Origin: Nocardia sp. NBC_00565
GTDB taxonomy: Bacteria > Actinomycetota > Actinomycetes > Mycobacteriales > Mycobacteriaceae
Length of the DNA: 64,000 bases
Assembly: GCF_036345915.1 (NCBI RefSeq)
Contig: NZ_CP107785.1
Location: 1,302,001-1,366,000, forward strand
Reading direction: 5' to 3'
A program made the translations under genes and the position numbers. Positions 1 to 64,000 of this stretch are shown one piece after another. The notes beneath the pieces were generated by a model that was not told the DNA's origin, ran no database searches, and saw only the letters and a program-made list of their open reading frames with translations. Each line of letters opens with the position of its first letter. Within the stretch, counting starts at the first letter, position 1.

Positions 1-1
1 T

Positions 2-1132
2 GACGACGAGACCGGGTTCAACTATCACGGAGCGCGATACTGCGCGCCATGGCTGGGGAGGTGGGCGAGTTGCGATCCCCTCGGCATCGATGGCGGCTTG
101 AATGTGTACGCCTATGTGGAGGCACGACCAACCATCGCGGGCGACCCGACCGGACACATCTTCGTCCTATTCGTCGTGGCTGTCGTCGTCGTAGCCACTC
201 TTACCGCAGTGAGTGAGGCCGGCGCTCCCGCCAACCAGCGAGAAGCCGAGGCCGTAAAACCGGCCATTACTCACGAGGAGTTCGCTGCGCATACCGCGGT
301 CGTCGGCGTCAGCACGGCGGTCGGAGGAGGTGTCGGGAACGCGCTGAAAGGTGCACCGGCCGTGGTTCAGGGCGTGGTCGGCGGTGCGGCAGGCGGTGCA
401 GTGCAAGGAGTCGGCGACCAAGCGATCCAAGATGTGAAGAAGGGTGAGGTCAGCTCGCCGAAGCAGTATGCGCAAGGCGCCATCGAGGGTGCGGCCAGTG
501 GCGCGGTTGTCGGCGGAGCTTTGGGCGCGGGAGGACAACTCGTCAAGAAGGGCGCATCGCTGGTCAAGGCGGCCAGAGGCACGAGGGCCACGCCGCCTCC
601 GAGTGACCCGTACGACGTCGCGGGCTGGAACAAGTACTACGCGCAGAACCCGGGTGCCAAGCGAAGTGTTGGCGCCGCAGCGCGCAACGATCCAACTGCG
701 TTCGGCAGAAAAGGCGCGGTCAAAACGGCGCCGAAACCCGGCAGCGGGGGGCAAGGACCCGGTAAATGGGTGGAGGTCGGCCGGAGGTCGAGTGGCGAGT
801 CACTCCAGAGGCAATCAGAATTTTCGGACAAACCGATCGTGTATAAGAATGGCAAGGCCAGGATCGAGGAATATCAGATCGACGATGTTTCGTTCGATCG
901 TTTCAAGAACGGCGTACTGGGCGAGGTGAAGGATAACTACGGATTCCTGATCAAGATGGGATCGAAGTCGGCGGCCGGGCAATTGGTTAACGAGGCCGCT
1001 CGCCACCAGCGAATTGCCACAAAGTATGGACTCCCTGTCGAGTGGCACGTGCGACCTGAATACGTCGATGCATTCAAGAACGTCCTTGGCAAGAAGTTTC
1101 CATCCATCAATGTTGTGCCCTGGGGTTCCTAG
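2..1132 (+). CDS. Rhs/TcC-like toxin, C-terminal part (5' end outside window)
   Basis: The open frame enters from the left edge. The first ~45 residues form the end of an Rhs-associated core: a GARYCAPWLGRW stretch, then CDPLGIDGGLN, matching the family pattern that precedes the variable toxin tip. A hydrophobic stretch and Gly/Ala-rich segment follow. The last ~100 residues contain DDVSFDRF, then LGEVKDNYGFL, with an acidic residue and ExK spaced as in restriction-endonuclease-fold toxins of the Tox-REase-5 type. In Tc toxins the core cage self-cleaves and the tip is the delivered effector. The gene is followed by a TcA-like gene on the same strand, supporting a TcC role. No immunity gene is visible downstream, as expected for a Tc effector rather than an interbacterial one. 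The nuclease call rests on motif recognition by eye. Confidence 0.75.
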   Translation, partial: DDETGFNYHGARYCAPWLGRWASCDPLGIDGGLNVYAYVEARPTIAGDPTGHIFVLFVVAVVVVATLTAVSEAGAPANQREAEAVKPAITHEEFAAHTAVVGVSTAVGGGVGNALKGAPAVVQGVVGGAAGGAVQGVGDQAIQDVKKGEVSSPKQYAQGAIEGAASGAVVGGALGAGGQLVKKGASLVKAARGTRATPPPSDPYDVAGWNKYYAQNPGAKRSVGAAARNDPTAFGRKGAVKTAPKPGSGGQGPGKWVEVGRRSSGESLQRQSEFSDKPIVYKNGKARIEEYQIDDVSFDRFKNGVLGEVKDNYGFLIKMGSKSAAGQLVNEAARHQRIATKYGLPVEWHVRPEYVDAFKNVLGKKFPSINVVPWGS

Positions 1133-1183
1133 GGGCGCGGCCATCCACGGTCCGGTGACTCGACCGAAGGCTTCCGCAGTGCG

Positions 1184-1218
1184 GTCGACTCGGTGCACGA
1201 TGAGTCCATCGAGTCGAC
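1184..1218. repeat. 9-bp perfect inverted repeat between the toxin genes
   Basis: GTCGACTCG and CGAGTCGAC are separated by 17 nt in the 213-bp gap between the Rhs-like gene and the TcA-like gene. There is no T tract. It could be a weak terminator or an operator for the downstream gene. Confidence 0.45.
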
Positions 1219-1345
1219 ACCGCGACCGGGTATCTCGATACGTGAACAGAAGTCTTCGTGTCGCCCTGTGCGGTCGGGGTTCGCACAGGAACTGATTGTG
1301 TCCCATAAAATTCGAGCCCAACGGCTCACGGCAGGGGGAGGACCT

Positions 1346-4300
1346 GTGCCCGATTTGATCATTCTGCGGCTTGCGCCGTCGGAACCGATGGCTCCGAATG
1401 ACTTCAAAACTATTTTGGCCGATCTGACGATCACCGCATACGACCTGAGTTTCGCCGACAGCGTCAAGGGTGCGTTGCTCGGCAAGGCCACTGGGTTGGC
1501 GGATCCGCACCTGGCCAGCACTGTCGACAATTCGGTCGATATCAACAATGCCCAGATCCTGCAGCACTACATCGATGCCGCCGACCCGCCCGATCCGCTG
1601 GGCCCGCCGAAGCCGAAGGTCAGACGCCTGGAATCGGCGGCGACGGCGGTCATCGTGGTCGATCCGGCGCATACCTCCGCCGAATACCCGACGTCGGCCT
1701 CCTACGATCTGCGACTGGAGCTCAGCAAGGGCAGTCTCGTCATCGCCCAGCGCCGCGTGCAGTACAACGTCTCGATCACTACGCAAGGGACTCTGTCCAC
1801 CGACCAGACGGACTACTTCCACGCGCTGGCGAGCGCGTTCGTCACCTTGCCCGCGTCTGCCGCGGGACGCGATCCGAACCTGGCCTTCGTCGACCTGCCG
1901 CCCGACGGACAACCGCCGTTGTTCGGTGAGCTGGTCAAGGCGATCGACCAAGTCCTGGCCAAGGATCCGGGTGGCGCCACAGGGACACTGTTGGACACGG
2001 CGCCGTTGACCCCGGCACAATGTCGCCAGATCGCCAACGAAATCGTGTGGAACAGAACCGCTTTCCCCCCGCCACAGCCGGATCCGACACTCGGGTTCGA
2101 CCCGTTCGGCGCACTGTACACCAAACCGAAGGTCGATCCGTATATCAGCGACGACAACATCGAAAAGGCAAGGGGCCGTTTCGATGCGGAGCTGAACGGC
2201 TATTACGGCACGCATGAGGCGGAGGCGCTGCGGCTGGCCGGTTTCGTCTACTCGGCCGCGGCGGCCATCGCCGAGGAGCGGTTGAGCATCGCCGCAGGTC
2301 GGGCGCGGTTGGATTTTCCGTTGATCACCGGTGCCGGGACGGCGACCACGGTACCGACCGCCGGTGTCGTGCTGACCGAAGCGACCGAAATGGCAGGACT
2401 GAAGCCGAGTTTCGTCGTTCCGGCCGCGTACTTCTACGCGCTGGCCGCACAGGTGCCGAGCCAGGTCGGCCCGGAGCAGCGATTCGATATGGCGCGGCTT
2501 ACTCTCGAACCACAATTGCTGACAGCCGTCGAGGCGGCTCGCGACGGTGGTGTGATCATCACGCCCGCAGCACCTTCGACGGTGTCGGGCACTGCGCTCA
2601 CGGCCATCCAGGTGGCGCGGCGGCTGCACGCGCTCGGCGGCACGAGCGGACTGGCAGAGGTCCCGCTGGCCGCCCCGATCGATGCACTGATAACCGACTG
2701 GCTGGCACACGACAAGCCGACCGCGACCATCGACGCGGACTTCTGGCAGCCCGAAGCGACCACCAAACGGCCGGCGGCCTATCTGGAACTGTTGCTACTG
2801 GCCGTCACCGGGCATTCCGCGGACCTGATCAAGGCGCTGAAGCAGCCACCGCTCGGTATCGACACGGTCGCGAAACTGGTCGCGGTCACCGACAAACAGT
2901 GGCGCGACTTCTTCGCCGCGCACAGTGACCTGCTGCCACCGTTCACCGCGCCCGGAACACCCGCGGAGCGCACGGAGGCGTTCATCCGGCATCTGCGCAG
3001 ATTCTTCACGGTGAACAAAGATCCCGGCAATGCGGGCAACCCGAGCAACGATGGACCGCCGATGCTCGGACGATCCGGCCAGGACGTCTTCACAGCCTTC
3101 GCGAATGCGTATCCGTCCCATTCCGGTGGCACCGCGTTCACCTTCGCCGCCGACCCGGATCCGGCCGCACTGGCCGCGGCCGTCGCGGATGCGCTCCCCG
3201 ACGATCCGGCCGCTCAGCGATGGCTTACCTTCGCACTCAACGCGATTCGGCAGCTGTGGATGCTCACCGATATCGGCGCGGACGACCTGCGGTTCTCCCT
3301 GATCGAGGCGCTCTACGCCCGCGGATTTACCGACGCCGTTCAGGTCGCCCGGCTCTCGCTCGCCGACTTCAGGTTCGCGCTGTCGGGTTCGGTCGCCTAC
3401 AAGTTCGCCGCTGCGATCTATCACCAGGCGACCGAGTTCGAACCGTATCCGCCGGCCCCGCCCGGCCTGTTCCAACCGGTCAATCCCAACGGCTCGCTGA
3501 TCGATTGCGTTCCACCCGAGCATCTTTCGCCGCTCGGTCCGGTTGCCTACCTGCACGAGTTGCTTCAGGCTTCAGCGGGGTCGACCTGCCAGGACCCGCG
3601 GGCTCCCGGAGAAGAGACCGACCTCGGAGCCATGCTCGCGGCCCGCAGGGGCCCGGTCGGCGAGCTGCACGCGACCACAGCCGATCTGACAACCCAGATT
3701 CCGGTGATCGACCTGGTCAACGAGAGCCTCGAGGCGTTGGTGACGCAGCCGACAGGCGGGGCGGGGGTCGTATACGACACCGCCACACACGAATTGGCCG
3801 GTCATCGACTGGCCGCTGACGGCATCGTGGGTGGTGATCCGTGGGCGCACGATCCGGACACCCTGTTCGCCGCATTGCCACAGCACTCTTCGCCCGCGAC
3901 CCCGATCGAGGTCCCCGCGGCCTATGACATCCTGCGGTCCGATTTCACCGATCCGGCGCTGCCGTATCCGCAAGCGCTCGATATCAATCGCAGTTACCTG
4001 CACGCCGCAGGGTCGAGCAGGTACTCGGCCATGCGTCACTTCCGCAAAGACATCACCGAATTCGCGATCGACGCCGAACACGAGCCGGACACATTTGTCC
4101 CGCACCAGTGGCGTTTTCCGCTGCGGTTGCCGCTCGCATTGGAGTATCTGCGGATCACTCCGGAAGAGTCCGAGCTGCTCTATCACAACGACATCGCCGA
4201 CGTCGCGACGCCGGAACGACTGGTACTGCGCGAGGTCTACGGTTTCCCCGCGGACCACGGCGGCCAAAGCGACGACGGCGATGAGGATTGGCTCGATGCG

Positions 4301-7300
4301 GTCCGCCGGGTGCCAGAGTTCCTGCGGCGCACCGGTTTGGACTACTGCGAGTTCCTCGCACTGTGGGAGTGCGGGTTCGTGCCGTTCGGGCCCGGCGGTC
4401 GGTCCGGCGACCGATCGCAGGACGGCGAGGGGCCGGTATATCCGCCGTGCCAGCCGTGCTGCCCGGATGACCTGACCATCGATTTCGGCGATCACAGCAC
4501 CACCGACGCACTTCGCAGGCTCGCCGTCTTCATTCGCCTTTGGCGCCGGCTGCGCGAGAACCCGGCCACCACGGTAACTTTCGACGAGTTGTCGGATATC
4601 TGCACGGTCTTGGAACTGTTCCACGGCCCGAAGATCAACCCTCAGTTCCTGCACCAGCTGTGCGCCCTGTTCATATTGCGCGAACTGCTATGCCTGCCGC
4701 TGGCCGATCCGGATACGACCGACCCGTCCGGCGTTGGTACCGATCGCACCCATCTGCTCGCATTGTGGGTGGGCCCGGACGCGGACCACTGGAACTGGGC
4801 GCTGCGGACATTGATCGATGGCGTCGAGGACTCCGCCGAACGCGTCCGTCCAGAACTCGCCGACCAGTCCGAGCTGGCCAAGCTGATGGCGCAGAATTTG
4901 GCGCCACTGTCGCGGCTGGCCGGATTCGACCCGGATGTGGCCACCGACACCTGGTATGCCCAGCCGACGAGCACCCTGCGCTTCGCCGAGGTGCTGCTGA
5001 AGATCTACCTGTCCGAATTCACCGTCGGCGAGGTGTTGTTCCTGTTCGCCGATGCCCACCTCGATGGAGACGACCCATTCCCGCTGCCGACCCAGAACGA
5101 ATCGCTCGACGATCCGCTCGGCCTGGCCGATGACGAGGACGGCCACGGCCTCTGGGCGTTGCGGCGTCAGCTGCTCGAGGTGACCGCCGACGACGCGGAC
5201 ACCTGGACGCTGTCCCGGATCGGCGCCACGCTGGCCGATGAATTCGGTTATCTGCCAACGGTTCCCGCCGACTCGCTGCTTTCGGTCGCCGAGCGGTTCT
5301 TCCCGTCGGTGCTCGAATTCGAGGGCACTCCGGTACCGCCGGATCGGCGACGCTTTGCTACGCCGCTGGCCGCGGCGGACACCACGCCCGCCATGTGGAA
5401 CGCCGAGCCCGAAGGGCCGCTGCACTACGACATCGCGACGCAGACGCTGTGGACCCAGCTCCCGCTGGACGACGCGGCGCTCGCGGAGCGGCTCAGCCAC
5501 CTGCGACCGCTGACCGAGGTGGAGCGAAAAGCGGTGTCGGAGTTGTACTTCGCGCCGCGTGCGGCGCTGGTGCCGTTCGCGCTGCTGTTCGGATCGTTCG
5601 AGTCCGCCGTGCACACCCTCGTCCACGAACCGGACGAGCAGACCCGCTTCGCCTTTGTGCAAAGGGAATTCGCCCTGTTCCACCGGCGCTGCCAGCTCAT
5701 CGCCGAACACCTCGCCGACCATGTGCGCGCGGCCGCGCCGCAGCACACGACCGAGGTGGGTGCGCTCGAGGTGGCACGGTTGCTGCGAGCGCTGCACGGT
5801 GACGAGAACAACGGGCATACGCCGTGGGAGGACGATTCCGGCAAGCCACCTGCCCTGAACTGGCCCATCGCACCCACCGGCGGTGCGTACGCCGCGCTGC
5901 TCGGCTTGCTCGGCACCGGTCTGCTCGGCGAATTCTCGGTGGCCGGAAACGATCACGCCTGGCGCGAGCTGAGCGGGCCGCTGTCGATGTTCGGCGCGGG
6001 CCGCAACGAGTGGAATGCCCCCGTGCCCACCGTCATCCCGGCGATGGACCTGACGCTGACGCCCGAGCAGCTCCGGTTGGTGGCCGTGCGCAACGGGTTC
6101 GCCCTGCGCGACGAGGACGGCGAACCCCTCTTCGGTGCAGAGCCTTTCACGGTGACCTGGTCGGGCAGCTTGCTGGTGGAGCACGGCGGACGGTATGAAT
6201 TCGCCGCGGGCGAGCCGACTCCCGACGGCGCGGCACCCGACTGCGACCACTGCGACGACCTGCGCTGGCGCATCACCCTGCGTCGTGGCCAGCGGTCGTG
6301 GATCCTGTTGAACCGCAACTGGCCCGGTGCGGACGCACCGGACTGCCATTCGGCCCCGATCGAATTGCGCCGCGGCGCGTATGAGATCACGGTCGAATTC
6401 GACCAGCCCGAACCGAGGTTCGACGAGGCAGAGCGGGTCCGGCCACGGCACACCGGGTTCCAGGTCAAATACACCGGCCCGGACACCGGCGACACACTGC
6501 TCGCGGTGCCGCATCGCCGGCTCTACCGCAACACGGTCGACATGCCGCTGGATGAATGCGTCGACGTCGATGGTGCGGCGCAGGACTACCTGCACGGCCG
6601 CTACACCTCCAGCCTGCGCGATATCCGGCGCACCTACCAGCGGGCCTTCAAGTCCGTGCTGGTCGCGCACCGGCTGGGGCTATCCGCCGCCACGCTGCCC
6701 CGGGAACCGCAGTCCGAGCTGGGCTACCTACTCGACCATCCGGAAGCCTTTGCCGGACAGACCTATCCACGCACCAGACCATCGTCGTTCGGTACCCATC
6801 GCGCCTGGCTCGACCTGGACCTGCTGCCGGTCACCGATCCATATCGGTCGCCGTCGAACGACCAGCGCGCGGGCGTGAGCGGGCGCAGGCAGGCCGCGCT
6901 GTTCGATTGGTGGGAACGGCTTTACGACTACACCGGTTTGCGCGCCGAAACCAAGGCGGCCAGGGAACGACCCGCCTGGCGGATCTTCCTCGAGGCGGCT
7001 GAACGTCAGCCCGACGAACCGGCGCAGCTGGTTCGTCATATCGGGGTGGATGTGCGGCACGCGCCCCTGGTACTGACCTACTTCGCGGTCGGCGGCGACT
7101 ATCACATCGCCACACCGGATCTGGAGTCCGAGGCATGGGCTGTTCGGGTCTGGCGCGGTGAGATGTGGCTCGATCGGCTGGAGCGTCGCTTCCGCGTATC
7201 GCGCATCGAGGATGCGAAACCGGCTCGCTGGGCATCCGATCGGCCCGAGGTCGCACCGGATGCGGGCAATGACAACCTCACCCGGTTCGTGCAGGACGGA

Positions 7301-10300
7301 TGCTTCGAAAACGATTCGCCCCGGCGCTATCTGGATGTGCAGGCGCTCAACGACGGGCTGCGGGTGCGGGCTCGTGACGCGCTCGTCGCCTGGTTGTGTG
7401 GGATGAATCGGGTGCCGCTACCGTTCGCACCCGGCCGATTCGCAGCCAGGGCACGGGATTTGAGCGATCTGCTGCTGCAGGACGTGGAGACCGGAACGAG
7501 CGATCGGGCCAGCCGAATTCAGGACGCGATCAGCAGCGCGCAGGCGTTCGTGCAGCGCGCCAGGCTCGGTCTGGAGCCCGGGCTGACCATCACGGTCGAG
7601 TTCGCCGAGGTCTGGGACGGACGTTTCGAATCCTTCCTGACCTGGCAGTGCGTCGCCGAACGTGAGCAGTACCGGGAGAACTGGATCGAGTGGGACGAAC
7701 TCGCCAAGGCCCGCCGTGTGGAAGCGTTCACCCTGCTCGAGGCTGAATTGCGCCGCCGCAGGCTGACCGTCGCGGCGCCGGGTGGGACGGAATGGTGGCC
7801 CGGTCGGCGGCCACCGGCTCATCCGGGGCTGACGGCTTTGCAGGCCGCGGAACCCTCACGAATCAGCCTGCTGTTACCCGGTCCGCTGCCCGAGGGGGTG
7901 GACCTGCTCGGTGCGCCCGCGGACGCCCGCCCATCCTGGCTCGCCCCGGTCATGCGAGCACTGCCGCCCGGCGATGGCGACGGCGGTTCGAACCGCGGCG
8001 ATGGCAACGCCGATAGCGACAACCCTGACGATGGCGAAGGTGGCACTGTCAAGGCGCGTGGTCGGACCAAGGGAGTCGCTGCCAAGGCCAGGGGTGGAAC
8101 CGGCGGCGCTGCCAAGCCGCCCGGTGGCACCAAGGGAACTGCCAAGGTGCGCGCTGCCAAGGGTGAGCCCGCTGCTGTGGACGGTGAGCGCGAGGCGAAT
8201 CGGCATGGTGTGGTCGCAGGCGAACTGTCGGAAACCGACCACGAGCGGTTGCCGCTGTGGATCAAGGCAGCGGTGCGGCTCGGCACCCGATTCGTCCGGG
8301 TTGCCGCCGCGGGTATCCCACCCGCCGGTGCGGGATTCGTTGTCTGCGGGCATGATTCGACCGACCGCTGTGCCACCTGCGCACACACCGCCGAGTCCGT
8401 CGTCGACGAGTACTACTTCTGGCTGGAGGACGCCAGAAGTTTCGACGCGGTGCATCAGGACGCGGACGCGGGTCGCGGCCAAGCCGACGAGATCTCGGAC
8501 TGGCATCGCCCGGAAAGACTTCCCGCGCTGCTGGATTGGCCGGCCAACTCGGTCGTGCACCTGGTCTGGTCGCGCGCACGCGACGGCCGATTCGAGCCCG
8601 CGCGCCGATCGACCGAACCGGTTGTCCTGAATCCGCAGGCCGTCGCGCAACTGGTGTTCACCGGACGAGCGGGCGATTCGCTGCACTTCCAGGTCATCGG
8701 TGGCCACCGGCCGAAGGGCCACGAAGCCGACCCGACGCCGCCCGGCTTCCGGTACGACCTGGCCACCGACGCCGCGATCACGGTGCCGCAGCTCGCCGCA
8801 CCACCGGCCGCACCGCCCGGCGGCGAAATCGGTGGGCTGGATGCCTATCCCTTCTTCGCCTACGTGTGCCCCGGCGCTCCGATAGAACCGCTCACGCTGT
8901 TCTCCGTCGCCACGACAGTTGGCGGTGCGCTGCGCACCGACTGCAAGTTCGAGGCCGCGCTGAAATGGTATGAGCTGGTGCGTGTTCCGGGGGCGACCGA
9001 CAACACCTGGGCGGTATGCGTCAACACGGCGGCAGACGAGCATACCGGCAGCGACTCCGCCGACGGCGGGCTCGATCTCGCCGTATCGCGACGCGACCAA
9101 ACCTGCTGCCCGACCGGGCCGGTGAACGGTGAACGCGCTCGCGACCGGGCGTTGCTGCTGCGCTATCTGGAAACGATGCTCGCCTGGGCCGACGCGCTGC
9201 GCTGCCGCAACAATCCGGAGGCAACGCGGCGCGCCGAAATAGTCCTCACCGAGGTGGATCGAATCCTTTGCGCACGCCCGGAAATCATACTCGCGCAGGA
9301 TGATTCGACTGCTAGCACGGTCAGGAGGTTCATTCCGCGACGTGCGCCGCTGAACCCGCGGCTGCTCGCGCTCTACGACCGGACCGCCGACCGACTCGCG
9401 ACGATCCGCGAGTGTGTGAACGGTCGCAGGCTGCGCGACGGTACACCCGGCGTCGATATGCGGTACTTCGGCGACGACCCGCGCCGCGACGGCTGGCAGC
9501 TCACCGGCTGTGCTTGCGGCTCCGACGGCTGCTGCGAACCATGCTGCGAGCCATACCGTTTCACGGTTCTCGTGCAGCGCGCACGGGAGCTGGCCGGTGA
9601 AGTGCGAGCGCTGGGTGGACAGTTGCTCGCCGCGCACGAGAAGGCCGATGCCGAATACCTGGCCGCCCTGCGTCAGACGCAGGAACGCCAGTTGGTCGAA
9701 CTCACCCTGGAACAGCGCCGCAACCAGTGGCGTGACGCCGACTGGCAGGTGCAGTCGCTCGGCAAGACGAAGGAGGGCGCCCAGACCCGGTTGCGCTACT
9801 ACCAGAGCCTGATCGCCGGCGGCCTGAACTCCGGCGAGTCCGGCTACGAGGCACTCACCGGTGTCTCGATGGGCTCGCGGATCGCGGGCAACGTGCTGGA
9901 AGCGATCGCACAGGGTGTCAGCCTGTTCCCCGATCTGTGGATCGGTATCGCCGGTATCGCTGGAACGCCGTTGATGTTCAGCCAGTGGCCGGTCGGCAAT
10001 AAGCTCGGCGCCGGATTCTCCACTGCGGCGCGGATCCTGAACGCGGTCAGCGATAATGCGAATACCGCCGCGGGCCTGAGCAATACCGAGGGGTCCTGGG
10101 ATCGCAGGCTTGCCGACTGGCGTCAGCAGGTCGATGTCATCTCCATCGAGATCGAGCAGATGGAACGGCAGATCCTCGGCGCGGAACGGCGCCGCGATAT
10201 GGCGTTGACCGAGCTGAACACTCAGCAACGCCAAGTGGAAAACGCCGCCCGAGTGCAGGACTTCCTGCGCGACAAGTTCACCAGCCACGAAATGTACCTG

Positions 10301-11656
10301 TACTTGCAGCAGGAGACCGCGGCACAGTACTTCCGCATGTACGAGCTCGCACGTTGTGCGGCGCGCAAGGCCGAACGCGCGTTCAATTACGAACGTGGGT
10401 ACACCACCCGATCCTTCGTCGGCGCGGACGATTTCGACAACCTGCGCGCCGGATTGACGGCGGGGGAGCGGTTGCAGCTCGCGGTGGCGCAGATGGACAA
10501 GGCGTATCTGGACGAAAACTGCCGTGAATACGAACTCACCAAGCACATTTCGCTGCGCCAGGCCTTCCCGCTGGCCTTCGTGCACCTGCAGGCGACCGGC
10601 TATGCCGAGATCGAGCTGCCGGAATGGATGTTCGACGTCGACTACCCAGGACATTACCTGCGCCGGATCAAGAACGTCACGGTCACCATTCCGTGCGTGG
10701 TCGGTCCGTACACCGGTGTGCACTGCCGACTCACCCTGTTGAGCAGTCACACCCGGGTCGATCCGCGACTGGCCCAAGCCCCAGCGATATGCTGTGATAA
10801 GCGGCTCGGATCCGATTGCGGCTGTACACCTTCGGATAACGGGTACGCCACCGCCATCGACGACGGCCGGGTACTGCGTTCCTACACCGCGACCGAGGCC
10901 ATCGCGACCTCGAGCGGTCAGAACGATTCGGGGATGTTCGAGTTGAACTTCCGCGACGAGCGGTATCTGCCGTTCGAGTTCGCCGGTGCGGTCGGCCGGT
11001 GGCGCATCGAATTGCCGCCGGAGACAAACTATTTCGACTTCGACGCGCTCAGTGATGTGGTGTTGCACCTGAACTACACCGCGCGCGAGGGCGGCGAGGC
11101 ATTGCGCAACGCCGCGCTGGCCGCGGCTCAGTGCCGCCTTCCCGGGGACGGGCTGCGGTTGTTCGATGTGCGGCGCGATCTCCCCGATGCCTGGCAGAGC
11201 GTAAGCGTGCCGAAACCGGAACAGGGACCATGGAATCGGAGGCTCGACCTACGGCTGTCCGGGGCGATGTTCCCATTCGTGCCCGCCAAGCAGGTTCGGT
11301 GGGCACAGGCGATCCAGCTCTTCATCGAGGCGCCGTGTGCCGAGCCGAGCGCGAATATCGTGCTCAAGTTCCGGCCGGGACGACACGAGCACAGCGGGGA
11401 GGCCTGCCAGTGCGGTTGGATCGATGTCCACTGCGTCGCCAGCAGCGAATACCCAGCGCTGTATTGGGGTGTCGTGGATCTCGACGGCAAACAGCTGGGC
11501 CCGCTACAGTCCGACCGACCCGAGCTTATCGGCACCGTCGAATTCCCCGATGACCTCGGAAAGATATGCGACGCCCAGGTGGTCGTCGGCTACTGCGCCG
11601 AGCCCCGGAGCTCCTGCGGACACGGCGATCGGTGCTCATGCCGCGCACAATGCTGA
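1346..11656 (+). CDS. TcA-like subunit of a Tc (ABC) toxin complex
   Basis: TcA subunits form a pentameric shell and syringe that binds target cells and injects the TcB-TcC cargo. This 3436-residue protein shows the family order: a VRP1-like SPLGPVAYLHELL segment (~residue 728), a PA14-like beta insertion (~1600-1725), a conserved YTGLRAETKAARERPAWRIF region (~1862), and a long coiled coil with a central hydrophobic hairpin (~2745-2980) matching the pore channel. The C-terminal RYLPFEFAGAVGRWRIELP and FDALSDVVLHLNYTA segments match the TcB-binding end. Unusual features are a Lys/Gly/Ala-rich linker (~2210-2285), a Cys-rich patch (~2720) and a Cys-rich tail. It is larger than typical TcA (~2500). 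GTG 1346 is chosen because GGGGGAGG lies just upstream; the frame is open back to 1193. No signal peptide is seen. Confidence 0.85.
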   Translation: MPDLIILRLAPSEPMAPNDFKTILADLTITAYDLSFADSVKGALLGKATGLADPHLASTVDNSVDINNAQILQHYIDAADPPDPLGPPKPKVRRLESAATAVIVVDPAHTSAEYPTSASYDLRLELSKGSLVIAQRRVQYNVSITTQGTLSTDQTDYFHALASAFVTLPASAAGRDPNLAFVDLPPDGQPPLFGELVKAIDQVLAKDPGGATGTLLDTAPLTPAQCRQIANEIVWNRTAFPPPQPDPTLGFDPFGALYTKPKVDPYISDDNIEKARGRFDAELNGYYGTHEAEALRLAGFVYSAAAAIAEERLSIAAGRARLDFPLITGAGTATTVPTAGVVLTEATEMAGLKPSFVVPAAYFYALAAQVPSQVGPEQRFDMARLTLEPQLLTAVEAARDGGVIITPAAPSTVSGTALTAIQVARRLHALGGTSGLAEVPLAAPIDALITDWLAHDKPTATIDADFWQPEATTKRPAAYLELLLLAVTGHSADLIKALKQPPLGIDTVAKLVAVTDKQWRDFFAAHSDLLPPFTAPGTPAERTEAFIRHLRRFFTVNKDPGNAGNPSNDGPPMLGRSGQDVFTAFANAYPSHSGGTAFTFAADPDPAALAAAVADALPDDPAAQRWLTFALNAIRQLWMLTDIGADDLRFSLIEALYARGFTDAVQVARLSLADFRFALSGSVAYKFAAAIYHQATEFEPYPPAPPGLFQPVNPNGSLIDCVPPEHLSPLGPVAYLHELLQASAGSTCQDPRAPGEETDLGAMLAARRGPVGELHATTADLTTQIPVIDLVNESLEALVTQPTGGAGVVYDTATHELAGHRLAADGIVGGDPWAHDPDTLFAALPQHSSPATPIEVPAAYDILRSDFTDPALPYPQALDINRSYLHAAGSSRYSAMRHFRKDITEFAIDAEHEPDTFVPHQWRFPLRLPLALEYLRITPEESELLYHNDIADVATPERLVLREVYGFPADHGGQSDDGDEDWLDAVRRVPEFLRRTGLDYCEFLALWECGFVPFGPGGRSGDRSQDGEGPVYPPCQPCCPDDLTIDFGDHSTTDALRRLAVFIRLWRRLRENPATTVTFDELSDICTVLELFHGPKINPQFLHQLCALFILRELLCLPLADPDTTDPSGVGTDRTHLLALWVGPDADHWNWALRTLIDGVEDSAERVRPELADQSELAKLMAQNLAPLSRLAGFDPDVATDTWYAQPTSTLRFAEVLLKIYLSEFTVGEVLFLFADAHLDGDDPFPLPTQNESLDDPLGLADDEDGHGLWALRRQLLEVTADDADTWTLSRIGATLADEFGYLPTVPADSLLSVAERFFPSVLEFEGTPVPPDRRRFATPLAAADTTPAMWNAEPEGPLHYDIATQTLWTQLPLDDAALAERLSHLRPLTEVERKAVSELYFAPRAALVPFALLFGSFESAVHTLVHEPDEQTRFAFVQREFALFHRRCQLIAEHLADHVRAAAPQHTTEVGALEVARLLRALHGDENNGHTPWEDDSGKPPALNWPIAPTGGAYAALLGLLGTGLLGEFSVAGNDHAWRELSGPLSMFGAGRNEWNAPVPTVIPAMDLTLTPEQLRLVAVRNGFALRDEDGEPLFGAEPFTVTWSGSLLVEHGGRYEFAAGEPTPDGAAPDCDHCDDLRWRITLRRGQRSWILLNRNWPGADAPDCHSAPIELRRGAYEITVEFDQPEPRFDEAERVRPRHTGFQVKYTGPDTGDTLLAVPHRRLYRNTVDMPLDECVDVDGAAQDYLHGRYTSSLRDIRRTYQRAFKSVLVAHRLGLSAATLPREPQSELGYLLDHPEAFAGQTYPRTRPSSFGTHRAWLDLDLLPVTDPYRSPSNDQRAGVSGRRQAALFDWWERLYDYTGLRAETKAARERPAWRIFLEAAERQPDEPAQLVRHIGVDVRHAPLVLTYFAVGGDYHIATPDLESEAWAVRVWRGEMWLDRLERRFRVSRIEDAKPARWASDRPEVAPDAGNDNLTRFVQDGCFENDSPRRYLDVQALNDGLRVRARDALVAWLCGMNRVPLPFAPGRFAARARDLSDLLLQDVETGTSDRASRIQDAISSAQAFVQRARLGLEPGLTITVEFAEVWDGRFESFLTWQCVAEREQYRENWIEWDELAKARRVEAFTLLEAELRRRRLTVAAPGGTEWWPGRRPPAHPGLTALQAAEPSRISLLLPGPLPEGVDLLGAPADARPSWLAPVMRALPPGDGDGGSNRGDGNADSDNPDDGEGGTVKARGRTKGVAAKARGGTGGAAKPPGGTKGTAKVRAAKGEPAAVDGEREANRHGVVAGELSETDHERLPLWIKAAVRLGTRFVRVAAAGIPPAGAGFVVCGHDSTDRCATCAHTAESVVDEYYFWLEDARSFDAVHQDADAGRGQADEISDWHRPERLPALLDWPANSVVHLVWSRARDGRFEPARRSTEPVVLNPQAVAQLVFTGRAGDSLHFQVIGGHRPKGHEADPTPPGFRYDLATDAAITVPQLAAPPAAPPGGEIGGLDAYPFFAYVCPGAPIEPLTLFSVATTVGGALRTDCKFEAALKWYELVRVPGATDNTWAVCVNTAADEHTGSDSADGGLDLAVSRRDQTCCPTGPVNGERARDRALLLRYLETMLAWADALRCRNNPEATRRAEIVLTEVDRILCARPEIILAQDDSTASTVRRFIPRRAPLNPRLLALYDRTADRLATIRECVNGRRLRDGTPGVDMRYFGDDPRRDGWQLTGCACGSDGCCEPCCEPYRFTVLVQRARELAGEVRALGGQLLAAHEKADAEYLAALRQTQERQLVELTLEQRRNQWRDADWQVQSLGKTKEGAQTRLRYYQSLIAGGLNSGESGYEALTGVSMGSRIAGNVLEAIAQGVSLFPDLWIGIAGIAGTPLMFSQWPVGNKLGAGFSTAARILNAVSDNANTAAGLSNTEGSWDRRLADWRQQVDVISIEIEQMERQILGAERRRDMALTELNTQQRQVENAARVQDFLRDKFTSHEMYLYLQQETAAQYFRMYELARCAARKAERAFNYERGYTTRSFVGADDFDNLRAGLTAGERLQLAVAQMDKAYLDENCREYELTKHISLRQAFPLAFVHLQATGYAEIELPEWMFDVDYPGHYLRRIKNVTVTIPCVVGPYTGVHCRLTLLSSHTRVDPRLAQAPAICCDKRLGSDCGCTPSDNGYATAIDDGRVLRSYTATEAIATSSGQNDSGMFELNFRDERYLPFEFAGAVGRWRIELPPETNYFDFDALSDVVLHLNYTAREGGEALRNAALAAAQCRLPGDGLRLFDVRRDLPDAWQSVSVPKPEQGPWNRRLDLRLSGAMFPFVPAKQVRWAQAIQLFIEAPCAEPSANIVLKFRPGRHEHSGEACQCGWIDVHCVASSEYPALYWGVVDLDGKQLGPLQSDRPELIGTVEFPDDLGKICDAQVVVGYCAEPRSSCGHGDRCSCRAQC

Positions 11657-11673
11657 CGGTGACAACCAAGAGA

Positions 11674-11707
11674 GTCACCCAGGTGCCTTCGTAGGCACTT
11701 GGGTGAC
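11674..11707 (+). terminator. Hairpin terminator after the TcA-like gene
   Basis: GTCACCCAGGTGCC pairs with GGCACTTGGGTGAC over 14 bp (one G-U) around a 6-nt loop, 18 bp after the stop codon. It lacks a U tract, which is common for actinobacterial terminators. Confidence 0.7.
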
Positions 11708-11721
11708 AGGGGATTCTGACG

Positions 11722-11790
11722 GATCTGGTGGACAGGGGCAACGACCCGGAGGGCAACCTCATCGAACTGATCCAGCCACCGGCACGATGA
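11722..11790 (+). pseudogene. C-terminal scrap of a glyoxalase/VOC-family gene
   Basis: The 22 codons before TGA 11788 read DPEGNLIELIQPP near the end, the hallmark C-terminus of glyoxalase/bleomycin-resistance (VOC) proteins. An in-frame stop lies just upstream in the terminator hairpin, so no intact gene is present. Confidence 0.6.
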
Positions 11791-11841
11791 GCGCAGGACG
11801 GTGATATAGCGGTGGGCTTTCGTTCACCGTCGCCATGTTGG

Positions 11842-12435
11842 TCAGCGTTGGTTGCTGTCCTGGAGGGCCGCGTCGAGCAGAGCTACGGCTGCCGCGCGAG
11901 CGGTTGTTGCCGCGGACGGGTCTCGGTCCATTCGCGCCGAAAGCCCAGCGCCGTCGTACAGCAGGTGTAGCTGCCGTGCCAGGTCTTCGTAGTCGGCCAC
12001 ACCGGCCTCGCGTGCCAGATCCGTGAACAACGTCCGAACCCACTGCCGGTACCGGTCGGCGGCGCATTCGACTGGGCTGCCGGGCTGCGCCTCCGCGCTG
12101 GCGGCGATGTGCGCGCAGCCGTTGAAGTCGGGCTCGGTGAACAGCTGGCCTTGCGCGTCGAAGACCCCCAGTAGCCGCTCACGCGGGGTCCGGAAGCGGG
12201 TCAGGGCGCGCTCGACCTGCTCGCGGGTATCGGCGTGGCGGGCGTCCAGGTAAGCCTGAACCAGCTCCTCTTTGCTGCCGAACAGGTTGTAGAGCGATGC
12301 CTTCGCAACACCGGCCTCGCGCACGATGCGGTCGATGCCGACGCTCTGCACGCCTTCGCGGTAGAAAAGGTCGTCGGCGGCGGCCAGCAGACGTTCGCGC
12401 GCGGATCCCTTCGAGGTGTCGACCTTGCTGGGCAT
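11842..12435 (-). CDS. TetR/AcrR-family transcriptional regulator
   Basis: The 197-residue protein has an N-terminal TetR helix-turn-helix (residues ~25-65, with VGIDRIVREAGVAKASLYNLF) and a variable ligand-binding C-terminal domain. ATG 12435 is preceded by AAGGAG at good spacing; the frame extends 27 codons further without support. A palindromic operator lies 82-97 bp upstream of this start. Two more copies flank the promoter of the neighbouring SDR operon, so the protein probably represses itself and those dehydrogenases. The ligand is unknown; an electrophile or aldehyde would fit an SDR-only regulon. Confidence 0.9.
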   Translation of the reverse strand: MPSKVDTSKGSARERLLAAADDLFYREGVQSVGIDRIVREAGVAKASLYNLFGSKEELVQAYLDARHADTREQVERALTRFRTPRERLLGVFDAQGQLFTEPDFNGCAHIAASAEAQPGSPVECAADRYRQWVRTLFTDLAREAGVADYEDLARQLHLLYDGAGLSARMDRDPSAATTARAAAVALLDAALQDSNQR

Positions 12436-12516
12436 GCCACTCCTTCTTTCAGACTGGTGGTACAGTCCACCGCTCCACTGAGAGCCTAACTTGACTCCTA
12501 CCGCGTGTAACAACAC

Positions 12517-12532
12517 TAGACAGACCGGTCTT
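12517..12532. promoter_or_regulatory. TetR operator copy 1
   Basis: TAGACAGACCGGTCTT, a near-perfect palindrome upstream of the TetR gene. It matches copies 2 and 3 at 14 of 16 positions. Confidence 0.75.
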
Positions 12533-12618
12533 CCCCGTCAATGTGGCGAGGCGGTCACCGGGCTCCGGCAACCGCCTCCGCCCTGCGGATCCAGCTGTGT
12601 GTGTCCTAGTTGTGTTTC

Positions 12619-12786
12619 CTAGCCGTCGAGGAAGAGCTTGGTGTGGGTCACGAACCGGTCGGGGTACTGGAAGTGGGCGCCGTGGTTGGCGTCGGGGTAG
12701 ATGATCAGCTCGGCGTTGGGCAGGAACTGCTGAAGGATGTAGGAGTTGATCGTCGGGATGATGATGTCGTGGGTGTAGTCGCTCAT
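12619..12786 (-). pseudogene. C-terminal remnant of an alpha/beta hydrolase
   Basis: The 55-residue frame contains IIIPTINSYILQQFLPNAEL and YPDANHGAHFQYP. This is the end of an alpha/beta hydrolase, including the catalytic-His NHG loop. The nucleophile elbow and the rest of the fold (~200 residues) are missing. It begins at an ATG with GAGGAGG ~9 nt upstream and directly follows the SDR gene, so it may still be translated. Confidence 0.65.
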
Positions 12787-12805
12787 TGCGGCGCTCCTCC
12801 TCGGA

Positions 12806-13552
12806 TCAGCTGGTGGTCATGCCGCCGTCGACATCGAGGACGTGGCCGGTGATGAACGAGGCCTCCCCTGATGCGAGGAACACGATCGCGTCGGCGAGCT
12901 CTTCGGAGCGGCCGAGGCGACCCAGCGGGACTTGCCGCACCAGAGCCTCTTTGCTCTCCGGCGTGCCGGTGAAGCGGGTCAGCATGCCGGTGTCGGTGGG
13001 GCCGGGGGCTACGGCGTTCACCCGGATCCCCGACGTGGCGAGCTCGAGCGCCACCGACTTGGTGATGCCTTCGACGGCGTGCTTGCTGCCGACATAGACC
13101 GAGGCCCCGGCCGCGCCCTCGTGCCCGTAGGTCGAGGAGATGTTGATGATGCTGCCGCTGCCCTGCTCCCGCATGACGCGTACTTGGTGCTTCATGCTCA
13201 GAACGACACCGAGGACATTCGTGTCGAACGTGTCGCGGTAGGTCTGCGCGGTTTGGTCGGTGATCGGGCCGGGCAGGCCTTCGGTTCCGGCGTTGTTCAC
13301 CGCGACATCGAGACGGCCGAACCGTGCGACGGTCTCATCGACCATGGCGCGAACCTGTCCCTCCTCGCGGACATCGGCGTTGACGAACTCGGCCTCCGAG
13401 CCGAGGTCGCGCAGCTCCTCGGCGAGTGCTTTACCGACCTCATCGCGACGACCGGCGACGACCACCTTCGCGCCCTTCTCTGCGAAGGCGACCGCCGCGG
13501 CGCGGCCGATGCCGGTGAGTCCCCCGGTGATCAAGATGACTGGCTTTTCCAT
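12806..13552 (-). CDS. Short-chain dehydrogenase/reductase (SDR)
   Basis: The 248-residue classical SDR oxidises or reduces a small alcohol or ketone with NAD(P). It has the cofactor motif TGGLTGIG (residues 9-16), NNAG (86-89), catalytic Ser140, Tyr153 and Lys157, and a C-terminal DVDGGMT. ATG 13552 begins the EKPVILITGG strand; the longer open frame upstream is a shadow. It lies 28 bp downstream of the next SDR, in one leftward operon. The arginine pattern after the first strand (AGRRDE) suggests NADP preference. Confidence 0.9.
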   Translation of the reverse strand: MEKPVILITGGLTGIGRAAAVAFAEKGAKVVVAGRRDEVGKALAEELRDLGSEAEFVNADVREEGQVRAMVDETVARFGRLDVAVNNAGTEGLPGPITDQTAQTYRDTFDTNVLGVVLSMKHQVRVMREQGSGSIINISSTYGHEGAAGASVYVGSKHAVEGITKSVALELATSGIRVNAVAPGPTDTGMLTRFTGTPESKEALVRQVPLGRLGRSEELADAIVFLASGEASFITGHVLDVDGGMTTS

Positions 13553-13580
13553 TGTTCGACTCCCATGTTTGTAGTGCGGG

Positions 13581-14300
13581 TCAGATGGCTGTGCGGCCGC
13601 CGTCGACGGGGATGACGGCGCCGGTGAGGTAGCCGGCGGCCGGTGAGGCCAGGAACGCGATGACGTCCCCGATTTCCTCTGCCTCCGCGGTGCGCGACAG
13701 CAGTGTGGTTTTGCCCAGGGCCGTGAGACTCTCCCTCGATGAGCCGCCGGTGTAGACCGGTCCGGGGGCGATGGTGTTGACCCGCACACCGCGCGGGCTG
13801 TACTCGGCGGCCCAGGAACGGGTAAACGCGGCCAACGCCGCCTTGGTGGCGCTGTAAGCGGCGCCGCCTGCGAGGCCGATCTGCCCGGCCATGCTGCCCA
13901 GGTTGATCACTACTCCCTGCCCGCGCTCGGCCATCTGCGGCGCGAGAGCGGCGGTAAGGTAGTAGGCGCTACGCACGTTGGCGGCGAGCAACTCGTCAAA
14001 GGTGTCGGTGTCCAGGTCGGCGGTGGGGCCGAACCAGGAGAATCCGGCATTGTTGACCAGGACATCTACCTCCCCGACCGAAGCCGCCAGCTGTTTGAGG
14101 GCGTGGACGTCGGCGAGGTCGGCGGCGCGGAACTCGGCGGTGCCGCCGGCGCTCTCGATCTCCTTGACCACCGCGGCTCCACGGTCGGAGTCACGGCCGT
14201 GCACAAGAACTTTGATTCCGTCCCGGGCGAGCGCCAACGCTGCGGCCCGGCCGATACCGGACGTCGCGCCGGTGACCAGGGCTATGCGGGTCTGGGTCAT
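13581..14300 (-). CDS. Short-chain dehydrogenase/reductase (SDR)
   Basis: A 239-residue classical SDR with TGATSGIG (residues 10-17), NNAG (83-86), Ser136, Tyr149 and Lys153, ending in PVDGG. GGAGG lies 6 nt before ATG 14300. It is the first gene of the operon, with a TetR operator 24-39 bp upstream of its start, so it is very likely repressed by the nearby TetR protein. It is only distantly similar to its neighbour and probably has a different substrate. Confidence 0.9.
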   Translation of the reverse strand: MTQTRIALVTGATSGIGRAAALALARDGIKVLVHGRDSDRGAAVVKEIESAGGTAEFRAADLADVHALKQLAASVGEVDVLVNNAGFSWFGPTADLDTDTFDELLAANVRSAYYLTAALAPQMAERGQGVVINLGSMAGQIGLAGGAAYSATKAALAAFTRSWAAEYSPRGVRVNTIAPGPVYTGGSSRESLTALGKTTLLSRTAEAEEIGDVIAFLASPAAGYLTGAVIPVDGGRTAI

Positions 14301-14323
14301 GATCGCGCCTCCATCTGATTGAG

Positions 14324-14339
14324 TAGACCAGTCTGTCTA
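14324..14339. promoter_or_regulatory. TetR operator copy 2, in the SDR promoter
   Basis: TAGACCAGTCTGTCTA, located between the SDR start codon and its presumed promoter. It is the exact reverse complement of copy 3. Confidence 0.8.
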
Positions 14340-14454
14340 CTGATAAGTACAGCACAGCAGATGGAGTCAGTCTTGTCAATCGAGCATGTCAAAATTTGCA
14401 TTTACAATGCTATTTGACGCTCAATCGAGTGGCGCATAGACTGGCTTCGCGATC

Positions 14455-14470
14455 TAGACAGACTGGTCTA
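14455..14470. promoter_or_regulatory. TetR operator copy 3
   Basis: TAGACAGACTGGTCTA, identical to copy 2 in the opposite orientation and 131 bp from it. It sits 29 bp before a rightward mini-ORF, which suggests that the site once controlled a divergent gene. Confidence 0.75.
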
Positions 14471-14498
14471 ACTAGACATCTACAACGGGGAGTAGTGC

Positions 14499-14609
14499 AT
14501 GACAACCACCTTCTTCGGTGCGTCGTTCGACGCACTCGGCATGACGGCTGCGTACCGGATTCTGGGAAACCCGCCCGGCTCACCGACGACTTTGTGCTCG
14601 GTTACCTGA
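14499..14609 (+). pseudogene. Possible truncated gene start downstream of operator 3
   Basis: An ATG with GGGGAG upstream opens a 36-residue frame (MTTTFFGASFDALGMTAAYR) before TGA. Its position just after a TetR operator suggests the broken 5' end of a divergent gene. No family is recognised. The DNA up to 14795 shows no other gene. Confidence 0.3.
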
Positions 14610-14795
14610 TCGTCGATTCTTCTTTCACCGACCGGGCGACAGTGTCGGTGTATCTCAGCCGATACGCCGACCCGCCCAGGCAGCTCGGCCAGCGGACTTT
14701 TCGACGGCGGCGGATGTGAAACTGTCTCCGGCCAGCAACAAAGCAGGCATAGCGGTTCTTTCGTATGCTTGTTGGTTAGCGGGTGGGGGTGATCG

Positions 14796-16118
14796 TTGGT
14801 ACTCGACCTTGACGGTCCAGTGATGCAGGAAGGTACTCGCGGGATGGACAGTCGCGAGGTTGCCGATATGGCGCGGGACTGGTCGGCGGCCATAGTCGAT
14901 TCCAGTGGCGTGCCGACATCTCTCCCTCACGACATACAGCAGCTGACGGCGAGGTGGATCGTAGAGCTGGATGCTGCCTTGTCGGCTGAGTCGTTCGACC
15001 CATCGCCCGCATGCCGCGTGGGGGTCGAGATGGTCCAGGCGAACCTGACGATGCCCGCCATAATGACCCCGTCGGCGGCGGTGCTGGCCGGATTGCTGGA
15101 GCGGTCACGGCGACGACCGGATCGGGCGCGGCGGTTCGGCGCGCTTTTGGGAGAGCTGGCCCGTTGCTACACCACCGAGCTGTTGGCCGTCCGCGCCCGC
15201 AGCGAGGAGGCTGTTGAGCAACGCTTTCGCGTGGTGTTCGATAACGCCGCGGTGGCTATCGCGCTCTACGACAGCAACGGCATCACGATCGACGCCAACC
15301 CCACAACGGCGCGGATGGTCGGGATGAACCGCGAGGACCTGCCGGGGGTGTCCGGTCTGGACTTGATGCATCCCGACGACCGCGAGAAGCTCCGTAAGGT
15401 GGTCGTTGGGTTGCTCCAGCGCAGACGCGGCACCGCGCATTTCGAAGGCCGCTTCTGTCGCCCTGACGGAAGCGTCTGCTGGGGCGCGTGGACGATGACG
15501 CTGGTGCCCGGCAAGGGCGAACATGACATGTGCGTGCTCGCCGTCGGGGAAGACATCACCGAGCGCCGGGCCATGCAGCAGAAACTGTGGTGGCAGGCCC
15601 GCCACGACCCGTTGACGGGTCTGCCCAATCGGCGCTATCTGCTCGAGAAGTTGGAGGCCATTGTCGCGGCGGCTCGTCCCGCTGATCACATCGGTTTGTG
15701 CGTCGTGGATCTCGACGGGTTCAAGCTGATCAACGACCGCTACGGCCACAGTACGGGTGACCGGGTGCTGGCCGAGGTCGGCCGCAGGCTCGACGCGGCG
15801 GTGACCTCGCCGACGGTCACGCTGGCCCGCATCGGCGGCGACGAGTTCGTCGCCTTACTCGCACCCCCATGCGATGACGACACGGTCGGCGCAGCTGCCG
15901 TGACCATGCTCGCGACGCTGCGGGAACCAGTGCCGGTCGGTCCCAGCGATCTGCAGTCGATGTCAGCCAGCATCGGCGCCGTGGTCACCCCGGTTGCAGG
16001 CGCCAATGCCGAGAAGCTGTTGGACGAGGCCGACGTCGGCCTGTACCGCGCCAAGGCCGCCGGCCGCGGCACCTGGGTACTGCACCGGTCAGACAACGGC
16101 CCCACAATCAGGCAGTAG
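14796..16118 (+). CDS. PAS-domain diguanylate cyclase (GGDEF)
   Basis: The product should make the second messenger c-di-GMP from two GTP. The ~440-residue protein has an N-terminal helical region common in actinobacterial cyclases (~1-140), a PAS domain (~145-255, with VFDNAAVAIALYD and a closing EDITERR), and a GGDEF domain (~280-436) with DLDGFKLINDRYGH and an intact RIGGDEF motif at ~346. No RxxD inhibitory site is seen before the motif, so product feedback may be weak. No EAL domain is present. TTG 14796 has GGGGGTG upstream; ATG 14823 and ATG 14844 are alternatives. There are no transmembrane segments, so it is probably cytoplasmic. Confidence 0.9.
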   Translation: MVLDLDGPVMQEGTRGMDSREVADMARDWSAAIVDSSGVPTSLPHDIQQLTARWIVELDAALSAESFDPSPACRVGVEMVQANLTMPAIMTPSAAVLAGLLERSRRRPDRARRFGALLGELARCYTTELLAVRARSEEAVEQRFRVVFDNAAVAIALYDSNGITIDANPTTARMVGMNREDLPGVSGLDLMHPDDREKLRKVVVGLLQRRRGTAHFEGRFCRPDGSVCWGAWTMTLVPGKGEHDMCVLAVGEDITERRAMQQKLWWQARHDPLTGLPNRRYLLEKLEAIVAAARPADHIGLCVVDLDGFKLINDRYGHSTGDRVLAEVGRRLDAAVTSPTVTLARIGGDEFVALLAPPCDDDTVGAAAVTMLATLREPVPVGPSDLQSMSASIGAVVTPVAGANAEKLLDEADVGLYRAKAAGRGTWVLHRSDNGPTIRQ

Positions 16119-16510
16119 GCCCGTGGTCCACCACCGGCGAGCCACCATCTGTGTCCCTAATTCGGGATAACCCCTGGTAGAGGTTGATTTATCGGCGACC
16201 GATCGAGTCTGGGCCGAGCAGGCTGATGATGCCCCCTGTCCCCACTGTCGACAAGCTGTGGCACGACGCGCTCCATGCATACCGCGCCAGATGGCCGGCC
16301 ATCGAGTCGACCGTACGTTCCCGAGCCGACTGGGGGCACCGGCGATAGTCGAGGTCTGGGCAATCCTGCCCGACCTCGTCGAGGACGCAGATCTACCGAA
16401 TGTGGCCGGCACCCGGTGCCGACCAACGGATCGAGGCTGATTGCACTCCACTCGGCGGTATCCGATGCCGAGATCTGAGTAGCCCAGGAGGCGAGCGGCC
16501 GCAGCCTGTG
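16119..16510. other. Non-coding or degraded stretch
   Basis: No gene with convincing codon pattern was found. One rightward frame (about 16178-16440) reads CPHCRQAVARR with a zinc-finger-like CxxC but matches no family that I recognise. Confidence 0.4.
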
Positions 16511-16894
16511 TCAGGGTGTGCCCAGCGCAGTTGCGGGGACGCCGTAGGGCAGGAACCGCACGCGACGGCGTTCATCGGTATTGTCGCGATGCGCACGCAA
16601 GGCCTCGAGCTCGCTCGGAAAAACCTGCTCGACCCTGGCCTCGTCAGCGTCGTCGATGCTGTAGATGACCCACACCCCACTGCCGGTCTCGCCGGTGGTC
16701 TCGCCCTCCGGCTGCGGCGGCCGCGAACGCTGTGGCTGAACAAACTGATCGAACAGCGACGCCAGCGTACTCACGCTTGCGCGATCGATGTACTCGCCGG
16801 CCTTTCCGAGGAGGTCGCGGAATTCGATCCCCACCTCCCGCAACGCGCGTTCGAATTCTTCCGGGTCGATCCCGAAAGGTCTGTCGGGTGCCAT
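16511..16894 (-). CDS. Hypothetical acidic protein, 127 aa
   Basis: Function not recognised. ATG 16894 has AGGAG seven bases upstream. The protein begins with an amphipathic helical region (FGIDPEEFERALREVGIEF), has a Pro/Gln/Glu-rich linker near residue 60, and ends with a short folded-looking segment (GVWVIYSIDD to the C-terminus). No membrane segment or signal peptide is present. It stands alone, divergent from the kinase-regulator gene. Confidence 0.6.
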   Translation of the reverse strand: MAPDRPFGIDPEEFERALREVGIEFRDLLGKAGEYIDRASVSTLASLFDQFVQPQRSRPPQPEGETTGETGSGVWVIYSIDDADEARVEQVFPSELEALRAHRDNTDERRRVRFLPYGVPATALGTP

Positions 16895-16954
16895 CACATT
16901 GCTCCTGGAGACGAATTCGGCGCTATGCCTTCAGTGTCCTCGCGCAACCCCGAC

Positions 16955-16994
16955 TTCGCCACGCCGGGCAATGGTCATGGCCCGACGTGGCGAA
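16955..16994. repeat. 15-bp inverted repeat in the gap before the kinase gene
   Basis: TTCGCCACGCCGGGC and GCCCGACGTGGCGAA form a stem with one mismatch and a 10-nt loop. The rest of the gap (16895-17273) has one short codon-like frame ending at 17231 (SFRQYSDEKLFGIKDLSATD) that I cannot assign. Confidence 0.5.
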
Positions 16995-17273
16995 CTCGTC
17001 TCACCCCATCGGCTATGCCCGGCCGCGTGTCCTGCCAGCGGCTGGTTGCCGGATGCGGTCCTGGACGACGAAGAAGGTGCAAGTTTCAGGCAGTACTCCG
17101 ACGAGAAGCTGTTCGGCATCAAGGATCTTTCGGCCACCGACAGGCAGAACCTGGCCGAGGGCACAGAATCGGTTACTTCACGACCCGGACTCGACCCTGT
17201 CGGCGATACGCTGAGCATTAGCGAAAGGTAAGCGCATGTGGCTTGGTGACCGCGGCGGGATCGTACTTGGCCG

Positions 17274-20200
17274 ATGACCGACGACGATCCGCTGCGCACA
17301 CGCCGTGAGGTGGCAACGCCCGCCACGGCGGAGTTGGCTGCGGTCGGTTTCGAGAATGCGGTAGAGATCGGCCGCGGTGGTTTCGGGGTGGTGTATCGCT
17401 GCTGGCAGGTCGCGCTGGACCGGACGGTGGCGGTGAAGGTGCTGACCGCGCAATTGGACGAAGACAATCGGGCACGGTTCGTCCGGGAGCAGCGGGCGAT
17501 GGGCCGCTTGACCGGGCATCCGAACATCGTCACCGTGCTGCAGGCCGGTGCCACCGCTAGCGGGCGTCCCTACCTCGTGATGCCTTATCACCCGCTGGAT
17601 TCCCTGGATGCGTGGATCCGCCGACGCGGTCCGCTTCCGCTGGAGAAGGTGTTGCGGATGGGGGTGAAGATCGCCGGCGCACTGGAGCTCGCGCATGGCC
17701 TCGGCATCGTGCATCGGGACGTGAAACCGGGAAATATCCTGCTCACCGACTTCGGCGAGCCGGCTTTGACCGATTTCGGGAATGCCCACGTCACCGGCGG
17801 ATTTCGAACGGCCGAAGGCATCGTCACCGGATCACCGGCATTCACTGCCCCAGAGGTGCTGGACCGGCACAGGCCGACGGCGGCCGCGGATGTGTACGGG
17901 CTCGGCGCGACCCTGTTCTGCGCGTTGACCGGCCATGCCGCGTTCCAGCGTCGCAGTGGTGAGAACGTGGTGACACAGTATCTGCGGATCACCACCCAAC
18001 CGATGCCGGACCTCCAGGACAGTGGTATCCCCGACGACGTGTCGGCGTTGGTGGAAACCGCGATGAGCCGTGATCCTCACGAACGCCCTTCTGCGGCGGG
18101 GCTGGGTGAGAGCATTCGACAGGCGCAGCAGCGCCACGGCTTCTCGGTCGATGAGACCGGCCGACAGTCCGATTCGATTCTCGAGCGTCGGCACCGGGAT
18201 CCACCAACGAGGGGACGGCGCCCGCTGCCGGCCGCGGGCACCGTGGACAGTGGTGGCAATCTGCCGTTCGAGCTGACCAGTTTTGTCGGCCGACGCACCG
18301 AGTTGTCGGCGGTAAAGAATCTGCTGTCCACGTCCCGGCTGGTCACGTTTACCGGAGTCGGGGGTGTCGGCAAGACGCGGCTGGCGCTGCGGGCCGCGTC
18401 GCAAGCGCAGCGGGATTTCGCCGACGGGGTGTGGTTGGTCGAACTGGCCGAGGTCTCCGATGCCGCGCTCCTGGTCGATGTCGTGGCGGCCACCCTGGGG
18501 TTGCGGGACGAGGCGCCCGGTCCTTTGCACGATGTTCTGGTCAAGTTTCTGGGCTCGCGGGAAATATTGCTCGTTCTGGACAACTGCGAGCACATGGTGG
18601 AAGCCGTGGCGAAGTTGAGCGAGGCGTTGCTGCGGACCTGCCCGGAGCTGCGGATTCTCGCCACCAGCCGGGAAGCGTTGAATATCGCAGGGGAGGCGTT
18701 GCTACGGGTGGCGCCGCTGACGGTCCCAGATCAGGCCGGGGAGCCGACGCTGGCGGGGCTGCCCCGTTTCGACGCGGTAACGCTGTTCGCCGATCGTGCC
18801 GCAGCAGCGGTGCCGGGCTTCGAACTCGACGAGAACAACAAGGCTGCTGTGACCCGGATTTGCACCCGGTTGGATGGGTTGCCGCTGGCGATCGAACTGG
18901 CGGCGGCTCGGATACGCGCGATGTCACCCGAGCAGATTCTGCAACGCCTCGATGATCGGTACACGCTGCTCACCCGTGGCAGTCGCACCGCGCCGACCCG
19001 GCAGCAGACGCTGCGATGGTGTGTCGATTGGGGCTACGAGTTGTGTACCCCGGCCGAACAGCGGCTGTGGGCCCGGCTGTCGGTGTTCGCCGTGAGTTGC
19101 GAACTCGACGCCGTAGAACAGGTATGCGGTGTCGACCTGGCACCGCACAGTCCGCTCGATGTGCTGTCCTCCCTGGTGGACAAGTCGATTCTGATCCGGG
19201 AGGAATCGCATGCCATCGTCCGTTTCCGAATGCTCGAGACGATGCGTGACTACGGTCGGCAAAGGCTGCGGGAGTCCGGCGAAGACACCGAGCTGCGCCG
19301 ACGGCACCGCGACTTGTACCAACAACTAGCGCTGGACGCTCAAGCCGGGTGGATCAGCGACCGGCAGTCCTACTGGATCGCCCGCCTCGAACGTGAGCTG
19401 CCCAACCTGCGCGACGCGCTCGAATCCTGCCTTTCCGAGGACACCGACGAGGCAGCCAAAGCTGGGCTGCGAACCGCCGCCGCGCTGCACGAATTCTGGG
19501 TCCTTCGCGGAATGTACGGGGAAGGCCGAACCTGGCTCGACCGCGTTCTCGCCCACCCCGGCGCGCAATCGATACCCGACCGCATCAGTGCGCTACGCGC
19601 CGCATGCGAGGTTGCCGCGCCACAGGGGGATTTCCAAGCTGCCGCCGCCCTTCTCGAGGAGGGGCGACTGCTCGCCGAACAGGCATCTACCCCCGCTATT
19701 CAAGGACAGCTCGCCTACGCCGCCGGCATCATTGCACTCGCCAGCGGCGCAGCGGCCGACGCCTCCGCTGCCCTGGAACGAGCTGTCGAGCTGCTCGGCT
19801 CGAACCAGACCGCAGAGCTCTACATCAGTGCCCTGACCATCCTTGCCTGGTCATACGAACTACGCGGCCAGATGCCCCGAGCGACCGAGCAGTACCGCCG
19901 AGTACTTTCCATCACCGAAGCGCAGGGCGAATTGCTCTATCGTTCTGCTGCGTTGCGCGGCTTGGGTGTTTCCGCATGGCTGCAAGGCGAACGGGACCGT
20001 GCCCAACGGTTGCTCGAGGCGGCATTGCGAATCAACCGACGGCCGAATAGTCCGGTGTTCACCGCGTTCAGTATCGAGGCGTTGGCCTGGACTACCGCCG
20101 ACCAGGGCGATGCCCAGCGCGCGGCCGTGCTGATGGGGGCAGCCCAGGGAAAATGGCTGGTGGGTAACAGTGTGCGGGCCGTCCTGCGGAATATGTCGCG

Positions 20201-20552
20201 CTTTCACGAGGAATGCGAGCGGACGACGCGTCGAACTCTCGGCGCTCGCAGATTCGATGGGGCCCTTCGGCAAGGCCGGGGGATGGGTATGGATGCTGCT
20301 ATTGCGTACGCGCTCGGGGAACAATCCACCGATGCGGCCTCCGCGTCGGGTGCCTCCGCGAAATTGACCAAACGTGAGCGGCAGGTCGCCGACCTCGTCG
20401 CCCAAGGACTCAGCAACAAGCAGATCGCCGCCGAGCTGGTGATCGCGCAACGCACGGCCGAAGGTCACGTCGAACACATTCTGACCAAGCTCGGATTCAA
20501 CTCCCGCGCTCAGATCGCGGCCTGGGCAGCGGACCAAACCAAACAACACTGA
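17274..20552 (+). CDS. PknK-like Ser/Thr kinase with STAND ATPase and LuxR DNA-binding domain
   Basis: A 1092-residue signalling protein. The N-terminal kinase (~25-285) closely resembles mycobacterial PknK: GRGGFGVVY (33-41), Lys55, HRD with Asp149, DFG (167-169), and an activation segment reading GSPAFTAPEVL. Next comes a MalT/AfsR-type P-loop ATPase with Walker A GVGGVGKT (~360) and Walker B ILLVLDNCEH. A TPR-like helical region follows, and a LuxR HTH ends the protein (~1029-1090, LTKRERQVADLVAQGLSNKQ). The architecture implies that phosphorylation and ATP-dependent switching control DNA binding. The start is the ATG of MTDDDPLRTRREV, which parallels the PknK N-terminus. Confidence 0.9.
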   Translation: MTDDDPLRTRREVATPATAELAAVGFENAVEIGRGGFGVVYRCWQVALDRTVAVKVLTAQLDEDNRARFVREQRAMGRLTGHPNIVTVLQAGATASGRPYLVMPYHPLDSLDAWIRRRGPLPLEKVLRMGVKIAGALELAHGLGIVHRDVKPGNILLTDFGEPALTDFGNAHVTGGFRTAEGIVTGSPAFTAPEVLDRHRPTAAADVYGLGATLFCALTGHAAFQRRSGENVVTQYLRITTQPMPDLQDSGIPDDVSALVETAMSRDPHERPSAAGLGESIRQAQQRHGFSVDETGRQSDSILERRHRDPPTRGRRPLPAAGTVDSGGNLPFELTSFVGRRTELSAVKNLLSTSRLVTFTGVGGVGKTRLALRAASQAQRDFADGVWLVELAEVSDAALLVDVVAATLGLRDEAPGPLHDVLVKFLGSREILLVLDNCEHMVEAVAKLSEALLRTCPELRILATSREALNIAGEALLRVAPLTVPDQAGEPTLAGLPRFDAVTLFADRAAAAVPGFELDENNKAAVTRICTRLDGLPLAIELAAARIRAMSPEQILQRLDDRYTLLTRGSRTAPTRQQTLRWCVDWGYELCTPAEQRLWARLSVFAVSCELDAVEQVCGVDLAPHSPLDVLSSLVDKSILIREESHAIVRFRMLETMRDYGRQRLRESGEDTELRRRHRDLYQQLALDAQAGWISDRQSYWIARLERELPNLRDALESCLSEDTDEAAKAGLRTAAALHEFWVLRGMYGEGRTWLDRVLAHPGAQSIPDRISALRAACEVAAPQGDFQAAAALLEEGRLLAEQASTPAIQGQLAYAAGIIALASGAAADASAALERAVELLGSNQTAELYISALTILAWSYELRGQMPRATEQYRRVLSITEAQGELLYRSAALRGLGVSAWLQGERDRAQRLLEAALRINRRPNSPVFTAFSIEALAWTTADQGDAQRAAVLMGAAQGKWLVGNSVRAVLRNMSRFHEECERTTRRTLGARRFDGALRQGRGMGMDAAIAYALGEQSTDAASASGASAKLTKRERQVADLVAQGLSNKQIAAELVIAQRTAEGHVEHILTKLGFNSRAQIAAWAADQTKQH

Positions 20553-20568
20553 TCGGCTGATGTGAGCC

Positions 20569-20601
20569 ATCCCCGGTCCGGCTTCTGTCCGGACCAGGGA
20601 T
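20569..20601 (+). terminator. Hairpin terminator after the kinase-regulator gene
   Basis: GGTCCGG and CCGGACC pair around a 7-nt loop. ATCCCC and GGGAT extend the stem past a bulge, 17 bp after the stop codon. Confidence 0.65.
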
Positions 20602-20630
20602 CGCCCAGTGGAACGGTCAGCCTCAACCCA

Positions 20631-20924
20631 CAAGTGTTGTGCCGCGGTGGTTCCGCCTCGAGAGGCCCGGTTCACCCGGCTCGTCGCTCGGACCAGTTCG
20701 GTCATCTCGTCGAGTTCGGGTTTGGACACCTCGTCGAGGCGACGGTCGGTCCGCTTGCGTTCGAGTCGGTCGAGGTGAGTGCTGTATGTACGCCGCGTGC
20801 CTGAGGTGAGGAGTTGGCGTACCGCCGGGATGATCTGGCCGAATGTGGGTATCTCGGTGCCTTTCGCGACGAGGTCGGCTGGCGAGATTTCCATCTGTGT
20901 CAGCAGCCGACTCCGCCCCGTCAC
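20631..20924 (-). pseudogene. N-terminal fragment of a tyrosine recombinase (integrase)
   Basis: The first ~98 residues read like the SAM-like core-binding domain of an actinobacterial phage-type integrase (PTFGQIIPAVRQLLTSGTRR, then DEVSKPELDEMTELV and a closing GGTTAAQHL). Similarity stops there. The frame continues only as antisense of the kinase gene, and the catalytic domain (R-H-R-Y) is absent. The GTG start overlaps the TGA of the membrane-protein gene (GTGA), so the two were translationally coupled. It is a truncated remnant of a mobile element. Confidence 0.6.
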
Positions 20925-23137
20925 CGTCCTGCCGCTGGCTCACCTTTGATGTGCGTTCCAAAGATCTTCTCGCGGAGCCCTTTCGGGGATGAGCGCAGGG
21001 TTTCGATGATCGCCGCGAACTCCTGCGCTGCGACGCGCTGTGCTCGGTAGTTTGTCGATTCGCCGATCCCGGCCATCACCCATAAGAGTGCTGGTATGAG
21101 TGCATAGAGCCCTTGCCGCCAGTTGAGTTCGGTGAGCAGACTCTGACATGCGCCCAGCGCGGCGAACGCGAGGATGTTGAAGATGAGTAGAGAAACGGTG
21201 ACGATGGCCTGCTTCCCGAAGTTGGGGACCTTCAGCGGCTCCGCATCATTCTTCGCCGAACTCGGCATTATGGCTCGTTGAGCAAGCTGGTGGAGTTGGT
21301 CTATAGCAAAGAATGCGGCCACGAAAATAGCAATGATGAGCAGTCGACGACGACCTTCTTGGTGCGGGCCGATGACAGCGAACCCGGCCGCCATGGCGGC
21401 CACCGACGTCAGCAGGCATAGGTGGCTGAGTGTGATCAAGCGTCGGCTCCGTGCAAGGTGTACTAGTCGTGGCACGAACAGTTCGGCTGACGACCCGTTC
21501 ACGGGAAGCGGTTCAATCTCGATGCCGAGGTCCAAGGCAGGGTGGCCTTTGTATTGAGGCTGTTGACGGTCGCGAAGCTTATCGGTGCTGAGGGTCGTGA
21601 CCCCTGTGCTGCGCAGGATCTTCGAATCACGCAAAGCTAGCGTGATATGCGGCTTGAATCGCAGCGTGTCGTCGACGGTTTCGGTTGGCAAAGGAGTTTC
21701 CACGAAACTCGTTCCCTCGGTTGCCCATTGATTCTTGAGCAAATAATATTCGGCGATACCGATGGTTATCATCAGTATCGCCCACAACGCAGTCTTGTCC
21801 GCGGTGAATGCTTGAACAGTCGCCGCGAAAACGAATCCGACCCGCAGGCTGTATCCGGAGGCGCAGAGCGCAATCAACGCTCGGGCCGTCTTGGGGGTGC
21901 GTTCATCGAGCGACTGCATCGGCTCCGTTTTGAAGCTGCTCTTGAGTGCCTCGTACAGCCAGGTCGAAGCGGCGAACACAGCGGTGAAGACCGCCACCCA
22001 CAACCACTCGACCCATGACAGCCCGTAGAGGTATCCGAGGGCGAACGCTGCGGCGAGTCGGTAAATCATGGTGGTTGCGACAGTTCGTTCGCGCTCCGGT
22101 GTGAGGCCGAACGGAGTCCGCTTCCGGGCTGTTTTTGCGGGATGCTCACTGTCGGTTTTGTAGTCGCGGATATCATTGATCTGGTATCGAATCGGGTACA
22201 ACACGAGCTCGACGAACGCCCACGTCAATAACCCTCGAGCGATCGTTACGTGCCCGTCCTGACTGGAAAAAATGGCAGCGGGTATAGCGGCTCCTGAAAT
22301 GGCGAACTTCACCCAGTGATCGCCGAGCTGTCGCGGATAGATGAGGAATCTTATAAAGTCAGCTATATCGCTTGCCTGCGTATGTCGATCTGCGGAACTG
22401 CCCGCCGCCGCAAGGGCGTTCCGCCACAGCTCATGAGCGAACCGACGAGGTTGGCCGGCGTATGACACCGTGAATCGTGCGACGAGGTATACCAATTGAG
22501 CGTATACCACTGCGGTGACTATTCTTAGTGACGTTGATTCAATTAATAGAATCGGTATTACCACGGCAGTGACAAGTATGGACAGGCAGGAAGTCCAGAG
22601 TATTATGTTGACCGGTCGAACACTGAACCTTCGGCCTTCCTCGGAGACGAAGCCGGCGAGCATCTGTTCGGACGAGGGGACTGTGCGCGTCGTCCAGACC
22701 CCGTCCTTGGCGTCGACCGCGAAAATCGTGATCGGTTGAAATCTATTGATCTGCCGCTCGATATCGGTCGCGTAGATGCCGAGCGCGATGAACCGCGAGG
22801 TCGTCTCCATGACGATGACAGCCACGAGCACCGAGAGCAGTGGCACCAGTGCATAGAGGGAGTTCCAGTCGGCCGGAACGCATTTTTCGGTCAAGTCGGG
22901 CGGATTGCACGGACGCGGCAAGTTGAAGAGGGCCGCGGCAATGAGCGCCGATCCGACCGTTGCGGATGCCAACGCGGCGGCGAAGCTCGCGGTGGTCTTC
23001 GCATTCGCCTGCGCAAGCTCTTGGTGTAGGAACTTGACTGTTTCGGGGTCCACGAGCGCCGCCGCCAAAGGGAGATCAACTGCCACCGACTTCGGACCGA
23101 CGCCGTCCGGGGCTGGTTCGGATCGATGCGAGACCAC
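20921..23137 (-). CDS. Large multi-pass membrane protein with a UbiA-like NDxxDxxxD motif
   Basis: The 738-residue protein has about 14 hydrophobic segments in two blocks. The N-terminal part has a FLHQELAQANAKTTASF helix before the first membrane hairpin. The central part (~265-390) contains YPIRYQINDIRDYKTDSEHP. NDIRDYKTD fits the first Asp-rich NDxxDxxxD motif of UbiA-type prenyltransferases and is followed by membrane helices. No clear second Asp motif was found, so enzymatic activity is doubtful. GTG 23137 is used for lack of a better start; no strong ribosome site is visible. The stop overlaps the integrase fragment. Function unknown. Confidence 0.6.
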   Translation of the reverse strand: MVSHRSEPAPDGVGPKSVAVDLPLAAALVDPETVKFLHQELAQANAKTTASFAAALASATVGSALIAAALFNLPRPCNPPDLTEKCVPADWNSLYALVPLLSVLVAVIVMETTSRFIALGIYATDIERQINRFQPITIFAVDAKDGVWTTRTVPSSEQMLAGFVSEEGRRFSVRPVNIILWTSCLSILVTAVVIPILLIESTSLRIVTAVVYAQLVYLVARFTVSYAGQPRRFAHELWRNALAAAGSSADRHTQASDIADFIRFLIYPRQLGDHWVKFAISGAAIPAAIFSSQDGHVTIARGLLTWAFVELVLYPIRYQINDIRDYKTDSEHPAKTARKRTPFGLTPERERTVATTMIYRLAAAFALGYLYGLSWVEWLWVAVFTAVFAASTWLYEALKSSFKTEPMQSLDERTPKTARALIALCASGYSLRVGFVFAATVQAFTADKTALWAILMITIGIAEYYLLKNQWATEGTSFVETPLPTETVDDTLRFKPHITLALRDSKILRSTGVTTLSTDKLRDRQQPQYKGHPALDLGIEIEPLPVNGSSAELFVPRLVHLARSRRLITLSHLCLLTSVAAMAAGFAVIGPHQEGRRRLLIIAIFVAAFFAIDQLHQLAQRAIMPSSAKNDAEPLKVPNFGKQAIVTVSLLIFNILAFAALGACQSLLTELNWRQGLYALIPALLWVMAGIGESTNYRAQRVAAQEFAAIIETLRSSPKGLREKIFGTHIKGEPAAGR

Positions 23138-23292
23138 CTAGCCAGCATGCGCTGAATCCCATAGACACAAGCCAGATTTCGCGAGTTACGGGGCCCTATA
23201 GGCGACGTTGGGGATTTTGCATACCCGCGCCTTGGTTTCACGCACCGCTGCGGCCGGGTCGGGCGCGATTGAGAACTCAAGGGGCACAATCT

Positions 23293-23430
23293 ATTTCGCT
23301 CGATGAGCCGTCGGTACATACCGGGGCCCGGCGGTACGGTCTGAGGCCGGCTGGTGCCGTCGACATGCGTGGCCGCCACGATCGGGTCGCGATCAGCGGT
23401 GGGCAGGGTGAACGGTATGAAGGGTGCGCG
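23293..23430 (-). pseudogene. Possible remnant of a NodU/CmcH-type carbamoyltransferase
   Basis: One leftward frame reads ATHVDGTSRPQTV followed by MYRRLIE. This resembles the C-terminal region of O-carbamoyltransferases (xHVDGTARxQTV...YxRLI). No start or flanking domain is present. The remainder of 23138-23720 has no recognisable gene except the tandem repeat. Confidence 0.4.
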
Positions 23431-23510
23431 AATATCGCCGCGGCCGAACGCCTCCGACACCGTGCGCAATAGGGAGTGGGTCGTCCTCAACCGCGCCGCT
23501 CTGCTGATCC

Positions 23511-23578
23511 AACGCTGAGCGCGCAACGCTGACGCGCAACGCTGAGCGCGCAACGCTGACGCGCAACGCTGAGCGCGC
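23511..23578. repeat. 27-bp tandem repeat, 2.5 copies
   Basis: The unit starts AACGCTGAGCGCGC and continues AACGCTGACGCGC. Two full identical units (23511-23537, 23538-23564) and a 14-bp partial unit follow. Each unit is itself two near-copies of AACGCTGA(G)CGCGC. There are no unique spacers, so it is not a CRISPR. Confidence 0.9.
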
Positions 23579-23720
23579 GCCCAGCCGCGCGGCACCGGAT
23601 CGCGGGAGTGCTGACATGCACTGTCTCAGCCTGGCTTCCACCGGGCAAATTACTCGGCACCTCCCGAGCTGAAACAGTCGCTGGCAAGTTCTGCGGAAAC
23701 GCGTACGGCCCTGTGCCCCA

Positions 23721-24971
23721 ATGTGTCACGCTGCCGACATGGCTTTCTTGCGGGCAGATCGCATGCGCGTGCTGGTGACCCTCAACCAGTTCGAATCCCA
23801 CTTCCGTGGACTGGTCACACTGGCCGACGCGATAAGCAGGCATGGCCACGATGTCCGCGTTGCGGCACCCGAGAAGTGGGGCGCCTGGCTGCACAGCAAC
23901 TACGGCGTCGAGACCGTGGACGTGAAGATACGGCGGGCCGACCGCGAGTTCGATGCAGCCATCTTCGGACTTCTGCTCGACCGGGACATAGACGCGTTCG
24001 ACCGGATGTACATGACGGATTTCCTCAGCGACCGGATCGCCCTGCGTATCGCGGAAGACGTACTGAACCTCTCCGAACAGTGGCGGCCCGATGTCGTCCT
24101 GCACGAGTGCTCGGAATTCGGCGGTTACTTGGCCGCGGAGGTGCTCGGAATACCACACGTCACGGTGGATATCGGCCCGCTGCAGCTTGTGCGAAACCTC
24201 CACGAAGACCTGATCCGGCCCGCTCTGACCACTCAGCGGGCCAAACTCGGGCTTCCGGAAGAACCGTCGACACCGGGAATCCTGCGGCATCTCACGGTCT
24301 CCCTGACGCCGAAAGAATTCAATAACGCCGATCTCGACACCCCACTGGTCCGTTACCGGCACGAACCACCGGTACGTCACAATGATCAACTGCTCCCGGA
24401 CGTGTTCACGTCGATGCCTGGCGATAGGCCGATCGTCTACCTCTCACTGGGCTCGATCGGACCCTTCTCACCGCGGTTCAGGGATCGAATGGCCGAAATC
24501 TATGGGGAGGTCTTCAAGGCCTTGGCCGAGCTCCGGTGTACCGCGGTCGTCTCGCTGCCGTCGCTGTACCAGGACATATTCCGGTCGCTACCGCCACACA
24601 TCCATGTCCTGCCGTACGTCCCCCAGTCCCTCGTATTGGCGAACGTGGACCTGTTCATCACGCACGGTGGATTGAATTCGATGCGCGACACGATAACCTA
24701 CGGAGTCCCGCACGTGGTGCTCCCCTTCTTCGCCGATCATCCCGGAAATGCGCGACGCTGTGAAACTCTCGGCACCGGCATCCACATCGATCCCATGACC
24801 GTCACCGCTTCGGATGTTTTTACCGCCTGCCAGACGACCCTCGACGACCCCGCCTACCGGCAGGCCGCGCGAGCGCTCAAACGACATATGTGGGCACTGC
24901 CGCCACAATCTGCATTCGCCGACGACCTCGGAGATCTCGTTCTAGGCTCGCACCGGGAGAAAATAGAATGA
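23721..24971 (+). CDS. GT1-family (UDP-glycosyltransferase-like) glycosyltransferase
   Basis: A two-domain GT-B glycosyltransferase of the macrolide/UGT type, moving a sugar from a nucleotide donor to a lipid or natural product. The N-terminal Rossmann strand is MRVLVTLNQFESHFRGL. The C-terminal donor site reads HVLPYVPQSLVLANVDLFIT and HGGLNSMRDTITYGVPHVVL, with Pro and His at the expected positions. The frame opens at ATG 23721; ATG 23763 (before RVLVTL) is an equally likely start, and neither has a strong ribosome site. The stop overlaps the next ATG (ATGA). It is the first gene of a deoxysugar operon. Confidence 0.85.
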   Translation: MCHAADMAFLRADRMRVLVTLNQFESHFRGLVTLADAISRHGHDVRVAAPEKWGAWLHSNYGVETVDVKIRRADREFDAAIFGLLLDRDIDAFDRMYMTDFLSDRIALRIAEDVLNLSEQWRPDVVLHECSEFGGYLAAEVLGIPHVTVDIGPLQLVRNLHEDLIRPALTTQRAKLGLPEEPSTPGILRHLTVSLTPKEFNNADLDTPLVRYRHEPPVRHNDQLLPDVFTSMPGDRPIVYLSLGSIGPFSPRFRDRMAEIYGEVFKALAELRCTAVVSLPSLYQDIFRSLPPHIHVLPYVPQSLVLANVDLFITHGGLNSMRDTITYGVPHVVLPFFADHPGNARRCETLGTGIHIDPMTVTASDVFTACQTTLDDPAYRQAARALKRHMWALPPQSAFADDLGDLVLGSHREKIE

Positions 24972-26311
24972 ACGATAGAGACGATCTACTCACGATAGTC
25001 CGACGGTTCCACAATTCGCAAACCGAGCATCAGTTCGTCGCGGGCGTCACCGAGATCCAATCATCCGGAGCCTGCCTCGATGACGACGACAGGGCCGCTG
25101 TCGTCGAGGCCGCGTTGGATATGCGTATCGCGGCGGGAATCCTGGCACATCGATTCGAGAACGAATTCGCCAGAAAAATCGGACTCCGCAAGGCGCGACT
25201 CACCAACTCCGGATCATCGGCGAACTTGCTCGCGGTAACCGCATTAACCGCCCCGGAGTTGGGTGATACCCGGCTGCGCCCCGGGGATGAGGTGATTACG
25301 GCGGCAGCCGGATTCCCGACGACAGTGAACCCGATACTGCAAAACGGATTGAAACCGGTGTTCGTAGATATCGATTCCTCCACATACAACACGACACCGG
25401 AAGCCGTGGCGGCGGCAATCGGCCCGAGAACCCGTGCCGTCGTACTGGCACATACGCTCGGTAACCCGTTTCCTGTGGCAGAGATCTCCGCGTTGTGCGC
25501 GGAGCACGGCATGTTCCTGATCGAAGACAATTGCGATGCAGTCGGATCGACATACCAGTCGCGCGCTACCGGCACCTTCGGCGATCTGGCCACCGTCAGC
25601 TTCTACCCGGCACACCATTTGACCACAGGTGAGGGCGGATGCGTCCTGACCAACAACCTGATAACAGCTCGCGTCGTGAAGTCTCTGCGGGATTGGGGAC
25701 GCGACTGCTGGTGCGAGCCGGGTGAAAGCAACAAATGCGGAAAGAGATTCAATCAACAGCTAGGCTGCCTTCCTTACGGATATGACCACAAGTACATCTA
25801 TTCGCATATCGGCTACAACCTGAAGACAACAGATATCCAGGCTGCGCTCGGGCTCTCCCAGCTGGCCAGACTGGACGATTTCTGCGCCCGCCGGCGTCAT
25901 AACTGGCGTCGGCTTCGCGAAGGCCTGGACGGGATCGACCATCTCCGCCTGCCGGAACCAACCCCCGACAGCGATCCGAGCTGGTTTGGATTTGCCCTGA
26001 CGGTGCTGCCGGACGCGCCTTTCGGCCGTATCGATATCGTCAACTTCCTCGAAGGACGCAAAATAGCGACCCGCGGCCTCTTCGCCGGAAATCTCCTCCG
26101 CCATCCGGCGTACTCGAACATCGAGTGCCGTATTTCCGGAAGCTTGGCGGCCAGCGACTACGTCGCCGACAACACCTTCTGGGTCGGCGTGTACCCGGGC
26201 ATAACCGACGAGATGACCGACTACATGGTTGCCTCGATCCGGGAGTACGTTTCCGGCTACCGACGCTCCCAGGTCCGGCTCGTGGAGACCTCGCCCGAGG
26301 ACAAGCGGTGA
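24968..26311 (+). CDS. RfbH/E1-type sugar 3-dehydratase (DegT/DnrJ fold)
   Basis: This 447-residue protein matches PMP-dependent NDP-4-keto-6-deoxyhexose 3-dehydratases, which remove the C-3 hydroxyl in 3,6-dideoxysugar synthesis. The usual PLP lysine is replaced by histidine in SFYPAHHLTTGEGG (His at ~214), diagnostic for this class. DCWCEPGESNKCGKRF (~246-260) gives the cysteines of the 2Fe-2S cluster seen in RfbH and E1. No dedicated E3 reductase is visible nearby, so electrons must come from elsewhere. GGGAG precedes ATG 24968, which overlaps the glycosyltransferase stop. Confidence 0.9.
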   Translation: MNDRDDLLTIVRRFHNSQTEHQFVAGVTEIQSSGACLDDDDRAAVVEAALDMRIAAGILAHRFENEFARKIGLRKARLTNSGSSANLLAVTALTAPELGDTRLRPGDEVITAAAGFPTTVNPILQNGLKPVFVDIDSSTYNTTPEAVAAAIGPRTRAVVLAHTLGNPFPVAEISALCAEHGMFLIEDNCDAVGSTYQSRATGTFGDLATVSFYPAHHLTTGEGGCVLTNNLITARVVKSLRDWGRDCWCEPGESNKCGKRFNQQLGCLPYGYDHKYIYSHIGYNLKTTDIQAALGLSQLARLDDFCARRRHNWRRLREGLDGIDHLRLPEPTPDSDPSWFGFALTVLPDAPFGRIDIVNFLEGRKIATRGLFAGNLLRHPAYSNIECRISGSLAASDYVADNTFWVGVYPGITDEMTDYMVASIREYVSGYRRSQVRLVETSPEDKR

Positions 26312-27177
26312 ACCGGCTGGTGGTCACCGGTGCGGACGGACTGCTCGGCAGCGGGATAACGAGGGCGACGAGCCCGTTTCGTCGTGCCGATCGACAGGTG
26401 CTCGGGTTCGGATCGAAAGAACTCGACATCACCGATGCAACGGCGCTGAACGACACCATCGGCCCCGGCGATGTGGTCATCAACTGCGCGGCATACACCG
26501 GCGTAGACGCCGCCGAGACCGAAGCCGATAAGGCGTTCGCGGTCAACGGGTTCGGCCCGGGACTGCTGGCCCGAACCTGCGCGAACAAGGGAGCGCGACT
26601 GCTGCACATCTCGACCGCGTATGTCTTCGACGGGTCGGCGTCGAGTCCATGGGAAACCTGGTCACCGACCACCCCGTTGAGCGTGTACGGAAAATCCAAG
26701 TTGGCGGGTGAGGAGGCCGCCCGAGCAGCGTTGCCCGATGCGCGGATCGTCCGCACCATGTGGCTGTACTCGGGGACCGACCGGGATTTCCCGGCCGCAC
26801 TCGTGCGCAGATGCTCCCGGGGCGAGCACGTCGCGGTCGTCACCGACCAGATCGCGTCCCCAACCTACGTCGACGATCTCGTGTCCGCTCTGGTCGACCT
26901 CGTCGCGCACCCGAATCCACCGCACCTGCTCCACGCGACCGGAGGCGGCGCCGCATCCAAATACCGATTCGCTCGTGCGATTATCGAAGCGGCGGGACTC
27001 GATCCGGACCTGTTACGGCCCTGCCGGACATCGGATTTCCGAGATGCCGCAACCCGGCCCCGGAATGCCGTTCTGTCGAATTCATCGTGGATCGACTGCG
27101 GCCTTACGCCACTACCACACTGGCGTGACGGACTGCGTCGCGCTGTCAGGGCTGCAGTTCGGGACATCCGGCCGTGA
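26308..27177 (+). CDS. RmlD-like NDP-4-keto-sugar reductase
   Basis: A 289-residue extended SDR resembling dTDP-4-dehydrorhamnose reductase. It has the cofactor site VTGADGLLGSG at the N-terminus, INCAAYTGVDAAE, and the YxxxK site in SVYGKSKLAGEEAA. After a 3-dehydratase it would reduce C-4 to finish a dideoxysugar. GTG 26308 overlaps the upstream TGA (GTGA), showing tight coupling. A sugar epimerase and the nucleotidylyltransferase/4,6-dehydratase are not in the window. Confidence 0.85.
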   Translation: MNRLVVTGADGLLGSGITRATSPFRRADRQVLGFGSKELDITDATALNDTIGPGDVVINCAAYTGVDAAETEADKAFAVNGFGPGLLARTCANKGARLLHISTAYVFDGSASSPWETWSPTTPLSVYGKSKLAGEEAARAALPDARIVRTMWLYSGTDRDFPAALVRRCSRGEHVAVVTDQIASPTYVDDLVSALVDLVAHPNPPHLLHATGGGAASKYRFARAIIEAAGLDPDLLRPCRTSDFRDAATRPRNAVLSNSSWIDCGLTPLPHWRDGLRRAVRAAVRDIRP

Positions 27178-27475
27178 ACGGTTCCCTGAGTCCAGGGCGT
27201 GTCGTCGAGGAGGCCGGTGATTTCGATGCTGAAGCAGGTGTCCGGTGCCTACCGCCTCGTCATTGCGAATTGCGAACTTGCACCAGCCGATATTGCCGAT
27301 ATGCGACCTTCGATAACGCTGGACATCCGGATTCCCGCGACCGCCGGCTGTCGTGCCTCGACGGCGATCAGCTGGTCCAGATTCCGATCATCGCGAGCGG
27401 GTCGAATCCGATCGGCAGTCGGTCGCGGGCCGTGAATCCGGCTGTGGCATTGGGCTTTTCAATAAACCTAGGGTA
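27178..27475. other. Intergenic stretch after the deoxysugar operon
   Basis: A small frame with an ATG at 27226 (MLKQVSGAYRLVIANCELAP) runs to 27435. Another frame reads GDQLVQIPIIASGSNPIGSR. Neither is recognisable; degraded coding sequence is possible. Confidence 0.3.
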
Positions 27476-28369
27476 TTACGTGTCCGCGTGTTCGCGCACT
27501 GCGGACAGGTTCCCGAACACCGCGACCGCGACCGCGCCGCCGATGGCCAAGACGAAGCCGAGGATCGCCAGCCATTGCCACCCGGGTCGGGCGGTGTCGC
27601 CGAGTAGGAGCACTCCGGCGATTCCTGGGATAACTGTTTCGCCGACGACCAGTGCCGCGGTGGCTCCGTTCACCGATCCGAGTTGCAGCGCGACGGTGTG
27701 CAGGTAGAACCCGCCGACACCGGCAATGGCGATCGTCCACGCGGCGGGGTCGGCGAGCAGCGTCGGCAAGCTCAGTGGATCGATGCCGCCAACGATGCGG
27801 ACCGCGATCGCCAGGGCCCCGAACAGTAGTCCGGCGGCGAGCCCGGCGGTGACGGCGCCTCTGGATCCGAGGTGCCGCACGACCAGTTGGCTGACGGTGA
27901 ACAGGAGCACGGCGGCGATCAGCACGCCCCAGTGCATCGCCGGGTCATCGCTGCCGCCGCCCTCATGCCCGGCGGCAGTGCCGAGCGCGGCCAGCGCCAG
28001 GATCACCGTGATGATGGCTATCCACTCGCGCCGGTGCAACCGGATGCCGAGCACGGTGATCCCCAGTACGGCGGTGATGATCAGGTTCGCACTCATGATC
28101 GTCTGCGAGAGAAACAGTGGGATGAGTCGGGCGGATACCGAGTTCCCGACGAAGCCGACCACGTCGAGCGCCGTGCCGACGATGAACCACACTGTCAACG
28201 CCGCCGCGACAGTGGAAGCGACAGTGGGAGCGCCGGTTTCGGTCAACTGCCCGCCGACACCGCGCGCCTCGGCCGCGGCAGCCGATCGGCGCGCGGCGTA
28301 CGCCTGCAAGACCGAGGCCACCCCGTAACCCAGACAAGCGAGCAGGGCGGCGGAGAGGCCGATCAACAT
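27476..28369 (-). CDS. DMT/EamA-type integral membrane transporter
   Basis: The 297-residue protein has nine to ten hydrophobic helices in two halves, beginning MLIGLSAALLACLGYGVASV and including LIITAVLGITVLGIRLHRREW and GATAALVVGETVIPGIAGVL. The pattern fits the drug/metabolite transporter superfamily, in the mycobacterial-type branch. Substrate unknown. ATG 28369 starts the first helix. It is convergent with the deoxysugar operon. Confidence 0.8.
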   Translation of the reverse strand: MLIGLSAALLACLGYGVASVLQAYAARRSAAAAEARGVGGQLTETGAPTVASTVAAALTVWFIVGTALDVVGFVGNSVSARLIPLFLSQTIMSANLIITAVLGITVLGIRLHRREWIAIITVILALAALGTAAGHEGGGSDDPAMHWGVLIAAVLLFTVSQLVVRHLGSRGAVTAGLAAGLLFGALAIAVRIVGGIDPLSLPTLLADPAAWTIAIAGVGGFYLHTVALQLGSVNGATAALVVGETVIPGIAGVLLLGDTARPGWQWLAILGFVLAIGGAVAVAVFGNLSAVREHADT

Positions 28370-28397
28370 GTCGTCGGTGCTGTCGGTCTATGCACGT

Positions 28398-28610
28398 CTA
28401 CCCATCGCTCGAGTCGTCGCCACCGGAGTTGTCGTCGTTGTCCCACGCGCCGCCGGTGATCGGGTCGCCGGCGTGCGAAGCCTGGCTGATCTCGGCCTCT
28501 TGTCCGCCGAAAGTACCATTGAGCCCCTGCACCACCCTCGATAACTGATACCGGGCGCCGTCAGACGGCCACCGGCATACCCACGCGATCCCGGCCTCGC
28601 CGCCCCGGAT
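28398..28610 (-). pseudogene. C-terminal fragment of an unknown gene
   Basis: The open frame (71 codons from the upstream TAG) has strong codon character: WPSDGARYQLSRVVQGLNG, then GGQEAEISQASHAGDPITGG and an Asp/Ser-rich tail. No good start codon or ribosome site is visible. Family not recognised. DNA from 28611 to 28849 shows nothing. Confidence 0.35.
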
Positions 28611-28849
28611 CTATCGGCGCAGCGCTAAGCGTATCCAGATCGGCAGCGCAACCCGCTGAGCCTGGCTTACGACACGATCGGTTGGTGCCGATATCGATGT
28701 CCCTCATGAACGCTGCCCGTGCTGGTCAGTGGCGATATCGAGCGTGCCAAGAGCGTGCCGAGACCGGCAGCTACGCCGCGGACCGGGCAATACGAGCTGG
28801 ACGTTGGAGAGCCTCTGACCTGGATGGGACAGCATCAGCCGGACACTTC

Positions 28850-29290
28850 TTACCGTTCGCCGGATGTCGGGGGTTGTGGTGATTGCGTTGGTGTGGTGAG
28901 GCATTCGCTGGGGGCTGGTTCGCCACGTAGCCGTGCGTCGAGCCAGTTGGTCGCTCCGGGGAATCCGGCGAACAGCACGATGATGTGCTCGCCGGGCTCG
29001 GTGCGGAACACGGCGGGCACACCGCGGGCGCACTGCTGCTGGTACAGCTGTTGGGCTGCTTCGATGGGAATCCAGATGTCATATGCGCCGTGGTAGATGT
29101 ACAATGGCGCACCCGATTTTCGGTCGGTCAAGTCCGATCGGCGGAAGACTCCGTCGGCTCGGGCGCAGGCACCTGGCGGCAAGAGACGGGTGAGATCCTC
29201 GTTGCCGACCAATGGCGAGGTAGCGCCGATCTTCTGCAGAGCGGCACGGCCATGTCGCTAAGAGAGCGGTCGCAGGCGAGAAGCGTCGGG
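28850..29290 (-). pseudogene. Decayed secretory lipase (LIP family), C-terminal part
   Basis: The frame 28850-29212 reads APLYIYHGAYDIWIPIEAAQ and EPGEHIIVLFAGFPGATNWL, ending PAPSEC. These are the Asp and His regions of actinobacterial secreted triacylglycerol lipases. Upstream, a different frame carries LLACDRSLSDMA (around 29240-29280), which fits the preceding family segment, so a frameshift separates the two. The nucleophile GxSxG half and signal peptide are gone. Confidence 0.6.
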
Positions 29291-29389
29291 CTCCTTGGAT
29301 TAGCTGATTGCATGCTGTCGCCGAAGCGGCGCGGTATTCGGTCGGTGAAATCCCACTGGTTGACGGGTTCGCACGGCAGGATGTGGCCC

Positions 29390-30301
29390 ATGCGGACATT
29401 TGCCCGATTGTTGCAAGCTGCCGTCGTTGGGGCGCTGGTCGTGGTAGCCGGTCATGGCGTCACGGCCGCCCCCGCCGCGAGCGACACCCATATTCACTTG
29501 CCTTGGCTGACTCCTGAGCCGGACGCAGTGCAGGCGTCGGGAGCAGCGCTGGCGGACGGAATCACCGGCACGTTGCTGTGGTCGCGACAGCCGAACACCC
29601 CGGTCCCGATAGCCAGCATCACGAAGGTGATGACGGCACTGGTCGTGATCAACGCCGGCGACCTCGACCGGGCCATTACCGTGCCGCAAGAAATCATCGC
29701 CTACGGCACCAAGTACGACGGAAGCAACGCAGGCCTGGTCCCCGGCGAGGTGCTCACCGCGCGACAGCTCCTCTACGCGATGATGCTGCCGTCCGGCTGC
29801 GACGCCGCCTATACCCTTGCCGAGGCCTACGGGCCCGGCCAAGACGGCTTCATCGCCAAGATGAACGACACCGCGCGTCAAATGGGCTTGGCGGGAACAT
29901 ATTTCACCGACCCCAGCGGGCTGCCCGCCCCCACCGATCACTCCACCTACTCCACACCGGCGGACCTGGTGGCCCTCGGCCTGCGCGCGATGAGCCTGCC
30001 GGTGTTCCGCGAGATCGCCGGTTCCCAGAGCTATTACCTGCCTGCCGCCCCGGGCAACCGCGCTCACCTCTGGCAGACCACGAACTCGCTGCTGCACGAC
30101 TATCCCGGCACTATCGGCATCAAAACCGGATACACCGACGCTGCGGGAACCTGCCTGCTGTTCGAGACGGTCAGGGCAGGAATACCGCTGATCGGTGTGG
30201 TCCTGCACAGCTCACCCGACAGCGTCGCCGCAAAGGACGACGCCGAGCGCATGTTGAACTGGGCCTACGACCCGATCCTGAGCGCGCTGCCGATCGGTTA
30301 G
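29390..30301 (+). CDS. D-alanyl-D-alanine carboxypeptidase (peptidase S11)
   Basis: This enzyme trims the terminal D-Ala of peptidoglycan stem peptides outside the membrane. The 303-residue protein has a signal peptide (MRTFARLLQAAVVGALVVVA, then AAPAA) and the penicillin-binding motifs SITK (~75-78), SGC (~134, in place of SxN) and KTG (~245, in GIKTGYTDAAG). ATG 29390 is chosen over the long upstream open frame because it starts the signal peptide. It lacks the C-terminal PBP5 beta domain and anchor. It is monocistronic. Confidence 0.9.
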   Translation: MRTFARLLQAAVVGALVVVAGHGVTAAPAASDTHIHLPWLTPEPDAVQASGAALADGITGTLLWSRQPNTPVPIASITKVMTALVVINAGDLDRAITVPQEIIAYGTKYDGSNAGLVPGEVLTARQLLYAMMLPSGCDAAYTLAEAYGPGQDGFIAKMNDTARQMGLAGTYFTDPSGLPAPTDHSTYSTPADLVALGLRAMSLPVFREIAGSQSYYLPAAPGNRAHLWQTTNSLLHDYPGTIGIKTGYTDAAGTCLLFETVRAGIPLIGVVLHSSPDSVAAKDDAERMLNWAYDPILSALPIG

Positions 30302-30550
30302 CGCCGAATGCGGCTGGCCGGCTGCGGATCCCGGTGCGCACCAGGACGATCCGCGGCCACACGACGACCGTGTCCGCCACCCGACACCCGCCTGCCAACC
30401 TGGCCACAGCCAGCGCAAGTAGGCACACAATCTTGCCTATCGCGCGCGGCCGGCAGGCGAGATCGGCCCATGCCGTCGACTCGCACCGACTCTGGCGCAA
30501 CTCGCCGACGGGGAGTCCGACCGGCGGTGCCTACGACCTCCTTGACACTC

Positions 30551-30600
30551 CCGCCTTCCGTTGGGGGCGGCCAGCATAAGGAAGCAGAGGAAGAATCACC
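30551..30600 (+). repeat. Dispersed IS-end-like element, copy A
   Basis: CTTGACAC, then a hairpin (CCGCCT...GGGGGCGG), then GGCCAGCATAAGGAAGCAGA and GGAAGAATCACC. It matches copy B near 47.8 kb in order and spacing. The rest of 30302-30610 has no recognisable gene. Confidence 0.5.
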
Positions 30601-30610
30601 TGCAGGACGA

Positions 30611-30808
30611 CTACCGGTCGCCCGCGGCTTCAGGAGATCCCAGGGCCCGTCGGGCAGCGGCCAGCAACGCGGACTGCGGAGGCTCGAGCTGTTGGGCAAT
30701 CGATAGGTCCGCGTCGCTGTCGCTCCACACGGCCTGGTTCAATGCCCGGCCGTAGACGGCGCCGTATTCGAACCCTCCGCGGGAGTTCGGCAGTAGGTGC
30801 GGTGCCTG
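30611..30808 (-). pseudogene. C-terminal gene fragment behind the acyl-CoA dehydrogenase
   Basis: A well-biased frame without start codon reads GFEYGAVYGRALNQAVWSD and AQQLEPPQSALLAAARRAL. It begins directly after the acyl-CoA dehydrogenase stop. Family not recognised. It looks like the tail of a deleted downstream gene. Confidence 0.4.
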
Positions 30809-30810
30809 CG

Positions 30811-31950
30811 TTATCGAGCAAGTGACCGGCTGATCACCAGACGCTGAATCTGGTTGGTGCCCTCGAAGATCTGCGTGATCTTGGCTTCGCGCATGTACCG
30901 CTCGACTCGGAAATCGCGGGTGTAGCCGTAGCCGCCGAATACCTGCACCGCGTCGGTGGTCACCTTCATCGCGGCGTCGGTGGCGACCAGCTTGGCCACA
31001 CTCGCTTGCCGCGAGTACGACAAGCCCGCATCACGGCGACGCGCGGCATCCAGGTAGGTGGCCCTGGCGGAATCAACGGCTGCGGCCATGTCGGCGAGCA
31101 GGAAGCCCAGGCCCTGGTGGTCGATGATCGGCTTACCGAAGGCAGTCCGCTCCTTGGCGTAGGCGACCGCCTCGTCCAGGGCTGCCTGGGCTAGACCGGT
31201 GGCTACCGCAGCGATGCCGAGTCGCCCGGAATCCAATGCGCTCAAGGCGATTTGCAACCCTTGCCCCTCGGCGCCGATGCGTCGCTCGTCGGGAATGAAC
31301 GCGTCGTCGTAGTGGGCGGTCGTGGTTGGTACCGCGTGCAGACCCATCTTTTGCTCCGGCTTGCCGAAGCTGAGCCCGGTGGTGTCGTTCGCTACGAGGA
31401 AGCAGGTGATACCCCGGGAGCCTTCGCCTGTCCGTGCGAACAGGCTGTAGAAGTCCGCCTTGCCGCCGTGAGTGATCCACGCCTTCGTGCCGTCAACCCG
31501 GTAACCGCCCTCAACCGCAGCGGCCCTGCAGGCGACTGCGGCGGCATCGGACCCGGCCTGTGACTCGGACAGGCTGTAGGCGCCGATCAGGTTGCCGCCC
31601 AACATCTCTGGCAGCCACCGCTGCTTCTGCTCGTCGGTCCCGAAATTGATCAGTGGATGACAGGCCAAACTGTGCACGCTCACCGCTACAGCCACTGCGG
31701 TCCAGCGTGCGGCGATCTCCTCGAGTACTTGTAGATATACCTCGTAACGCTGATCACCGCCGCCCCACTCCTCCGGAAACGGCAGGCTCAGCAGCCCCGC
31801 CTCGCCGAGTGTCGCGAACACTCCCGCGGGATAGATCTCCTCCCGTTCGTGCCGATCGACGTCGGGAGTAAGAACCTTGTCGGCGATCTCGCGCGTGAGC
31901 TGGATCAGATCACGGGCTTCCTCGCTGGGCAGCAAGCGTTCGACGGCCAC
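30811..31950 (-). CDS. Acyl-CoA dehydrogenase
   Basis: A 379-residue FAD enzyme that oxidises acyl-CoA to trans-2-enoyl-CoA. It has YSLSESQAGSDAAA (flavin/substrate loop), KAWITHGG, and the C-terminal QIFEGTNQIQRLVI with catalytic Glu at ~363, the position of short- and medium-chain acyl-CoA dehydrogenases. Full family length. The GTG start has an AGGTG site upstream. It is divergent from a TetR gene across a palindrome-rich promoter and is probably repressed by it. Confidence 0.9.
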   Translation of the reverse strand: MAVERLLPSEEARDLIQLTREIADKVLTPDVDRHEREEIYPAGVFATLGEAGLLSLPFPEEWGGGDQRYEVYLQVLEEIAARWTAVAVAVSVHSLACHPLINFGTDEQKQRWLPEMLGGNLIGAYSLSESQAGSDAAAVACRAAAVEGGYRVDGTKAWITHGGKADFYSLFARTGEGSRGITCFLVANDTTGLSFGKPEQKMGLHAVPTTTAHYDDAFIPDERRIGAEGQGLQIALSALDSGRLGIAAVATGLAQAALDEAVAYAKERTAFGKPIIDHQGLGFLLADMAAAVDSARATYLDAARRRDAGLSYSRQASVAKLVATDAAMKVTTDAVQVFGGYGYTRDFRVERYMREAKITQIFEGTNQIQRLVISRSLAR

Positions 31951-31972
31951 ACATCACCTCGCATACGAAAGA

Positions 31973-32001
31973 CGGTACTTAATTACCGGTTACAGTACTG
32001 T
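31973..32001. promoter_or_regulatory. Palindromic operator region between ACAD and TetR genes
   Basis: CGGTACTTAATTACCG (31973-31988) is a 16-bp palindrome with one mismatched pair, and ACAGTACTGT (31992-32001) is perfect. GGTACT/AGTACT half-sites recur up to 32036. Confidence 0.6.
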
Positions 32002-32046
32002 CAGTATATCGGTACTACAAGAGGCGCTTCAGTACTATTCGGCGTT

Positions 32047-32631
32047 ATGGATCAACTCACCCGCGCCGGCTTCGCCACCCGCAGACGCAGCGAACTGTTC
32101 GACGCCTTGGTCGAGTTGTTCCTCGCCGAAGGGTTCGCGCACCTCACTTTGGATGAGATCGCCGCCCGCCTGCGCTGCTCCAAGTCGACGCTCTACACCC
32201 TCGCGGGTAGCAAGGAGCAGTTGGTCCGCGCCGCGACCGTGCACTTCTTCCAGCGCGCCAGCGAGGATGTGGAAGCGGCCATCGAGCCCATCACCACCGC
32301 GCGCGAGCGCGTCGCCGCCTACCTGTCAGCCGTCGGCACCGCGCTCGCCCCCGCGTCGACCCAATTCATGTTCGATCTGCACGCGTTCATACCGGCACGC
32401 GAGATCTATGAGAAGAACACCCGAATCGCCGCCCGCCGCGTGCAAGAACTGATCGACGAGGGCGTGCAAGCCGGCGACTTCCGCGACGTCCACGCCGCTT
32501 TCGCCGCTGACCTCGCCGCCACGATGATGGCTCGCATTCAACACGGCACGGTTCGCACCCGAACCGGCCTCGACGACGCCGAGGCTTATCAGGAGCTGGC
32601 CGCCATCCTCACTGCCGGCATCACCGCGTAG
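32047..32631 (+). CDS. TetR/AcrR-family transcriptional regulator
   Basis: The 194-residue protein has an N-terminal HTH (DEIAARLRCSKSTLYTLAGS, ~35-60) and a C-terminal TetR-like domain. ATG 32047 has no ribosome site and follows AT-rich DNA closely, so the mRNA may be leaderless. Divergence from the acyl-CoA dehydrogenase suggests local control by an acyl-CoA ligand. Confidence 0.88.
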   Translation: MDQLTRAGFATRRRSELFDALVELFLAEGFAHLTLDEIAARLRCSKSTLYTLAGSKEQLVRAATVHFFQRASEDVEAAIEPITTARERVAAYLSAVGTALAPASTQFMFDLHAFIPAREIYEKNTRIAARRVQELIDEGVQAGDFRDVHAAFAADLAATMMARIQHGTVRTRTGLDDAEAYQELAAILTAGITA

Positions 32632-32717
32632 CCGCGACCGGCGCGGCTGGGTCGCTTTGCGGATCGTTTGCCGAAACTACGTCAGCCGAACCTGTAGGTC
32701 GGGCAGCGCGAGGACAA

Positions 32718-33048
32718 GTGTTTCGCGTAGGTCTGTGCGCGCACGAGCTGGGGACCGTCATCGATCTACACGGCGGCGGACCCGGCTCGTCCTGGGCATC
32801 GTCTCGCCGCGTGGGAGATCGGCTTCAGTTGCTCGCTCCTGGCGCAGCGATGAGACGTGTGGGTTCGAAACGCGCCCTTGTGGTCGGCGATCTGACCGCA
32901 CTCGCGACGATCGCATCTTTTGCGACCGTGCACGCCGATGGCTTCGCAGGTGTGGAGGGGCATCGCGATGACATCGACGCGGTGCGCGAACCGCTACCGG
33001 CAAACCAGTATCCATATTCTTCTTACTGGGAAGGTAAACATGTGCGTG
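32718..33048 (+). pseudogene. Degraded siderophore-interacting (SIP/ferric reductase) protein
   Basis: One frame carries DLHGGGPGSSWASSRRVGDR, then LVVGDLTALATIASF and LPANQYPYSSYW. These match, in order, the FAD-domain, NADPH-domain and C-terminal segments of siderophore-interacting proteins, but with most of the protein deleted between them. The rest of 32632-33249 is without a gene. Confidence 0.5.
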
Positions 33049-33249
33049 GTGGAGTCATGCTACGGGTTCGATCCGCCGTTACCGCTATGGGCTCTCTTTC
33101 CTGTCGGTGGACGCAGAGCAAAGCAGTCGCTGTCCGTTTTGCCCCCCATTGTGTCCGGCAGTCCCCTTCATTCCGATTGAGGCTTCCTGTTGAATTCTGT
33201 GAATCGCAAGAGAGCAAGCTATTGGCAATCGCCAGTGCAGGAGGTTCTT

Positions 33250-33804
33250 ATGTATTACGCAACCCGATTGGTCGTCGCGACGGCTATGACCGCGGCTGCG
33301 ACGGCGACTACGGTCGGGGTCGCCCTCGCAACACCCGACGTACCGGCGAATCCTGTCTCGGAGGTGCGCGCCGATAGCGGCGGCACATACGAAATCCGTT
33401 ATGGTACAGGGCTTCCGGGCTATTCCACGGCGATCGCCAGGATCGATGCGATGGGCGCTGACCAGCCTACTTCGGTGTCCGATCCGGTATCGGACGCCGG
33501 CAGCAGCGCGCAGGCCGATATCAACAACGCGCTCAATCAGGCTGGTAACGAATTCATGCTCGCAGTGACGATCGGCAGTGTCGCGGGCGGAATAGTCGGT
33601 CTTGTCGGCGGTTGTGTCGTGGGCGCGGTTATCGGTGCGATAGGAGGCTGCATTCCCGGACTTGCGATCGGCGCGGCCCTAGGGCCGATCATCGGCAGCG
33701 CGGTTGTCGGTATTCCGGTCGGAATTGCCGCGCTGGTTCAGGCTTACAACGCCTTGCATGCCGCCGGAGAGGTCAGCGCACCGGTCGCTGCGCAGCCGAA
33801 TTAA
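33250..33804 (+). CDS. Secreted or envelope protein with glycine-zipper region
   Basis: The 184-residue protein starts with a signal peptide (MYYATRLVVATAMTAAATAT, then GVALATPD), followed by a polar region and a long Gly-rich hydrophobic stretch (~115-170, with GGIVGLVGGCVVGAVIGAIG) that could insert in a membrane or mycolate outer membrane. AGGAGG lies 5 nt before ATG 33250. Similar small Gly-rich exported proteins are common in Nocardia; function unknown. Confidence 0.75.
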   Translation: MYYATRLVVATAMTAAATATTVGVALATPDVPANPVSEVRADSGGTYEIRYGTGLPGYSTAIARIDAMGADQPTSVSDPVSDAGSSAQADINNALNQAGNEFMLAVTIGSVAGGIVGLVGGCVVGAVIGAIGGCIPGLAIGAALGPIIGSAVVGIPVGIAALVQAYNALHAAGEVSAPVAAQPN

Positions 33805-33868
33805 CAGCGGTCGTCACGTCGGTCCGGAAAAGCTCCACAGCTGATACCAAGAAAGTCGATCGAAGACA

Positions 33869-35146
33869 ATGAAATCCTCGATACCGCTTGCCGATAACTC
33901 GAATATTCGCCAACCGGACCTGGCGTTGCCGGCGACGCACCGAGTTACCGTCCGATGGATCGGTCTGTACGCGGTGGCGTGGTTGGGCATCTGGCTGGCG
34001 CAGCTCACTGCCTTCCAACTGTTGCTGCCGCAGCAACTCGATGACGTCCTCGGCGTCGGCGCGGAGTTGCGGCAGGACAATTGGCAGCGCAGCGTGACCG
34101 GCTTCGGAATTATCTCCGGCCTGTCGGCGGTGTGCGCTTTGGTGGGGTTTCCAATGACCGGTGCACTGAGTGACCGCACCACCGGCCCTTTCGGCCGTCG
34201 GCGACCGTGGATCCTGGGCGGCACGCTGTTGTTCGCCGTGTCGCTGGTCGGATTGGGCGTCCAGCACACGGCGATCGGTATTGGAATCTGCTGGTGCCTT
34301 GCGATTTTCGGATTCGCCATGGCATCGGCTGCACTCACCGCGATGATCGGTGACCGGGTGCCGCAGGAGCAACGGGGAGTCGTGTCCAGCTGGGTTTCTG
34401 CTCCCCAGGCGATCGGGGTGATCGTCGGACTGGTGCTCATCGCCGTACTGGGGCTGAGCCGGTTGGCCGGATACGTGCTATCGGCGGTGCTGCTGGTGAT
34501 ATGCGTGACGCCGTTCGTTTGGACGACGCCTGACCCTCCACTCAGTGATCGCCCAAGCGGGCGCGACTCGGTTGCGACGCTCATCCGTGTGCCCGACTTC
34601 TGCTGGACATTGGCGGGGCGGGTACTTGTCAATGTGGGGAATGCGCTCGGAACCTCGCTACTGCTGTATTACCTGCAGTTCGAGCTGCGGGTTTCCGACG
34701 TCGATACTTCGCTGCTCGTCCTGACGGGTATCTACATGGTCTTCGTCATCGTCGTCTCGATCGCGGGTGGCGTTTTGTCGGACCGGATCAGCCGCCGAAA
34801 ACCCTTTGTTATGGCTGCCGCCATCTTGCAGAGCATCTCGGCCGTGGTCATCATCTGTACCGGAAGTCTGTGGGGGACAATGATTGCCGGCGCATTCATG
34901 GGTGCGGGCTACGGCTGCTTCACGGCGATCGATCAGGCGCTCGCCGCCGATGTGCTGCCGAGTGTGGAACACAGCGGCCAAGAACTCGGCGTCATGAATA
35001 TCGCGATGGCCGTGCCGCAAGCAGTCGGACCACTCCTCGGTGCGTGGGTGGTCGATGTCTTCGGGTTCCCCGGACTGTTCGCTGCGGCCGGTGTGTTCAC
35101 CGTGGTGGGAGGGGCCACGGTATGGCAGGTCAAGGGTGTGCGATAG
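33869..35146 (+). CDS. MFS transporter, SLC45-like
   Basis: The 425-residue transporter has 12 predicted helices and the MFS signature GALSDRTTGPFGRRRPWILG between helices 2 and 3, a form typical of sugar/proton symporters of the SLC45/GPH type. A second copy of the motif is GGVLSDRISRRKP. It probably moves a sugar or glycoside; the adjacent sugar kinase and aldolase genes would fit this. Its 3' end overlaps the AraC gene by 17 bp, tail to tail. Confidence 0.85.
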   Translation: MKSSIPLADNSNIRQPDLALPATHRVTVRWIGLYAVAWLGIWLAQLTAFQLLLPQQLDDVLGVGAELRQDNWQRSVTGFGIISGLSAVCALVGFPMTGALSDRTTGPFGRRRPWILGGTLLFAVSLVGLGVQHTAIGIGICWCLAIFGFAMASAALTAMIGDRVPQEQRGVVSSWVSAPQAIGVIVGLVLIAVLGLSRLAGYVLSAVLLVICVTPFVWTTPDPPLSDRPSGRDSVATLIRVPDFCWTLAGRVLVNVGNALGTSLLLYYLQFELRVSDVDTSLLVLTGIYMVFVIVVSIAGGVLSDRISRRKPFVMAAAILQSISAVVIICTGSLWGTMIAGAFMGAGYGCFTAIDQALAADVLPSVEHSGQELGVMNIAMAVPQAVGPLLGAWVVDVFGFPGLFAAAGVFTVVGGATVWQVKGVR

Positions 35147-36218
35147 GACGTTGCTCGCTGCGCAAGCGGATCCCGGTGGGGATCGGATTCGTTCGTGCAT
35201 TCCGTCGGACCACACTCGGCGTGCGGCGTGTCCATCGCAGGTACGCTCGGCGAAATTCGCGGCCGTCACTGAATCCGACCTCGCGAGCAACTGCGTCGAT
35301 GGTCATCGTCGATTCGCATAGCAGAAACGTTGCGCGCTGCTCACGCACTCGGTCGCGAACCGCGCTGAAGCTTTCGCCGGCGGCGTCGAGTTGCCGGCGC
35401 AACGTACGCTCTGTGACATGCAGCTGATCGGCGACCTCCGCCATGGTCAGCGAACAGCGAATGTTGCGACTGAGCAGAGCCTCCACCGAAACGGCGACGG
35501 CGGGTCGAGTGGCGGAGCCGTCGAGCAGGCGTCGGCATGCATCGATGGCGACGGCACGAACCGTGCTGTCGTGGGTGGGCAATCGGCGCTCCAGCAACGC
35601 GACCGGAAAACGTAGGTGGTTGGCGCCGGCCTCGAATCGCACCGGGCAGCGAAAGAAGCGCCGATATTCGTGCGCATACACCGGGGCCGGGTAACTCAGG
35701 TCTACCGAAGTGGGCGACTGGTCGGTGCCGAACACTGAACGCATGAAGACAACGGCGCTGCACAGGGCTTCCTCGACAAGGAACGTGGCTAGTTCCGGAT
35801 CGGGTGCGCGTTCGTAGATCGAGAGCGTGACCTGGCCATCGGCGATTTCGGCATTGGCGTCGACCAGACTCCCGCTGGCACGATGCAATTCGAGCGCAAT
35901 CTGTAGCGCTTCGGCGCCGGTGGCGCAGGCGCGCATAGCCAGACCGACGATCCCGAAGGACAGCAGCGCTTCGCGCCGGCCGACTTGCATGCCGATGGGC
36001 TGGTCCGGCATGGCGCGAATCGCTCGCCGCAGGATGGTGGCAGCCTGCAGGTAGGACAGCCTGATGGTGTCGGATGTGCTGAGGTCGTCCGGGCTGAGTC
36101 CGGTGCCATCGAGCCACGATGAGACGGGGTACCCTTCCCGCCTCCCGATCTCCACCAGGCCGGTGACTACAGTCGGCGGGATGATCGCGCGGGCCAGCGA
36201 ATCGGGTGGATCGGCCAT
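35130..36218 (-). CDS. AraC-family transcriptional regulator
   Basis: A 362-residue regulator with an N-terminal Arabinose_bd-like domain (FGIVGLAMRACATGAEALQI) and a C-terminal AraC HTH pair (MAEVADQLHVTERTLRRQLD, then DAVAREVGFSDGREFRRAY). ATG 36218 has AGGAGG six bases upstream. It lies 127 bp downstream of the aldolase gene on the same strand and is a candidate regulator of that operon or of the MFS gene. Confidence 0.9.
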   Translation of the reverse strand: MADPPDSLARAIIPPTVVTGLVEIGRREGYPVSSWLDGTGLSPDDLSTSDTIRLSYLQAATILRRAIRAMPDQPIGMQVGRREALLSFGIVGLAMRACATGAEALQIALELHRASGSLVDANAEIADGQVTLSIYERAPDPELATFLVEEALCSAVVFMRSVFGTDQSPTSVDLSYPAPVYAHEYRRFFRCPVRFEAGANHLRFPVALLERRLPTHDSTVRAVAIDACRRLLDGSATRPAVAVSVEALLSRNIRCSLTMAEVADQLHVTERTLRRQLDAAGESFSAVRDRVREQRATFLLCESTMTIDAVAREVGFSDGREFRRAYLRWTRRTPSVVRRNARTNPIPTGIRLRSEQRPIAHP

Positions 36219-36345
36219 ACCCACCTCCTTTCGAAATATATTCGCACCCAACGCATGTCGAGCCGCTTACCTCGCCACGGACGATCGCCGACGAAAGACA
36301 GCCGCGATCCTGCTCCCTGCGAGGATCGGCCTCGGGCACGCATTC

Positions 36346-37008
36346 TCACGAGTCGATCGCGGGGGTACTGCCGTAGCCGGTGCGGATTGCAACTTCGATG
36401 ACGGCCTGGAGTTGTGTGTCGGTGAGTGGTGCGGGCCGCGCGATGGGGGCGGCGTCGAGGTATATCCGGCACAGCCATTCCAGTAGCAGTACGTTGTCCA
36501 ACGCCGCGTCCAGCGAGGCTCCTACAGCCACCGATCCGTGATGTGCCAAGATCGCGGCCTTCTTGTGTTGCAGCGCGGTCAGTGTCGCGGATGCCAATTC
36601 TTCGGTACCGAATGGGGCGAACGGCACGATGGGGAGCGCGCCGCCGAGGAGGAGTTGCTGGTAGTGGACAACGGGAAGTTCCTCGGCGATCAGCGACAGT
36701 GATACTGCGCCGGGCGAATGCGCGTGTACTACCGCTCTGGCGTCGGAGGAACGGTAGACACCTAGATGGATCTCGAGCTCCGAGGTCGGTCGCAATCGCC
36801 CGCTGTGCTGGTTGCCGGAAAGATCGACGACCGTTACGTCCCGTGCTGTCGCGTCGGCGAGAGTTACTCCGGTGGCGGTGACAGCTACCAGATCGCCGAT
36901 GCGTGCGCTGATGTTGCCGGCGGTGCCGAGCACGAGGTTGTGCGCGGCGAGCTGGTGACCGGTCCTGGCGATTGCTTCGCGAACTTCCTCGAGATCGGTG
37001 TCGCTCAT
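36346..37008 (-). CDS. Class II (FucA-type) aldolase
   Basis: A 220-residue zinc aldolase that would split a phosphorylated ketose into DHAP and an aldehyde. The likely zinc ligands are His95 and His97 (HAHS) and His157 (HHGS), with Glu77 in the SELEIH loop as base. The start overlaps the upstream kinase stop (ATGA). Kinase plus aldolase plus aldehyde dehydrogenase is a plausible sugar or sugar-acid breakdown route; 5-deoxyribose disposal is one known pathway of this kind. Confidence 0.85.
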   Translation of the reverse strand: MSDTDLEEVREAIARTGHQLAAHNLVLGTAGNISARIGDLVAVTATGVTLADATARDVTVVDLSGNQHSGRLRPTSELEIHLGVYRSSDARAVVHAHSPGAVSLSLIAEELPVVHYQQLLLGGALPIVPFAPFGTEELASATLTALQHKKAAILAHHGSVAVGASLDAALDNVLLLEWLCRIYLDAAPIARPAPLTDTQLQAVIEVAIRTGYGSTPAIDS

Positions 37009-37955
37009 GGTCGGCGAACCTGCTGTTCGGTCATGAGTTTCTGAACGGAGTCGAGGTCATACGCGCCGGAATCACTGCCGAGTCCCTGGGCGACTTGGGC
37101 GGCCGTGCTGTTCCCGAGGCGTGCTGCCTGTTCCGGGGGCATTCCCAAAGAAATGCCACGCATGAATCCGGCAGAGAACGCGTCGCCGCAGCCGCTGGTG
37201 TCGACGACATCGACGACGAACGGGGCCACCTCGGTGATTCCGGACTCGGTCGCGATCACAGTGGGGTGGGCGCCGGCCGTCGCGACGACGCAGCGTGCGC
37301 CGCGTTCCACGAGTCGACGACATCCCTCGTGCAGCGTCGACGCGCCCGTCCAACCCGTCACCTGCTCGTCGTTGGGCAGCAGATAATCGATGTGCGGTAG
37401 TGCGGCCTCGAAGTATTCGAGCGCCTCGGGTGTGCCGGGGGCGAGGCTGTCCGCCGACGTGGTCGCTCCGTGCTTTCGGGCGTGCGCGAGGATCTGCGCG
37501 GCAATGTCACCACCGTAGAATTCCGGCCCGCCCAGGTGTACCAGATCGGCGTCTGCCAACGCTGGCCACGGAATATATTGTGCCAAGTGCTGATTCGCTC
37601 CGATGACGTGGAGCGCGGGGCGCGATCCGTCCGGCCGAATCGGTAATACCGAGGCCGAGGTCTGCACATCCGGTACCCGGTGCAGCAGCGTGGTGTCGAC
37701 GCCGTCGCGTTGCAGCAGCGTTGTCAGCAGATCGCCGAGGACGTCGTCGCCGATCACGCCGCACGAATACACGGACCCGCCCAATTTGGACATGACCACC
37801 GCCGTTCCTCCCGCGGTGCCCGCCGCGCTGATCGTGATCTGCTCGACCAGGGCGCCGCCCTGACCGGCGGGGATCTCCTCGACCGGACGCACCAGCGTGT
37901 CCAAGACGTGCACACCGATCATGAGCGCCCTGACTCGTGCGTTGGTGCCTGTCAT
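37005..37955 (-). CDS. PfkB-family carbohydrate kinase
   Basis: The 316-residue sugar or nucleoside kinase has the N-terminal GG region (AAGTAGGTAVVMSKLGG) and the C-terminal signature VDTSGCGDAFSAGF, with Cys replacing the usual Ala while the catalytic Asp is kept. GGAAGGAA precedes ATG 37955. It is coupled to the aldolase by a 4-bp overlap and lies 55 bp behind the aldehyde dehydrogenase. Confidence 0.88.
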   Translation of the reverse strand: MTGTNARVRALMIGVHVLDTLVRPVEEIPAGQGGALVEQITISAAGTAGGTAVVMSKLGGSVYSCGVIGDDVLGDLLTTLLQRDGVDTTLLHRVPDVQTSASVLPIRPDGSRPALHVIGANQHLAQYIPWPALADADLVHLGGPEFYGGDIAAQILAHARKHGATTSADSLAPGTPEALEYFEAALPHIDYLLPNDEQVTGWTGASTLHEGCRRLVERGARCVVATAGAHPTVIATESGITEVAPFVVDVVDTSGCGDAFSAGFMRGISLGMPPEQAARLGNSTAAQVAQGLGSDSGAYDLDSVQKLMTEQQVRRP

Positions 37956-38010
37956 CTGTGATTCCTTCCTTATCGGAGTCAATGCGGTTCGGCTTGGGGA
38001 AGGTGCCGAG

Positions 38011-39387
38011 TCACACGGTTGAGATCAGACGGGCGAGCCAGCCGCTGAATCGGCTGTAGGGGGGTTGGACCAGCCGGGTGACATCTGGGTGGAACGGCTT
38101 CTGGAACACCGCTTTCTCATGGCTGAACGTCGTGATCGACCGCTCACCGTGATAGGCGCCCATTCCGCTCGGACCCACGCCGCCGAACGGAAGCTCAGGG
38201 ACCGCGAGATGCAGAATCGTGGTTCCGAGGACCGCGGCGCCGGAGCTGGTGTGGTCCACGAATCGGCGACGGGTGGTTCTCGATCCGCTGAAGACGTACA
38301 GCGCCAAGGGTTTGTCGCGTTCGTTGATGAACGAGATCGCCTGTTCGACGTCCGCTACTTCGACGATCGGCAAGATCGGGCCGAAGATTTCCGCACGCAT
38401 GACGGGAGAGCGCGGATCGACTTTCGTCAACACCGTCGGGGCGAGGTAGCGGGTGCCTTTGTCGGCGACGCCGCCGATGACGGCGGTGCCGTCGTCGAGG
38501 AATCTCGTCAAACGCTGGAGGTGATCATCCGACACGATGCGGCCGTAGTCGGGGCTCTGCTGAGGATCGTCGCCGAACAGGTGCCGTACCGCGTCGGTGA
38601 GCGCCGCTTCGATCGCCGGCCGAGCTGCCGGTGTCGTGAGGAGGTAATCCGGTGCGACACAGGTTTGTCCGGCGTTGACGAATTTGCCCCAAGCAATCCG
38701 GCGTGCCGCAATCGTGAGGTCGACGGTGTCATCGATCCACACCGGCGACTTGCCGCCGAGTTCCAGGGTGACCGGAGTCAATGTCGCAGCTGCAGCCTCC
38801 ATGACGATCCGACCGACTCGGCCACTCCCGGTGAAGAAGATGTGATCGAAGCGTTCCCGCAATACAGCGGTCGTGGTGTCGACGCCGCCCTCGATGACAC
38901 GGGTGGCGCGAGCGTCGAGATATCGCGGTACGAGCTCTGCCACAATCCGTGAGGTGGCCGGGGCGAGTTCGCTCGGGCGCAGCGCTACCGCGTTGCCCGC
39001 TGCCAAGGCCCCGACCAGTGGGCCGAGCAGCAGTTGGAGCGGGTAGTTCCACGGCGCAATGACCAGAACAACGCCGAGTGGTTCACGTACTACGCGTGCG
39101 CGGGCCGGTTGCAGCTTGAATGGTACGGAAACGCGTTGCGGTCGCAGCCACCTTTTGAGGTGCGACAGAGTGTGGTCGATTTCCCCGACGACGACGCCGA
39201 TCTCGGTCATGAGCGCTTCTGTCGCGCTCTTGCGCAGGTCTTGGTGGAGCGCGGTCGCGAGGGCGTTTTCGTTTTCGAGGAGTAGTCGGCGTAGTGCGCG
39301 CAGTTGGTCGGCGCGCCACGCGACGGGCCGAGTCACCCCGTCCTGGAATGCTGTTCGAAGGTCGGCTATCTGTGTCGATGGCATCAT
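38011..39387 (-). CDS. Class 3-type aldehyde dehydrogenase
   Basis: The 458-residue NAD(P)-dependent enzyme oxidises an aldehyde to the acid. Catalytic motifs are LELGGKSP (general-base Glu) and [13 protein letters not shown] (nucleophilic Cys); [20 protein letters not shown] marks the ALDH3 class, often active on fatty or aromatic aldehydes. The short N-terminus and hydrophobic C-terminus ([13 protein letters not shown]) fit that class. ATG 39387 has GAGGG upstream. It could act on the aldehyde released by the amine oxidase or by the aldolase. Confidence 0.9.
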
Positions 39388-39418
39388 CGTGATCCCTCTT
39401 CTGTGTCCGGTCGGTGTG

Positions 39419-40195
39419 TCACTCGCCCCTCGGCATTCGGCCGAGGATTGCGTTGCGCGCCCGAGCGGGCATGATGCGGCCGAAACCGACCAGCGCGGCG
39501 GTCGACCACGGGAACGAATACGACTCGCGACCTGTGACGACCGCACGAATCATGTGTGCGGCCGCGGCGTCCTCGTCGATCTCGCCGGGAGCGGCCATAC
39601 CGTCGCCCACCGTCGACTCGGTCCTGACGAAACCGGGGTAGATGGATACGAATCGAATGCCGCTTTTCGCGTATTCGATCCGGTATGTGTCGAACAGGAC
39701 CCGCAGTGCTGCCTTGGCCGCCGAGTACGGGCCTTGCAGTGGGATGCCGTACCAGCCGGCGAGTGAGTTGGTGTGCGCGACGATTCCCGAGCCGCGCTCG
39801 CGCATGTGCCGCAGGACCGGCACGAGATAGTTCACGGCGACGTCGTAATTCGTCCGCATGTATTCGGTGATGTCCTGCGCGGCGAGAGCGGTGAGGTCGA
39901 GGGCGGGTGCGCCCCCGGCATTCAACAGAACGAGATCGATTCGACCGTGCAGATCGATGACGTCGTCGACGACCTGTTGCGCGGCGGCCGCATTCGTCGC
40001 GTCGGCGGGGTGCGCCGAGCACCGACGGCCCCGCCCGGTCTGTACGGCGGCGATCTCGTTCAACAGCGTTGCGCGTCGAGCGGTAATAGCGACGGTCGCG
40101 CCCGCCTCCGCGGCCCGTTCGGCGAAGCGCCTTCCTATCCCAGTGGAGGCGCCAACCACGAGAACAACCTTGCCGCTGAGGCTAATTCGTGTCAT
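39419..40195 (-). CDS. Short-chain dehydrogenase/reductase (SDR)
   Basis: The 258-residue SDR has [14 protein letters not shown] (variant of NNAG), Ser in AHTNSLAG and the YSAAK catalytic pair. A hydrophobic C-terminal extension ([20 protein letters not shown]) resembles lipid-active SDRs. ATG 40195 lies inside the end of the SRPBCC gene (14-bp overlap) with GGAGAG upstream, so it is co-translated. Confidence 0.88.
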
Positions 40196-40661
40196 CGGAT
40201 CTCTCCGAGAGAATGACCAACTCCAGCATGCGCATCGACGCATCGAACTCGGCCGGCATCGACTTGGCGAGCAGCTTGTGCACCAGTGCGCCCAACTGGC
40301 GCGGACGTAGATCGAAGTGGAACTCATAGGTCATCGACGTGCCGTTACCGTCGTCGATCGGTGCGAAGCGGAAGACATTGATGACATTGGTGAGTGGGGC
40401 GAATCCCTTGCCCGAATCGATACGCAAGCTCATCGGCTCGATCGTTTGCACGGTCCACTCGGCCCGGGTTGTCAGCGGTCCTATCGACTTCACGCGCTCG
40501 GTGTAGGTGTCACCCTTTCGGGCTTGTTCGTGATGCTCGGTCACCTCGAGAACGCTGCTGACCCAGTCCGCGTATCTACTGGTATCGCTGGTGAGGTTCC
40601 ACACCTCTTCGGGGGACACTCTCAGATTTCGGTGGGCACTGATGACGAATCGGTCGGTCAC
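40182..40661 (-). CDS. SRPBCC-fold (polyketide cyclase/START-like) protein
   Basis: A 159-residue small-ligand-binding protein beginning FVISAHRNLRVSPEEVWNLT, the family's N-terminal strand and helix, with YADWVSSVLEV following. Such proteins bind hydrophobic ligands or act as cyclases. GTG 40661 overlaps the amine oxidase TGA. Placed between oxidase and SDR, it may hold the pathway intermediate. Confidence 0.82.
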   Translation of the reverse strand: MTDRFVISAHRNLRVSPEEVWNLTSDTSRYADWVSSVLEVTEHHEQARKGDTYTERVKSIGPLTTRAEWTVQTIEPMSLRIDSGKGFAPLTNVINVFRFAPIDDGNGTSMTYEFHFDLRPRQLGALVHKLLAKSMPAEFDASMRMLELVILSERSDDTN

Positions 40662-42040
40662 GGTAGATCTCCCTCTGCGGCAATAACTTCGGCCGCAGTA
40701 TGTGCGCCCGAGTGGACGGCGCCGTCCATGAATCCATTCCAGTAGTGCGAGTGTTCGGCGCCTGCCCAGTGCACGCGCCCGAACGGGACGTCGCGCCAAC
40801 GCCCCAATTCGGTCAGCACGCCAGGGGTGAGAACGGATGTTGGTCCGCCCCTGGTCCATTCCTCGCCAGTCCAGTCCTTCTCGATGCAGTTCGTCGGTTG
40901 CAGTGCGCGAGGGCCGACCACGGTGCTGAATGCGCGCAGGACGGCACCGCGGCGTTCGCGCGCCGGTTTGGGCGCCCAGTCCCGCCACTGCCGTCCGCCG
41001 ACGAAGCCCATCAGCACGCCGGGGCCACCGTCGGGCGGCGAATTGTCGAACATCGAACACACCGGAAACGAGGGATCGCGGAACACGGCCTGACCGGAAA
41101 GGCCGTCCGCGCGCCAGAAGGGCTCCGGATATACCGCCTCGAACTTGGCGAGCGTACCGAAGTTCATGCGCTGGAACAGCGCCTCCTGCGGTGCCGGAAG
41201 CACCGGATTCCAGGCGATTCGCGTGGCGAGCACCGGGGGAGCGGTAACGATCACCCGCCGCGCCGTCCAACTGTGTTCGTCGGTGTGGACCACCACCTCT
41301 GTGGCGGTTTGATCGATGCGTCGCACTGGCGCACCCAGGGTGATCGCATCGCCCAGTTCCTCGGCCAGCACCAACGAAATACGCTGCGAGCCACCGACAA
41401 ACCGAGCTTCCTGGGCGCCGCCGACCACATCCATCATCCGGGCGACCGTGCCCGGGGCATGTTCGTTACCGGCTCCGGCGACGTACCAGAGCCCGTACAA
41501 CGCAGACGAGTCACTCGCCGATCCGCCAAAAGCAGAACCGAGCAGGATGTTGAGCAGGTCCAGGCCACCGTCGGTGATGGCGGCTCGACGCGCCCATGTG
41601 GTCAGAGTCTGGGAGTCGAGAGCGTGCGCGTTCGGCGCTCGCCACGGCGCGTCGATGGGGATTGTCCGGGACGCCCGGTCCATTCGAGCCATGAGGAGGG
41701 CAACGTCGGCGAGCGCGGTGGGATCCGGTGGCACGCCGTCGCCGAACCTACGTGACGTTCCGTTCTTGACATAGGTGCTGTCACCTTTGTTGTAGCTGGG
41801 GAACGTATCCACGCCGAGCTCGGTCGCGAGGTCGAGAATATGGTCCTGCGTCGGCCCGACGAATTGTCCACCGGCTTCGACGACATGACCATCGCCGAGC
41901 TCATGGTTGACCGTCCGGCCGCCGACCCGGTCACGGGCCTCCAGGACATGAACATCCTGACCCGCCGCACGCAGGTCGCGAGCCGCAGTCAATCCCGCCA
42001 ATCCGGCGCCGACCACTACGACATCTGTGCGGTACTGCAC
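40658..42040 (-). CDS. FAD-dependent amine oxidase
   Basis: A 460-residue flavin amine oxidase with the dinucleotide fold VVVVGAGLAGLTAARDL, an RVGGRT loop, and a C-terminal FAD-contacting segment HWAGAEHSHYWNGFMDGAVH. It resembles actinobacterial monoamine/putrescine oxidases, which turn an amine into an aldehyde plus ammonia and H2O2. AGGAGG sits before GTG 42040. It is the first gene of a leftward operon of six genes and is divergent from a TetR gene. Confidence 0.88.
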   Translation of the reverse strand: MQYRTDVVVVGAGLAGLTAARDLRAAGQDVHVLEARDRVGGRTVNHELGDGHVVEAGGQFVGPTQDHILDLATELGVDTFPSYNKGDSTYVKNGTSRRFGDGVPPDPTALADVALLMARMDRASRTIPIDAPWRAPNAHALDSQTLTTWARRAAITDGGLDLLNILLGSAFGGSASDSSALYGLWYVAGAGNEHAPGTVARMMDVVGGAQEARFVGGSQRISLVLAEELGDAITLGAPVRRIDQTATEVVVHTDEHSWTARRVIVTAPPVLATRIAWNPVLPAPQEALFQRMNFGTLAKFEAVYPEPFWRADGLSGQAVFRDPSFPVCSMFDNSPPDGGPGVLMGFVGGRQWRDWAPKPARERRGAVLRAFSTVVGPRALQPTNCIEKDWTGEEWTRGGPTSVLTPGVLTELGRWRDVPFGRVHWAGAEHSHYWNGFMDGAVHSGAHTAAEVIAAEGDLP

Positions 42041-42146
42041 GGTTCCTCCTGTGCTGGTTCGTAACACGGCATGAAAACTCCTGGGGGGGTGTGACCTGCA
42101 CCAGAGGGAGGTCGCCGAGGTGAGCTGGTGTCACGAGCCTATTCGA

Positions 42147-42169
42147 ATATTGGCCATTTGGCCAGAATT
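42147..42169. promoter_or_regulatory. Candidate TetR operator (double TGGCCA palindrome)
   Basis: TGGCCA occurs twice with ATT-rich flanks (TATTGGCCATTTGGCCAGAA), an imperfect palindrome between the divergent amine oxidase and TetR genes. Confidence 0.6.
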
Positions 42170-42195
42170 CGTTCCGGATTGATAGTGTGCCGTTC

Positions 42196-42789
42196 ATGAG
42201 CAACGGACGTCCGGCGCGATACGCGCGAGGTCGTGAGCGGCGCGACGAGCTGATCAGTGCGGCGATCGCGGTCATCGCCGAACGCGGGATCGAGCGTGTG
42301 ACGTTCCGCGCGGTCGCGGACCGGGCCGGCTTTCCTGCGTCGACGACGAGTTACTTCTTCAGCTCGGTGGACGAGGTGATCGACGCGGCCATCACCCGTG
42401 TCGCGGAAACGATTACCGGCAACGTGGCCGACCTGCTGGAGACCGCTCGATCCGGCGAGATGACCCGCGACGAGCTGGCCGAAAGCCTGATCGAACTCGT
42501 CGCCGGGCAGGACAACGACGATTCCGTTGCCCAGTTCGAGGCATACCTCGCCGTCCGCCGGCGTCCAGAACTGGCCGAGCCGGTGCATCGCATTATGGCG
42601 AGCATCGAGGAAGCGGCCGAAAAGGCGCTCGAGAGCTTCGGCGTCGCGGATCCGAGCATCCCCGCCAAGCAATTCCTGGCCCTGATCGATGGATTCACTC
42701 TGCAGGAAATCGCTCGACCGGGCCGGCCCGAGAGCCGCCGAGCCCTGAGCGATCTCATGACCCGCATCCTGGACTCGTACGCCAAATGA
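42196..42789 (+). CDS. TetR/AcrR-family transcriptional regulator
   Basis: The ~198-residue protein has an HTH reading VTFRAVADRAGFPASTTSYF (~38-58) and a TetR_C-like domain. ATG 42196 or GTG 42187 are both possible starts; neither has a ribosome site, so a leaderless mRNA is likely. Divergence from the amine oxidase operon and the shared palindrome suggest that it represses that operon in response to an amine or aldehyde. Confidence 0.88.
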   Translation: MSNGRPARYARGRERRDELISAAIAVIAERGIERVTFRAVADRAGFPASTTSYFFSSVDEVIDAAITRVAETITGNVADLLETARSGEMTRDELAESLIELVAGQDNDDSVAQFEAYLAVRRRPELAEPVHRIMASIEEAAEKALESFGVADPSIPAKQFLALIDGFTLQEIARPGRPESRRALSDLMTRILDSYAK

Positions 42790-42838
42790 GCTGACTGCCC
42801 GATCGCAGGCCGATCGACCGTTTTTCGAGGTGGGGGAG

Positions 42839-42855
42839 CGGGACCAGAACGGGAC
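42839..42855. repeat. 17-bp direct repeat, left copy
   Basis: CGGGACCAGAACGGGAC, exactly repeated at 49397-49413. Both copies are preceded by TTTCGAGG at 8-9 bp. Confidence 0.85.
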
Positions 42856-42962
42856 CACGCGCTATGAACGCCCGCTGTCGACCAGCACATCTGGAGCGCA
42901 CGGAAACTTTGAAAGTAGTACTGTGACCTGCACTTTCGGCCCCCGACCGACCTGGGTTCAAG

Positions 42963-42993
42963 TGGTCGCAGGTTCAAATCCTGTCATCCCGAC
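42963..42993 (+). other. tRNA-Pro-like 3' end fragment (possible att site)
   Basis: The segment reads as T arm plus acceptor 3' strand: GCAGGTTCAAATCCTG then TCATCCCGAC. No D or anticodon arm lies upstream, so this is not a whole tRNA. Duplicated tRNA 3' ends mark integration boundaries. The rest of 42790-43073 is without a gene. Confidence 0.6.
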
Positions 42994-43073
42994 AACCGGT
43001 AGACCTTGACAGGCGTAGTTGAACCAGGCTGTCGACGATGATAAGGATGTGCTCGATCTCGGCATCCGAACAA

Positions 43074-46000
43074 CTAACCTGGTCGCCGCCGCTTCCGAAC
43101 TACTGCGCCTCGCGAACCACGAGGTGGTGTCGGTGTCGGATCGAGTACCGTTCCCGGTAGATCCGGTAGAAGTATCTCTCTTCCCTTGAGTGAATCGCTG
43201 TAGCGCGAACCTTCTGCAGTCTTGGTGGCACGTTCGAGCCATAGGCGTGCCGCCGCAGGATCCGGTGGATCCACCACGGACTCGAATAAATTGGCAAGGT
43301 TCTGCATCGCAAGTCTGTCACCATATTCAGCAGCGCGTTCCCACCATATTTGGGCAGTAACAAGGTCAGGTGGGGCGAGATAGTAAGCGAGGAGTTGCCC
43401 AAGGATTGTCATCGCGTTTCGGTCACCGAGGCGCGCAGCTTTCTCTACCCAACTTCGGGCTGAGATAATATCTGGTGGTTCTACGTTGCTCAACAGTAAA
43501 TAGCCGAGGTTGCACATCGCGCCCGTGTCACCAAGTTCAGCTGCGCGTTCAAACCACGTCCTTGCTCCGTCGAAATCAGGAGGCTCCAGAAGGGTGCACT
43601 TTAAGGCGCCTAGATTTGTCATGGAGCGAGTGTCGCCAGCCAGCGCTGCGCGCTCATACCAGGTCTCAGCAGAGACAAGGTCGGGAGCGTCTTTACGCGT
43701 CGCAAATAGCATGCCCAAATTATGCATGGATGCTGATTCACCATTTTCGACTGCGCGCTCATACCAATACTGAGCTTCAGGGTACCTCCCAAGAGAAGAC
43801 AGGATACCGCCGAGGTTGGTCATTGCCGGAGGATGCCCTGCTTCGGCAGCGTGCTGGTACCACCCTCGGGCGCCTTCAAGGTCGGGCGGCGTCGATTGAT
43901 TTGCTAGTAGATGCGCCAAGTTATGCATACTCACAGGTACGCCAGCTTGCGCTGCGGTCAGATACCAGCGTTTAGCGGCCTCGATGTCCGGCGGATCGAA
44001 TTTGCTGCTCAACAGATTTCCGAGATTCACCATCGAATTTGTGTCACCTGATAGTGCGCCGTACTCGTACCATCGGCGCGCTGCCACAAGGTCCGGTGGA
44101 GATTGCACTTCTGACAACAGAATAGCGAGGTCGAACGCCGAGTGAGGTTCACCAGCCGCGATGGCACGTCTCCACCATTTCTTCGCAAGCTTCAGATCAG
44201 CAGGCTCCCACTTGTATGCGAATAAATTGCCCAGGTTGTGCATCGCTGCCGACTCGCCGAGACTGGCTGCGCGTTCGCTCCAATATCTAGCGGCGACGAT
44301 TTTCGGTTCTGGGAGCTCCGAAAGAAGTGCGCCAAGGCTGACCATCGCGGCTGTGTGATCATCTTCAGCGGCTTTCTGGAATGCCGCAATCGCCACGGAT
44401 ATCTTCTCGCGGAGATACGCAGCCGAGCCGATTGCAAATGCCACGGACGCAGACGATTGATCTAGGATCTTCATCCAGAAATTTTCCGGAATAGGCCGCG
44501 CTGGCGGTGACTGTCCATCATCTGCTGCGACCAGATAGTCGAACGGATCGTATCCGCGGGCGTTTCCATCGAGCGGGATCGTGGAGAGGGGCCCGACGCG
44601 TGCTGCGGACTCAGGCGCTACTCGGAGCCTTTTAAGGGCATCGCGCAGTGTTTGTTCGTCGGCATCAAGTTCAGGATGCCCTGCCCGCAGGGTGTCCTTC
44701 GCGTATGTGATCAGCGTTGCTTCGTCGATGGGATGCGGCACCCCGACTCGCACCCAGTCGATCGCGACAGTGAGCAGCGCATGTCCGTACGGGTCGGAGA
44801 ACTCAGCTGCACGATATAGGCCGAGCAGCACTGGTGCACCGGCCATGTGAGCGCCAAGACCGAAGGTGAGGTCCTGGTTCGGGTAGGCGCCCTCTGCGGC
44901 AGTTTGTTCATTTGGGTCGGCGGTCGTTGGCAAGAGTTCGATTATGATCGCACGGTCGAGTAGCAGTCGAAGATCTCGCGAGGGTTCACCTGTTGCGGCT
45001 CGCAACCTGGCCAGTTCCTCCAGGCGGAGCGTGGCTACGATCGCCGTGTGGCCAGCGCGAGCGTTGAAGCGCGAAGTCTGTATGTTTGTGATAGGTCTTT
45101 CGTGAGTGAGGTATCGCTGGAGGTCGTCGAGCCATATGACTACATCCGTAAGCGTCGTCTGTACGGCGGGATGTTCAGCGACTTTATCGATCTCGCCTGG
45201 AACCGGTGACACAAGCAGTGCGTTCGGAGCGACAGACCGGATTGCCTCATAGAGGCTGCGAGTCTTGCCGGCCTTGGATGGCCCGGCGAGCAAGATTATC
45301 CGATCAGTGGGCGTTTCTTCGGCAATCGCAGCGCGTACTGCATCACGGATTCGCGTGTCGACGTCATTGTATGTCCGTGGCACGTACGGGTCATGTCGAA
45401 TGTAGCTCTCCGAGTCGCCATACGGCGAAACCGTTGCTCCTAGGCGATAAGGATCGAGATCTTTTGTGTAGGGTAATAGATCGCCTGCGAGCACTTCGAC
45501 TAATTCGTGCAACGGTCGGACCGGGATGCTCATCGCCCACGGCATATGCTCCATGTGGGATATCCCAAGCGCCTCTGAAATAGCTTGTGTTACTGGATTG
45601 CTACTTGCCGCGATGCGGTCGAACCCGATCAGCCGGAGAGCGGATTCACCCTGTCTCGGGTGATGTTCGACGATGACGCCAATACCGCGGTTGGCGTGGA
45701 ACACAACTGCACCGGACAAGCCTCCCCAGGCCGGTTCTTGGATACGTCGGTCGGTTCCGTTTGAATATGGCTTGTTGCGATCAGCTATCGACGTCTGGGG
45801 CGCGTCGAGTACAGGTCTCACAAGAGGTTCCCGCATCAGCAAATAGTTGGATTCGACACCGTCCAGCTGGTAGATTATTCCGTGTAACTCAGCCAGCTGG
45901 CGCGTCGCGTCCTTCGGATCTCGTTGGAAGATCGGAAACCCCACCGCAACGCAGTCGGACAGTATTCCGGTTACATCTCGTCGAACTCGGGCTAATTCGG

Positions 46001-46310
46001 GTTGAGGGGTGTCGCTAGACCAGTCTTGATGCTCAGGAAGTCGGATAACTGCAATATCCAGATCTGGTGCCGCACTGACTGAAGAATTGGGGATACGTAG
46101 GAATTTTCCGTCGCTTGCTCGGATTACACGGATCCCGAGACCGTATTGACCTGTCAATTTGTTACGCGTGCAATGTCGCGCGGTGACCACCAAGCGGGGT
46201 GCGATCAGGAAGCCGCTACCGACTTGTGAACGATTGCCAGGAAGTGAGACGACCACGGCGACGACGTGGTCCAACCGAACGGCAGAGCTGTCGCTTTTCG
46301 ATGCGGTCAC
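43074..46310 (-). CDS. Trypsin-like protease / STAND NTPase / Sel1-repeat conflict protein
   Basis: A 1078-residue three-part protein. Residues ~15-240 form a trypsin-like protease with a complete triad: His46 (TARHC), Asp85 (DLDIAVI) and Ser199 (WGGLSGAVV). Residues ~330-640 form a P-loop ATPase with Walker A GPSKAGKT (~343-350) and Walker B VVIWLDDL (~391-398). Residues ~650-1040 hold about eleven Sel1/TPR-like repeats of ~36 residues, many with a PPD insertion. It directly follows the trypco2 gene (18-21-bp gap). The pair matches predicted NTP-dependent conflict systems in which a sensor-repeat STAND ATPase releases an effector, here a protease. GTG 46310 is used (TTG 46313 is possible); no strong ribosome site. 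Base composition is lower in GC than its neighbours, suggesting transfer. Confidence 0.85.
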   Translation of the reverse strand: MTASKSDSSAVRLDHVVAVVVSLPGNRSQVGSGFLIAPRLVVTARHCTRNKLTGQYGLGIRVIRASDGKFLRIPNSSVSAAPDLDIAVIRLPEHQDWSSDTPQPELARVRRDVTGILSDCVAVGFPIFQRDPKDATRQLAELHGIIYQLDGVESNYLLMREPLVRPVLDAPQTSIADRNKPYSNGTDRRIQEPAWGGLSGAVVFHANRGIGVIVEHHPRQGESALRLIGFDRIAASSNPVTQAISEALGISHMEHMPWAMSIPVRPLHELVEVLAGDLLPYTKDLDPYRLGATVSPYGDSESYIRHDPYVPRTYNDVDTRIRDAVRAAIAEETPTDRIILLAGPSKAGKTRSLYEAIRSVAPNALLVSPVPGEIDKVAEHPAVQTTLTDVVIWLDDLQRYLTHERPITNIQTSRFNARAGHTAIVATLRLEELARLRAATGEPSRDLRLLLDRAIIIELLPTTADPNEQTAAEGAYPNQDLTFGLGAHMAGAPVLLGLYRAAEFSDPYGHALLTVAIDWVRVGVPHPIDEATLITYAKDTLRAGHPELDADEQTLRDALKRLRVAPESAARVGPLSTIPLDGNARGYDPFDYLVAADDGQSPPARPIPENFWMKILDQSSASVAFAIGSAAYLREKISVAIAAFQKAAEDDHTAAMVSLGALLSELPEPKIVAARYWSERAASLGESAAMHNLGNLFAYKWEPADLKLAKKWWRRAIAAGEPHSAFDLAILLSEVQSPPDLVAARRWYEYGALSGDTNSMVNLGNLLSSKFDPPDIEAAKRWYLTAAQAGVPVSMHNLAHLLANQSTPPDLEGARGWYQHAAEAGHPPAMTNLGGILSSLGRYPEAQYWYERAVENGESASMHNLGMLFATRKDAPDLVSAETWYERAALAGDTRSMTNLGALKCTLLEPPDFDGARTWFERAAELGDTGAMCNLGYLLLSNVEPPDIISARSWVEKAARLGDRNAMTILGQLLAYYLAPPDLVTAQIWWERAAEYGDRLAMQNLANLFESVVDPPDPAAARLWLERATKTAEGSRYSDSLKGREILLPDLPGTVLDPTPTPPRGSRGAVVRKRRRPG

Positions 46311-46331
46311 CAAGGTCGCCGTTGATCTCGG

Positions 46332-46673
46332 CTAGTCTGCGCCTGCGTCAACTGGACCGAAGCGATCGCCTTCTGCGTTCATGCTGGCGATCGAAAAGTC
46401 TTGCGTCGTGGTTCCGTCTGGTAGGCCCCACATCGGTGTCAACAGGAGCTTGAGGGTCTGGGTTCGAGCTTTCTCGTAGGTGCCGCCGAACTCGATAATC
46501 TTCCATCCGATTTGACCGTGCGCGTCCTTGGTGACCGCAGCCTCGACCGTTAGCTCAATGGGTTCTAGGCCAAACCGCATAGGTTGGTTCCAGCCGTCTT
46601 GCATCGCGGAGGTGAGCTCTTCGCGCAGTGCACGTATCGCATCCGCCAAGCCCACCAGTGCTCTGTCTGACAT
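46332..46673 (-). CDS. Trypco2 (trypsin-co-occurring domain 2) protein
   Basis: The 113-residue protein starts with an amphipathic helix, LADAIRALREELTSAMQDG, then beta strands (FGLEPIELTVEAAVTKDAHG and WKIIEFGG). This is the layout of the trypco2 domain described as a constant partner of trypsin-STAND conflict proteins. AAGGGG precedes ATG 46673. First gene of a two-gene operon with the protease-NTPase; it probably acts as an adaptor. Confidence 0.85.
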   Translation of the reverse strand: MSDRALVGLADAIRALREELTSAMQDGWNQPMRFGLEPIELTVEAAVTKDAHGQIGWKIIEFGGTYEKARTQTLKLLLTPMWGLPDGTTTQDFSIASMNAEGDRFGPVDAGAD

Positions 46674-46978
46674 TTCGCCCCTTCTGAGTGATGCATTGCG
46701 TGCCGACGAACCCCTAGAATCATGCCGTTTCCGAGCGGCTTCCGCTAGACATCGACGTTATTCGTCTAACCGGCCAACAGAGGTACTGTTCTTCGAACCG
46801 GCCAGACGGTCTGGGAAAGGCTGCGGAATCTCGGACAATGCAAGATTGTGGTCCTGGTTCGCGGAGTTTGGCGCACAGTGTTCTGACGTCACGGCACGCT
46901 AGCACTCGACGATCGCTCCGATGAATGCCATCGTGATTCAACCCTGATTCGGACACACGGTCTGAATATCGACCCTGG
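46674..46978. other. Intergenic stretch upstream of the trypco2 gene
   Basis: A leftward frame (46720-46956) contains VRDSAAFPRPSGRFEEQYL, faintly like an AlpA-type excisionase, but start and HTH are not convincing. The promoter of the conflict operon should lie here. Confidence 0.3.
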
Positions 46979-46995
46979 TTAGACCCACCTCCAGG

Positions 46996-47443
46996 TTATC
47001 TCGTGGATGGGCGCATCCTCACTCCTCGCGCACGCAAGGCCTTCCACACACTGCCCTTGGCCTTTCTTAAGTTTGAGCCCGATAGTTCTCAACGAGTCTC
47101 CAGCAGCGTAAAGTTCGACAGCTCTGTCGATTTCGTCCTCCGTCATCGGTTGGTAGCGCATCTCGGCGCCGTGCTCGAGCAGGATCTTCAGCAGCCCACC
47201 CTTCGACAGGTGGTGCCTCTCGCACAACTCGCCAGTCGAGCTGCCGCTGAGATAGGCGTCAACCAACTGAGCGATCGCGCTAGCGGACAGGCGTCGGTCC
47301 AGCCGTCGTGCCTGGACGGAGCTGTTGGCCTTCGTCAGCTGCCGCGGCACGGATACATCCACCAGCTTGATGACCTTGCGCAGCTGCTCGACCTGTCGGT
47401 GTTTCAAGTAGCGTCCCAGTAGGTCGACTGGAACGGAGGATAG
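46996..47443 (-). pseudogene. HTH (recombinase-associated) protein, frameshifted; copy 1
   Basis: The frame reads RRLDRRLSASAIAQLVDAYL, GELCERHHLSKGGLLKILLE and PMTEDEIDRAVELYAAGDSL: two HTH units like those in serine-recombinase-associated proteins. Near 47065 one extra G shifts the frame; removing it restores GSVWKALRARGVRMR and a stop at 46996. The same protein occurs as copy 2 at 50.7-51.1 kb. Confidence 0.7.
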
Positions 47444-48109
47444 AGGACGGCACTTGAACCGTCCGATCCCGCGGTGACACCGACAGCGGGGGTATGCTGA
47501 CGGCCGAGCCGAAGATCGCAGCAACTGGGCGGGAATCGGGGGATGCTTCCGAACTGGGGGGAGCAATGGGGCAGCTGTGGATCAGGACTGCAGCTGGACC
47601 TGATGAATTGCGATGGTTGCTCGATCGACGTCGCCAGAAATGCAGTCGCCGACTGGCGATCGTTCCTCGAACAGCACGGCTACCTCTGAGGCCCCAGTTT
47701 TCCTACACGTCGAGGCGTTGCCGAAAGGAATACGCGTGGGGGACAGGGCCCCAGCCTCCTCATGGCTCGATTGTCTGACCTCACTCGCCCGTGTCAAGGG
47801 AAAGAGCGCCCTTGACACGACCTCCCTCCGCTCAGGGATGGCCAGTATGAGGAAGCACGGGAAGAGAAGTCACCAGACTTACCCCTACGGGCTTCGTATC
47901 ACTAGAGTGTCACTACCACCGACACTCCCGGACGACCGGAAAACCGAATCCCCACGTCACGATCCCCTTGACAATCGAAGTCGAATCGGATTGGCCGACG
48001 CCGATTAGCGCCTGCCCGGTGTAGCTCATCCAATGCATGGTGAGCGCCGGTCTCAGGGTGATGTAACCGCCGGGTCCGAAACACACCCACATCTTTCGAC
48101 TCCGTTTGC
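47444..48109. other. Stretch without an intact gene between HTH copy 1 and the HEPN gene
   Basis: A short biased frame (47603-47689) ends RNAVADWRSFLEQHGYL. Copy B of the IS-end-like element lies within. No intact gene is seen. Confidence 0.4.
47806..47870 (+). repeat. Dispersed IS-end-like element, copy B
   Basis: CTTGACAC, then a small hairpin (CCTCCCT...AGGGATGG), then CCAGTATGAGGAAGCACG and AGAAGTCACC. It parallels copy A at 30551-30600. The form recalls the hairpin end of IS200/IS605-type elements, but no tnpB is present. Confidence 0.45.
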
Positions 48110-49327
48110 TCAGGTACTCGCCGACTGCGGCTCAGGAGGTGAGTCGTCGTGCCGGACGGTTAGCCCTGACAACGTGACCGCCGTCTGCACGTTCATAGCC
48201 GCGGTCGGCGACAGTGCCATCTTCATTCTCAGGTCGCATCCCTTTGCCAAGTGCAAGGCTTCTTTTTGCGGCAGAATCCCCAATTGCCGCGACGAACGCA
48301 TGACGCTGGCTGGGAATCCGGGGACTACCGAACTCAGCGGAAATGCGATCGCAACGACTTCTGCTGCGGTCTTGATGGCAGTCTCCGCCTCGACCTTGCT
48401 GAGGGCCGCACCCTTGTGAGCTGCTTTGTTGCGCGTAGCGCCGACGTTCTGGACCAAATTCTTGGGTAATCGCCCTGAGGCGTGTCGCTTCTTGTGGAGC
48501 TGCGTGAGCTTGAAGAGTCCATGGTGTGCGCCGAACTCTCTCGTACGTTCGGCTTGGCTCGTTCCGTCGTCATCAAACTTTCGGTCGATAAGCGCGATCA
48601 CGGATAGTTCTGTTGCAGTGCAGGCGTCTATCGCTGCACGTCGGTACTCGCCAGCGTTGAGCAGGGAGCGCGCATCCCTCATGAACAACCATTCGGCGTC
48701 GGGTTGCGTTTCACGCGCTGCCAGATCCAACGCGGACTGTAGTTGGTGCTCATCGAGGACTTCGACTTGATGTATTCCGCCCGTCAGAAACTGGTAGCTG
48801 ATGCCTGCCTTGCGGATACCGGCTGAGTCGCCGCTCCACATCTGTACCGAATCGTTGAGGATGCTCCGCTGGGCGCGTTTGAGGCTGGCAAAGTCCTGCA
48901 AAGTGAGAACGTCGAGCCAGTCGCACACGGACTTCCACCAGACCGCCAACTCGTCACCGAACTGCTCGGCGGCCGCCTGGAACTGGGCCTCATCGTTCGC
49001 TGCAACCTCTGAGTGAACAACGCACCGCAGGATGTGCGCATAGGTCGGCGTCTCTGCACTAGCGCCAGCAACAGACCCCCACTCGTCACTTGACCAGTAG
49101 GCGTCTCGGTCGTCTCCCGCGAGAACGTATGTCCACGGCGCGCGTCGGAGTCCGTTCTCCTCTGGGCCGTCACTTCGCGTTGGCAACGTGATGGACAACC
49201 CGTAGTTCGCTGTTCGCGAGAGGAACGTCTGCCCGAGGCAGTCGGGCGTCACCAAAAAGCCACTACCACAGGCGAAATGACCCTCCAGAGGCCACGCGGT
49301 AGTTGTCTCTTCGCTGTCTTCAACCAC
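48110..49327 (-). CDS. HEPN-domain protein, candidate defence RNase
   Basis: The 405-residue protein has an unassigned N-terminal region (~1-215, starting near WPLEGHFACGSGFLV) and a C-terminal HEPN-like helical domain: DARSLLNAGEYRRAAIDACT, then HKKRHASGRLPKNLVQ and the R-x4-H motif RNKAAH (~298-303) used by HEPN ribonucleases. The layout resembles HEPN proteins with N-terminal sensor domains found in anti-phage islands. The GTG start has AAGGGG about 13 bases upstream. It has no toxin-antitoxin partner visible; neighbours are other accessory genes. Confidence 0.65.
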   Translation of the reverse strand: MVEDSEETTTAWPLEGHFACGSGFLVTPDCLGQTFLSRTANYGLSITLPTRSDGPEENGLRRAPWTYVLAGDDRDAYWSSDEWGSVAGASAETPTYAHILRCVVHSEVAANDEAQFQAAAEQFGDELAVWWKSVCDWLDVLTLQDFASLKRAQRSILNDSVQMWSGDSAGIRKAGISYQFLTGGIHQVEVLDEHQLQSALDLAARETQPDAEWLFMRDARSLLNAGEYRRAAIDACTATELSVIALIDRKFDDDGTSQAERTREFGAHHGLFKLTQLHKKRHASGRLPKNLVQNVGATRNKAAHKGAALSKVEAETAIKTAAEVVAIAFPLSSVVPGFPASVMRSSRQLGILPQKEALHLAKGCDLRMKMALSPTAAMNVQTAVTLSGLTVRHDDSPPEPQSAST

Positions 49328-49396
49328 GAGATGGTCCGCCCCTTCGATTTCGTGTGCTTACTGTTGCACGTGCACCCTATTTCGAGGCACCGACAA

Positions 49397-49413
49397 CGGG
49401 ACCAGAACGGGAC
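49397..49413. repeat. 17-bp direct repeat, right copy
   Basis: CGGGACCAGAACGGGAC, identical to 42839-42855. The gap 49328-49666 otherwise shows no supported gene. Confidence 0.85.
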
Positions 49414-49666
49414 ACCGCGAGTGGTCGCCGCGCGTTGTTTACCAGGGTGTAGCTCGTCTGACCAGCGTTGGCCGTGGCGGCAGTATCGTTGCGGGGGTCA
49501 CCGTCCGATCCCATGCGCAGCTGAGGCTGTACCAACACAACTTGGCGAGCTATCGTCGATATCTGCAGTGCGCGCGGGCGCCTATCTGTTGGTGGCCGAA
49601 CATATCTTGTCCGTACACTGCGTGCGTCGATGACATGTTCGTGATGCTGGCAGAGCGGCGGTAAGG

Positions 49667-50659
49667 ATGCATTTCGATGAGAGCCGTATCGCCGGGCTGA
49701 GTCCGGCATACGCACGGATCATGGAGCTACTCGATCTCTACCCGCGCGGGGTTCAAGCACGGCGATTAGCGGAGTTACTGCGCCCGTGGGATGCCAAGAA
49801 CACGGAGGAACCACCCAGTGGCAAGGAGATCAAGTCGCTTCGGTCCAAGCTGGCGAACCTGGAGAGCAAGGGGCTGGTGGCTATTGAACGGACCACCGAG
49901 TACGGCAATATCTATCGTCCGGTAGGTAGCTATTTCGACATGGCGAATTGGACTATCGAGGGTGCCCGGGAGAACTATGTCAAGGACCGTATGGAGCGCT
50001 TCGGAGCGGATCAACTCCCGGTAGCTGCGTATTCGATGACGCTCGGCGTATGGCGGAACACGATTGTGGAGGACGCCCATGCGGGCAATGGGCTGAACCG
50101 AATCAGCGATGGAGAAATGATGGCTGCAAATGTGGCCGTGTTCCGTCTGTGCCGCGAATTTCTAATGGTGGGTGATCGTAGTCGGGCAGCGTGGCTACGC
50201 TTGCTGGATGAGCTGATTCTTCCTGCTGATGGGATTAAGGTTGGGTCGCGCAACGTGGCCGATCTGCTCGGTGAGCATTATCAAGAGTGGATGAGCAGCG
50301 CGGCGTCAACACTTATGTATTGGGCTGATCTCACAGAGCGTGAAGACCACGACATGGAATGGTTTATCGCGGTGAAATCCTGTTTCGGCAGTCCTCACCG
50401 AGAATGGTTCGGTATGCCGGATTGGCCACGGCTGGTAGACGCGTTTGTGGCCAAGGAATATGGCGGCTCGACCAGTCCGGCCGATGCGGCGCGGTACCCG
50501 GATATCTATACCGATGGCGTGAAGCCGCGCGCGAAACTGCCAATTTCGGACGACGAACTGCGTGACGGGTTACTGCAGGGTCCGGACCGCATGGACTCCA
50601 AGGTGCTGGATTGGTGCATCGGCGACGGAATCGGATACATGAAACTGGATCGCGACTAG
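49667..50659 (+). CDS. Winged-helix N-terminal protein of unknown function
   Basis: The 330-residue protein begins with a winged-helix-like domain (SPAYARIMELLDLYPRGVQA, then LRSKLANLESKGLVAIERT). The rest is helical and acidic, with WYADL-type aromatic residues (STLMYWADLTEREDHDMEWF), and is not recognised. No membrane segment. A weak AAGG precedes ATG 49667. It stands alone in the accessory region, convergent with HTH pseudogene copy 2; a regulatory role is a guess. Confidence 0.6.
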   Translation: MHFDESRIAGLSPAYARIMELLDLYPRGVQARRLAELLRPWDAKNTEEPPSGKEIKSLRSKLANLESKGLVAIERTTEYGNIYRPVGSYFDMANWTIEGARENYVKDRMERFGADQLPVAAYSMTLGVWRNTIVEDAHAGNGLNRISDGEMMAANVAVFRLCREFLMVGDRSRAAWLRLLDELILPADGIKVGSRNVADLLGEHYQEWMSSAASTLMYWADLTEREDHDMEWFIAVKSCFGSPHREWFGMPDWPRLVDAFVAKEYGGSTSPADAARYPDIYTDGVKPRAKLPISDDELRDGLLQGPDRMDSKVLDWCIGDGIGYMKLDRD

Positions 50660-50698
50660 AACGGCCGCGAGACGCGCCAGAAGGCGGATCACCCCTGC

Positions 50699-51142
50699 TC
50701 ACCTGCACATCGATACACCTCGCCCGCGCAACGCCTTCCACACGCTCCCCTTGGCTTTGCCCAAACTTCGCGCCGCAGTGTTCAATCATTGCCCGCCTGT
50801 GTAAAGCCGTACCGCCCAGTCGATCTCGTCCTCCGTCATCGGCTGGTTCCGCATCTGCACCCCATGCTCCCGCAGGATCTTCAGCAGCCCGCCTTTCGAG
50901 AGGTCGTACCGTTCGCACAGCTGGTTCGTGGATGAGCCTTCCCGATAACCCTCAACCTCGGCCACGATCGCAGACGACAGCCGTCGATCCAACCGCCGCG
51001 GTTTCACCGCGATGCTGTCTGCCGTCGAAGGTCCGCGAGTCGGGGCAGCGTCCACCTTGGCGATAACCGTACGCAGCCAATCTGGTTCCCATTGTTTCAA
51101 GTACCGTCCGGTAGCCCTGACCAGGTCAGAGGTAGTTTCCAC
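50699..51142 (-). pseudogene. HTH (recombinase-associated) protein, nonsense mutation; copy 2
   Basis: A paralogue of the 47-kb copy: RRLDRRLSSAIVAEVEGYRE, NQLCERYDLSKGGLLKILRE and PMTEDEIDWAVRLYTGGQ. TGA 50786-50788 replaces the Ser codon of the GDSL-like segment, and the frame then continues to GSVWKALRGRGVSM and a stop at 50699. Confidence 0.7.
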
Positions 51143-51285
51143 TCCTCCACCGCATTCGGGCTCGTCGGCACCGAGCCGGCAGGCGGCTTGACGTGGGTGC
51201 CGTCGAACAAGGGAAGTTGAACTCGACGTCAGAATCGAATATGGTATCGACTTATATTGCCGCGGTGGACGAGGTGACCCTGAGT

Positions 51286-52223
51286 ATGGACACACACAAT
51301 CTGCTGGACGAGTGGCTGGGGCTCGGTAGCCGCCAGGTCGCGACGAATGGGATCGAGTTGCGGGTCGTCGAGCACGGCGACGGTCCCGCTGTTCTGTTCT
51401 GTTCTGTCATGGCTTTCCCGAGCTCGGATTCTCTTGGCGCCACCAAGTTTTCGCGCTCGCCGAGGCCGGTTTCCGGACGTTGACTCCGGATATGCGCGGA
51501 TACGGTGGCAGCTCTCGGCCCGGCCGGATCGAGGACTACGACATGGCCACCCTGTGCGCTGATCTCGTCGGTGTCCTCGACGAGGTCGGTGTCGAGGATG
51601 CGATCTTCGTCGGCCATGACTGGGGTGCGTCGGTGGTGTGGCAGGTGGCCCTTCGGCATCCGGAACGAGTGCGGGCCGTCGCGGGGCTGAGTGTTCCCGC
51701 TACACCGAGGTCGGCCGCGCCGCCGTTGCCGATACTGCGGTCCCGGCTCGGCGACGACTTCTATATGTGCTGGTTCCAGGAGCCGGGTCGCGCGGACACG
51801 GAGCTCGCGTCGGACGTGCGCCGTACGCTGCTGCAGGACGATGTCGTCAGTGCCCGGGATCTGTTGAGCGGCAACGGTTCCGAGATGCCCGCTCCGGCCT
51901 GGCTGAGCGAGGACGAACTCGGTTACTACATCGCGACTTTCACGACCACCGGGTTCACCGGCGGACTCAACTACTACCGCAATCTCGACCGTAACTGGGA
52001 ACTGAGTGCGCACCTGGCCGATGCGAAGATCCACCAGCCTGCGCTGTTCATCGCCGGGTCGGAGGATGCCGTCATCCGGTTCACCCCGACGACCAAGATG
52101 GCTTCCGTACTCTCCGACCTGCGGGCGCCCGTTGTCCTGGACGGGGCGGGACACTGGATTCAACAGGAACGTGCCGCCGAAGTCAGCGCCGCGCTGATCG
52201 ACTTCGCCCGCAGCGTCGGCTGA
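51286..52223 (+). pseudogene. Epoxide hydrolase (alpha/beta hydrolase), frameshifted in a CTGTT repeat
   Basis: The first frame from ATG 51286 (GAGGTGA upstream) reads NLLDEWLGLGSRQVATNGIE and ends GPAVLFC. The second frame continues CHGFPELGFSWRHQVFALAE through 52223, with the nucleophile elbow VGHDWGA, and GAGHW for the catalytic His. Together they form a complete ~310-residue epoxide-hydrolase-type enzyme. The break is inside CTGTT repeated 3.8 times (51389-51407). Loss of one unit would restore the frame. Confidence 0.8.
51389..51407 (+). repeat. Pentanucleotide (CTGTT) tract inside the epoxide hydrolase
   Basis: Three full CTGTT units plus CTGT. It is located just before the HGFPE codons, at the exact point where the reading frame changes. 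Confidence 0.9.
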
Positions 52224-52227
52224 AGGT

Positions 52228-53121
52228 CTATACGTCGGTCTCGAGCGCCTGCCGATAGCGCGCGGACAGCGTATGCGGGAATCCGAGGTCACCTTCGGTT
52301 ACTCGGATCGCCAATGGTGCGGCGAGTGCACGCAGGCGCGCGCACCCGGCTTCGCCGATCGCTTCGTACGGATAGACCGAGAGTTCATCGGTCCGGCTCT
52401 CGATCGCGCCGCGCCGCTCGGAGCCCTGCTCGCTCAGCACGGCACCATCGTCGGTCAGCCAACCCCGCTCACGAAGCCGTCGCACACCGTCGGCCCATTC
52501 CGCCTCGCTCCAGGATCGGCTGGCGCGCAACACTTCCGGCGATATCTGGCCGGTCGCGCTGTGGGTGATCAATGCCTCGATACCGTCCAGCCCCTCCGTC
52601 AGTAGCAGGGCGACGTGTCCGTCGCCGCGGTACTCCCGCAACAGTGTCTGCGCATGCCACAGCACCAGATGTGGTTCGTCGGGCCACGGCGGCGCCGCAT
52701 GCGCCGCGAACAACGGACGGCCCTGCGGGCGTTCGCAAGCACGTTCGGCGGCTCGCCGGGCAAGCTCGGCGGCCGCACGCACCTCGGGGCCGCTGATGTC
52801 ATCACCCCACACCTGCCGAAGCGACCGGTCGACCGCACGCAGACGAGCTCGAAAGATATCTGCGGGAGAGGCGATTTCCCATGCGGCTGGGATGACGGCC
52901 CGCACCGCGGCCGGATTGAAATTGAAGAATGTGGCGATGGTGACCTCGGCAGGCACCTGCCCGAATGCCGCGGACCGGGCTGCGAAGTACATCATCCGCG
53001 GATCCGTAATGCCCAACTCACGGTAGGCATCCGGGCCGTGCGGGGTGAAGTAGATCATCCCGTGGATCGGCTCGAGTGCGCGGAAGGTCAGATGGGCACT
53101 GTGCGGTGAGACCGTGGTCAA
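52228..53121 (-). CDS. SCO6745-family (SalK-like) protein
   Basis: A 297-residue protein with the family N-terminus GMIYFTPHGPDAYRELGI and MYFAARSAAFGQVPAEVTIA, the NFNPAAVRAVIPAAW segment, and a C-terminal winged-helix-like half. These proteins are widespread in actinobacteria and of unknown biochemical role. The TTG start has GGAG 8 nt upstream. It is the last gene of the FadD operon. Confidence 0.8.
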   Translation of the reverse strand: MTTVSPHSAHLTFRALEPIHGMIYFTPHGPDAYRELGITDPRMMYFAARSAAFGQVPAEVTIATFFNFNPAAVRAVIPAAWEIASPADIFRARLRAVDRSLRQVWGDDISGPEVRAAAELARRAAERACERPQGRPLFAAHAAPPWPDEPHLVLWHAQTLLREYRGDGHVALLLTEGLDGIEALITHSATGQISPEVLRASRSWSEAEWADGVRRLRERGWLTDDGAVLSEQGSERRGAIESRTDELSVYPYEAIGEAGCARLRALAAPLAIRVTEGDLGFPHTLSARYRQALETDV

Positions 53122-53164
53122 GGGCGTTGCTCCGGTATCTGCTTGTGGCCGTGCATCATTTGGA

Positions 53165-53803
53165 TTACTTCTCGAAGTACCGGCGTGGATTGCGCACCAG
53201 AATCGCGTCGATATCGTCCTCGGTGAGTCCGCGCGCGATCAGCGCCGGAATCACATCCGCACTGATGTGCCGGTAGTTCCACTTCGGCGCGACCTGCGCT
53301 TTGGCAACGGGGTCGAACCAGTCGATGTGGCACGCCGCGTCATGCGCGATAACGACCTTGTCCAGGTAGCCGCGCCGCACCAGTTCGACAATGGTGTCGA
53401 TCCGATCCTCGAAGGGCAGCAGGACGTCGAGCCCATCTCCACCATCGGCTCGGGCCGGTCGAACAGCAAACCCGGCCCGGTGTAATGGAATTGAAAGGGC
53501 ACATCGTTGTAGGTGTAGATGCCGGTGGCGACGATGATCCGCAAATCCGTTCTGGCCGCGATCTTCTGGATGCGCGGCAGATAGCGGCCCAGCCCGAGCA
53601 CGGTCGGGTCGAGGATGGTGTCGATGCCGAGGGATTTCAACTCGTTCAGTTGGTCGACGGCGTCGTCGACACGGGCGTCCTCGTCCCAGTCGGCGTACGT
53701 TCTGCCGGAATTCCTCGCCGAGTACGAAGACGTGCTCGTGCACCAGGACGCGGCCGAGTTCGGCGGAGTCGACGGTTCCGGTCGCGGTGGGGATTGCGGT
53801 CAT
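53165..53803 (-). pseudogene. Phosphotriesterase-family hydrolase, internally deleted
   Basis: The N-terminus (GRVLVHEHVFVLGEEF, with the HxH metal site) and the C-terminus (VVIAHDAACHIDWFDPVAKA, then ALIARGLTEDDIDAI and NPRRYFEK) are in one frame. The middle (SLGIDTILDPTVLGLGRYLP, YTYNDVPFQFHYTGPG) is in another. About 80 residues carrying the central metal ligands are missing before LDVLLPFEDRI. The start overlaps the FadD stop (ATGA). Confidence 0.75.
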
Positions 53804-55341
53804 CGGGCTGCCTTGTCTGTGAAGAGGTTCGGATCCAGCGCGCGTTTGAGGATCTTGCCGGTGGCGCCCTTGGGCAGCTGGTCGGTGAAGGCGAAGCGAT
53901 GCGGCACCTTGTAGGCGGACAGCCGCTCTTTGGCCCAGGACCGCAGATCAGCCGGATCGAGTTCGACCCCGGGGGTGGCGGCAACGATCGCGCCGACCTC
54001 CTCGCCGTAGTGGTCGTCCGGAATACCGATCACTGCCACTTCGACGACGTCCGGATGCTCGTACAGCACTTCCTCGACCTCGCGCGGATAGACGTTGTAT
54101 CCGCCACGAATGATGAGATCCTTTGCGCGGTCGACGATGTAGACATAGCCGTCGGCGTCGACGCGGCCCAGATCGCCGCTCTTCAACCAGCCGTCGGACA
54201 AATCGGCGGCGGTGGCGTCGGGCCGGTTCCAGTACCCCTTCATGATGCTCGGGCCGCGCAGGAAGATCTCGCCGACGGCATCGGCGGGCAGCACCTTGCC
54301 GTCGGGATCGCGAACCTCGATCGACGTCCCGGGCAGGGCGGCGCCGACCGATCCCACCCGCTGTTCGCGATTGAGCGGGTTGTAGGTCGCCGCACCCGTC
54401 GATTCGGTCAGGCCGTAGCCCTCGAGGATGGTGCAGCCGAAACGATCCGAGAAGGCGCGAATCACCTCACCGGGCAGGGACGCCCCGCCGGACGCCGCCA
54501 GCCGCAGGCTCGCGAAGTCCGCCGCACTGTAGTCACCGGCCGCGTGCAGCATGGCATTCCACATGGTCGGTACACCGGCGACGTGGGTGAGTTGCTGATC
54601 GCGGATCATCGCGATCATGGCCCGCGGTTCGAATGGCGTCACCATGGCGAACGATGCGCCCGCATGCAGCGCGGTGAGCATACACACCGCCTGCCCGTAG
54701 ACATGGAACAGCGGCAGACCGGTGCCGAAGCGATCGTCCGGACCGAGCTGCAGCTGATCGGTGAAGATTCTGGCGGTCTCGGACAGATTGGCGACGGTGA
54801 GTTCGACGCCCTTCGGTTTACCGGTGGTTCCGGAGGTGTAGAGCAGCACCGCGGTGTCGTGGGCGCGGCGGCGCACCGGTTCGGCCACAGGCTGGGCCGG
54901 GTCGGCGTGCGCGCCCGGCGCGAGCACGAGCAATGGCAGATTCCGTTCGGCGGCCGCCTCCTGTGCGACCTCCTGCGCGCTGTGCCATGCGATGACGATC
55001 CGTGCGCCGGAATCATCCAGCACATAACCGATTTCGGGCGCAGTAGCCATGGTGTTCATGGTGATGGCGACGGCGCCGATGAGCTGTGCGCCCAGATATG
55101 CGATGACGAATTCACCGACGGTGGGTGCCACCAGCAGCACCCGGTCGCCCGTGGCGATACCGGATTCGCGCAGCAGGCCGCCGTAGGCCGCACTGCGCCG
55201 GGCCAATTCGCCGTAGCGCAGGTGTGCGTCCGCGGTGCGCAGCGCGATGGCATCGGGGCGTTCGGTGGCGTGCTGCCAGCAGCGGTCGGCGACATTGGTC
55301 GGCTGATCCGATGCGGTCGGGGGAGCCGGATTCGCAGACAT
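53800..55341 (-). CDS. Long-chain fatty acid--CoA ligase (FadD-type)
   Basis: The 513-residue adenylate-forming enzyme activates a carboxylic acid to acyl-CoA with ATP. It has the P-loop YTSGTTGKPKGVE, the YGLTEST motif, GWLKSGDLG, and the C-terminal catalytic Lys in PKGATGKILKR. ATG 55341 has GGAGC upstream; the ATG at 55359 lacks a site. It is the first gene of a leftward operon (FadD, phosphotriesterase remnant, SCO6745 protein), with a palindromic operator 72-93 bp upstream. Confidence 0.92.
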   Translation of the reverse strand: MSANPAPPTASDQPTNVADRCWQHATERPDAIALRTADAHLRYGELARRSAAYGGLLRESGIATGDRVLLVAPTVGEFVIAYLGAQLIGAVAITMNTMATAPEIGYVLDDSGARIVIAWHSAQEVAQEAAAERNLPLLVLAPGAHADPAQPVAEPVRRRAHDTAVLLYTSGTTGKPKGVELTVANLSETARIFTDQLQLGPDDRFGTGLPLFHVYGQAVCMLTALHAGASFAMVTPFEPRAMIAMIRDQQLTHVAGVPTMWNAMLHAAGDYSAADFASLRLAASGGASLPGEVIRAFSDRFGCTILEGYGLTESTGAATYNPLNREQRVGSVGAALPGTSIEVRDPDGKVLPADAVGEIFLRGPSIMKGYWNRPDATAADLSDGWLKSGDLGRVDADGYVYIVDRAKDLIIRGGYNVYPREVEEVLYEHPDVVEVAVIGIPDDHYGEEVGAIVAATPGVELDPADLRSWAKERLSAYKVPHRFAFTDQLPKGATGKILKRALDPNLFTDKAAR

Positions 55342-55412
55342 GGCATGCTCCAGATTCATGAGTGGGCTAGCACCGATGTGACCCGGGCCACGTCAGTGGA
55401 TCGGAACATTAA

Positions 55413-55434
55413 TTGAATTTGGCGTCACATTCAA
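55413..55434. promoter_or_regulatory. TetR-type operator upstream of FadD
   Basis: A 22-bp palindrome with arms TTGAA and TTCAA and core GGCGTCAC. It matches, in inverse orientation, the site at 57618-57639 at 18 of 22 positions. Confidence 0.65.
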
Positions 55435-55552
55435 GGGATGTTGCGCCGATCCCGGTTGGCGCCGGCGCCGGCGCGGCATCGCGGGGTCGCGGGAGCGGCG
55501 TGCGCTGTTACGATCCACCACATCAGCGAGCCGGACGACAGCGAGTGAGGCA

Positions 55553-56194
55553 GTGAACACCCAGGAAGCGACCGAGAACCAGCCCGGTCGGGTGCCCCCA
55601 CGGAGTAAGCGTGGCATGCGCACCAGGTCCGCGCTGGTAATCGCGGCGCGTGAAGTGTTCGAACGCGACGGCTTCCTCGATGCCAGGATCAGCGATATCT
55701 CCAAGGCGGCCGGGGTCGCCTCCGGATCGTTCTACACCTACTTCGACAGCAAGGAAGAGGTCTTCGCCGCGGTCGTCGAGCAGGTGCGCGAGGAAATGTT
55801 GCACCCGCACATCCGGGAGCGGGTCGGCATCGACGACCCGCGCGAGTTGATCGCCGCCGCCAATCGTGAGTATCTGCTCTCGTATCGGCGCAATGCGCGG
55901 CTGATGGCCGTGCTCGAGCAGGTGTCGAAGATCGACGAGAAGTTCCGGGTGCTGCGCTTCGAGCGCGCCTTGGCATTCGTCGAGCGCAATGCCGAGATGA
56001 TCCGGAGTCTGCAGGATCGTGGCCTGGTGGACACCGAGTTGGATGCCGAAGTCACGTCGCTGGCATTGTCGAGCATGGTGAGCCGCATGGCGTACTTCGT
56101 ATTCGTCGAGGGGCGGAAGGTCCCCTTCGAAAAGCTGGTGAAAACGCTGAATCAGTTGTGGTTCAACGCTCTTCAGCTGAAAGAAGCGCACTGA
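55553..56194 (+). CDS. TetR/AcrR-family regulator of the lipid catabolic cluster
   Basis: The 213-residue protein has an HTH ([20 protein letters not shown], ~45-65) and a TetR C-terminal domain. GAGG precedes GTG 55553. It is divergent from the FadD operon with the palindromic operator between them. A second copy of the operator lies before the chimeric oxidoreductase-HAD operon. It probably responds to an acyl-CoA made by FadD. Confidence 0.88.
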
Positions 56195-56237
56195 GCGAGC
56201 ATTTATGTGACCTTGTCCGCATTCGTTCCTGGTCGTC

Positions 56238-56602
56238 CTAGGCCCCGACGCCGGCGGTGGCCCTGAACTTACCGAGTTCAGCGCGCGCGATGGCGCGTTT
56301 GTGTACTTCGTCCGGTCCGTCGGCCAGACGCAATGTGCGCAGGTGCGCGTACATGCACGGTCGGCGTGGCCGAAGACCGGCAGATTGCGCATGACCGTGA
56401 CGCCGGGTGCGTCGATGGGCACGACCATCATCGACTGCTGCCGATGCTTGGGTGCGTCCGGATCGGTCTTGCCCATGACGATGAGCACCTTGCAGTTCTT
56501 GTGTAAAGCGTTGGAGGCGAACCACTTCCGGCCGTTGAGTACGTAGTGGTCGCCGTCGCGTGCCATGCGCAGCTGGATATTGGTGGCATCCGCAAGGTGG
56601 GT
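56238..56602 (-). pseudogene. Collapsed acyl-CoA dehydrogenase (FadE) gene
   Basis: One frame carries [20 protein letters not shown] and [20 protein letters not shown] of a FadE middle domain. A second frame carries only the C-terminus ([20 protein letters not shown]). The N-terminal third and ~200 residues before the C-terminus are missing. It directly follows the HAD gene. Confidence 0.75.
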
Positions 56603-56605
56603 GGA

Positions 56606-57238
56606 TCAGTTGGGGTTTTGTTGCGCCGGCCGCAGCGCGGGCCACAACCGGGCGGCCGTCGATGCGGCGTCGCGGTGCACGATGCCGCCGAGTCCGAGCA
56701 GTTCGGCGGCGGTGATGTTCTGCTCGAGGTCGTCGACCATGATGGTCTGCTCGGGTCCGACACCGAGCCGTTCGCAGCCGATGAGATAAGCCCGGCGGGA
56801 CGGTTTGCGGATACCGATGTCCGCGGAGATGGTCACCGCGTCGAACATGGCGGGCAGGTCGAAGCCCGCGTAGCAGTCGTCGCCGAGCGAATTCGACAGC
56901 AGACCGACGCGATAGCCCGCCGTGCGGACATCCGCGACCAGTCGGATCATCTCAGGGTCGGGATGCAGCCGGGACTGGATGCGATCGATAAGGCCCGCAT
57001 CGTCGATTTCGATGCCGTGTGCGCGCAACCGCCGAGCGAAGCCGGCCTCGAATTCGCGCTGACCGATGCGCCCCTCTTCGTGATCCACCAGCAGCGCACT
57101 GCTTTCCGGATCGCGGGCGAGCAGTCGTAGCGGTAGCCGCGGATCGCCCAGCTCCGCGCCGAACTCGGCGAAGGCGGCGAGCACGGCGGTGGTGAGCACT
57201 CCGCCGAAGTCGAACAGCACGGCAGTGCGCGCGCTCAT
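56606..57238 (-). CDS. HAD-superfamily hydrolase
   Basis: The 210-residue protein has motif I as FDFGGVL (class IA, epoxide-hydrolase-N-like branch), motif II LLSNS, Lys in GIRKPS and motif IV IMVDDLEQN. The second Asp of motif I is replaced by Gly, as in the X-HAD branch that includes phosphatases of varied specificity. ATG 57238 overlaps the stop of the upstream chimeric frame (ATGA). Confidence 0.85.
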   Translation of the reverse strand: MSARTAVLFDFGGVLTTAVLAAFAEFGAELGDPRLPLRLLARDPESSALLVDHEEGRIGQREFEAGFARRLRAHGIEIDDAGLIDRIQSRLHPDPEMIRLVADVRTAGYRVGLLSNSLGDDCYAGFDLPAMFDAVTISADIGIRKPSRRAYLIGCERLGVGPEQTIMVDDLEQNITAAELLGLGGIVHRDAASTAARLWPALRPAQQNPN

Positions 57239-57534
57239 GACAGCGACTTCCGGAAGCGCTGCATGCCCGCGATCCATCGGTCATGATCGGAAACCTTGCG
57301 GTGCAAGAATTCTCGGACCTCCTCGTGCGGGAGCACCAGGAAACGTTCGGTCTCGATCGCCTCCAGCACCCGATCGGCCACGTCGAGGGGAGCCGACGCC
57401 GCCCCGGCTCCGGTGACGGCGCGGGTGGCCAGATCGCCGTCGGGGTCGGGGACATCCGTGGTCACTATGCGGAAATCAGATGGTGTGGGTTCGCCGGTGG
57501 GCCGGGCCACCAGATGTACCTCTCGGCTCTTCAC
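57235..57534 (-). pseudogene. Chimeric frame: quinone-oxidoreductase start fused to SDR end
   Basis: The first ~34 residues (SREVHLVARPTGEPTPSDF) are the N-terminus of an MDR-type NADP oxidoreductase. The last ~50 (VLEAIETERFLVLPHEEV, then HDRWIAGMQRF) are the C-terminus of an SDR. GGAGG precedes the GTG start and the frame is intact, so a 99-residue protein could be made, but neither enzyme is complete. A deletion joining two neighbouring genes explains it. Confidence 0.7.
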
Positions 57535-57617
57535 GACCAGAAACCTCCATGTTCATGCGCGTTGACCGGGGCAACCGCGATGGCGCGGAGCCGGCTGCCG
57601 GATGGCTCAGAGGTTAG

Positions 57618-57639
57618 TTGAAAGTGACGTCGGATTCAA
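57618..57639. promoter_or_regulatory. TetR-type operator upstream of the oxidoreductase-HAD operon
   Basis: A 22-bp site with TTGAA and TTCAA arms and core GTGACG. Its inverse matches the FadD operator at 18 of 22 positions. It lies 84-105 bp before the chimeric frame. Confidence 0.6.
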
Positions 57640-57782
57640 TTGTTGGAAACGCACCCAACCGCGCTGTTGCCGGGCAACCGGACTGCGGCATACGCCCGGG
57701 TCACCGGAGAACACTCCCGTCGCGACCGGGACCAAGGGATGATGATCGGTAGCACCGTCGGCTATCGAATGTCGAGGAACGT

Positions 57783-57978
57783 ATGAATCTGACTATCGCG
57801 GTGGACGCAGAGCGTGAGGACGAGCTGCGTTCGCTGGACCGGGAATTGATCGATGTCGAGGAGCTGCGTGGGCTCGTCCGCCGACAGGCGAGGCCCCCGC
57901 TTCAGCGGCGCCCCAGTATGGGACGCCACGGCGAACATGGTGGTCGGCATGGTGACGGTGATACAAGAGGGTGGTTAG
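57783..57978 (+). pseudogene. EACC1 (effector-associated constant component 1) remnant, frameshifted
   Basis: The frame from ATG 57783 (MNLTIAVDAEREDELRSLDR, then EELRGLVRRQARPP) matches the EACC1 domain found beside caspase/TIR/trypsin effectors of conflict systems. In CCCCC at 57894-57898 one extra C shifts the frame; with four C the family's closing segment (SGAPVWDATANMVVGMVTVI) is read and ends at 57978. No effector gene follows; the next gene is antisense and overlaps the end. Confidence 0.6.
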
Positions 57979-59324
57979 TGGTCGTGGATATCGGCGATGA
58001 TGCGTGCCGCCCAGTATGCGGGCGGGTCGTGGCCGAGTAGGTCGGAGAGATGCTGAAGACGTGCTGTCCGTTGGTCGTACGGCAAGGCCAGTGATTGCGC
58101 GAGTTTGTCGACGAGGTCTTCGTGCGAGTGCGGATCGGTGAGCAAAGCGGCGGAGCCGAGTTCTTCGGCGGCTCCCGCGTTGGCCGAGAGCACCAGCACC
58201 CCGGAGCGGCCGGCGGCGATCTGCGCGGCGACGAATTCCTTGGCGGTCAGATTCATTCCGTCCTGCAGCGAGGTCACCCACAGCACATCGGCGGCGAGAT
58301 ACTCGTCGATCACCTGGGTGAAGGACAATGATTGCGGTAGGTATTCGATGGGTTGCCAGCCCGCCGTACCGTAGGTTCGGTTGACCTCCGAGATCCGTTG
58401 CTCGAGTGCGGATTTGGTGGCGTCGTAGACGGTGATACCGGGCTCCGGTGGCGGGCAGACAAGCCGGAACCGCAAGTGGCCGTGCAGATCCGGGCGGCGG
58501 GCCAACAGCGTTTCGATCGCCGCGACCTTCTCCAGCGGCGCCTTGACGTAGTCGAGTCGTTCCACCGAGAGCACGAGCGGTCCCGGGAGTTGCCGCACGA
58601 AGGGCGCGCGAGATCGGGCCAGCGATGCGACGGCGATGCGATCGATGCCCAATGGATGAACACCGATGCGCGGCAACCGCGCTACCCCCGCTAGCGCATG
58701 GCGGAAGCGTTCGGCAAATGTGCGGGTGTGAAACCCGACCCAGTCCAAGCAGGCCAGCGCGGCGCGTATCTCATCGGCAACGGGCAGGGCCGACAGCATG
58801 GCGGACGGCGGAAACGGAGTGTGGTGGAACAGCCCCAGTTTCAGGTCCGGGCGCGCGGCCCGGAGCGTGCCCGCGACGAGCCAGAGGTTGTAATCGTGCA
58901 GCCAGACGGTGGCGCCGCGGCTGGCCGTCGCATCGATGCGTTCGGCAAAGCGTTCGTTGACGGTGCGGTAGTACGCCCACGCGGTGGGGTCGAACCGCAT
59001 CCGCTGCGGCTGCGACATCAGCACCGGCCACAGCGCGTCCTTGCAGACCTGCTGAACGTATGCGGTCCATAGGTGCTGGGACAGGGGCACGAACGACAGC
59101 GGGATCCCGGAGCGGTGCCCGTCGAAGGGGGCCCGGTCCGCACCGTCGGTGATCGCACCGGTCACCCACACCGCGGGCAGCTTCTCCACAGTGAACAGTC
59201 GACTCAACGTCGGCAGAATGCCGTTGGGGCTCAATGGTTTCCGCCAGCCATGCGTGCGACTCCAGCTGATCGGCGGACGGTGATAACCGATCACCAGCGC
59301 GCAGGTCTGCACGGCGGCCGTCAT
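57975..59324 (-). CDS. GT20-family glycosyltransferase (trehalose-phosphate-synthase-like)
   Basis: The 449-residue enzyme resembles OtsA/GgpS, which join a nucleotide-sugar to a sugar phosphate or glycerol phosphate. It has WLHDYNLWLVAGTLRAARPD, FHHTPFPP, GVHPLGIDRIA, VERLDYVKAPLEKV and SLQDGMNLTAKEFVAAQ, all core GT20 motifs. The N-terminal loop (GYHRPPISWSRTHGW) differs from classic OtsA, and no phosphatase domain is present. Coupling to a PfkB kinase (ATGA overlap) hints at an acceptor phosphorylated by that kinase. Product uncertain: trehalose phosphate or another compatible solute. Confidence 0.82.
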   Translation of the reverse strand: MTAAVQTCALVIGYHRPPISWSRTHGWRKPLSPNGILPTLSRLFTVEKLPAVWVTGAITDGADRAPFDGHRSGIPLSFVPLSQHLWTAYVQQVCKDALWPVLMSQPQRMRFDPTAWAYYRTVNERFAERIDATASRGATVWLHDYNLWLVAGTLRAARPDLKLGLFHHTPFPPSAMLSALPVADEIRAALACLDWVGFHTRTFAERFRHALAGVARLPRIGVHPLGIDRIAVASLARSRAPFVRQLPGPLVLSVERLDYVKAPLEKVAAIETLLARRPDLHGHLRFRLVCPPPEPGITVYDATKSALEQRISEVNRTYGTAGWQPIEYLPQSLSFTQVIDEYLAADVLWVTSLQDGMNLTAKEFVAAQIAAGRSGVLVLSANAGAAEELGSAALLTDPHSHEDLVDKLAQSLALPYDQRTARLQHLSDLLGHDPPAYWAARIIADIHDH

Positions 59325-60253
59325 CTCGATGTACCCGGGCGTGGCACCTCGGCAAGCCACCGCGCCAACTCCGTCAGGTCGGGTGCGCCCGCCGAACCGA
59401 GACCGGTGACTGCCGCAGCCCCGCACGCGACCGCCGTCGATAGACACTCCCCGAGCGGCTGTCCCCGCAACGTGGCATGTACGAATCCGGCGTTGAAACA
59501 GTCACCGGCGCCGGTGGTATCAACGGCCGTCACCGCGACCGCGCCGACGTCGACGCGACGACCTCGGCGCACCGCGGTAGCTCCCGCACCGCCCCGCTTG
59601 ACGATTACCGTGTCAACGACGGCGCTCAACAATTCCAGCGCCTCGTCGAGCGTGCTCGCACCCGTCAGCCGCAGTGCCTCATCCACATTCGGCGCGAATA
59701 TATCAACCCGGCCGAGGACCTCCCGCAGCGCGGGATCGTCCAGTGTGCCCGCGACATCTTGGCAGTCCATGAAGACCTCGACACCGAGTTCGCAGGCGAT
59801 ATCCAGCCCAGCGGCGGTATCGGCGTCGTATCGCAATATCGGCAACAGCAGCATGCGCGGTCGATTCCGCTCGAGCACGGTTGTCAGCGACGGCGCGGCG
59901 AGCCGGTCCCGGAAGCTGACCATGGCCCGGTCGGTCGAATCCGACAGCACCGCAGTGACATTGCGCACCGGCACCGAATGGTGTGCGAACCCGGTTTCGT
60001 CAAGGCCCTCGGCCCGCGCCCGCGCCAGCACATGCCGACTGAAGAGGTCCGTACCGAAATCGGTCACCCAGACCACCTCGTGCCCGAGTCGATGCAGGGC
60101 CATCGCCAACGTGAACGCCCCACCAGCCACCACATCGAACTCCTCGGCAAATACTTCCGTCCCCGGCCGGACTGGCCGCGCCAGCTCACAAAAGATGAGG
60201 TCCACATACCACGGCCCGACAACGAGCACCGGTCCATCACCAACAACATCCAC
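59321..60253 (-). CDS. PfkB-family sugar kinase
   Basis: The ~310-residue kinase begins VDVVGDGPVLVVGPWYVDLI, has the GGAFTLAMALHRLG substrate region and ends with the signature VDTTGAGDCFNAGF (intact catalytic Asp). GTG 60253 is preferred as it starts the first strand and follows a G-rich site; the frame is open to 60328. The next gene overlaps its stop. It may supply the acceptor for the GT20 enzyme. Confidence 0.82.
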   Translation of the reverse strand: MDVVGDGPVLVVGPWYVDLIFCELARPVRPGTEVFAEEFDVVAGGAFTLAMALHRLGHEVVWVTDFGTDLFSRHVLARARAEGLDETGFAHHSVPVRNVTAVLSDSTDRAMVSFRDRLAAPSLTTVLERNRPRMLLLPILRYDADTAAGLDIACELGVEVFMDCQDVAGTLDDPALREVLGRVDIFAPNVDEALRLTGASTLDEALELLSAVVDTVIVKRGGAGATAVRRGRRVDVGAVAVTAVDTTGAGDCFNAGFVHATLRGQPLGECLSTAVACGAAAVTGLGSAGAPDLTELARWLAEVPRPGTSR

Positions 60254-60653
60254 CCGCCGACCCCTACCTGTTTCCGTAACGATCGACCCGACCGAATGCC
60301 GAACAACGAGGACACGCGGTGCCCACAAGCTCAGCCGAGGCGATATCCCATCTCAGCGAACGCCCTTCATCAACAGGCACTTCCGAGCCTCGAAGACATA
60401 GCGCACCGACCGACGATCACCGCCATGCCGCAGCGCAACCCTTAGAGGCCTTCCGGCACAGTATATTTCGCTAAACGCCACGCACGGGCCACGATGGCCC
60501 AACCTCGCCGAACAACATCTCGCTGGTGTCAGGTGCCGATACGCTATAGAACGTCGATTCGCCTCAGCCGACGTCGGCGTTCGTTGATCACGGACGTATT
60601 GTGGCGACGTTGCCGCCGGCGAGTTGCAACCGGCGGCCCGAGTCGATTGGCCT
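60254..60653. other. Non-coding stretch between PfkB kinase and ferredoxin genes
   Basis: No gene is seen. GCCGACGTCGGC (60566-60577) is a perfect 12-bp palindrome that could belong to the ferredoxin terminator or an operator. Confidence 0.4.
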
Positions 60654-60854
60654 CTATTCCCGGGACTCGTCGATTTCGAGTACCCCGGACGGGCAAGCGT
60701 CCACGGCCTCCCGCACTGCTGAGTGACTGCGCTCCGGTCTTGGGTCGAGCAACCGCACCCTGCCGTCGTCCTCGTCCTGATCGAAGACCTCCGGCGCGAT
60801 AAGGGCGCACATGCCCGCGCCGATACAGCGCTCCCGATCCGCAGAGATTCGCAC
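60654..60854 (-). CDS. P450-type [3Fe-4S] ferredoxin
   Basis: A 66-residue ferredoxin with Cys10, Cys16 and Cys54 (RCIGAGMC and ACPSG) and Ala at position 13 in place of a fourth cysteine, as in 3Fe-4S ferredoxins that reduce bacterial P450s. AAGGAG precedes GTG 60854. It lies 92 bp downstream of the P450 gene on the same strand. The reductase is not in the window. Confidence 0.88.
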   Translation of the reverse strand: MRISADRERCIGAGMCALIAPEVFDQDEDDGRVRLLDPRPERSHSAVREAVDACPSGVLEIDESRE

Positions 60855-60946
60855 CTCGTTATCTCCTTCGTGACCAACGGATAGATCGAATATGTAGAAG
60901 CCCCGAAGGCGCGTTCCCACACAGGTGACGCGCTCGGCCGACAGTT

Positions 60947-62173
60947 CTACCGGGCCGTTTCCATCCAGGTGACCGGCAGTTCGTGGACGCCGTAGATATT
61001 CATGTCGGTCCTGAGTCTCACCTCGCCTGCGGGGATGGCGAGCTCGAGGGTCGGGAAGCGACGCAGCAGTCCCTGGAAACCGGCGCGCATCTCGATGCGG
61101 GCCAGTTGCTGGCCGAGACATGTGTGGATGCCGTGGCCGAAGGCCAGGCGACCGCGGCCCTCGCGGCGGATGTCCAAGTTGTCGGGGTTGTCGAAGCGCT
61201 GGGGGTCGTGGTTGGCGGCCAGCAGTGAGACAACGACGGTCGATCCCTTGCCGATCAACTCACCGCCGAGTTCGATGTCCTCCGTGGCGTAGCGATAGAA
61301 GATATCGGCAACGGACAGGTAGCGCAGGAGTTCCTCGACGGCATCGGGCAGCAGATCCGGGTCGGCACGCAGTTCGGCGAGCTGCTCGGGGTGCTCCAGG
61401 AGCGCGAAGGTACCCAGTGCCAGCATGTTGGCGGTGGTCTCGTGGCCCGCGAGCAGCAGCAGGAAGGCCATGCCGGTCAGCTCCTCGATGGTGAGGTCGT
61501 CATGGCGGGCCAGGTCGGACAGTATGTCGTCGCCGGGTTCGGCGCGTTTGCGCGTGACCAGATCGGCGAGGTACATGGTCATTGCGCCGTACGCGGCCAT
61601 CTTCTCCTCGAGCGGCTGGTCCTTGACCAGGAACTTGGCGGAGTTGACCTGGAAGGTCTCCCGGTCCGCGTAGGGGACACCCAGCATTTCGCAGATCACC
61701 AGCGAGGGCAGCGGCAGCGCGAACTCCTTGACCAGGTCGACCGGCGGGGTCAGGCGCGCCATCTCGTCCAGTTGCCGCTCGGCGATGTCGATGATGTGCT
61801 CTTCGAGCTGCTTCATGCGTTTGACGGTGAAGGTGCCGCTGAGCATGCGCCGCAGCCGAGTGTGGTCCGGCGGGTCCATGGCGATGAACAAGCCCGGCAC
61901 CTGCGGGGACGGTTCGGTAACGGCGGGCATGTCGGGGATCTCCTCCAGCACGTGGAGAACGCCGATGTCCTGGCGGGAGCTGAACCGGGTGTCGGCCATG
62001 AGCTGGCGGACCGCGTCGTAGCCGGTGACGAGCCAGCCCTCGTGACCGTCGGGGAAGACCATGGGACTGACCGGACGAGCCGCGCGCAGCCGGGTGATCT
62101 CGCGGGGCGGGTCGAAGGGGCCCGCATTGCGCTCCACGGGGAGACCGTGCGGGATGGGGACCGTTTGACTCAT
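60947..62173 (-). CDS. Cytochrome P450
   Basis: A 408-residue bacterial class I P450 (CYP105/107-like in style). It has the I-helix oxygen site LLAGHETTAN, VEELLRYLSVA, and the heme loop FGHGIHTCLGQQLAR with Cys at ~350. AAAGGAAA precedes ATG 62173. Its substrate is unknown. The paired ferredoxin and the divergent SARP regulator suggest a specialised-metabolite or tailoring role. Confidence 0.92.
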   Translation of the reverse strand: MSQTVPIPHGLPVERNAGPFDPPREITRLRAARPVSPMVFPDGHEGWLVTGYDAVRQLMADTRFSSRQDIGVLHVLEEIPDMPAVTEPSPQVPGLFIAMDPPDHTRLRRMLSGTFTVKRMKQLEEHIIDIAERQLDEMARLTPPVDLVKEFALPLPSLVICEMLGVPYADRETFQVNSAKFLVKDQPLEEKMAAYGAMTMYLADLVTRKRAEPGDDILSDLARHDDLTIEELTGMAFLLLLAGHETTANMLALGTFALLEHPEQLAELRADPDLLPDAVEELLRYLSVADIFYRYATEDIELGGELIGKGSTVVVSLLAANHDPQRFDNPDNLDIRREGRGRLAFGHGIHTCLGQQLARIEMRAGFQGLLRRFPTLELAIPAGEVRLRTDMNIYGVHELPVTWMETAR

Positions 62174-62366
62174 CGGGTTTCCTTTCGAGGCGGTTGTTGT
62201 GACCACGGTCGCTGGCGGACCTGTCATGCGACTGACACGGCTCTGACACCGACCGTGCCGCCGCCTGAACCGTCCAGGGATACGGCGAAGCTCGACGGCG
62301 CCCCCAACTTTCTGCGCCGCGTCAGCACTCGGATTCCTGCCAATCGCCCATGGCAAGATCAGCCAG

Positions 62367-64000
62367 GTGCAGATCGGGATACTTGGACCATTCGAAATTC
62401 GCACGGACGACGGCGTTTTCGCCGACGTGCCGGGCGCGCGGCTGCGCGGGCTGTTGATCGCCCTCGCACTCGAACCAGGTCACGCGGTCCCGAAGGCGGC
62501 GCTCATCGATTGGATCTGGGGTGAGCGCCCACCCTCCGACGCGGCGAATGCCTTGCACCGCTTGGTTTCCCGGTTGCGCAAGGCGCTGCCGGAAGGGTTG
62601 ATCGAGGGGCAGACGGACGGCTACCGGTTGCGGGTGGAACCCGATGCCGTCGACGCCGTGCGGTTCGAACGCCTCGTCGCCCAGGCCCGCGATGACGAGG
62701 ATCCACCGGGGGTAGGGCGGCTGCGCGAGGCCCTCGCATTGTGGCGCGGTGCGGCCATGCAGGACGTCGGTCTGCAGGATAGTGCGGCGTTCGACGCGGC
62801 GGTCACCCGGCTCGAGGGGCTACGCCTGACTGCCATGGAGGATCGGTTCGATGCGGAGATCAGCCTCGGCCACGGTGTGGAGCTGGTCACGGAACTAACC
62901 GACTTGGTGGCCGCGCATCCGGTGCGAGAACGGCTTGTCGCCGCGCTGATGCGGGCCCTCGTCGCGACCGGCCGCGACACCGAGGCGCTGCTCGTGTACG
63001 AGCGCACGAGAGAAACCCTGGCCGACGAGCTGGGCGTCGACCCCGCACCGGAGCTGTCGGCATTGCACGTCGCGCTGCTGCGGGGCGAGTTGGGACGGCG
63101 GGAGGAGAACCGGAAGACCAACTTGCGTGCCGAGCTGGCCAGCTACGTCGGCAAGGACGCTGATGTCGCCGCGGTCCGCGAACTCATCGCCGAACATCGG
63201 CTCACCACCCTGATCGGGCCGGGCGGCTCGGGGAAGACCAGACTTTCCACGGAAACCGCGCGTACGCTGCTCGGCGACCTGCCGGACGGAGTCTGGGTGG
63301 TCGAACTCGCGGCCATCGGCGCCGACGGTGACAAGGGGGGCGGGCCTACGGGGGGTGGGCCCGAAGGGCAGGGCGGAGGGAAAAGCGCAGAGCAGGGGGG
63401 CGGTAACAACATCGCGCAAGCGACGCTCGCCGCGCTCAAACTGCGGGATGCGCTGCTCGGCGAGGCGCCGGACGCGGAGCCGACGGATCGGGTCATTGCC
63501 GCGGTCCGCGAGCGGTCGATGTTGCTGATTCTGGACAACTGCGAGCACGTGATCGAGTCCGCGGCGACATTCGCCCATCGAGTGCTCGGCGAGTGCCGGC
63601 AGCTGCGGATCCTCGCGACGAGCAGGGAACCCCTGGGCATCACCGGTGAGGCACTATGGCCGGTCTTGCCGCTGGTTCTACCCGCGGAAGACGCCGACCC
63701 CGGCGAGATCGCGTCCGCTCCGGCCATCCGGCTGCTGCAGGACCGAGCCGGCGCGGTGCGCAATGACCTCGTGTCCGACGCCCACACATTGGCGACTTTG
63801 GCGCGCGTCTGCCGGGCACTGGACGGGATGCCACTGGCAATCGAACTCGCCGCGGCCAGGTTGCGCACCATGTCCCTCGATCAGCTCGCCCACCGGCTCG
63901 ACGACCGGTTCCGCCTACTGACCGGCGGTAGCCGTGCCGCGCTGCCCCGGCACCGGACACTGCGCGCGGTGGTCGACTGGAGCTGGGAGCTGCTCACCGA
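62367..64000 (+). CDS. SARP/AfsR-type regulator with STAND ATPase (3' end outside window)
   Basis: The first ~545 residues are visible. They contain an OmpR-like winged helix (QIGILGPFEIRTDDG to RLVSRLRKALP, ~1-90), a BTAD domain (~95-240, with RERLVAALMRALVATGRDTE), and a P-loop ATPase with GPGGSGKTR (~284) and LLILDNCEHV. A Gly-rich insert (~319-348, positions 63322-63411) interrupts the ATPase after the WVVELAAIG strand. GTG 62367 begins the first strand; the ribosome site is weak. It is divergent from the P450 operon, which it may activate. Confidence 0.88.
   Translation, partial: MQIGILGPFEIRTDDGVFADVPGARLRGLLIALALEPGHAVPKAALIDWIWGERPPSDAANALHRLVSRLRKALPEGLIEGQTDGYRLRVEPDAVDAVRFERLVAQARDDEDPPGVGRLREALALWRGAAMQDVGLQDSAAFDAAVTRLEGLRLTAMEDRFDAEISLGHGVELVTELTDLVAAHPVRERLVAALMRALVATGRDTEALLVYERTRETLADELGVDPAPELSALHVALLRGELGRREENRKTNLRAELASYVGKDADVAAVRELIAEHRLTTLIGPGGSGKTRLSTETARTLLGDLPDGVWVVELAAIGADGDKGGGPTGGGPEGQGGGKSAEQGGGNNIAQATLAALKLRDALLGEAPDAEPTDRVIAAVRERSMLLILDNCEHVIESAATFAHRVLGECRQLRILATSREPLGITGEALWPVLPLVLPAEDADPGEIASAPAIRLLQDRAGAVRNDLVSDAHTLATLARVCRALDGMPLAIELAAARLRTMSLDQLAHRLDDRFRLLTGGSRAALPRHRTLRAVVDWSWELLT

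Follow-up and report, generated by a model that had tools for sequence, protein, structure and literature searches.

Organisation of the locus

The stretch of DNA analysed here, referred to throughout as the window, comprises 64,000 nucleotides (G000:C1:1302001-1366000) of a Nocardia genome that consists of a single contig of 9.71 Mb. On its minus strand lie two adjacent genes, their ORFs placed exactly where a preliminary description of the sequence had put them: a trypco2 gene and, separated from it by 18 bp in the ORF list, a large gene for a protein with a predicted trypsin-type protease domain, a STAND-like ATPase core and a Sel1-type repeat array (Table 1). The Trypco2 assignment is clear (PF19631, E 5.1e-19, 68.7 bits against a cut-off of 24.2), and this was the only Trypco2 match in the whole genome. 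Residues of the large protein are numbered here from the TTG; the database copy (P0001, 1078 aa, beginning MTASKSD) starts one codon later, at the GTG at 46310, so that the catalytic serine S200 is the Ser199 of the preliminary description.

Table 1 Features of the two-gene unit and its left flank (window coordinates; residues in TTG numbering).
Feature	Position	Strand	Remarks
trypco2 gene	46332..46673	-	113 aa; PF19631 over cut-off
trypsin / STAND-like ATPase / Sel1 gene	43074..46313	-	1079 codons from TTG at 46313
Trypsin-type protease domain (predicted)	45564..46286	-	about residues 10-250
Catalytic His47	46173..46175	-	38/38 trypsin-bearing proteins
Catalytic Asp86	46056..46058	-	38/38 trypsin-bearing proteins
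Catalytic Ser200	45714..45716	-	37/38 trypsin-bearing proteins; Thr in P0083
STAND-like ATPase core	44499..45536	-	about residues 260-605; apparent helical and winged-helix-like part
Walker A GPSKAGKT	45261..45284	-	residues 344-351; first G, last G and GKT lysine invariant in 93/93
Walker B region VVIWLDD	45123..45143	-	W in 93/93; first D in 82/93, E in 10, N in 1
Sel1-type repeat array	43188..44450	-	residues 622-1042; PF08238, model, pattern count
Basic tail, low confidence, probably disordered	43077..43187	-	residues 1043-1079
tRNA-Pro(GGG) 3'-end copy, 36 bp	42958..42993	+	likely integration scar beside unit

Predicted protease, ATPase and repeat domains

The N-terminal part of the large protein scored above the cut-offs of both Trypsin_2 (PF13365, 31.9 bits; cut-off 27.6) and Trypsin (PF00089, 28.4 bits; cut-off 20.6). 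The preliminary description had reported an intact triad and had regarded a lack of conservation in homologues as evidence against the system. Across 38 trypsin-bearing proteins, a set that includes the window's own, the triad was conserved with a single substitution, and this conservation, together with that of the Walker A lysine, argues for function. Comparison with PDB protease sequences gave weak matches (best E 0.0005), whose listed stretches did not reach beyond the domain's first half. Two conserved residues close to the active serine, W196 and H217, were considered as part of a glutamyl-endopeptidase-like pocket, a comparison drawn from the consulted part of PMC5508998; the candidate was rejected and no protease specificity is claimed, since by motif the histidine is not at position 213. 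Asp was not among the commonest residues at the two candidate trypsin-specificity positions.

The Walker motifs of the core are likewise intact. The P-loop reads GKT in the window's protein and GKT or GKS in all 93 aligned cores, and the first acidic position of the Walker B motif (WLDDL, starting at W394) is D or E in 92 of the 93. Modelled alone, the core reached a pLDDT of 90.2, and structure comparison matched its predicted fold to SAMD9, Apaf-1 and AAA+ proteins; in the model, the ATPase appears to be followed by a helical and a winged-helix-like part, which we compare with the layout of Apaf-1. The named STAND families searched for (nSTAND3, nSTAND5, NACHT and NB-ARC) gave no listed match to the window's protein with an E of 1 or lower; among 36 relatives nSTAND3 touched seven (best E 0.0031) and AAA_16 touched 23. 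The term STAND, used in the preliminary description, is therefore kept here on the strength of motifs, layout and predicted fold, as no curated STAND family model scored over its cut-off. An nSTAND3 search was not used because it matched nearly everywhere (147 of 148 genomes and all 14 control genomes). The core profile, when run against PDB sequences, matched mainly ABC transporters (best E 0.0028), which were taken as chance matches.

The large protein scored 114.1 bits with the Sel1 profile PF08238 (cut-off 30.7). In the model of the whole protein (mean pLDDT 86.9, below 50 from residue 1037 on), the array is formed by 24 helices, or about 12 helix pairs, and the sequence contains nine strict Sel1 pattern matches and seven PPD triplets, in fair agreement with the earlier estimate of about eleven repeats with a PPD insertion. 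Pattern counts ranged from 0 to 23 among the 38 trypsin-bearing members, as would suit a varying sensor.

The ATPase core is combined with different terminal domains

At least 95 proteins matched the ATPase region with an E of 1e-3 or lower; because scoring was limited to the 7994 candidates with the most shared words, these protein counts are lower bounds. Alignment of 93 of them gave the ATPase counts above, and 38 entered the triad counts. Of the 95, 38 carry a full protease in front of the core and three a truncated form; another 28 begin at the core or close to it, and the remaining 26 have a different N-terminal part. These other fronts include a caspase (P0004 by Pfam, P0009 by precomputed domains), HNH_2 (at the cut-off in P0037, P0057 being similar), HTH-like groups and, in nine proteins, a related segment (~120-173 residues), which had no Pfam match in the one protein scanned. 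P0075 and P0092 carry a C-terminal CHAT domain, and P0020 begins with a CHAT remnant. As judged from these sequences, the family has the make-up of a modular receptor, with a putative exchangeable effector, a constant switch and a variable sensor. No place in plasmid records covered 80% of the query; the best one lies on a Nocardia plasmid and spans residues 266-1030. Phage records yielded seven matches, all inside the repeat part.

Trypco2 is linked to the protease domain

A whole-protein scan of genome contigs found no relative, and an alignment query of the same contigs found 38 loci with the ATPase core. These were sorted with profiles of Trypco2, protease and core, the Trypco2 profile being built after 4 of 18 sequences (wrong strand or empty) had been dropped. 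Eight loci carry the protease: those of Pseudarthrobacter, Arthrobacter, Mycobacterium, Frankia, two Streptomyces, a Pseudonocardiales MAG and another actinomycete MAG. A trypco2 gene lies directly upstream in seven of these eight, compared with none of the 30 trypsin-less core loci (Fisher p 6e-7, a value that overstates independence because the loci are related by descent). The 30 include one locus without upstream DNA (L105), two with about 1 kb or less (L083, L085) and a group of distant relatives at about 30% identity (L100-L107); the best Trypco2-profile score in any trypsin-less locus, with filters off, was E 2.1. At the one trypsin-bearing locus without trypco2, L087, the upstream ORF reads like an ABC-transporter ATPase.

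Neighbouring genes were compared using a mechanical choice of ORFs. No third gene was common, at E 1e-5, to the eight trypsin-bearing loci, some of them on short contigs, and window positions 36000-56000, which we count in favour of a two-gene conflict unit. Matches between pairs of loci comprised antisense frames over trypco2, a recombinase-like match of L071 with L094 and a weak TetR-like one of L087 with the window. Conservation, tight linkage and recurrence in several genera support a unit of Trypco2, a predicted intact protease and a predicted intact P-loop ATPase, as the preliminary description had proposed.

Within the genus, 24 of 150 genomes, the window's own among the 150, had a Trypco2 match. 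Apart from the window's own there were 24 Trypco2 matches, of which seven with E between 7.5e-7 and 6.9e-4 were left out; in 15 of the 17 stronger ones a trypsin-type ORF lay directly downstream at -79 to +88 bp (exceptions L115 and L124). None of these 15 neighbours matched the window's ATPase-core profile. Pfam searches of nine of them identified five with nSTAND_NTPase5 (three over the cut-off) and TPR, two with sub-threshold NACHT, one with WD40 and one with TPR and weak Sel1; for four of these nine proteins our own profile supplies the trypsin assignment, L108 and L109 having no Pfam trypsin match at E 0.01 and L111 and L114 scoring under the cut-off. The trypsin-nSTAND5-TPR proteins thus resemble the unit in having trypco2 directly upstream of an N-terminal trypsin, a STAND domain and repeats, but belong to another ATPase clade. 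With a trypsin-type gene following Trypco2 on several ATPase and repeat chassis, the linkage of the Trypco2 gene goes with the protease domain and not with the ATPase core.

Comparison with known systems

Trypco2 was named for its company in 2020, when its pairing with trypsin was described for VMAP systems (Kaur et al. 2020, in the consulted part of PMC7159879). As presented there, the VMAP ternary systems resemble the unit in having a Trypco2 gene beside a trypsin-like peptidase and a predicted role against invaders, but they have MoxR and vWA partners, whereas in the unit a STAND-like ATPase and Sel1 repeats form one protein with the protease, and there is no common third gene; neither MoxR nor vWA was matched among the 19 window proteins scanned. 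Trypco2 beside trypsin is also mentioned for diversity-generating loci in the sections consulted of PMC10907252, and the excerpts of these two papers give Trypco2 no role beyond that of 'adaptor'. The unit's architecture is not described in the portions of PMC8195603 and PMC5445408 consulted, and no published account of Trypco2 together with a trypsin-STAND-Sel1 protein came up in the literature searched, although supplementary tables, which lay outside the search, may list it. The suggestion that the system is undescribed may accordingly hold for this combination but not for the Trypco2/trypsin pairing, of which the unit is a variant.

A similar layout is that of Avs5 (AVAST type 5), which according to the available text of PMC12931631 consists of Sir2, nSTAND3 and a repeat region containing both TPR and Sel1-like repeats; the repeat domain is described there as essential for activation. 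Avs5 and the unit share an N-terminal effector, a STAND or STAND-like ATPase and C-terminal repeats including Sel1-like ones, and both are SAMD9-like by structure search; they differ in that Avs5 has a Sir2 effector and nSTAND3, whereas the unit has a trypsin-type effector domain, a core without a curated model and, in addition, Trypco2, and neither Sir2 nor nSTAND3 was matched in the large protein. The NCBIfam model Avs1b, for the protease of AVAST type 1, touched residues 28-131, that is, only the start of the protease, and scored 16 bits against a full-length cut-off of 1500. Membership of the SAMD9 family, characterised in the excerpt of PMC5445408 by a GGT/S P-loop and AlbA, Sir2-like and OB domains, was rejected, the P-loop here being GKT and no AlbA, Sir2-like or OB domain having been matched.

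Proposed mechanism and the role of Trypco2

We consider it probable (roughly 60%) that the unit is an NLR-like conflict unit composed of a sensor arm, an ATPase switch and a protease effector held by a dedicated Trypco2 partner; the immune function and the 'adaptor' role of Trypco2 are what we infer from these comparisons. The Sel1 superhelix would act as the sensor arm and the N-terminal trypsin-type domain as the effector, with the STAND-like ATPase serving both as the switch and as the hub for oligomerisation. Trypco2 would be made first, probably with translational coupling to the large gene, and may physically hold or present the protease. In the resting state the large protein probably has a closed, ADP-bound form. 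Once a trigger, of which a phage protein is the likeliest kind, binds the Sel1 array, nucleotide exchange would allow the ATPase to open and assemble, and the clustered protease domains might then cut a cellular, phage or self target, so that the infected cell is stopped. Sensing, assembly, target and outcome are proposed here from the layout and from the Avs5 repeat domain as presented in PMC12931631. The NLR-like reading also draws on other proteins in which the same core is preceded by a caspase or HNH_2 domain or accompanied by CHAT at the C-terminus. Its best supported step is the role of Trypco2 as a dedicated protease partner, for which the gene linkage argues.

The same linkage can be read in another way, with the receptor part unchanged: Trypco2 may be both substrate and executor, being cut by the activated protease to release a fragment that damages or signals. 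Such a role would explain why Trypco2 follows the protease across chassis, and it is in keeping with the greater conservation of Trypco2 (52-56% identity between the window and seven related loci) compared with the protease domain (42-49%, same seven loci). However, tight conservation suits a binding partner equally, and the 113-residue Trypco2 matched only its own Pfam family and nothing in NCBIfam or PADLOC; we therefore think an executor role unlikely, if worth weighing beside that of a partner.

A wider reading, which we hold tentatively and at somewhat less than even odds, is that trypco2 and the trypsin-type domain form a transferable effector cartridge used by several unrelated NLR-type chassis. 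The chassis in the window would then belong to a STAND-like clade of actinobacteria that lacks a curated family model and accepts a protease, caspase or HNH nuclease in front and CHAT behind, with a variable repeat sensor. If this were true, Trypco2 would generally act as the gatekeeper of trypsin-type proteases in bacterial immunity. That its gene is linked to the protease rather than to the ATPase, on several chassis, turns the role of Trypco2 into a direct question of binding or cleavage. The family would offer bacterial receptors in which one ATPase core is joined to different candidate killer domains, an aid in comparing bacterial with animal NLR-type immunity.

Genomic setting and alternative functions

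The GC content of the unit is 57.3%, against 64.8% for the window outside 42962-51900, and its near end lies 81 bp beyond the duplicated tRNA-Pro end (Table 1). The last 32 bp of this copy are identical to the 3' end of the intact tRNA-Pro (G000:C1:1161090-1161166), four further bases being added by reading the two sequences. The low GC and the neighbouring tRNA scar would suit mobile defence genes. The intact tRNA-Pro lies 184 kb to the left of the scar and is adjoined by a tyrosine-recombinase-like fragment; because the stretch between the tRNA ends is on the other side of the scar, the unit is beside, and not clearly inside, a putative large island. The right boundary of the acquired stretch was not found, the contig of the best relative ending where its match ends.

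This setting bears on whether the protein might instead be a regulator or stress-response protease, its Sel1 arm sensing a host client and its protease turning over host proteins. The predicted protease fold does resemble Deg/HtrA, among others, and the 28 of 95 core proteins with nothing sizeable before the core would agree with such a function. Against it stands a patchy distribution: among the matches listed for 98 related genomes, none covers protease and core together (one alignment, in G039, begins at residue 94, yet its protein, P0081, has no trypsin match among those listed). As low local GC, the tRNA scar and the varied N-terminal domains also fit conflict genes better, we regard a regulatory or stress-response role of this kind as distinctly improbable. 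Defence or exclusion directed at plasmids or other mobile elements and not at phages overlaps with the NLR-like conflict unit and differs from it in target; the nearness of the unit to the duplicated tRNA-Pro end and the tyrosine-recombinase-like fragment at the intact tRNA favour it, but with the 184-kb bracketed stretch on the far side of the scar we give it similarly small odds. That the unit is a decaying or non-functional remnant, as its GC3 (0.57, against 0.72-0.80 in three tiled ORFs to its left) might suggest, is very hard to reconcile with two open frames, an intact triad and P-loop and a confident model.

A copied tRNA-Pro 3' end suggests a very large island

Next to the trypco2/trypsin-STAND-Sel1 unit, the window carries a short copy of a tRNA-Pro 3' end, and the intact tRNA-Pro(GGG) gene lies at a distant locus of the same genome (L044), accompanied by a tyrosine-recombinase-like fragment. 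Taken together, the duplicated 3' end and the distant intact tRNA with its recombinase-like neighbour suggest a very large island, one end of which adjoins the unit.

In genome G009, contig C411 (L147, L148) holds two tRNA-Pro-like 3' ends some 11 kb apart. One of them is close to a 65% match to window 49.8–50.6 kb, and this stretch of C411 is possibly a related element.

Features of the window and of locus L044
Feature	Location	Strand	Remarks
3487-aa protein	window 1193–11656	+	matches Tc toxin TcA C-terminal and ABC toxin N-terminal
Protein kinase/NB-ARC/TPR/LuxR-type HTH protein	window 17274–20552	+	
36-bp copy of tRNA-Pro 3' end	window 42958–42993		
195-aa ORF	window 46979–47566	-	helix-turn-helix character
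405-aa ORF	window 48110–49327	-	weak HEPN match, E 0.019
Intact tRNA-Pro	L044 5091–5167		184 kb from 36-bp copy
Tyrosine-recombinase-like fragment	L044 5183–5818		beside intact tRNA-Pro

Neighbouring and related proteins

The 405-aa ORF, 1.4 kb upstream of trypco2, contains R-N-K-A-A-H, which has the R-x4-H form of the HEPN RNase motif. The 195-aa ORF matched the Cbp1 HTH weakly (E 2.7e-5; 24.1 bits, cut-off 140).

Among the proteins matching the STAND-like ATPase core, nine (P0005, P0008, P0010, P0012, P0014, P0017, P0028, P0030 and P0032) share a related N-terminal segment of ~120–173 residues at the effector position, which may represent an unnamed effector or adaptor; P0008, the one carrier scanned, gave no Pfam match to it. 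Another core protein, P0092, combines two protease domains in a single chain, with a trypsin-type domain N-terminal to the same core and a CHAT domain C-terminal to it. The kinase/NB-ARC protein is a further STAND-type protein encoded in the window.
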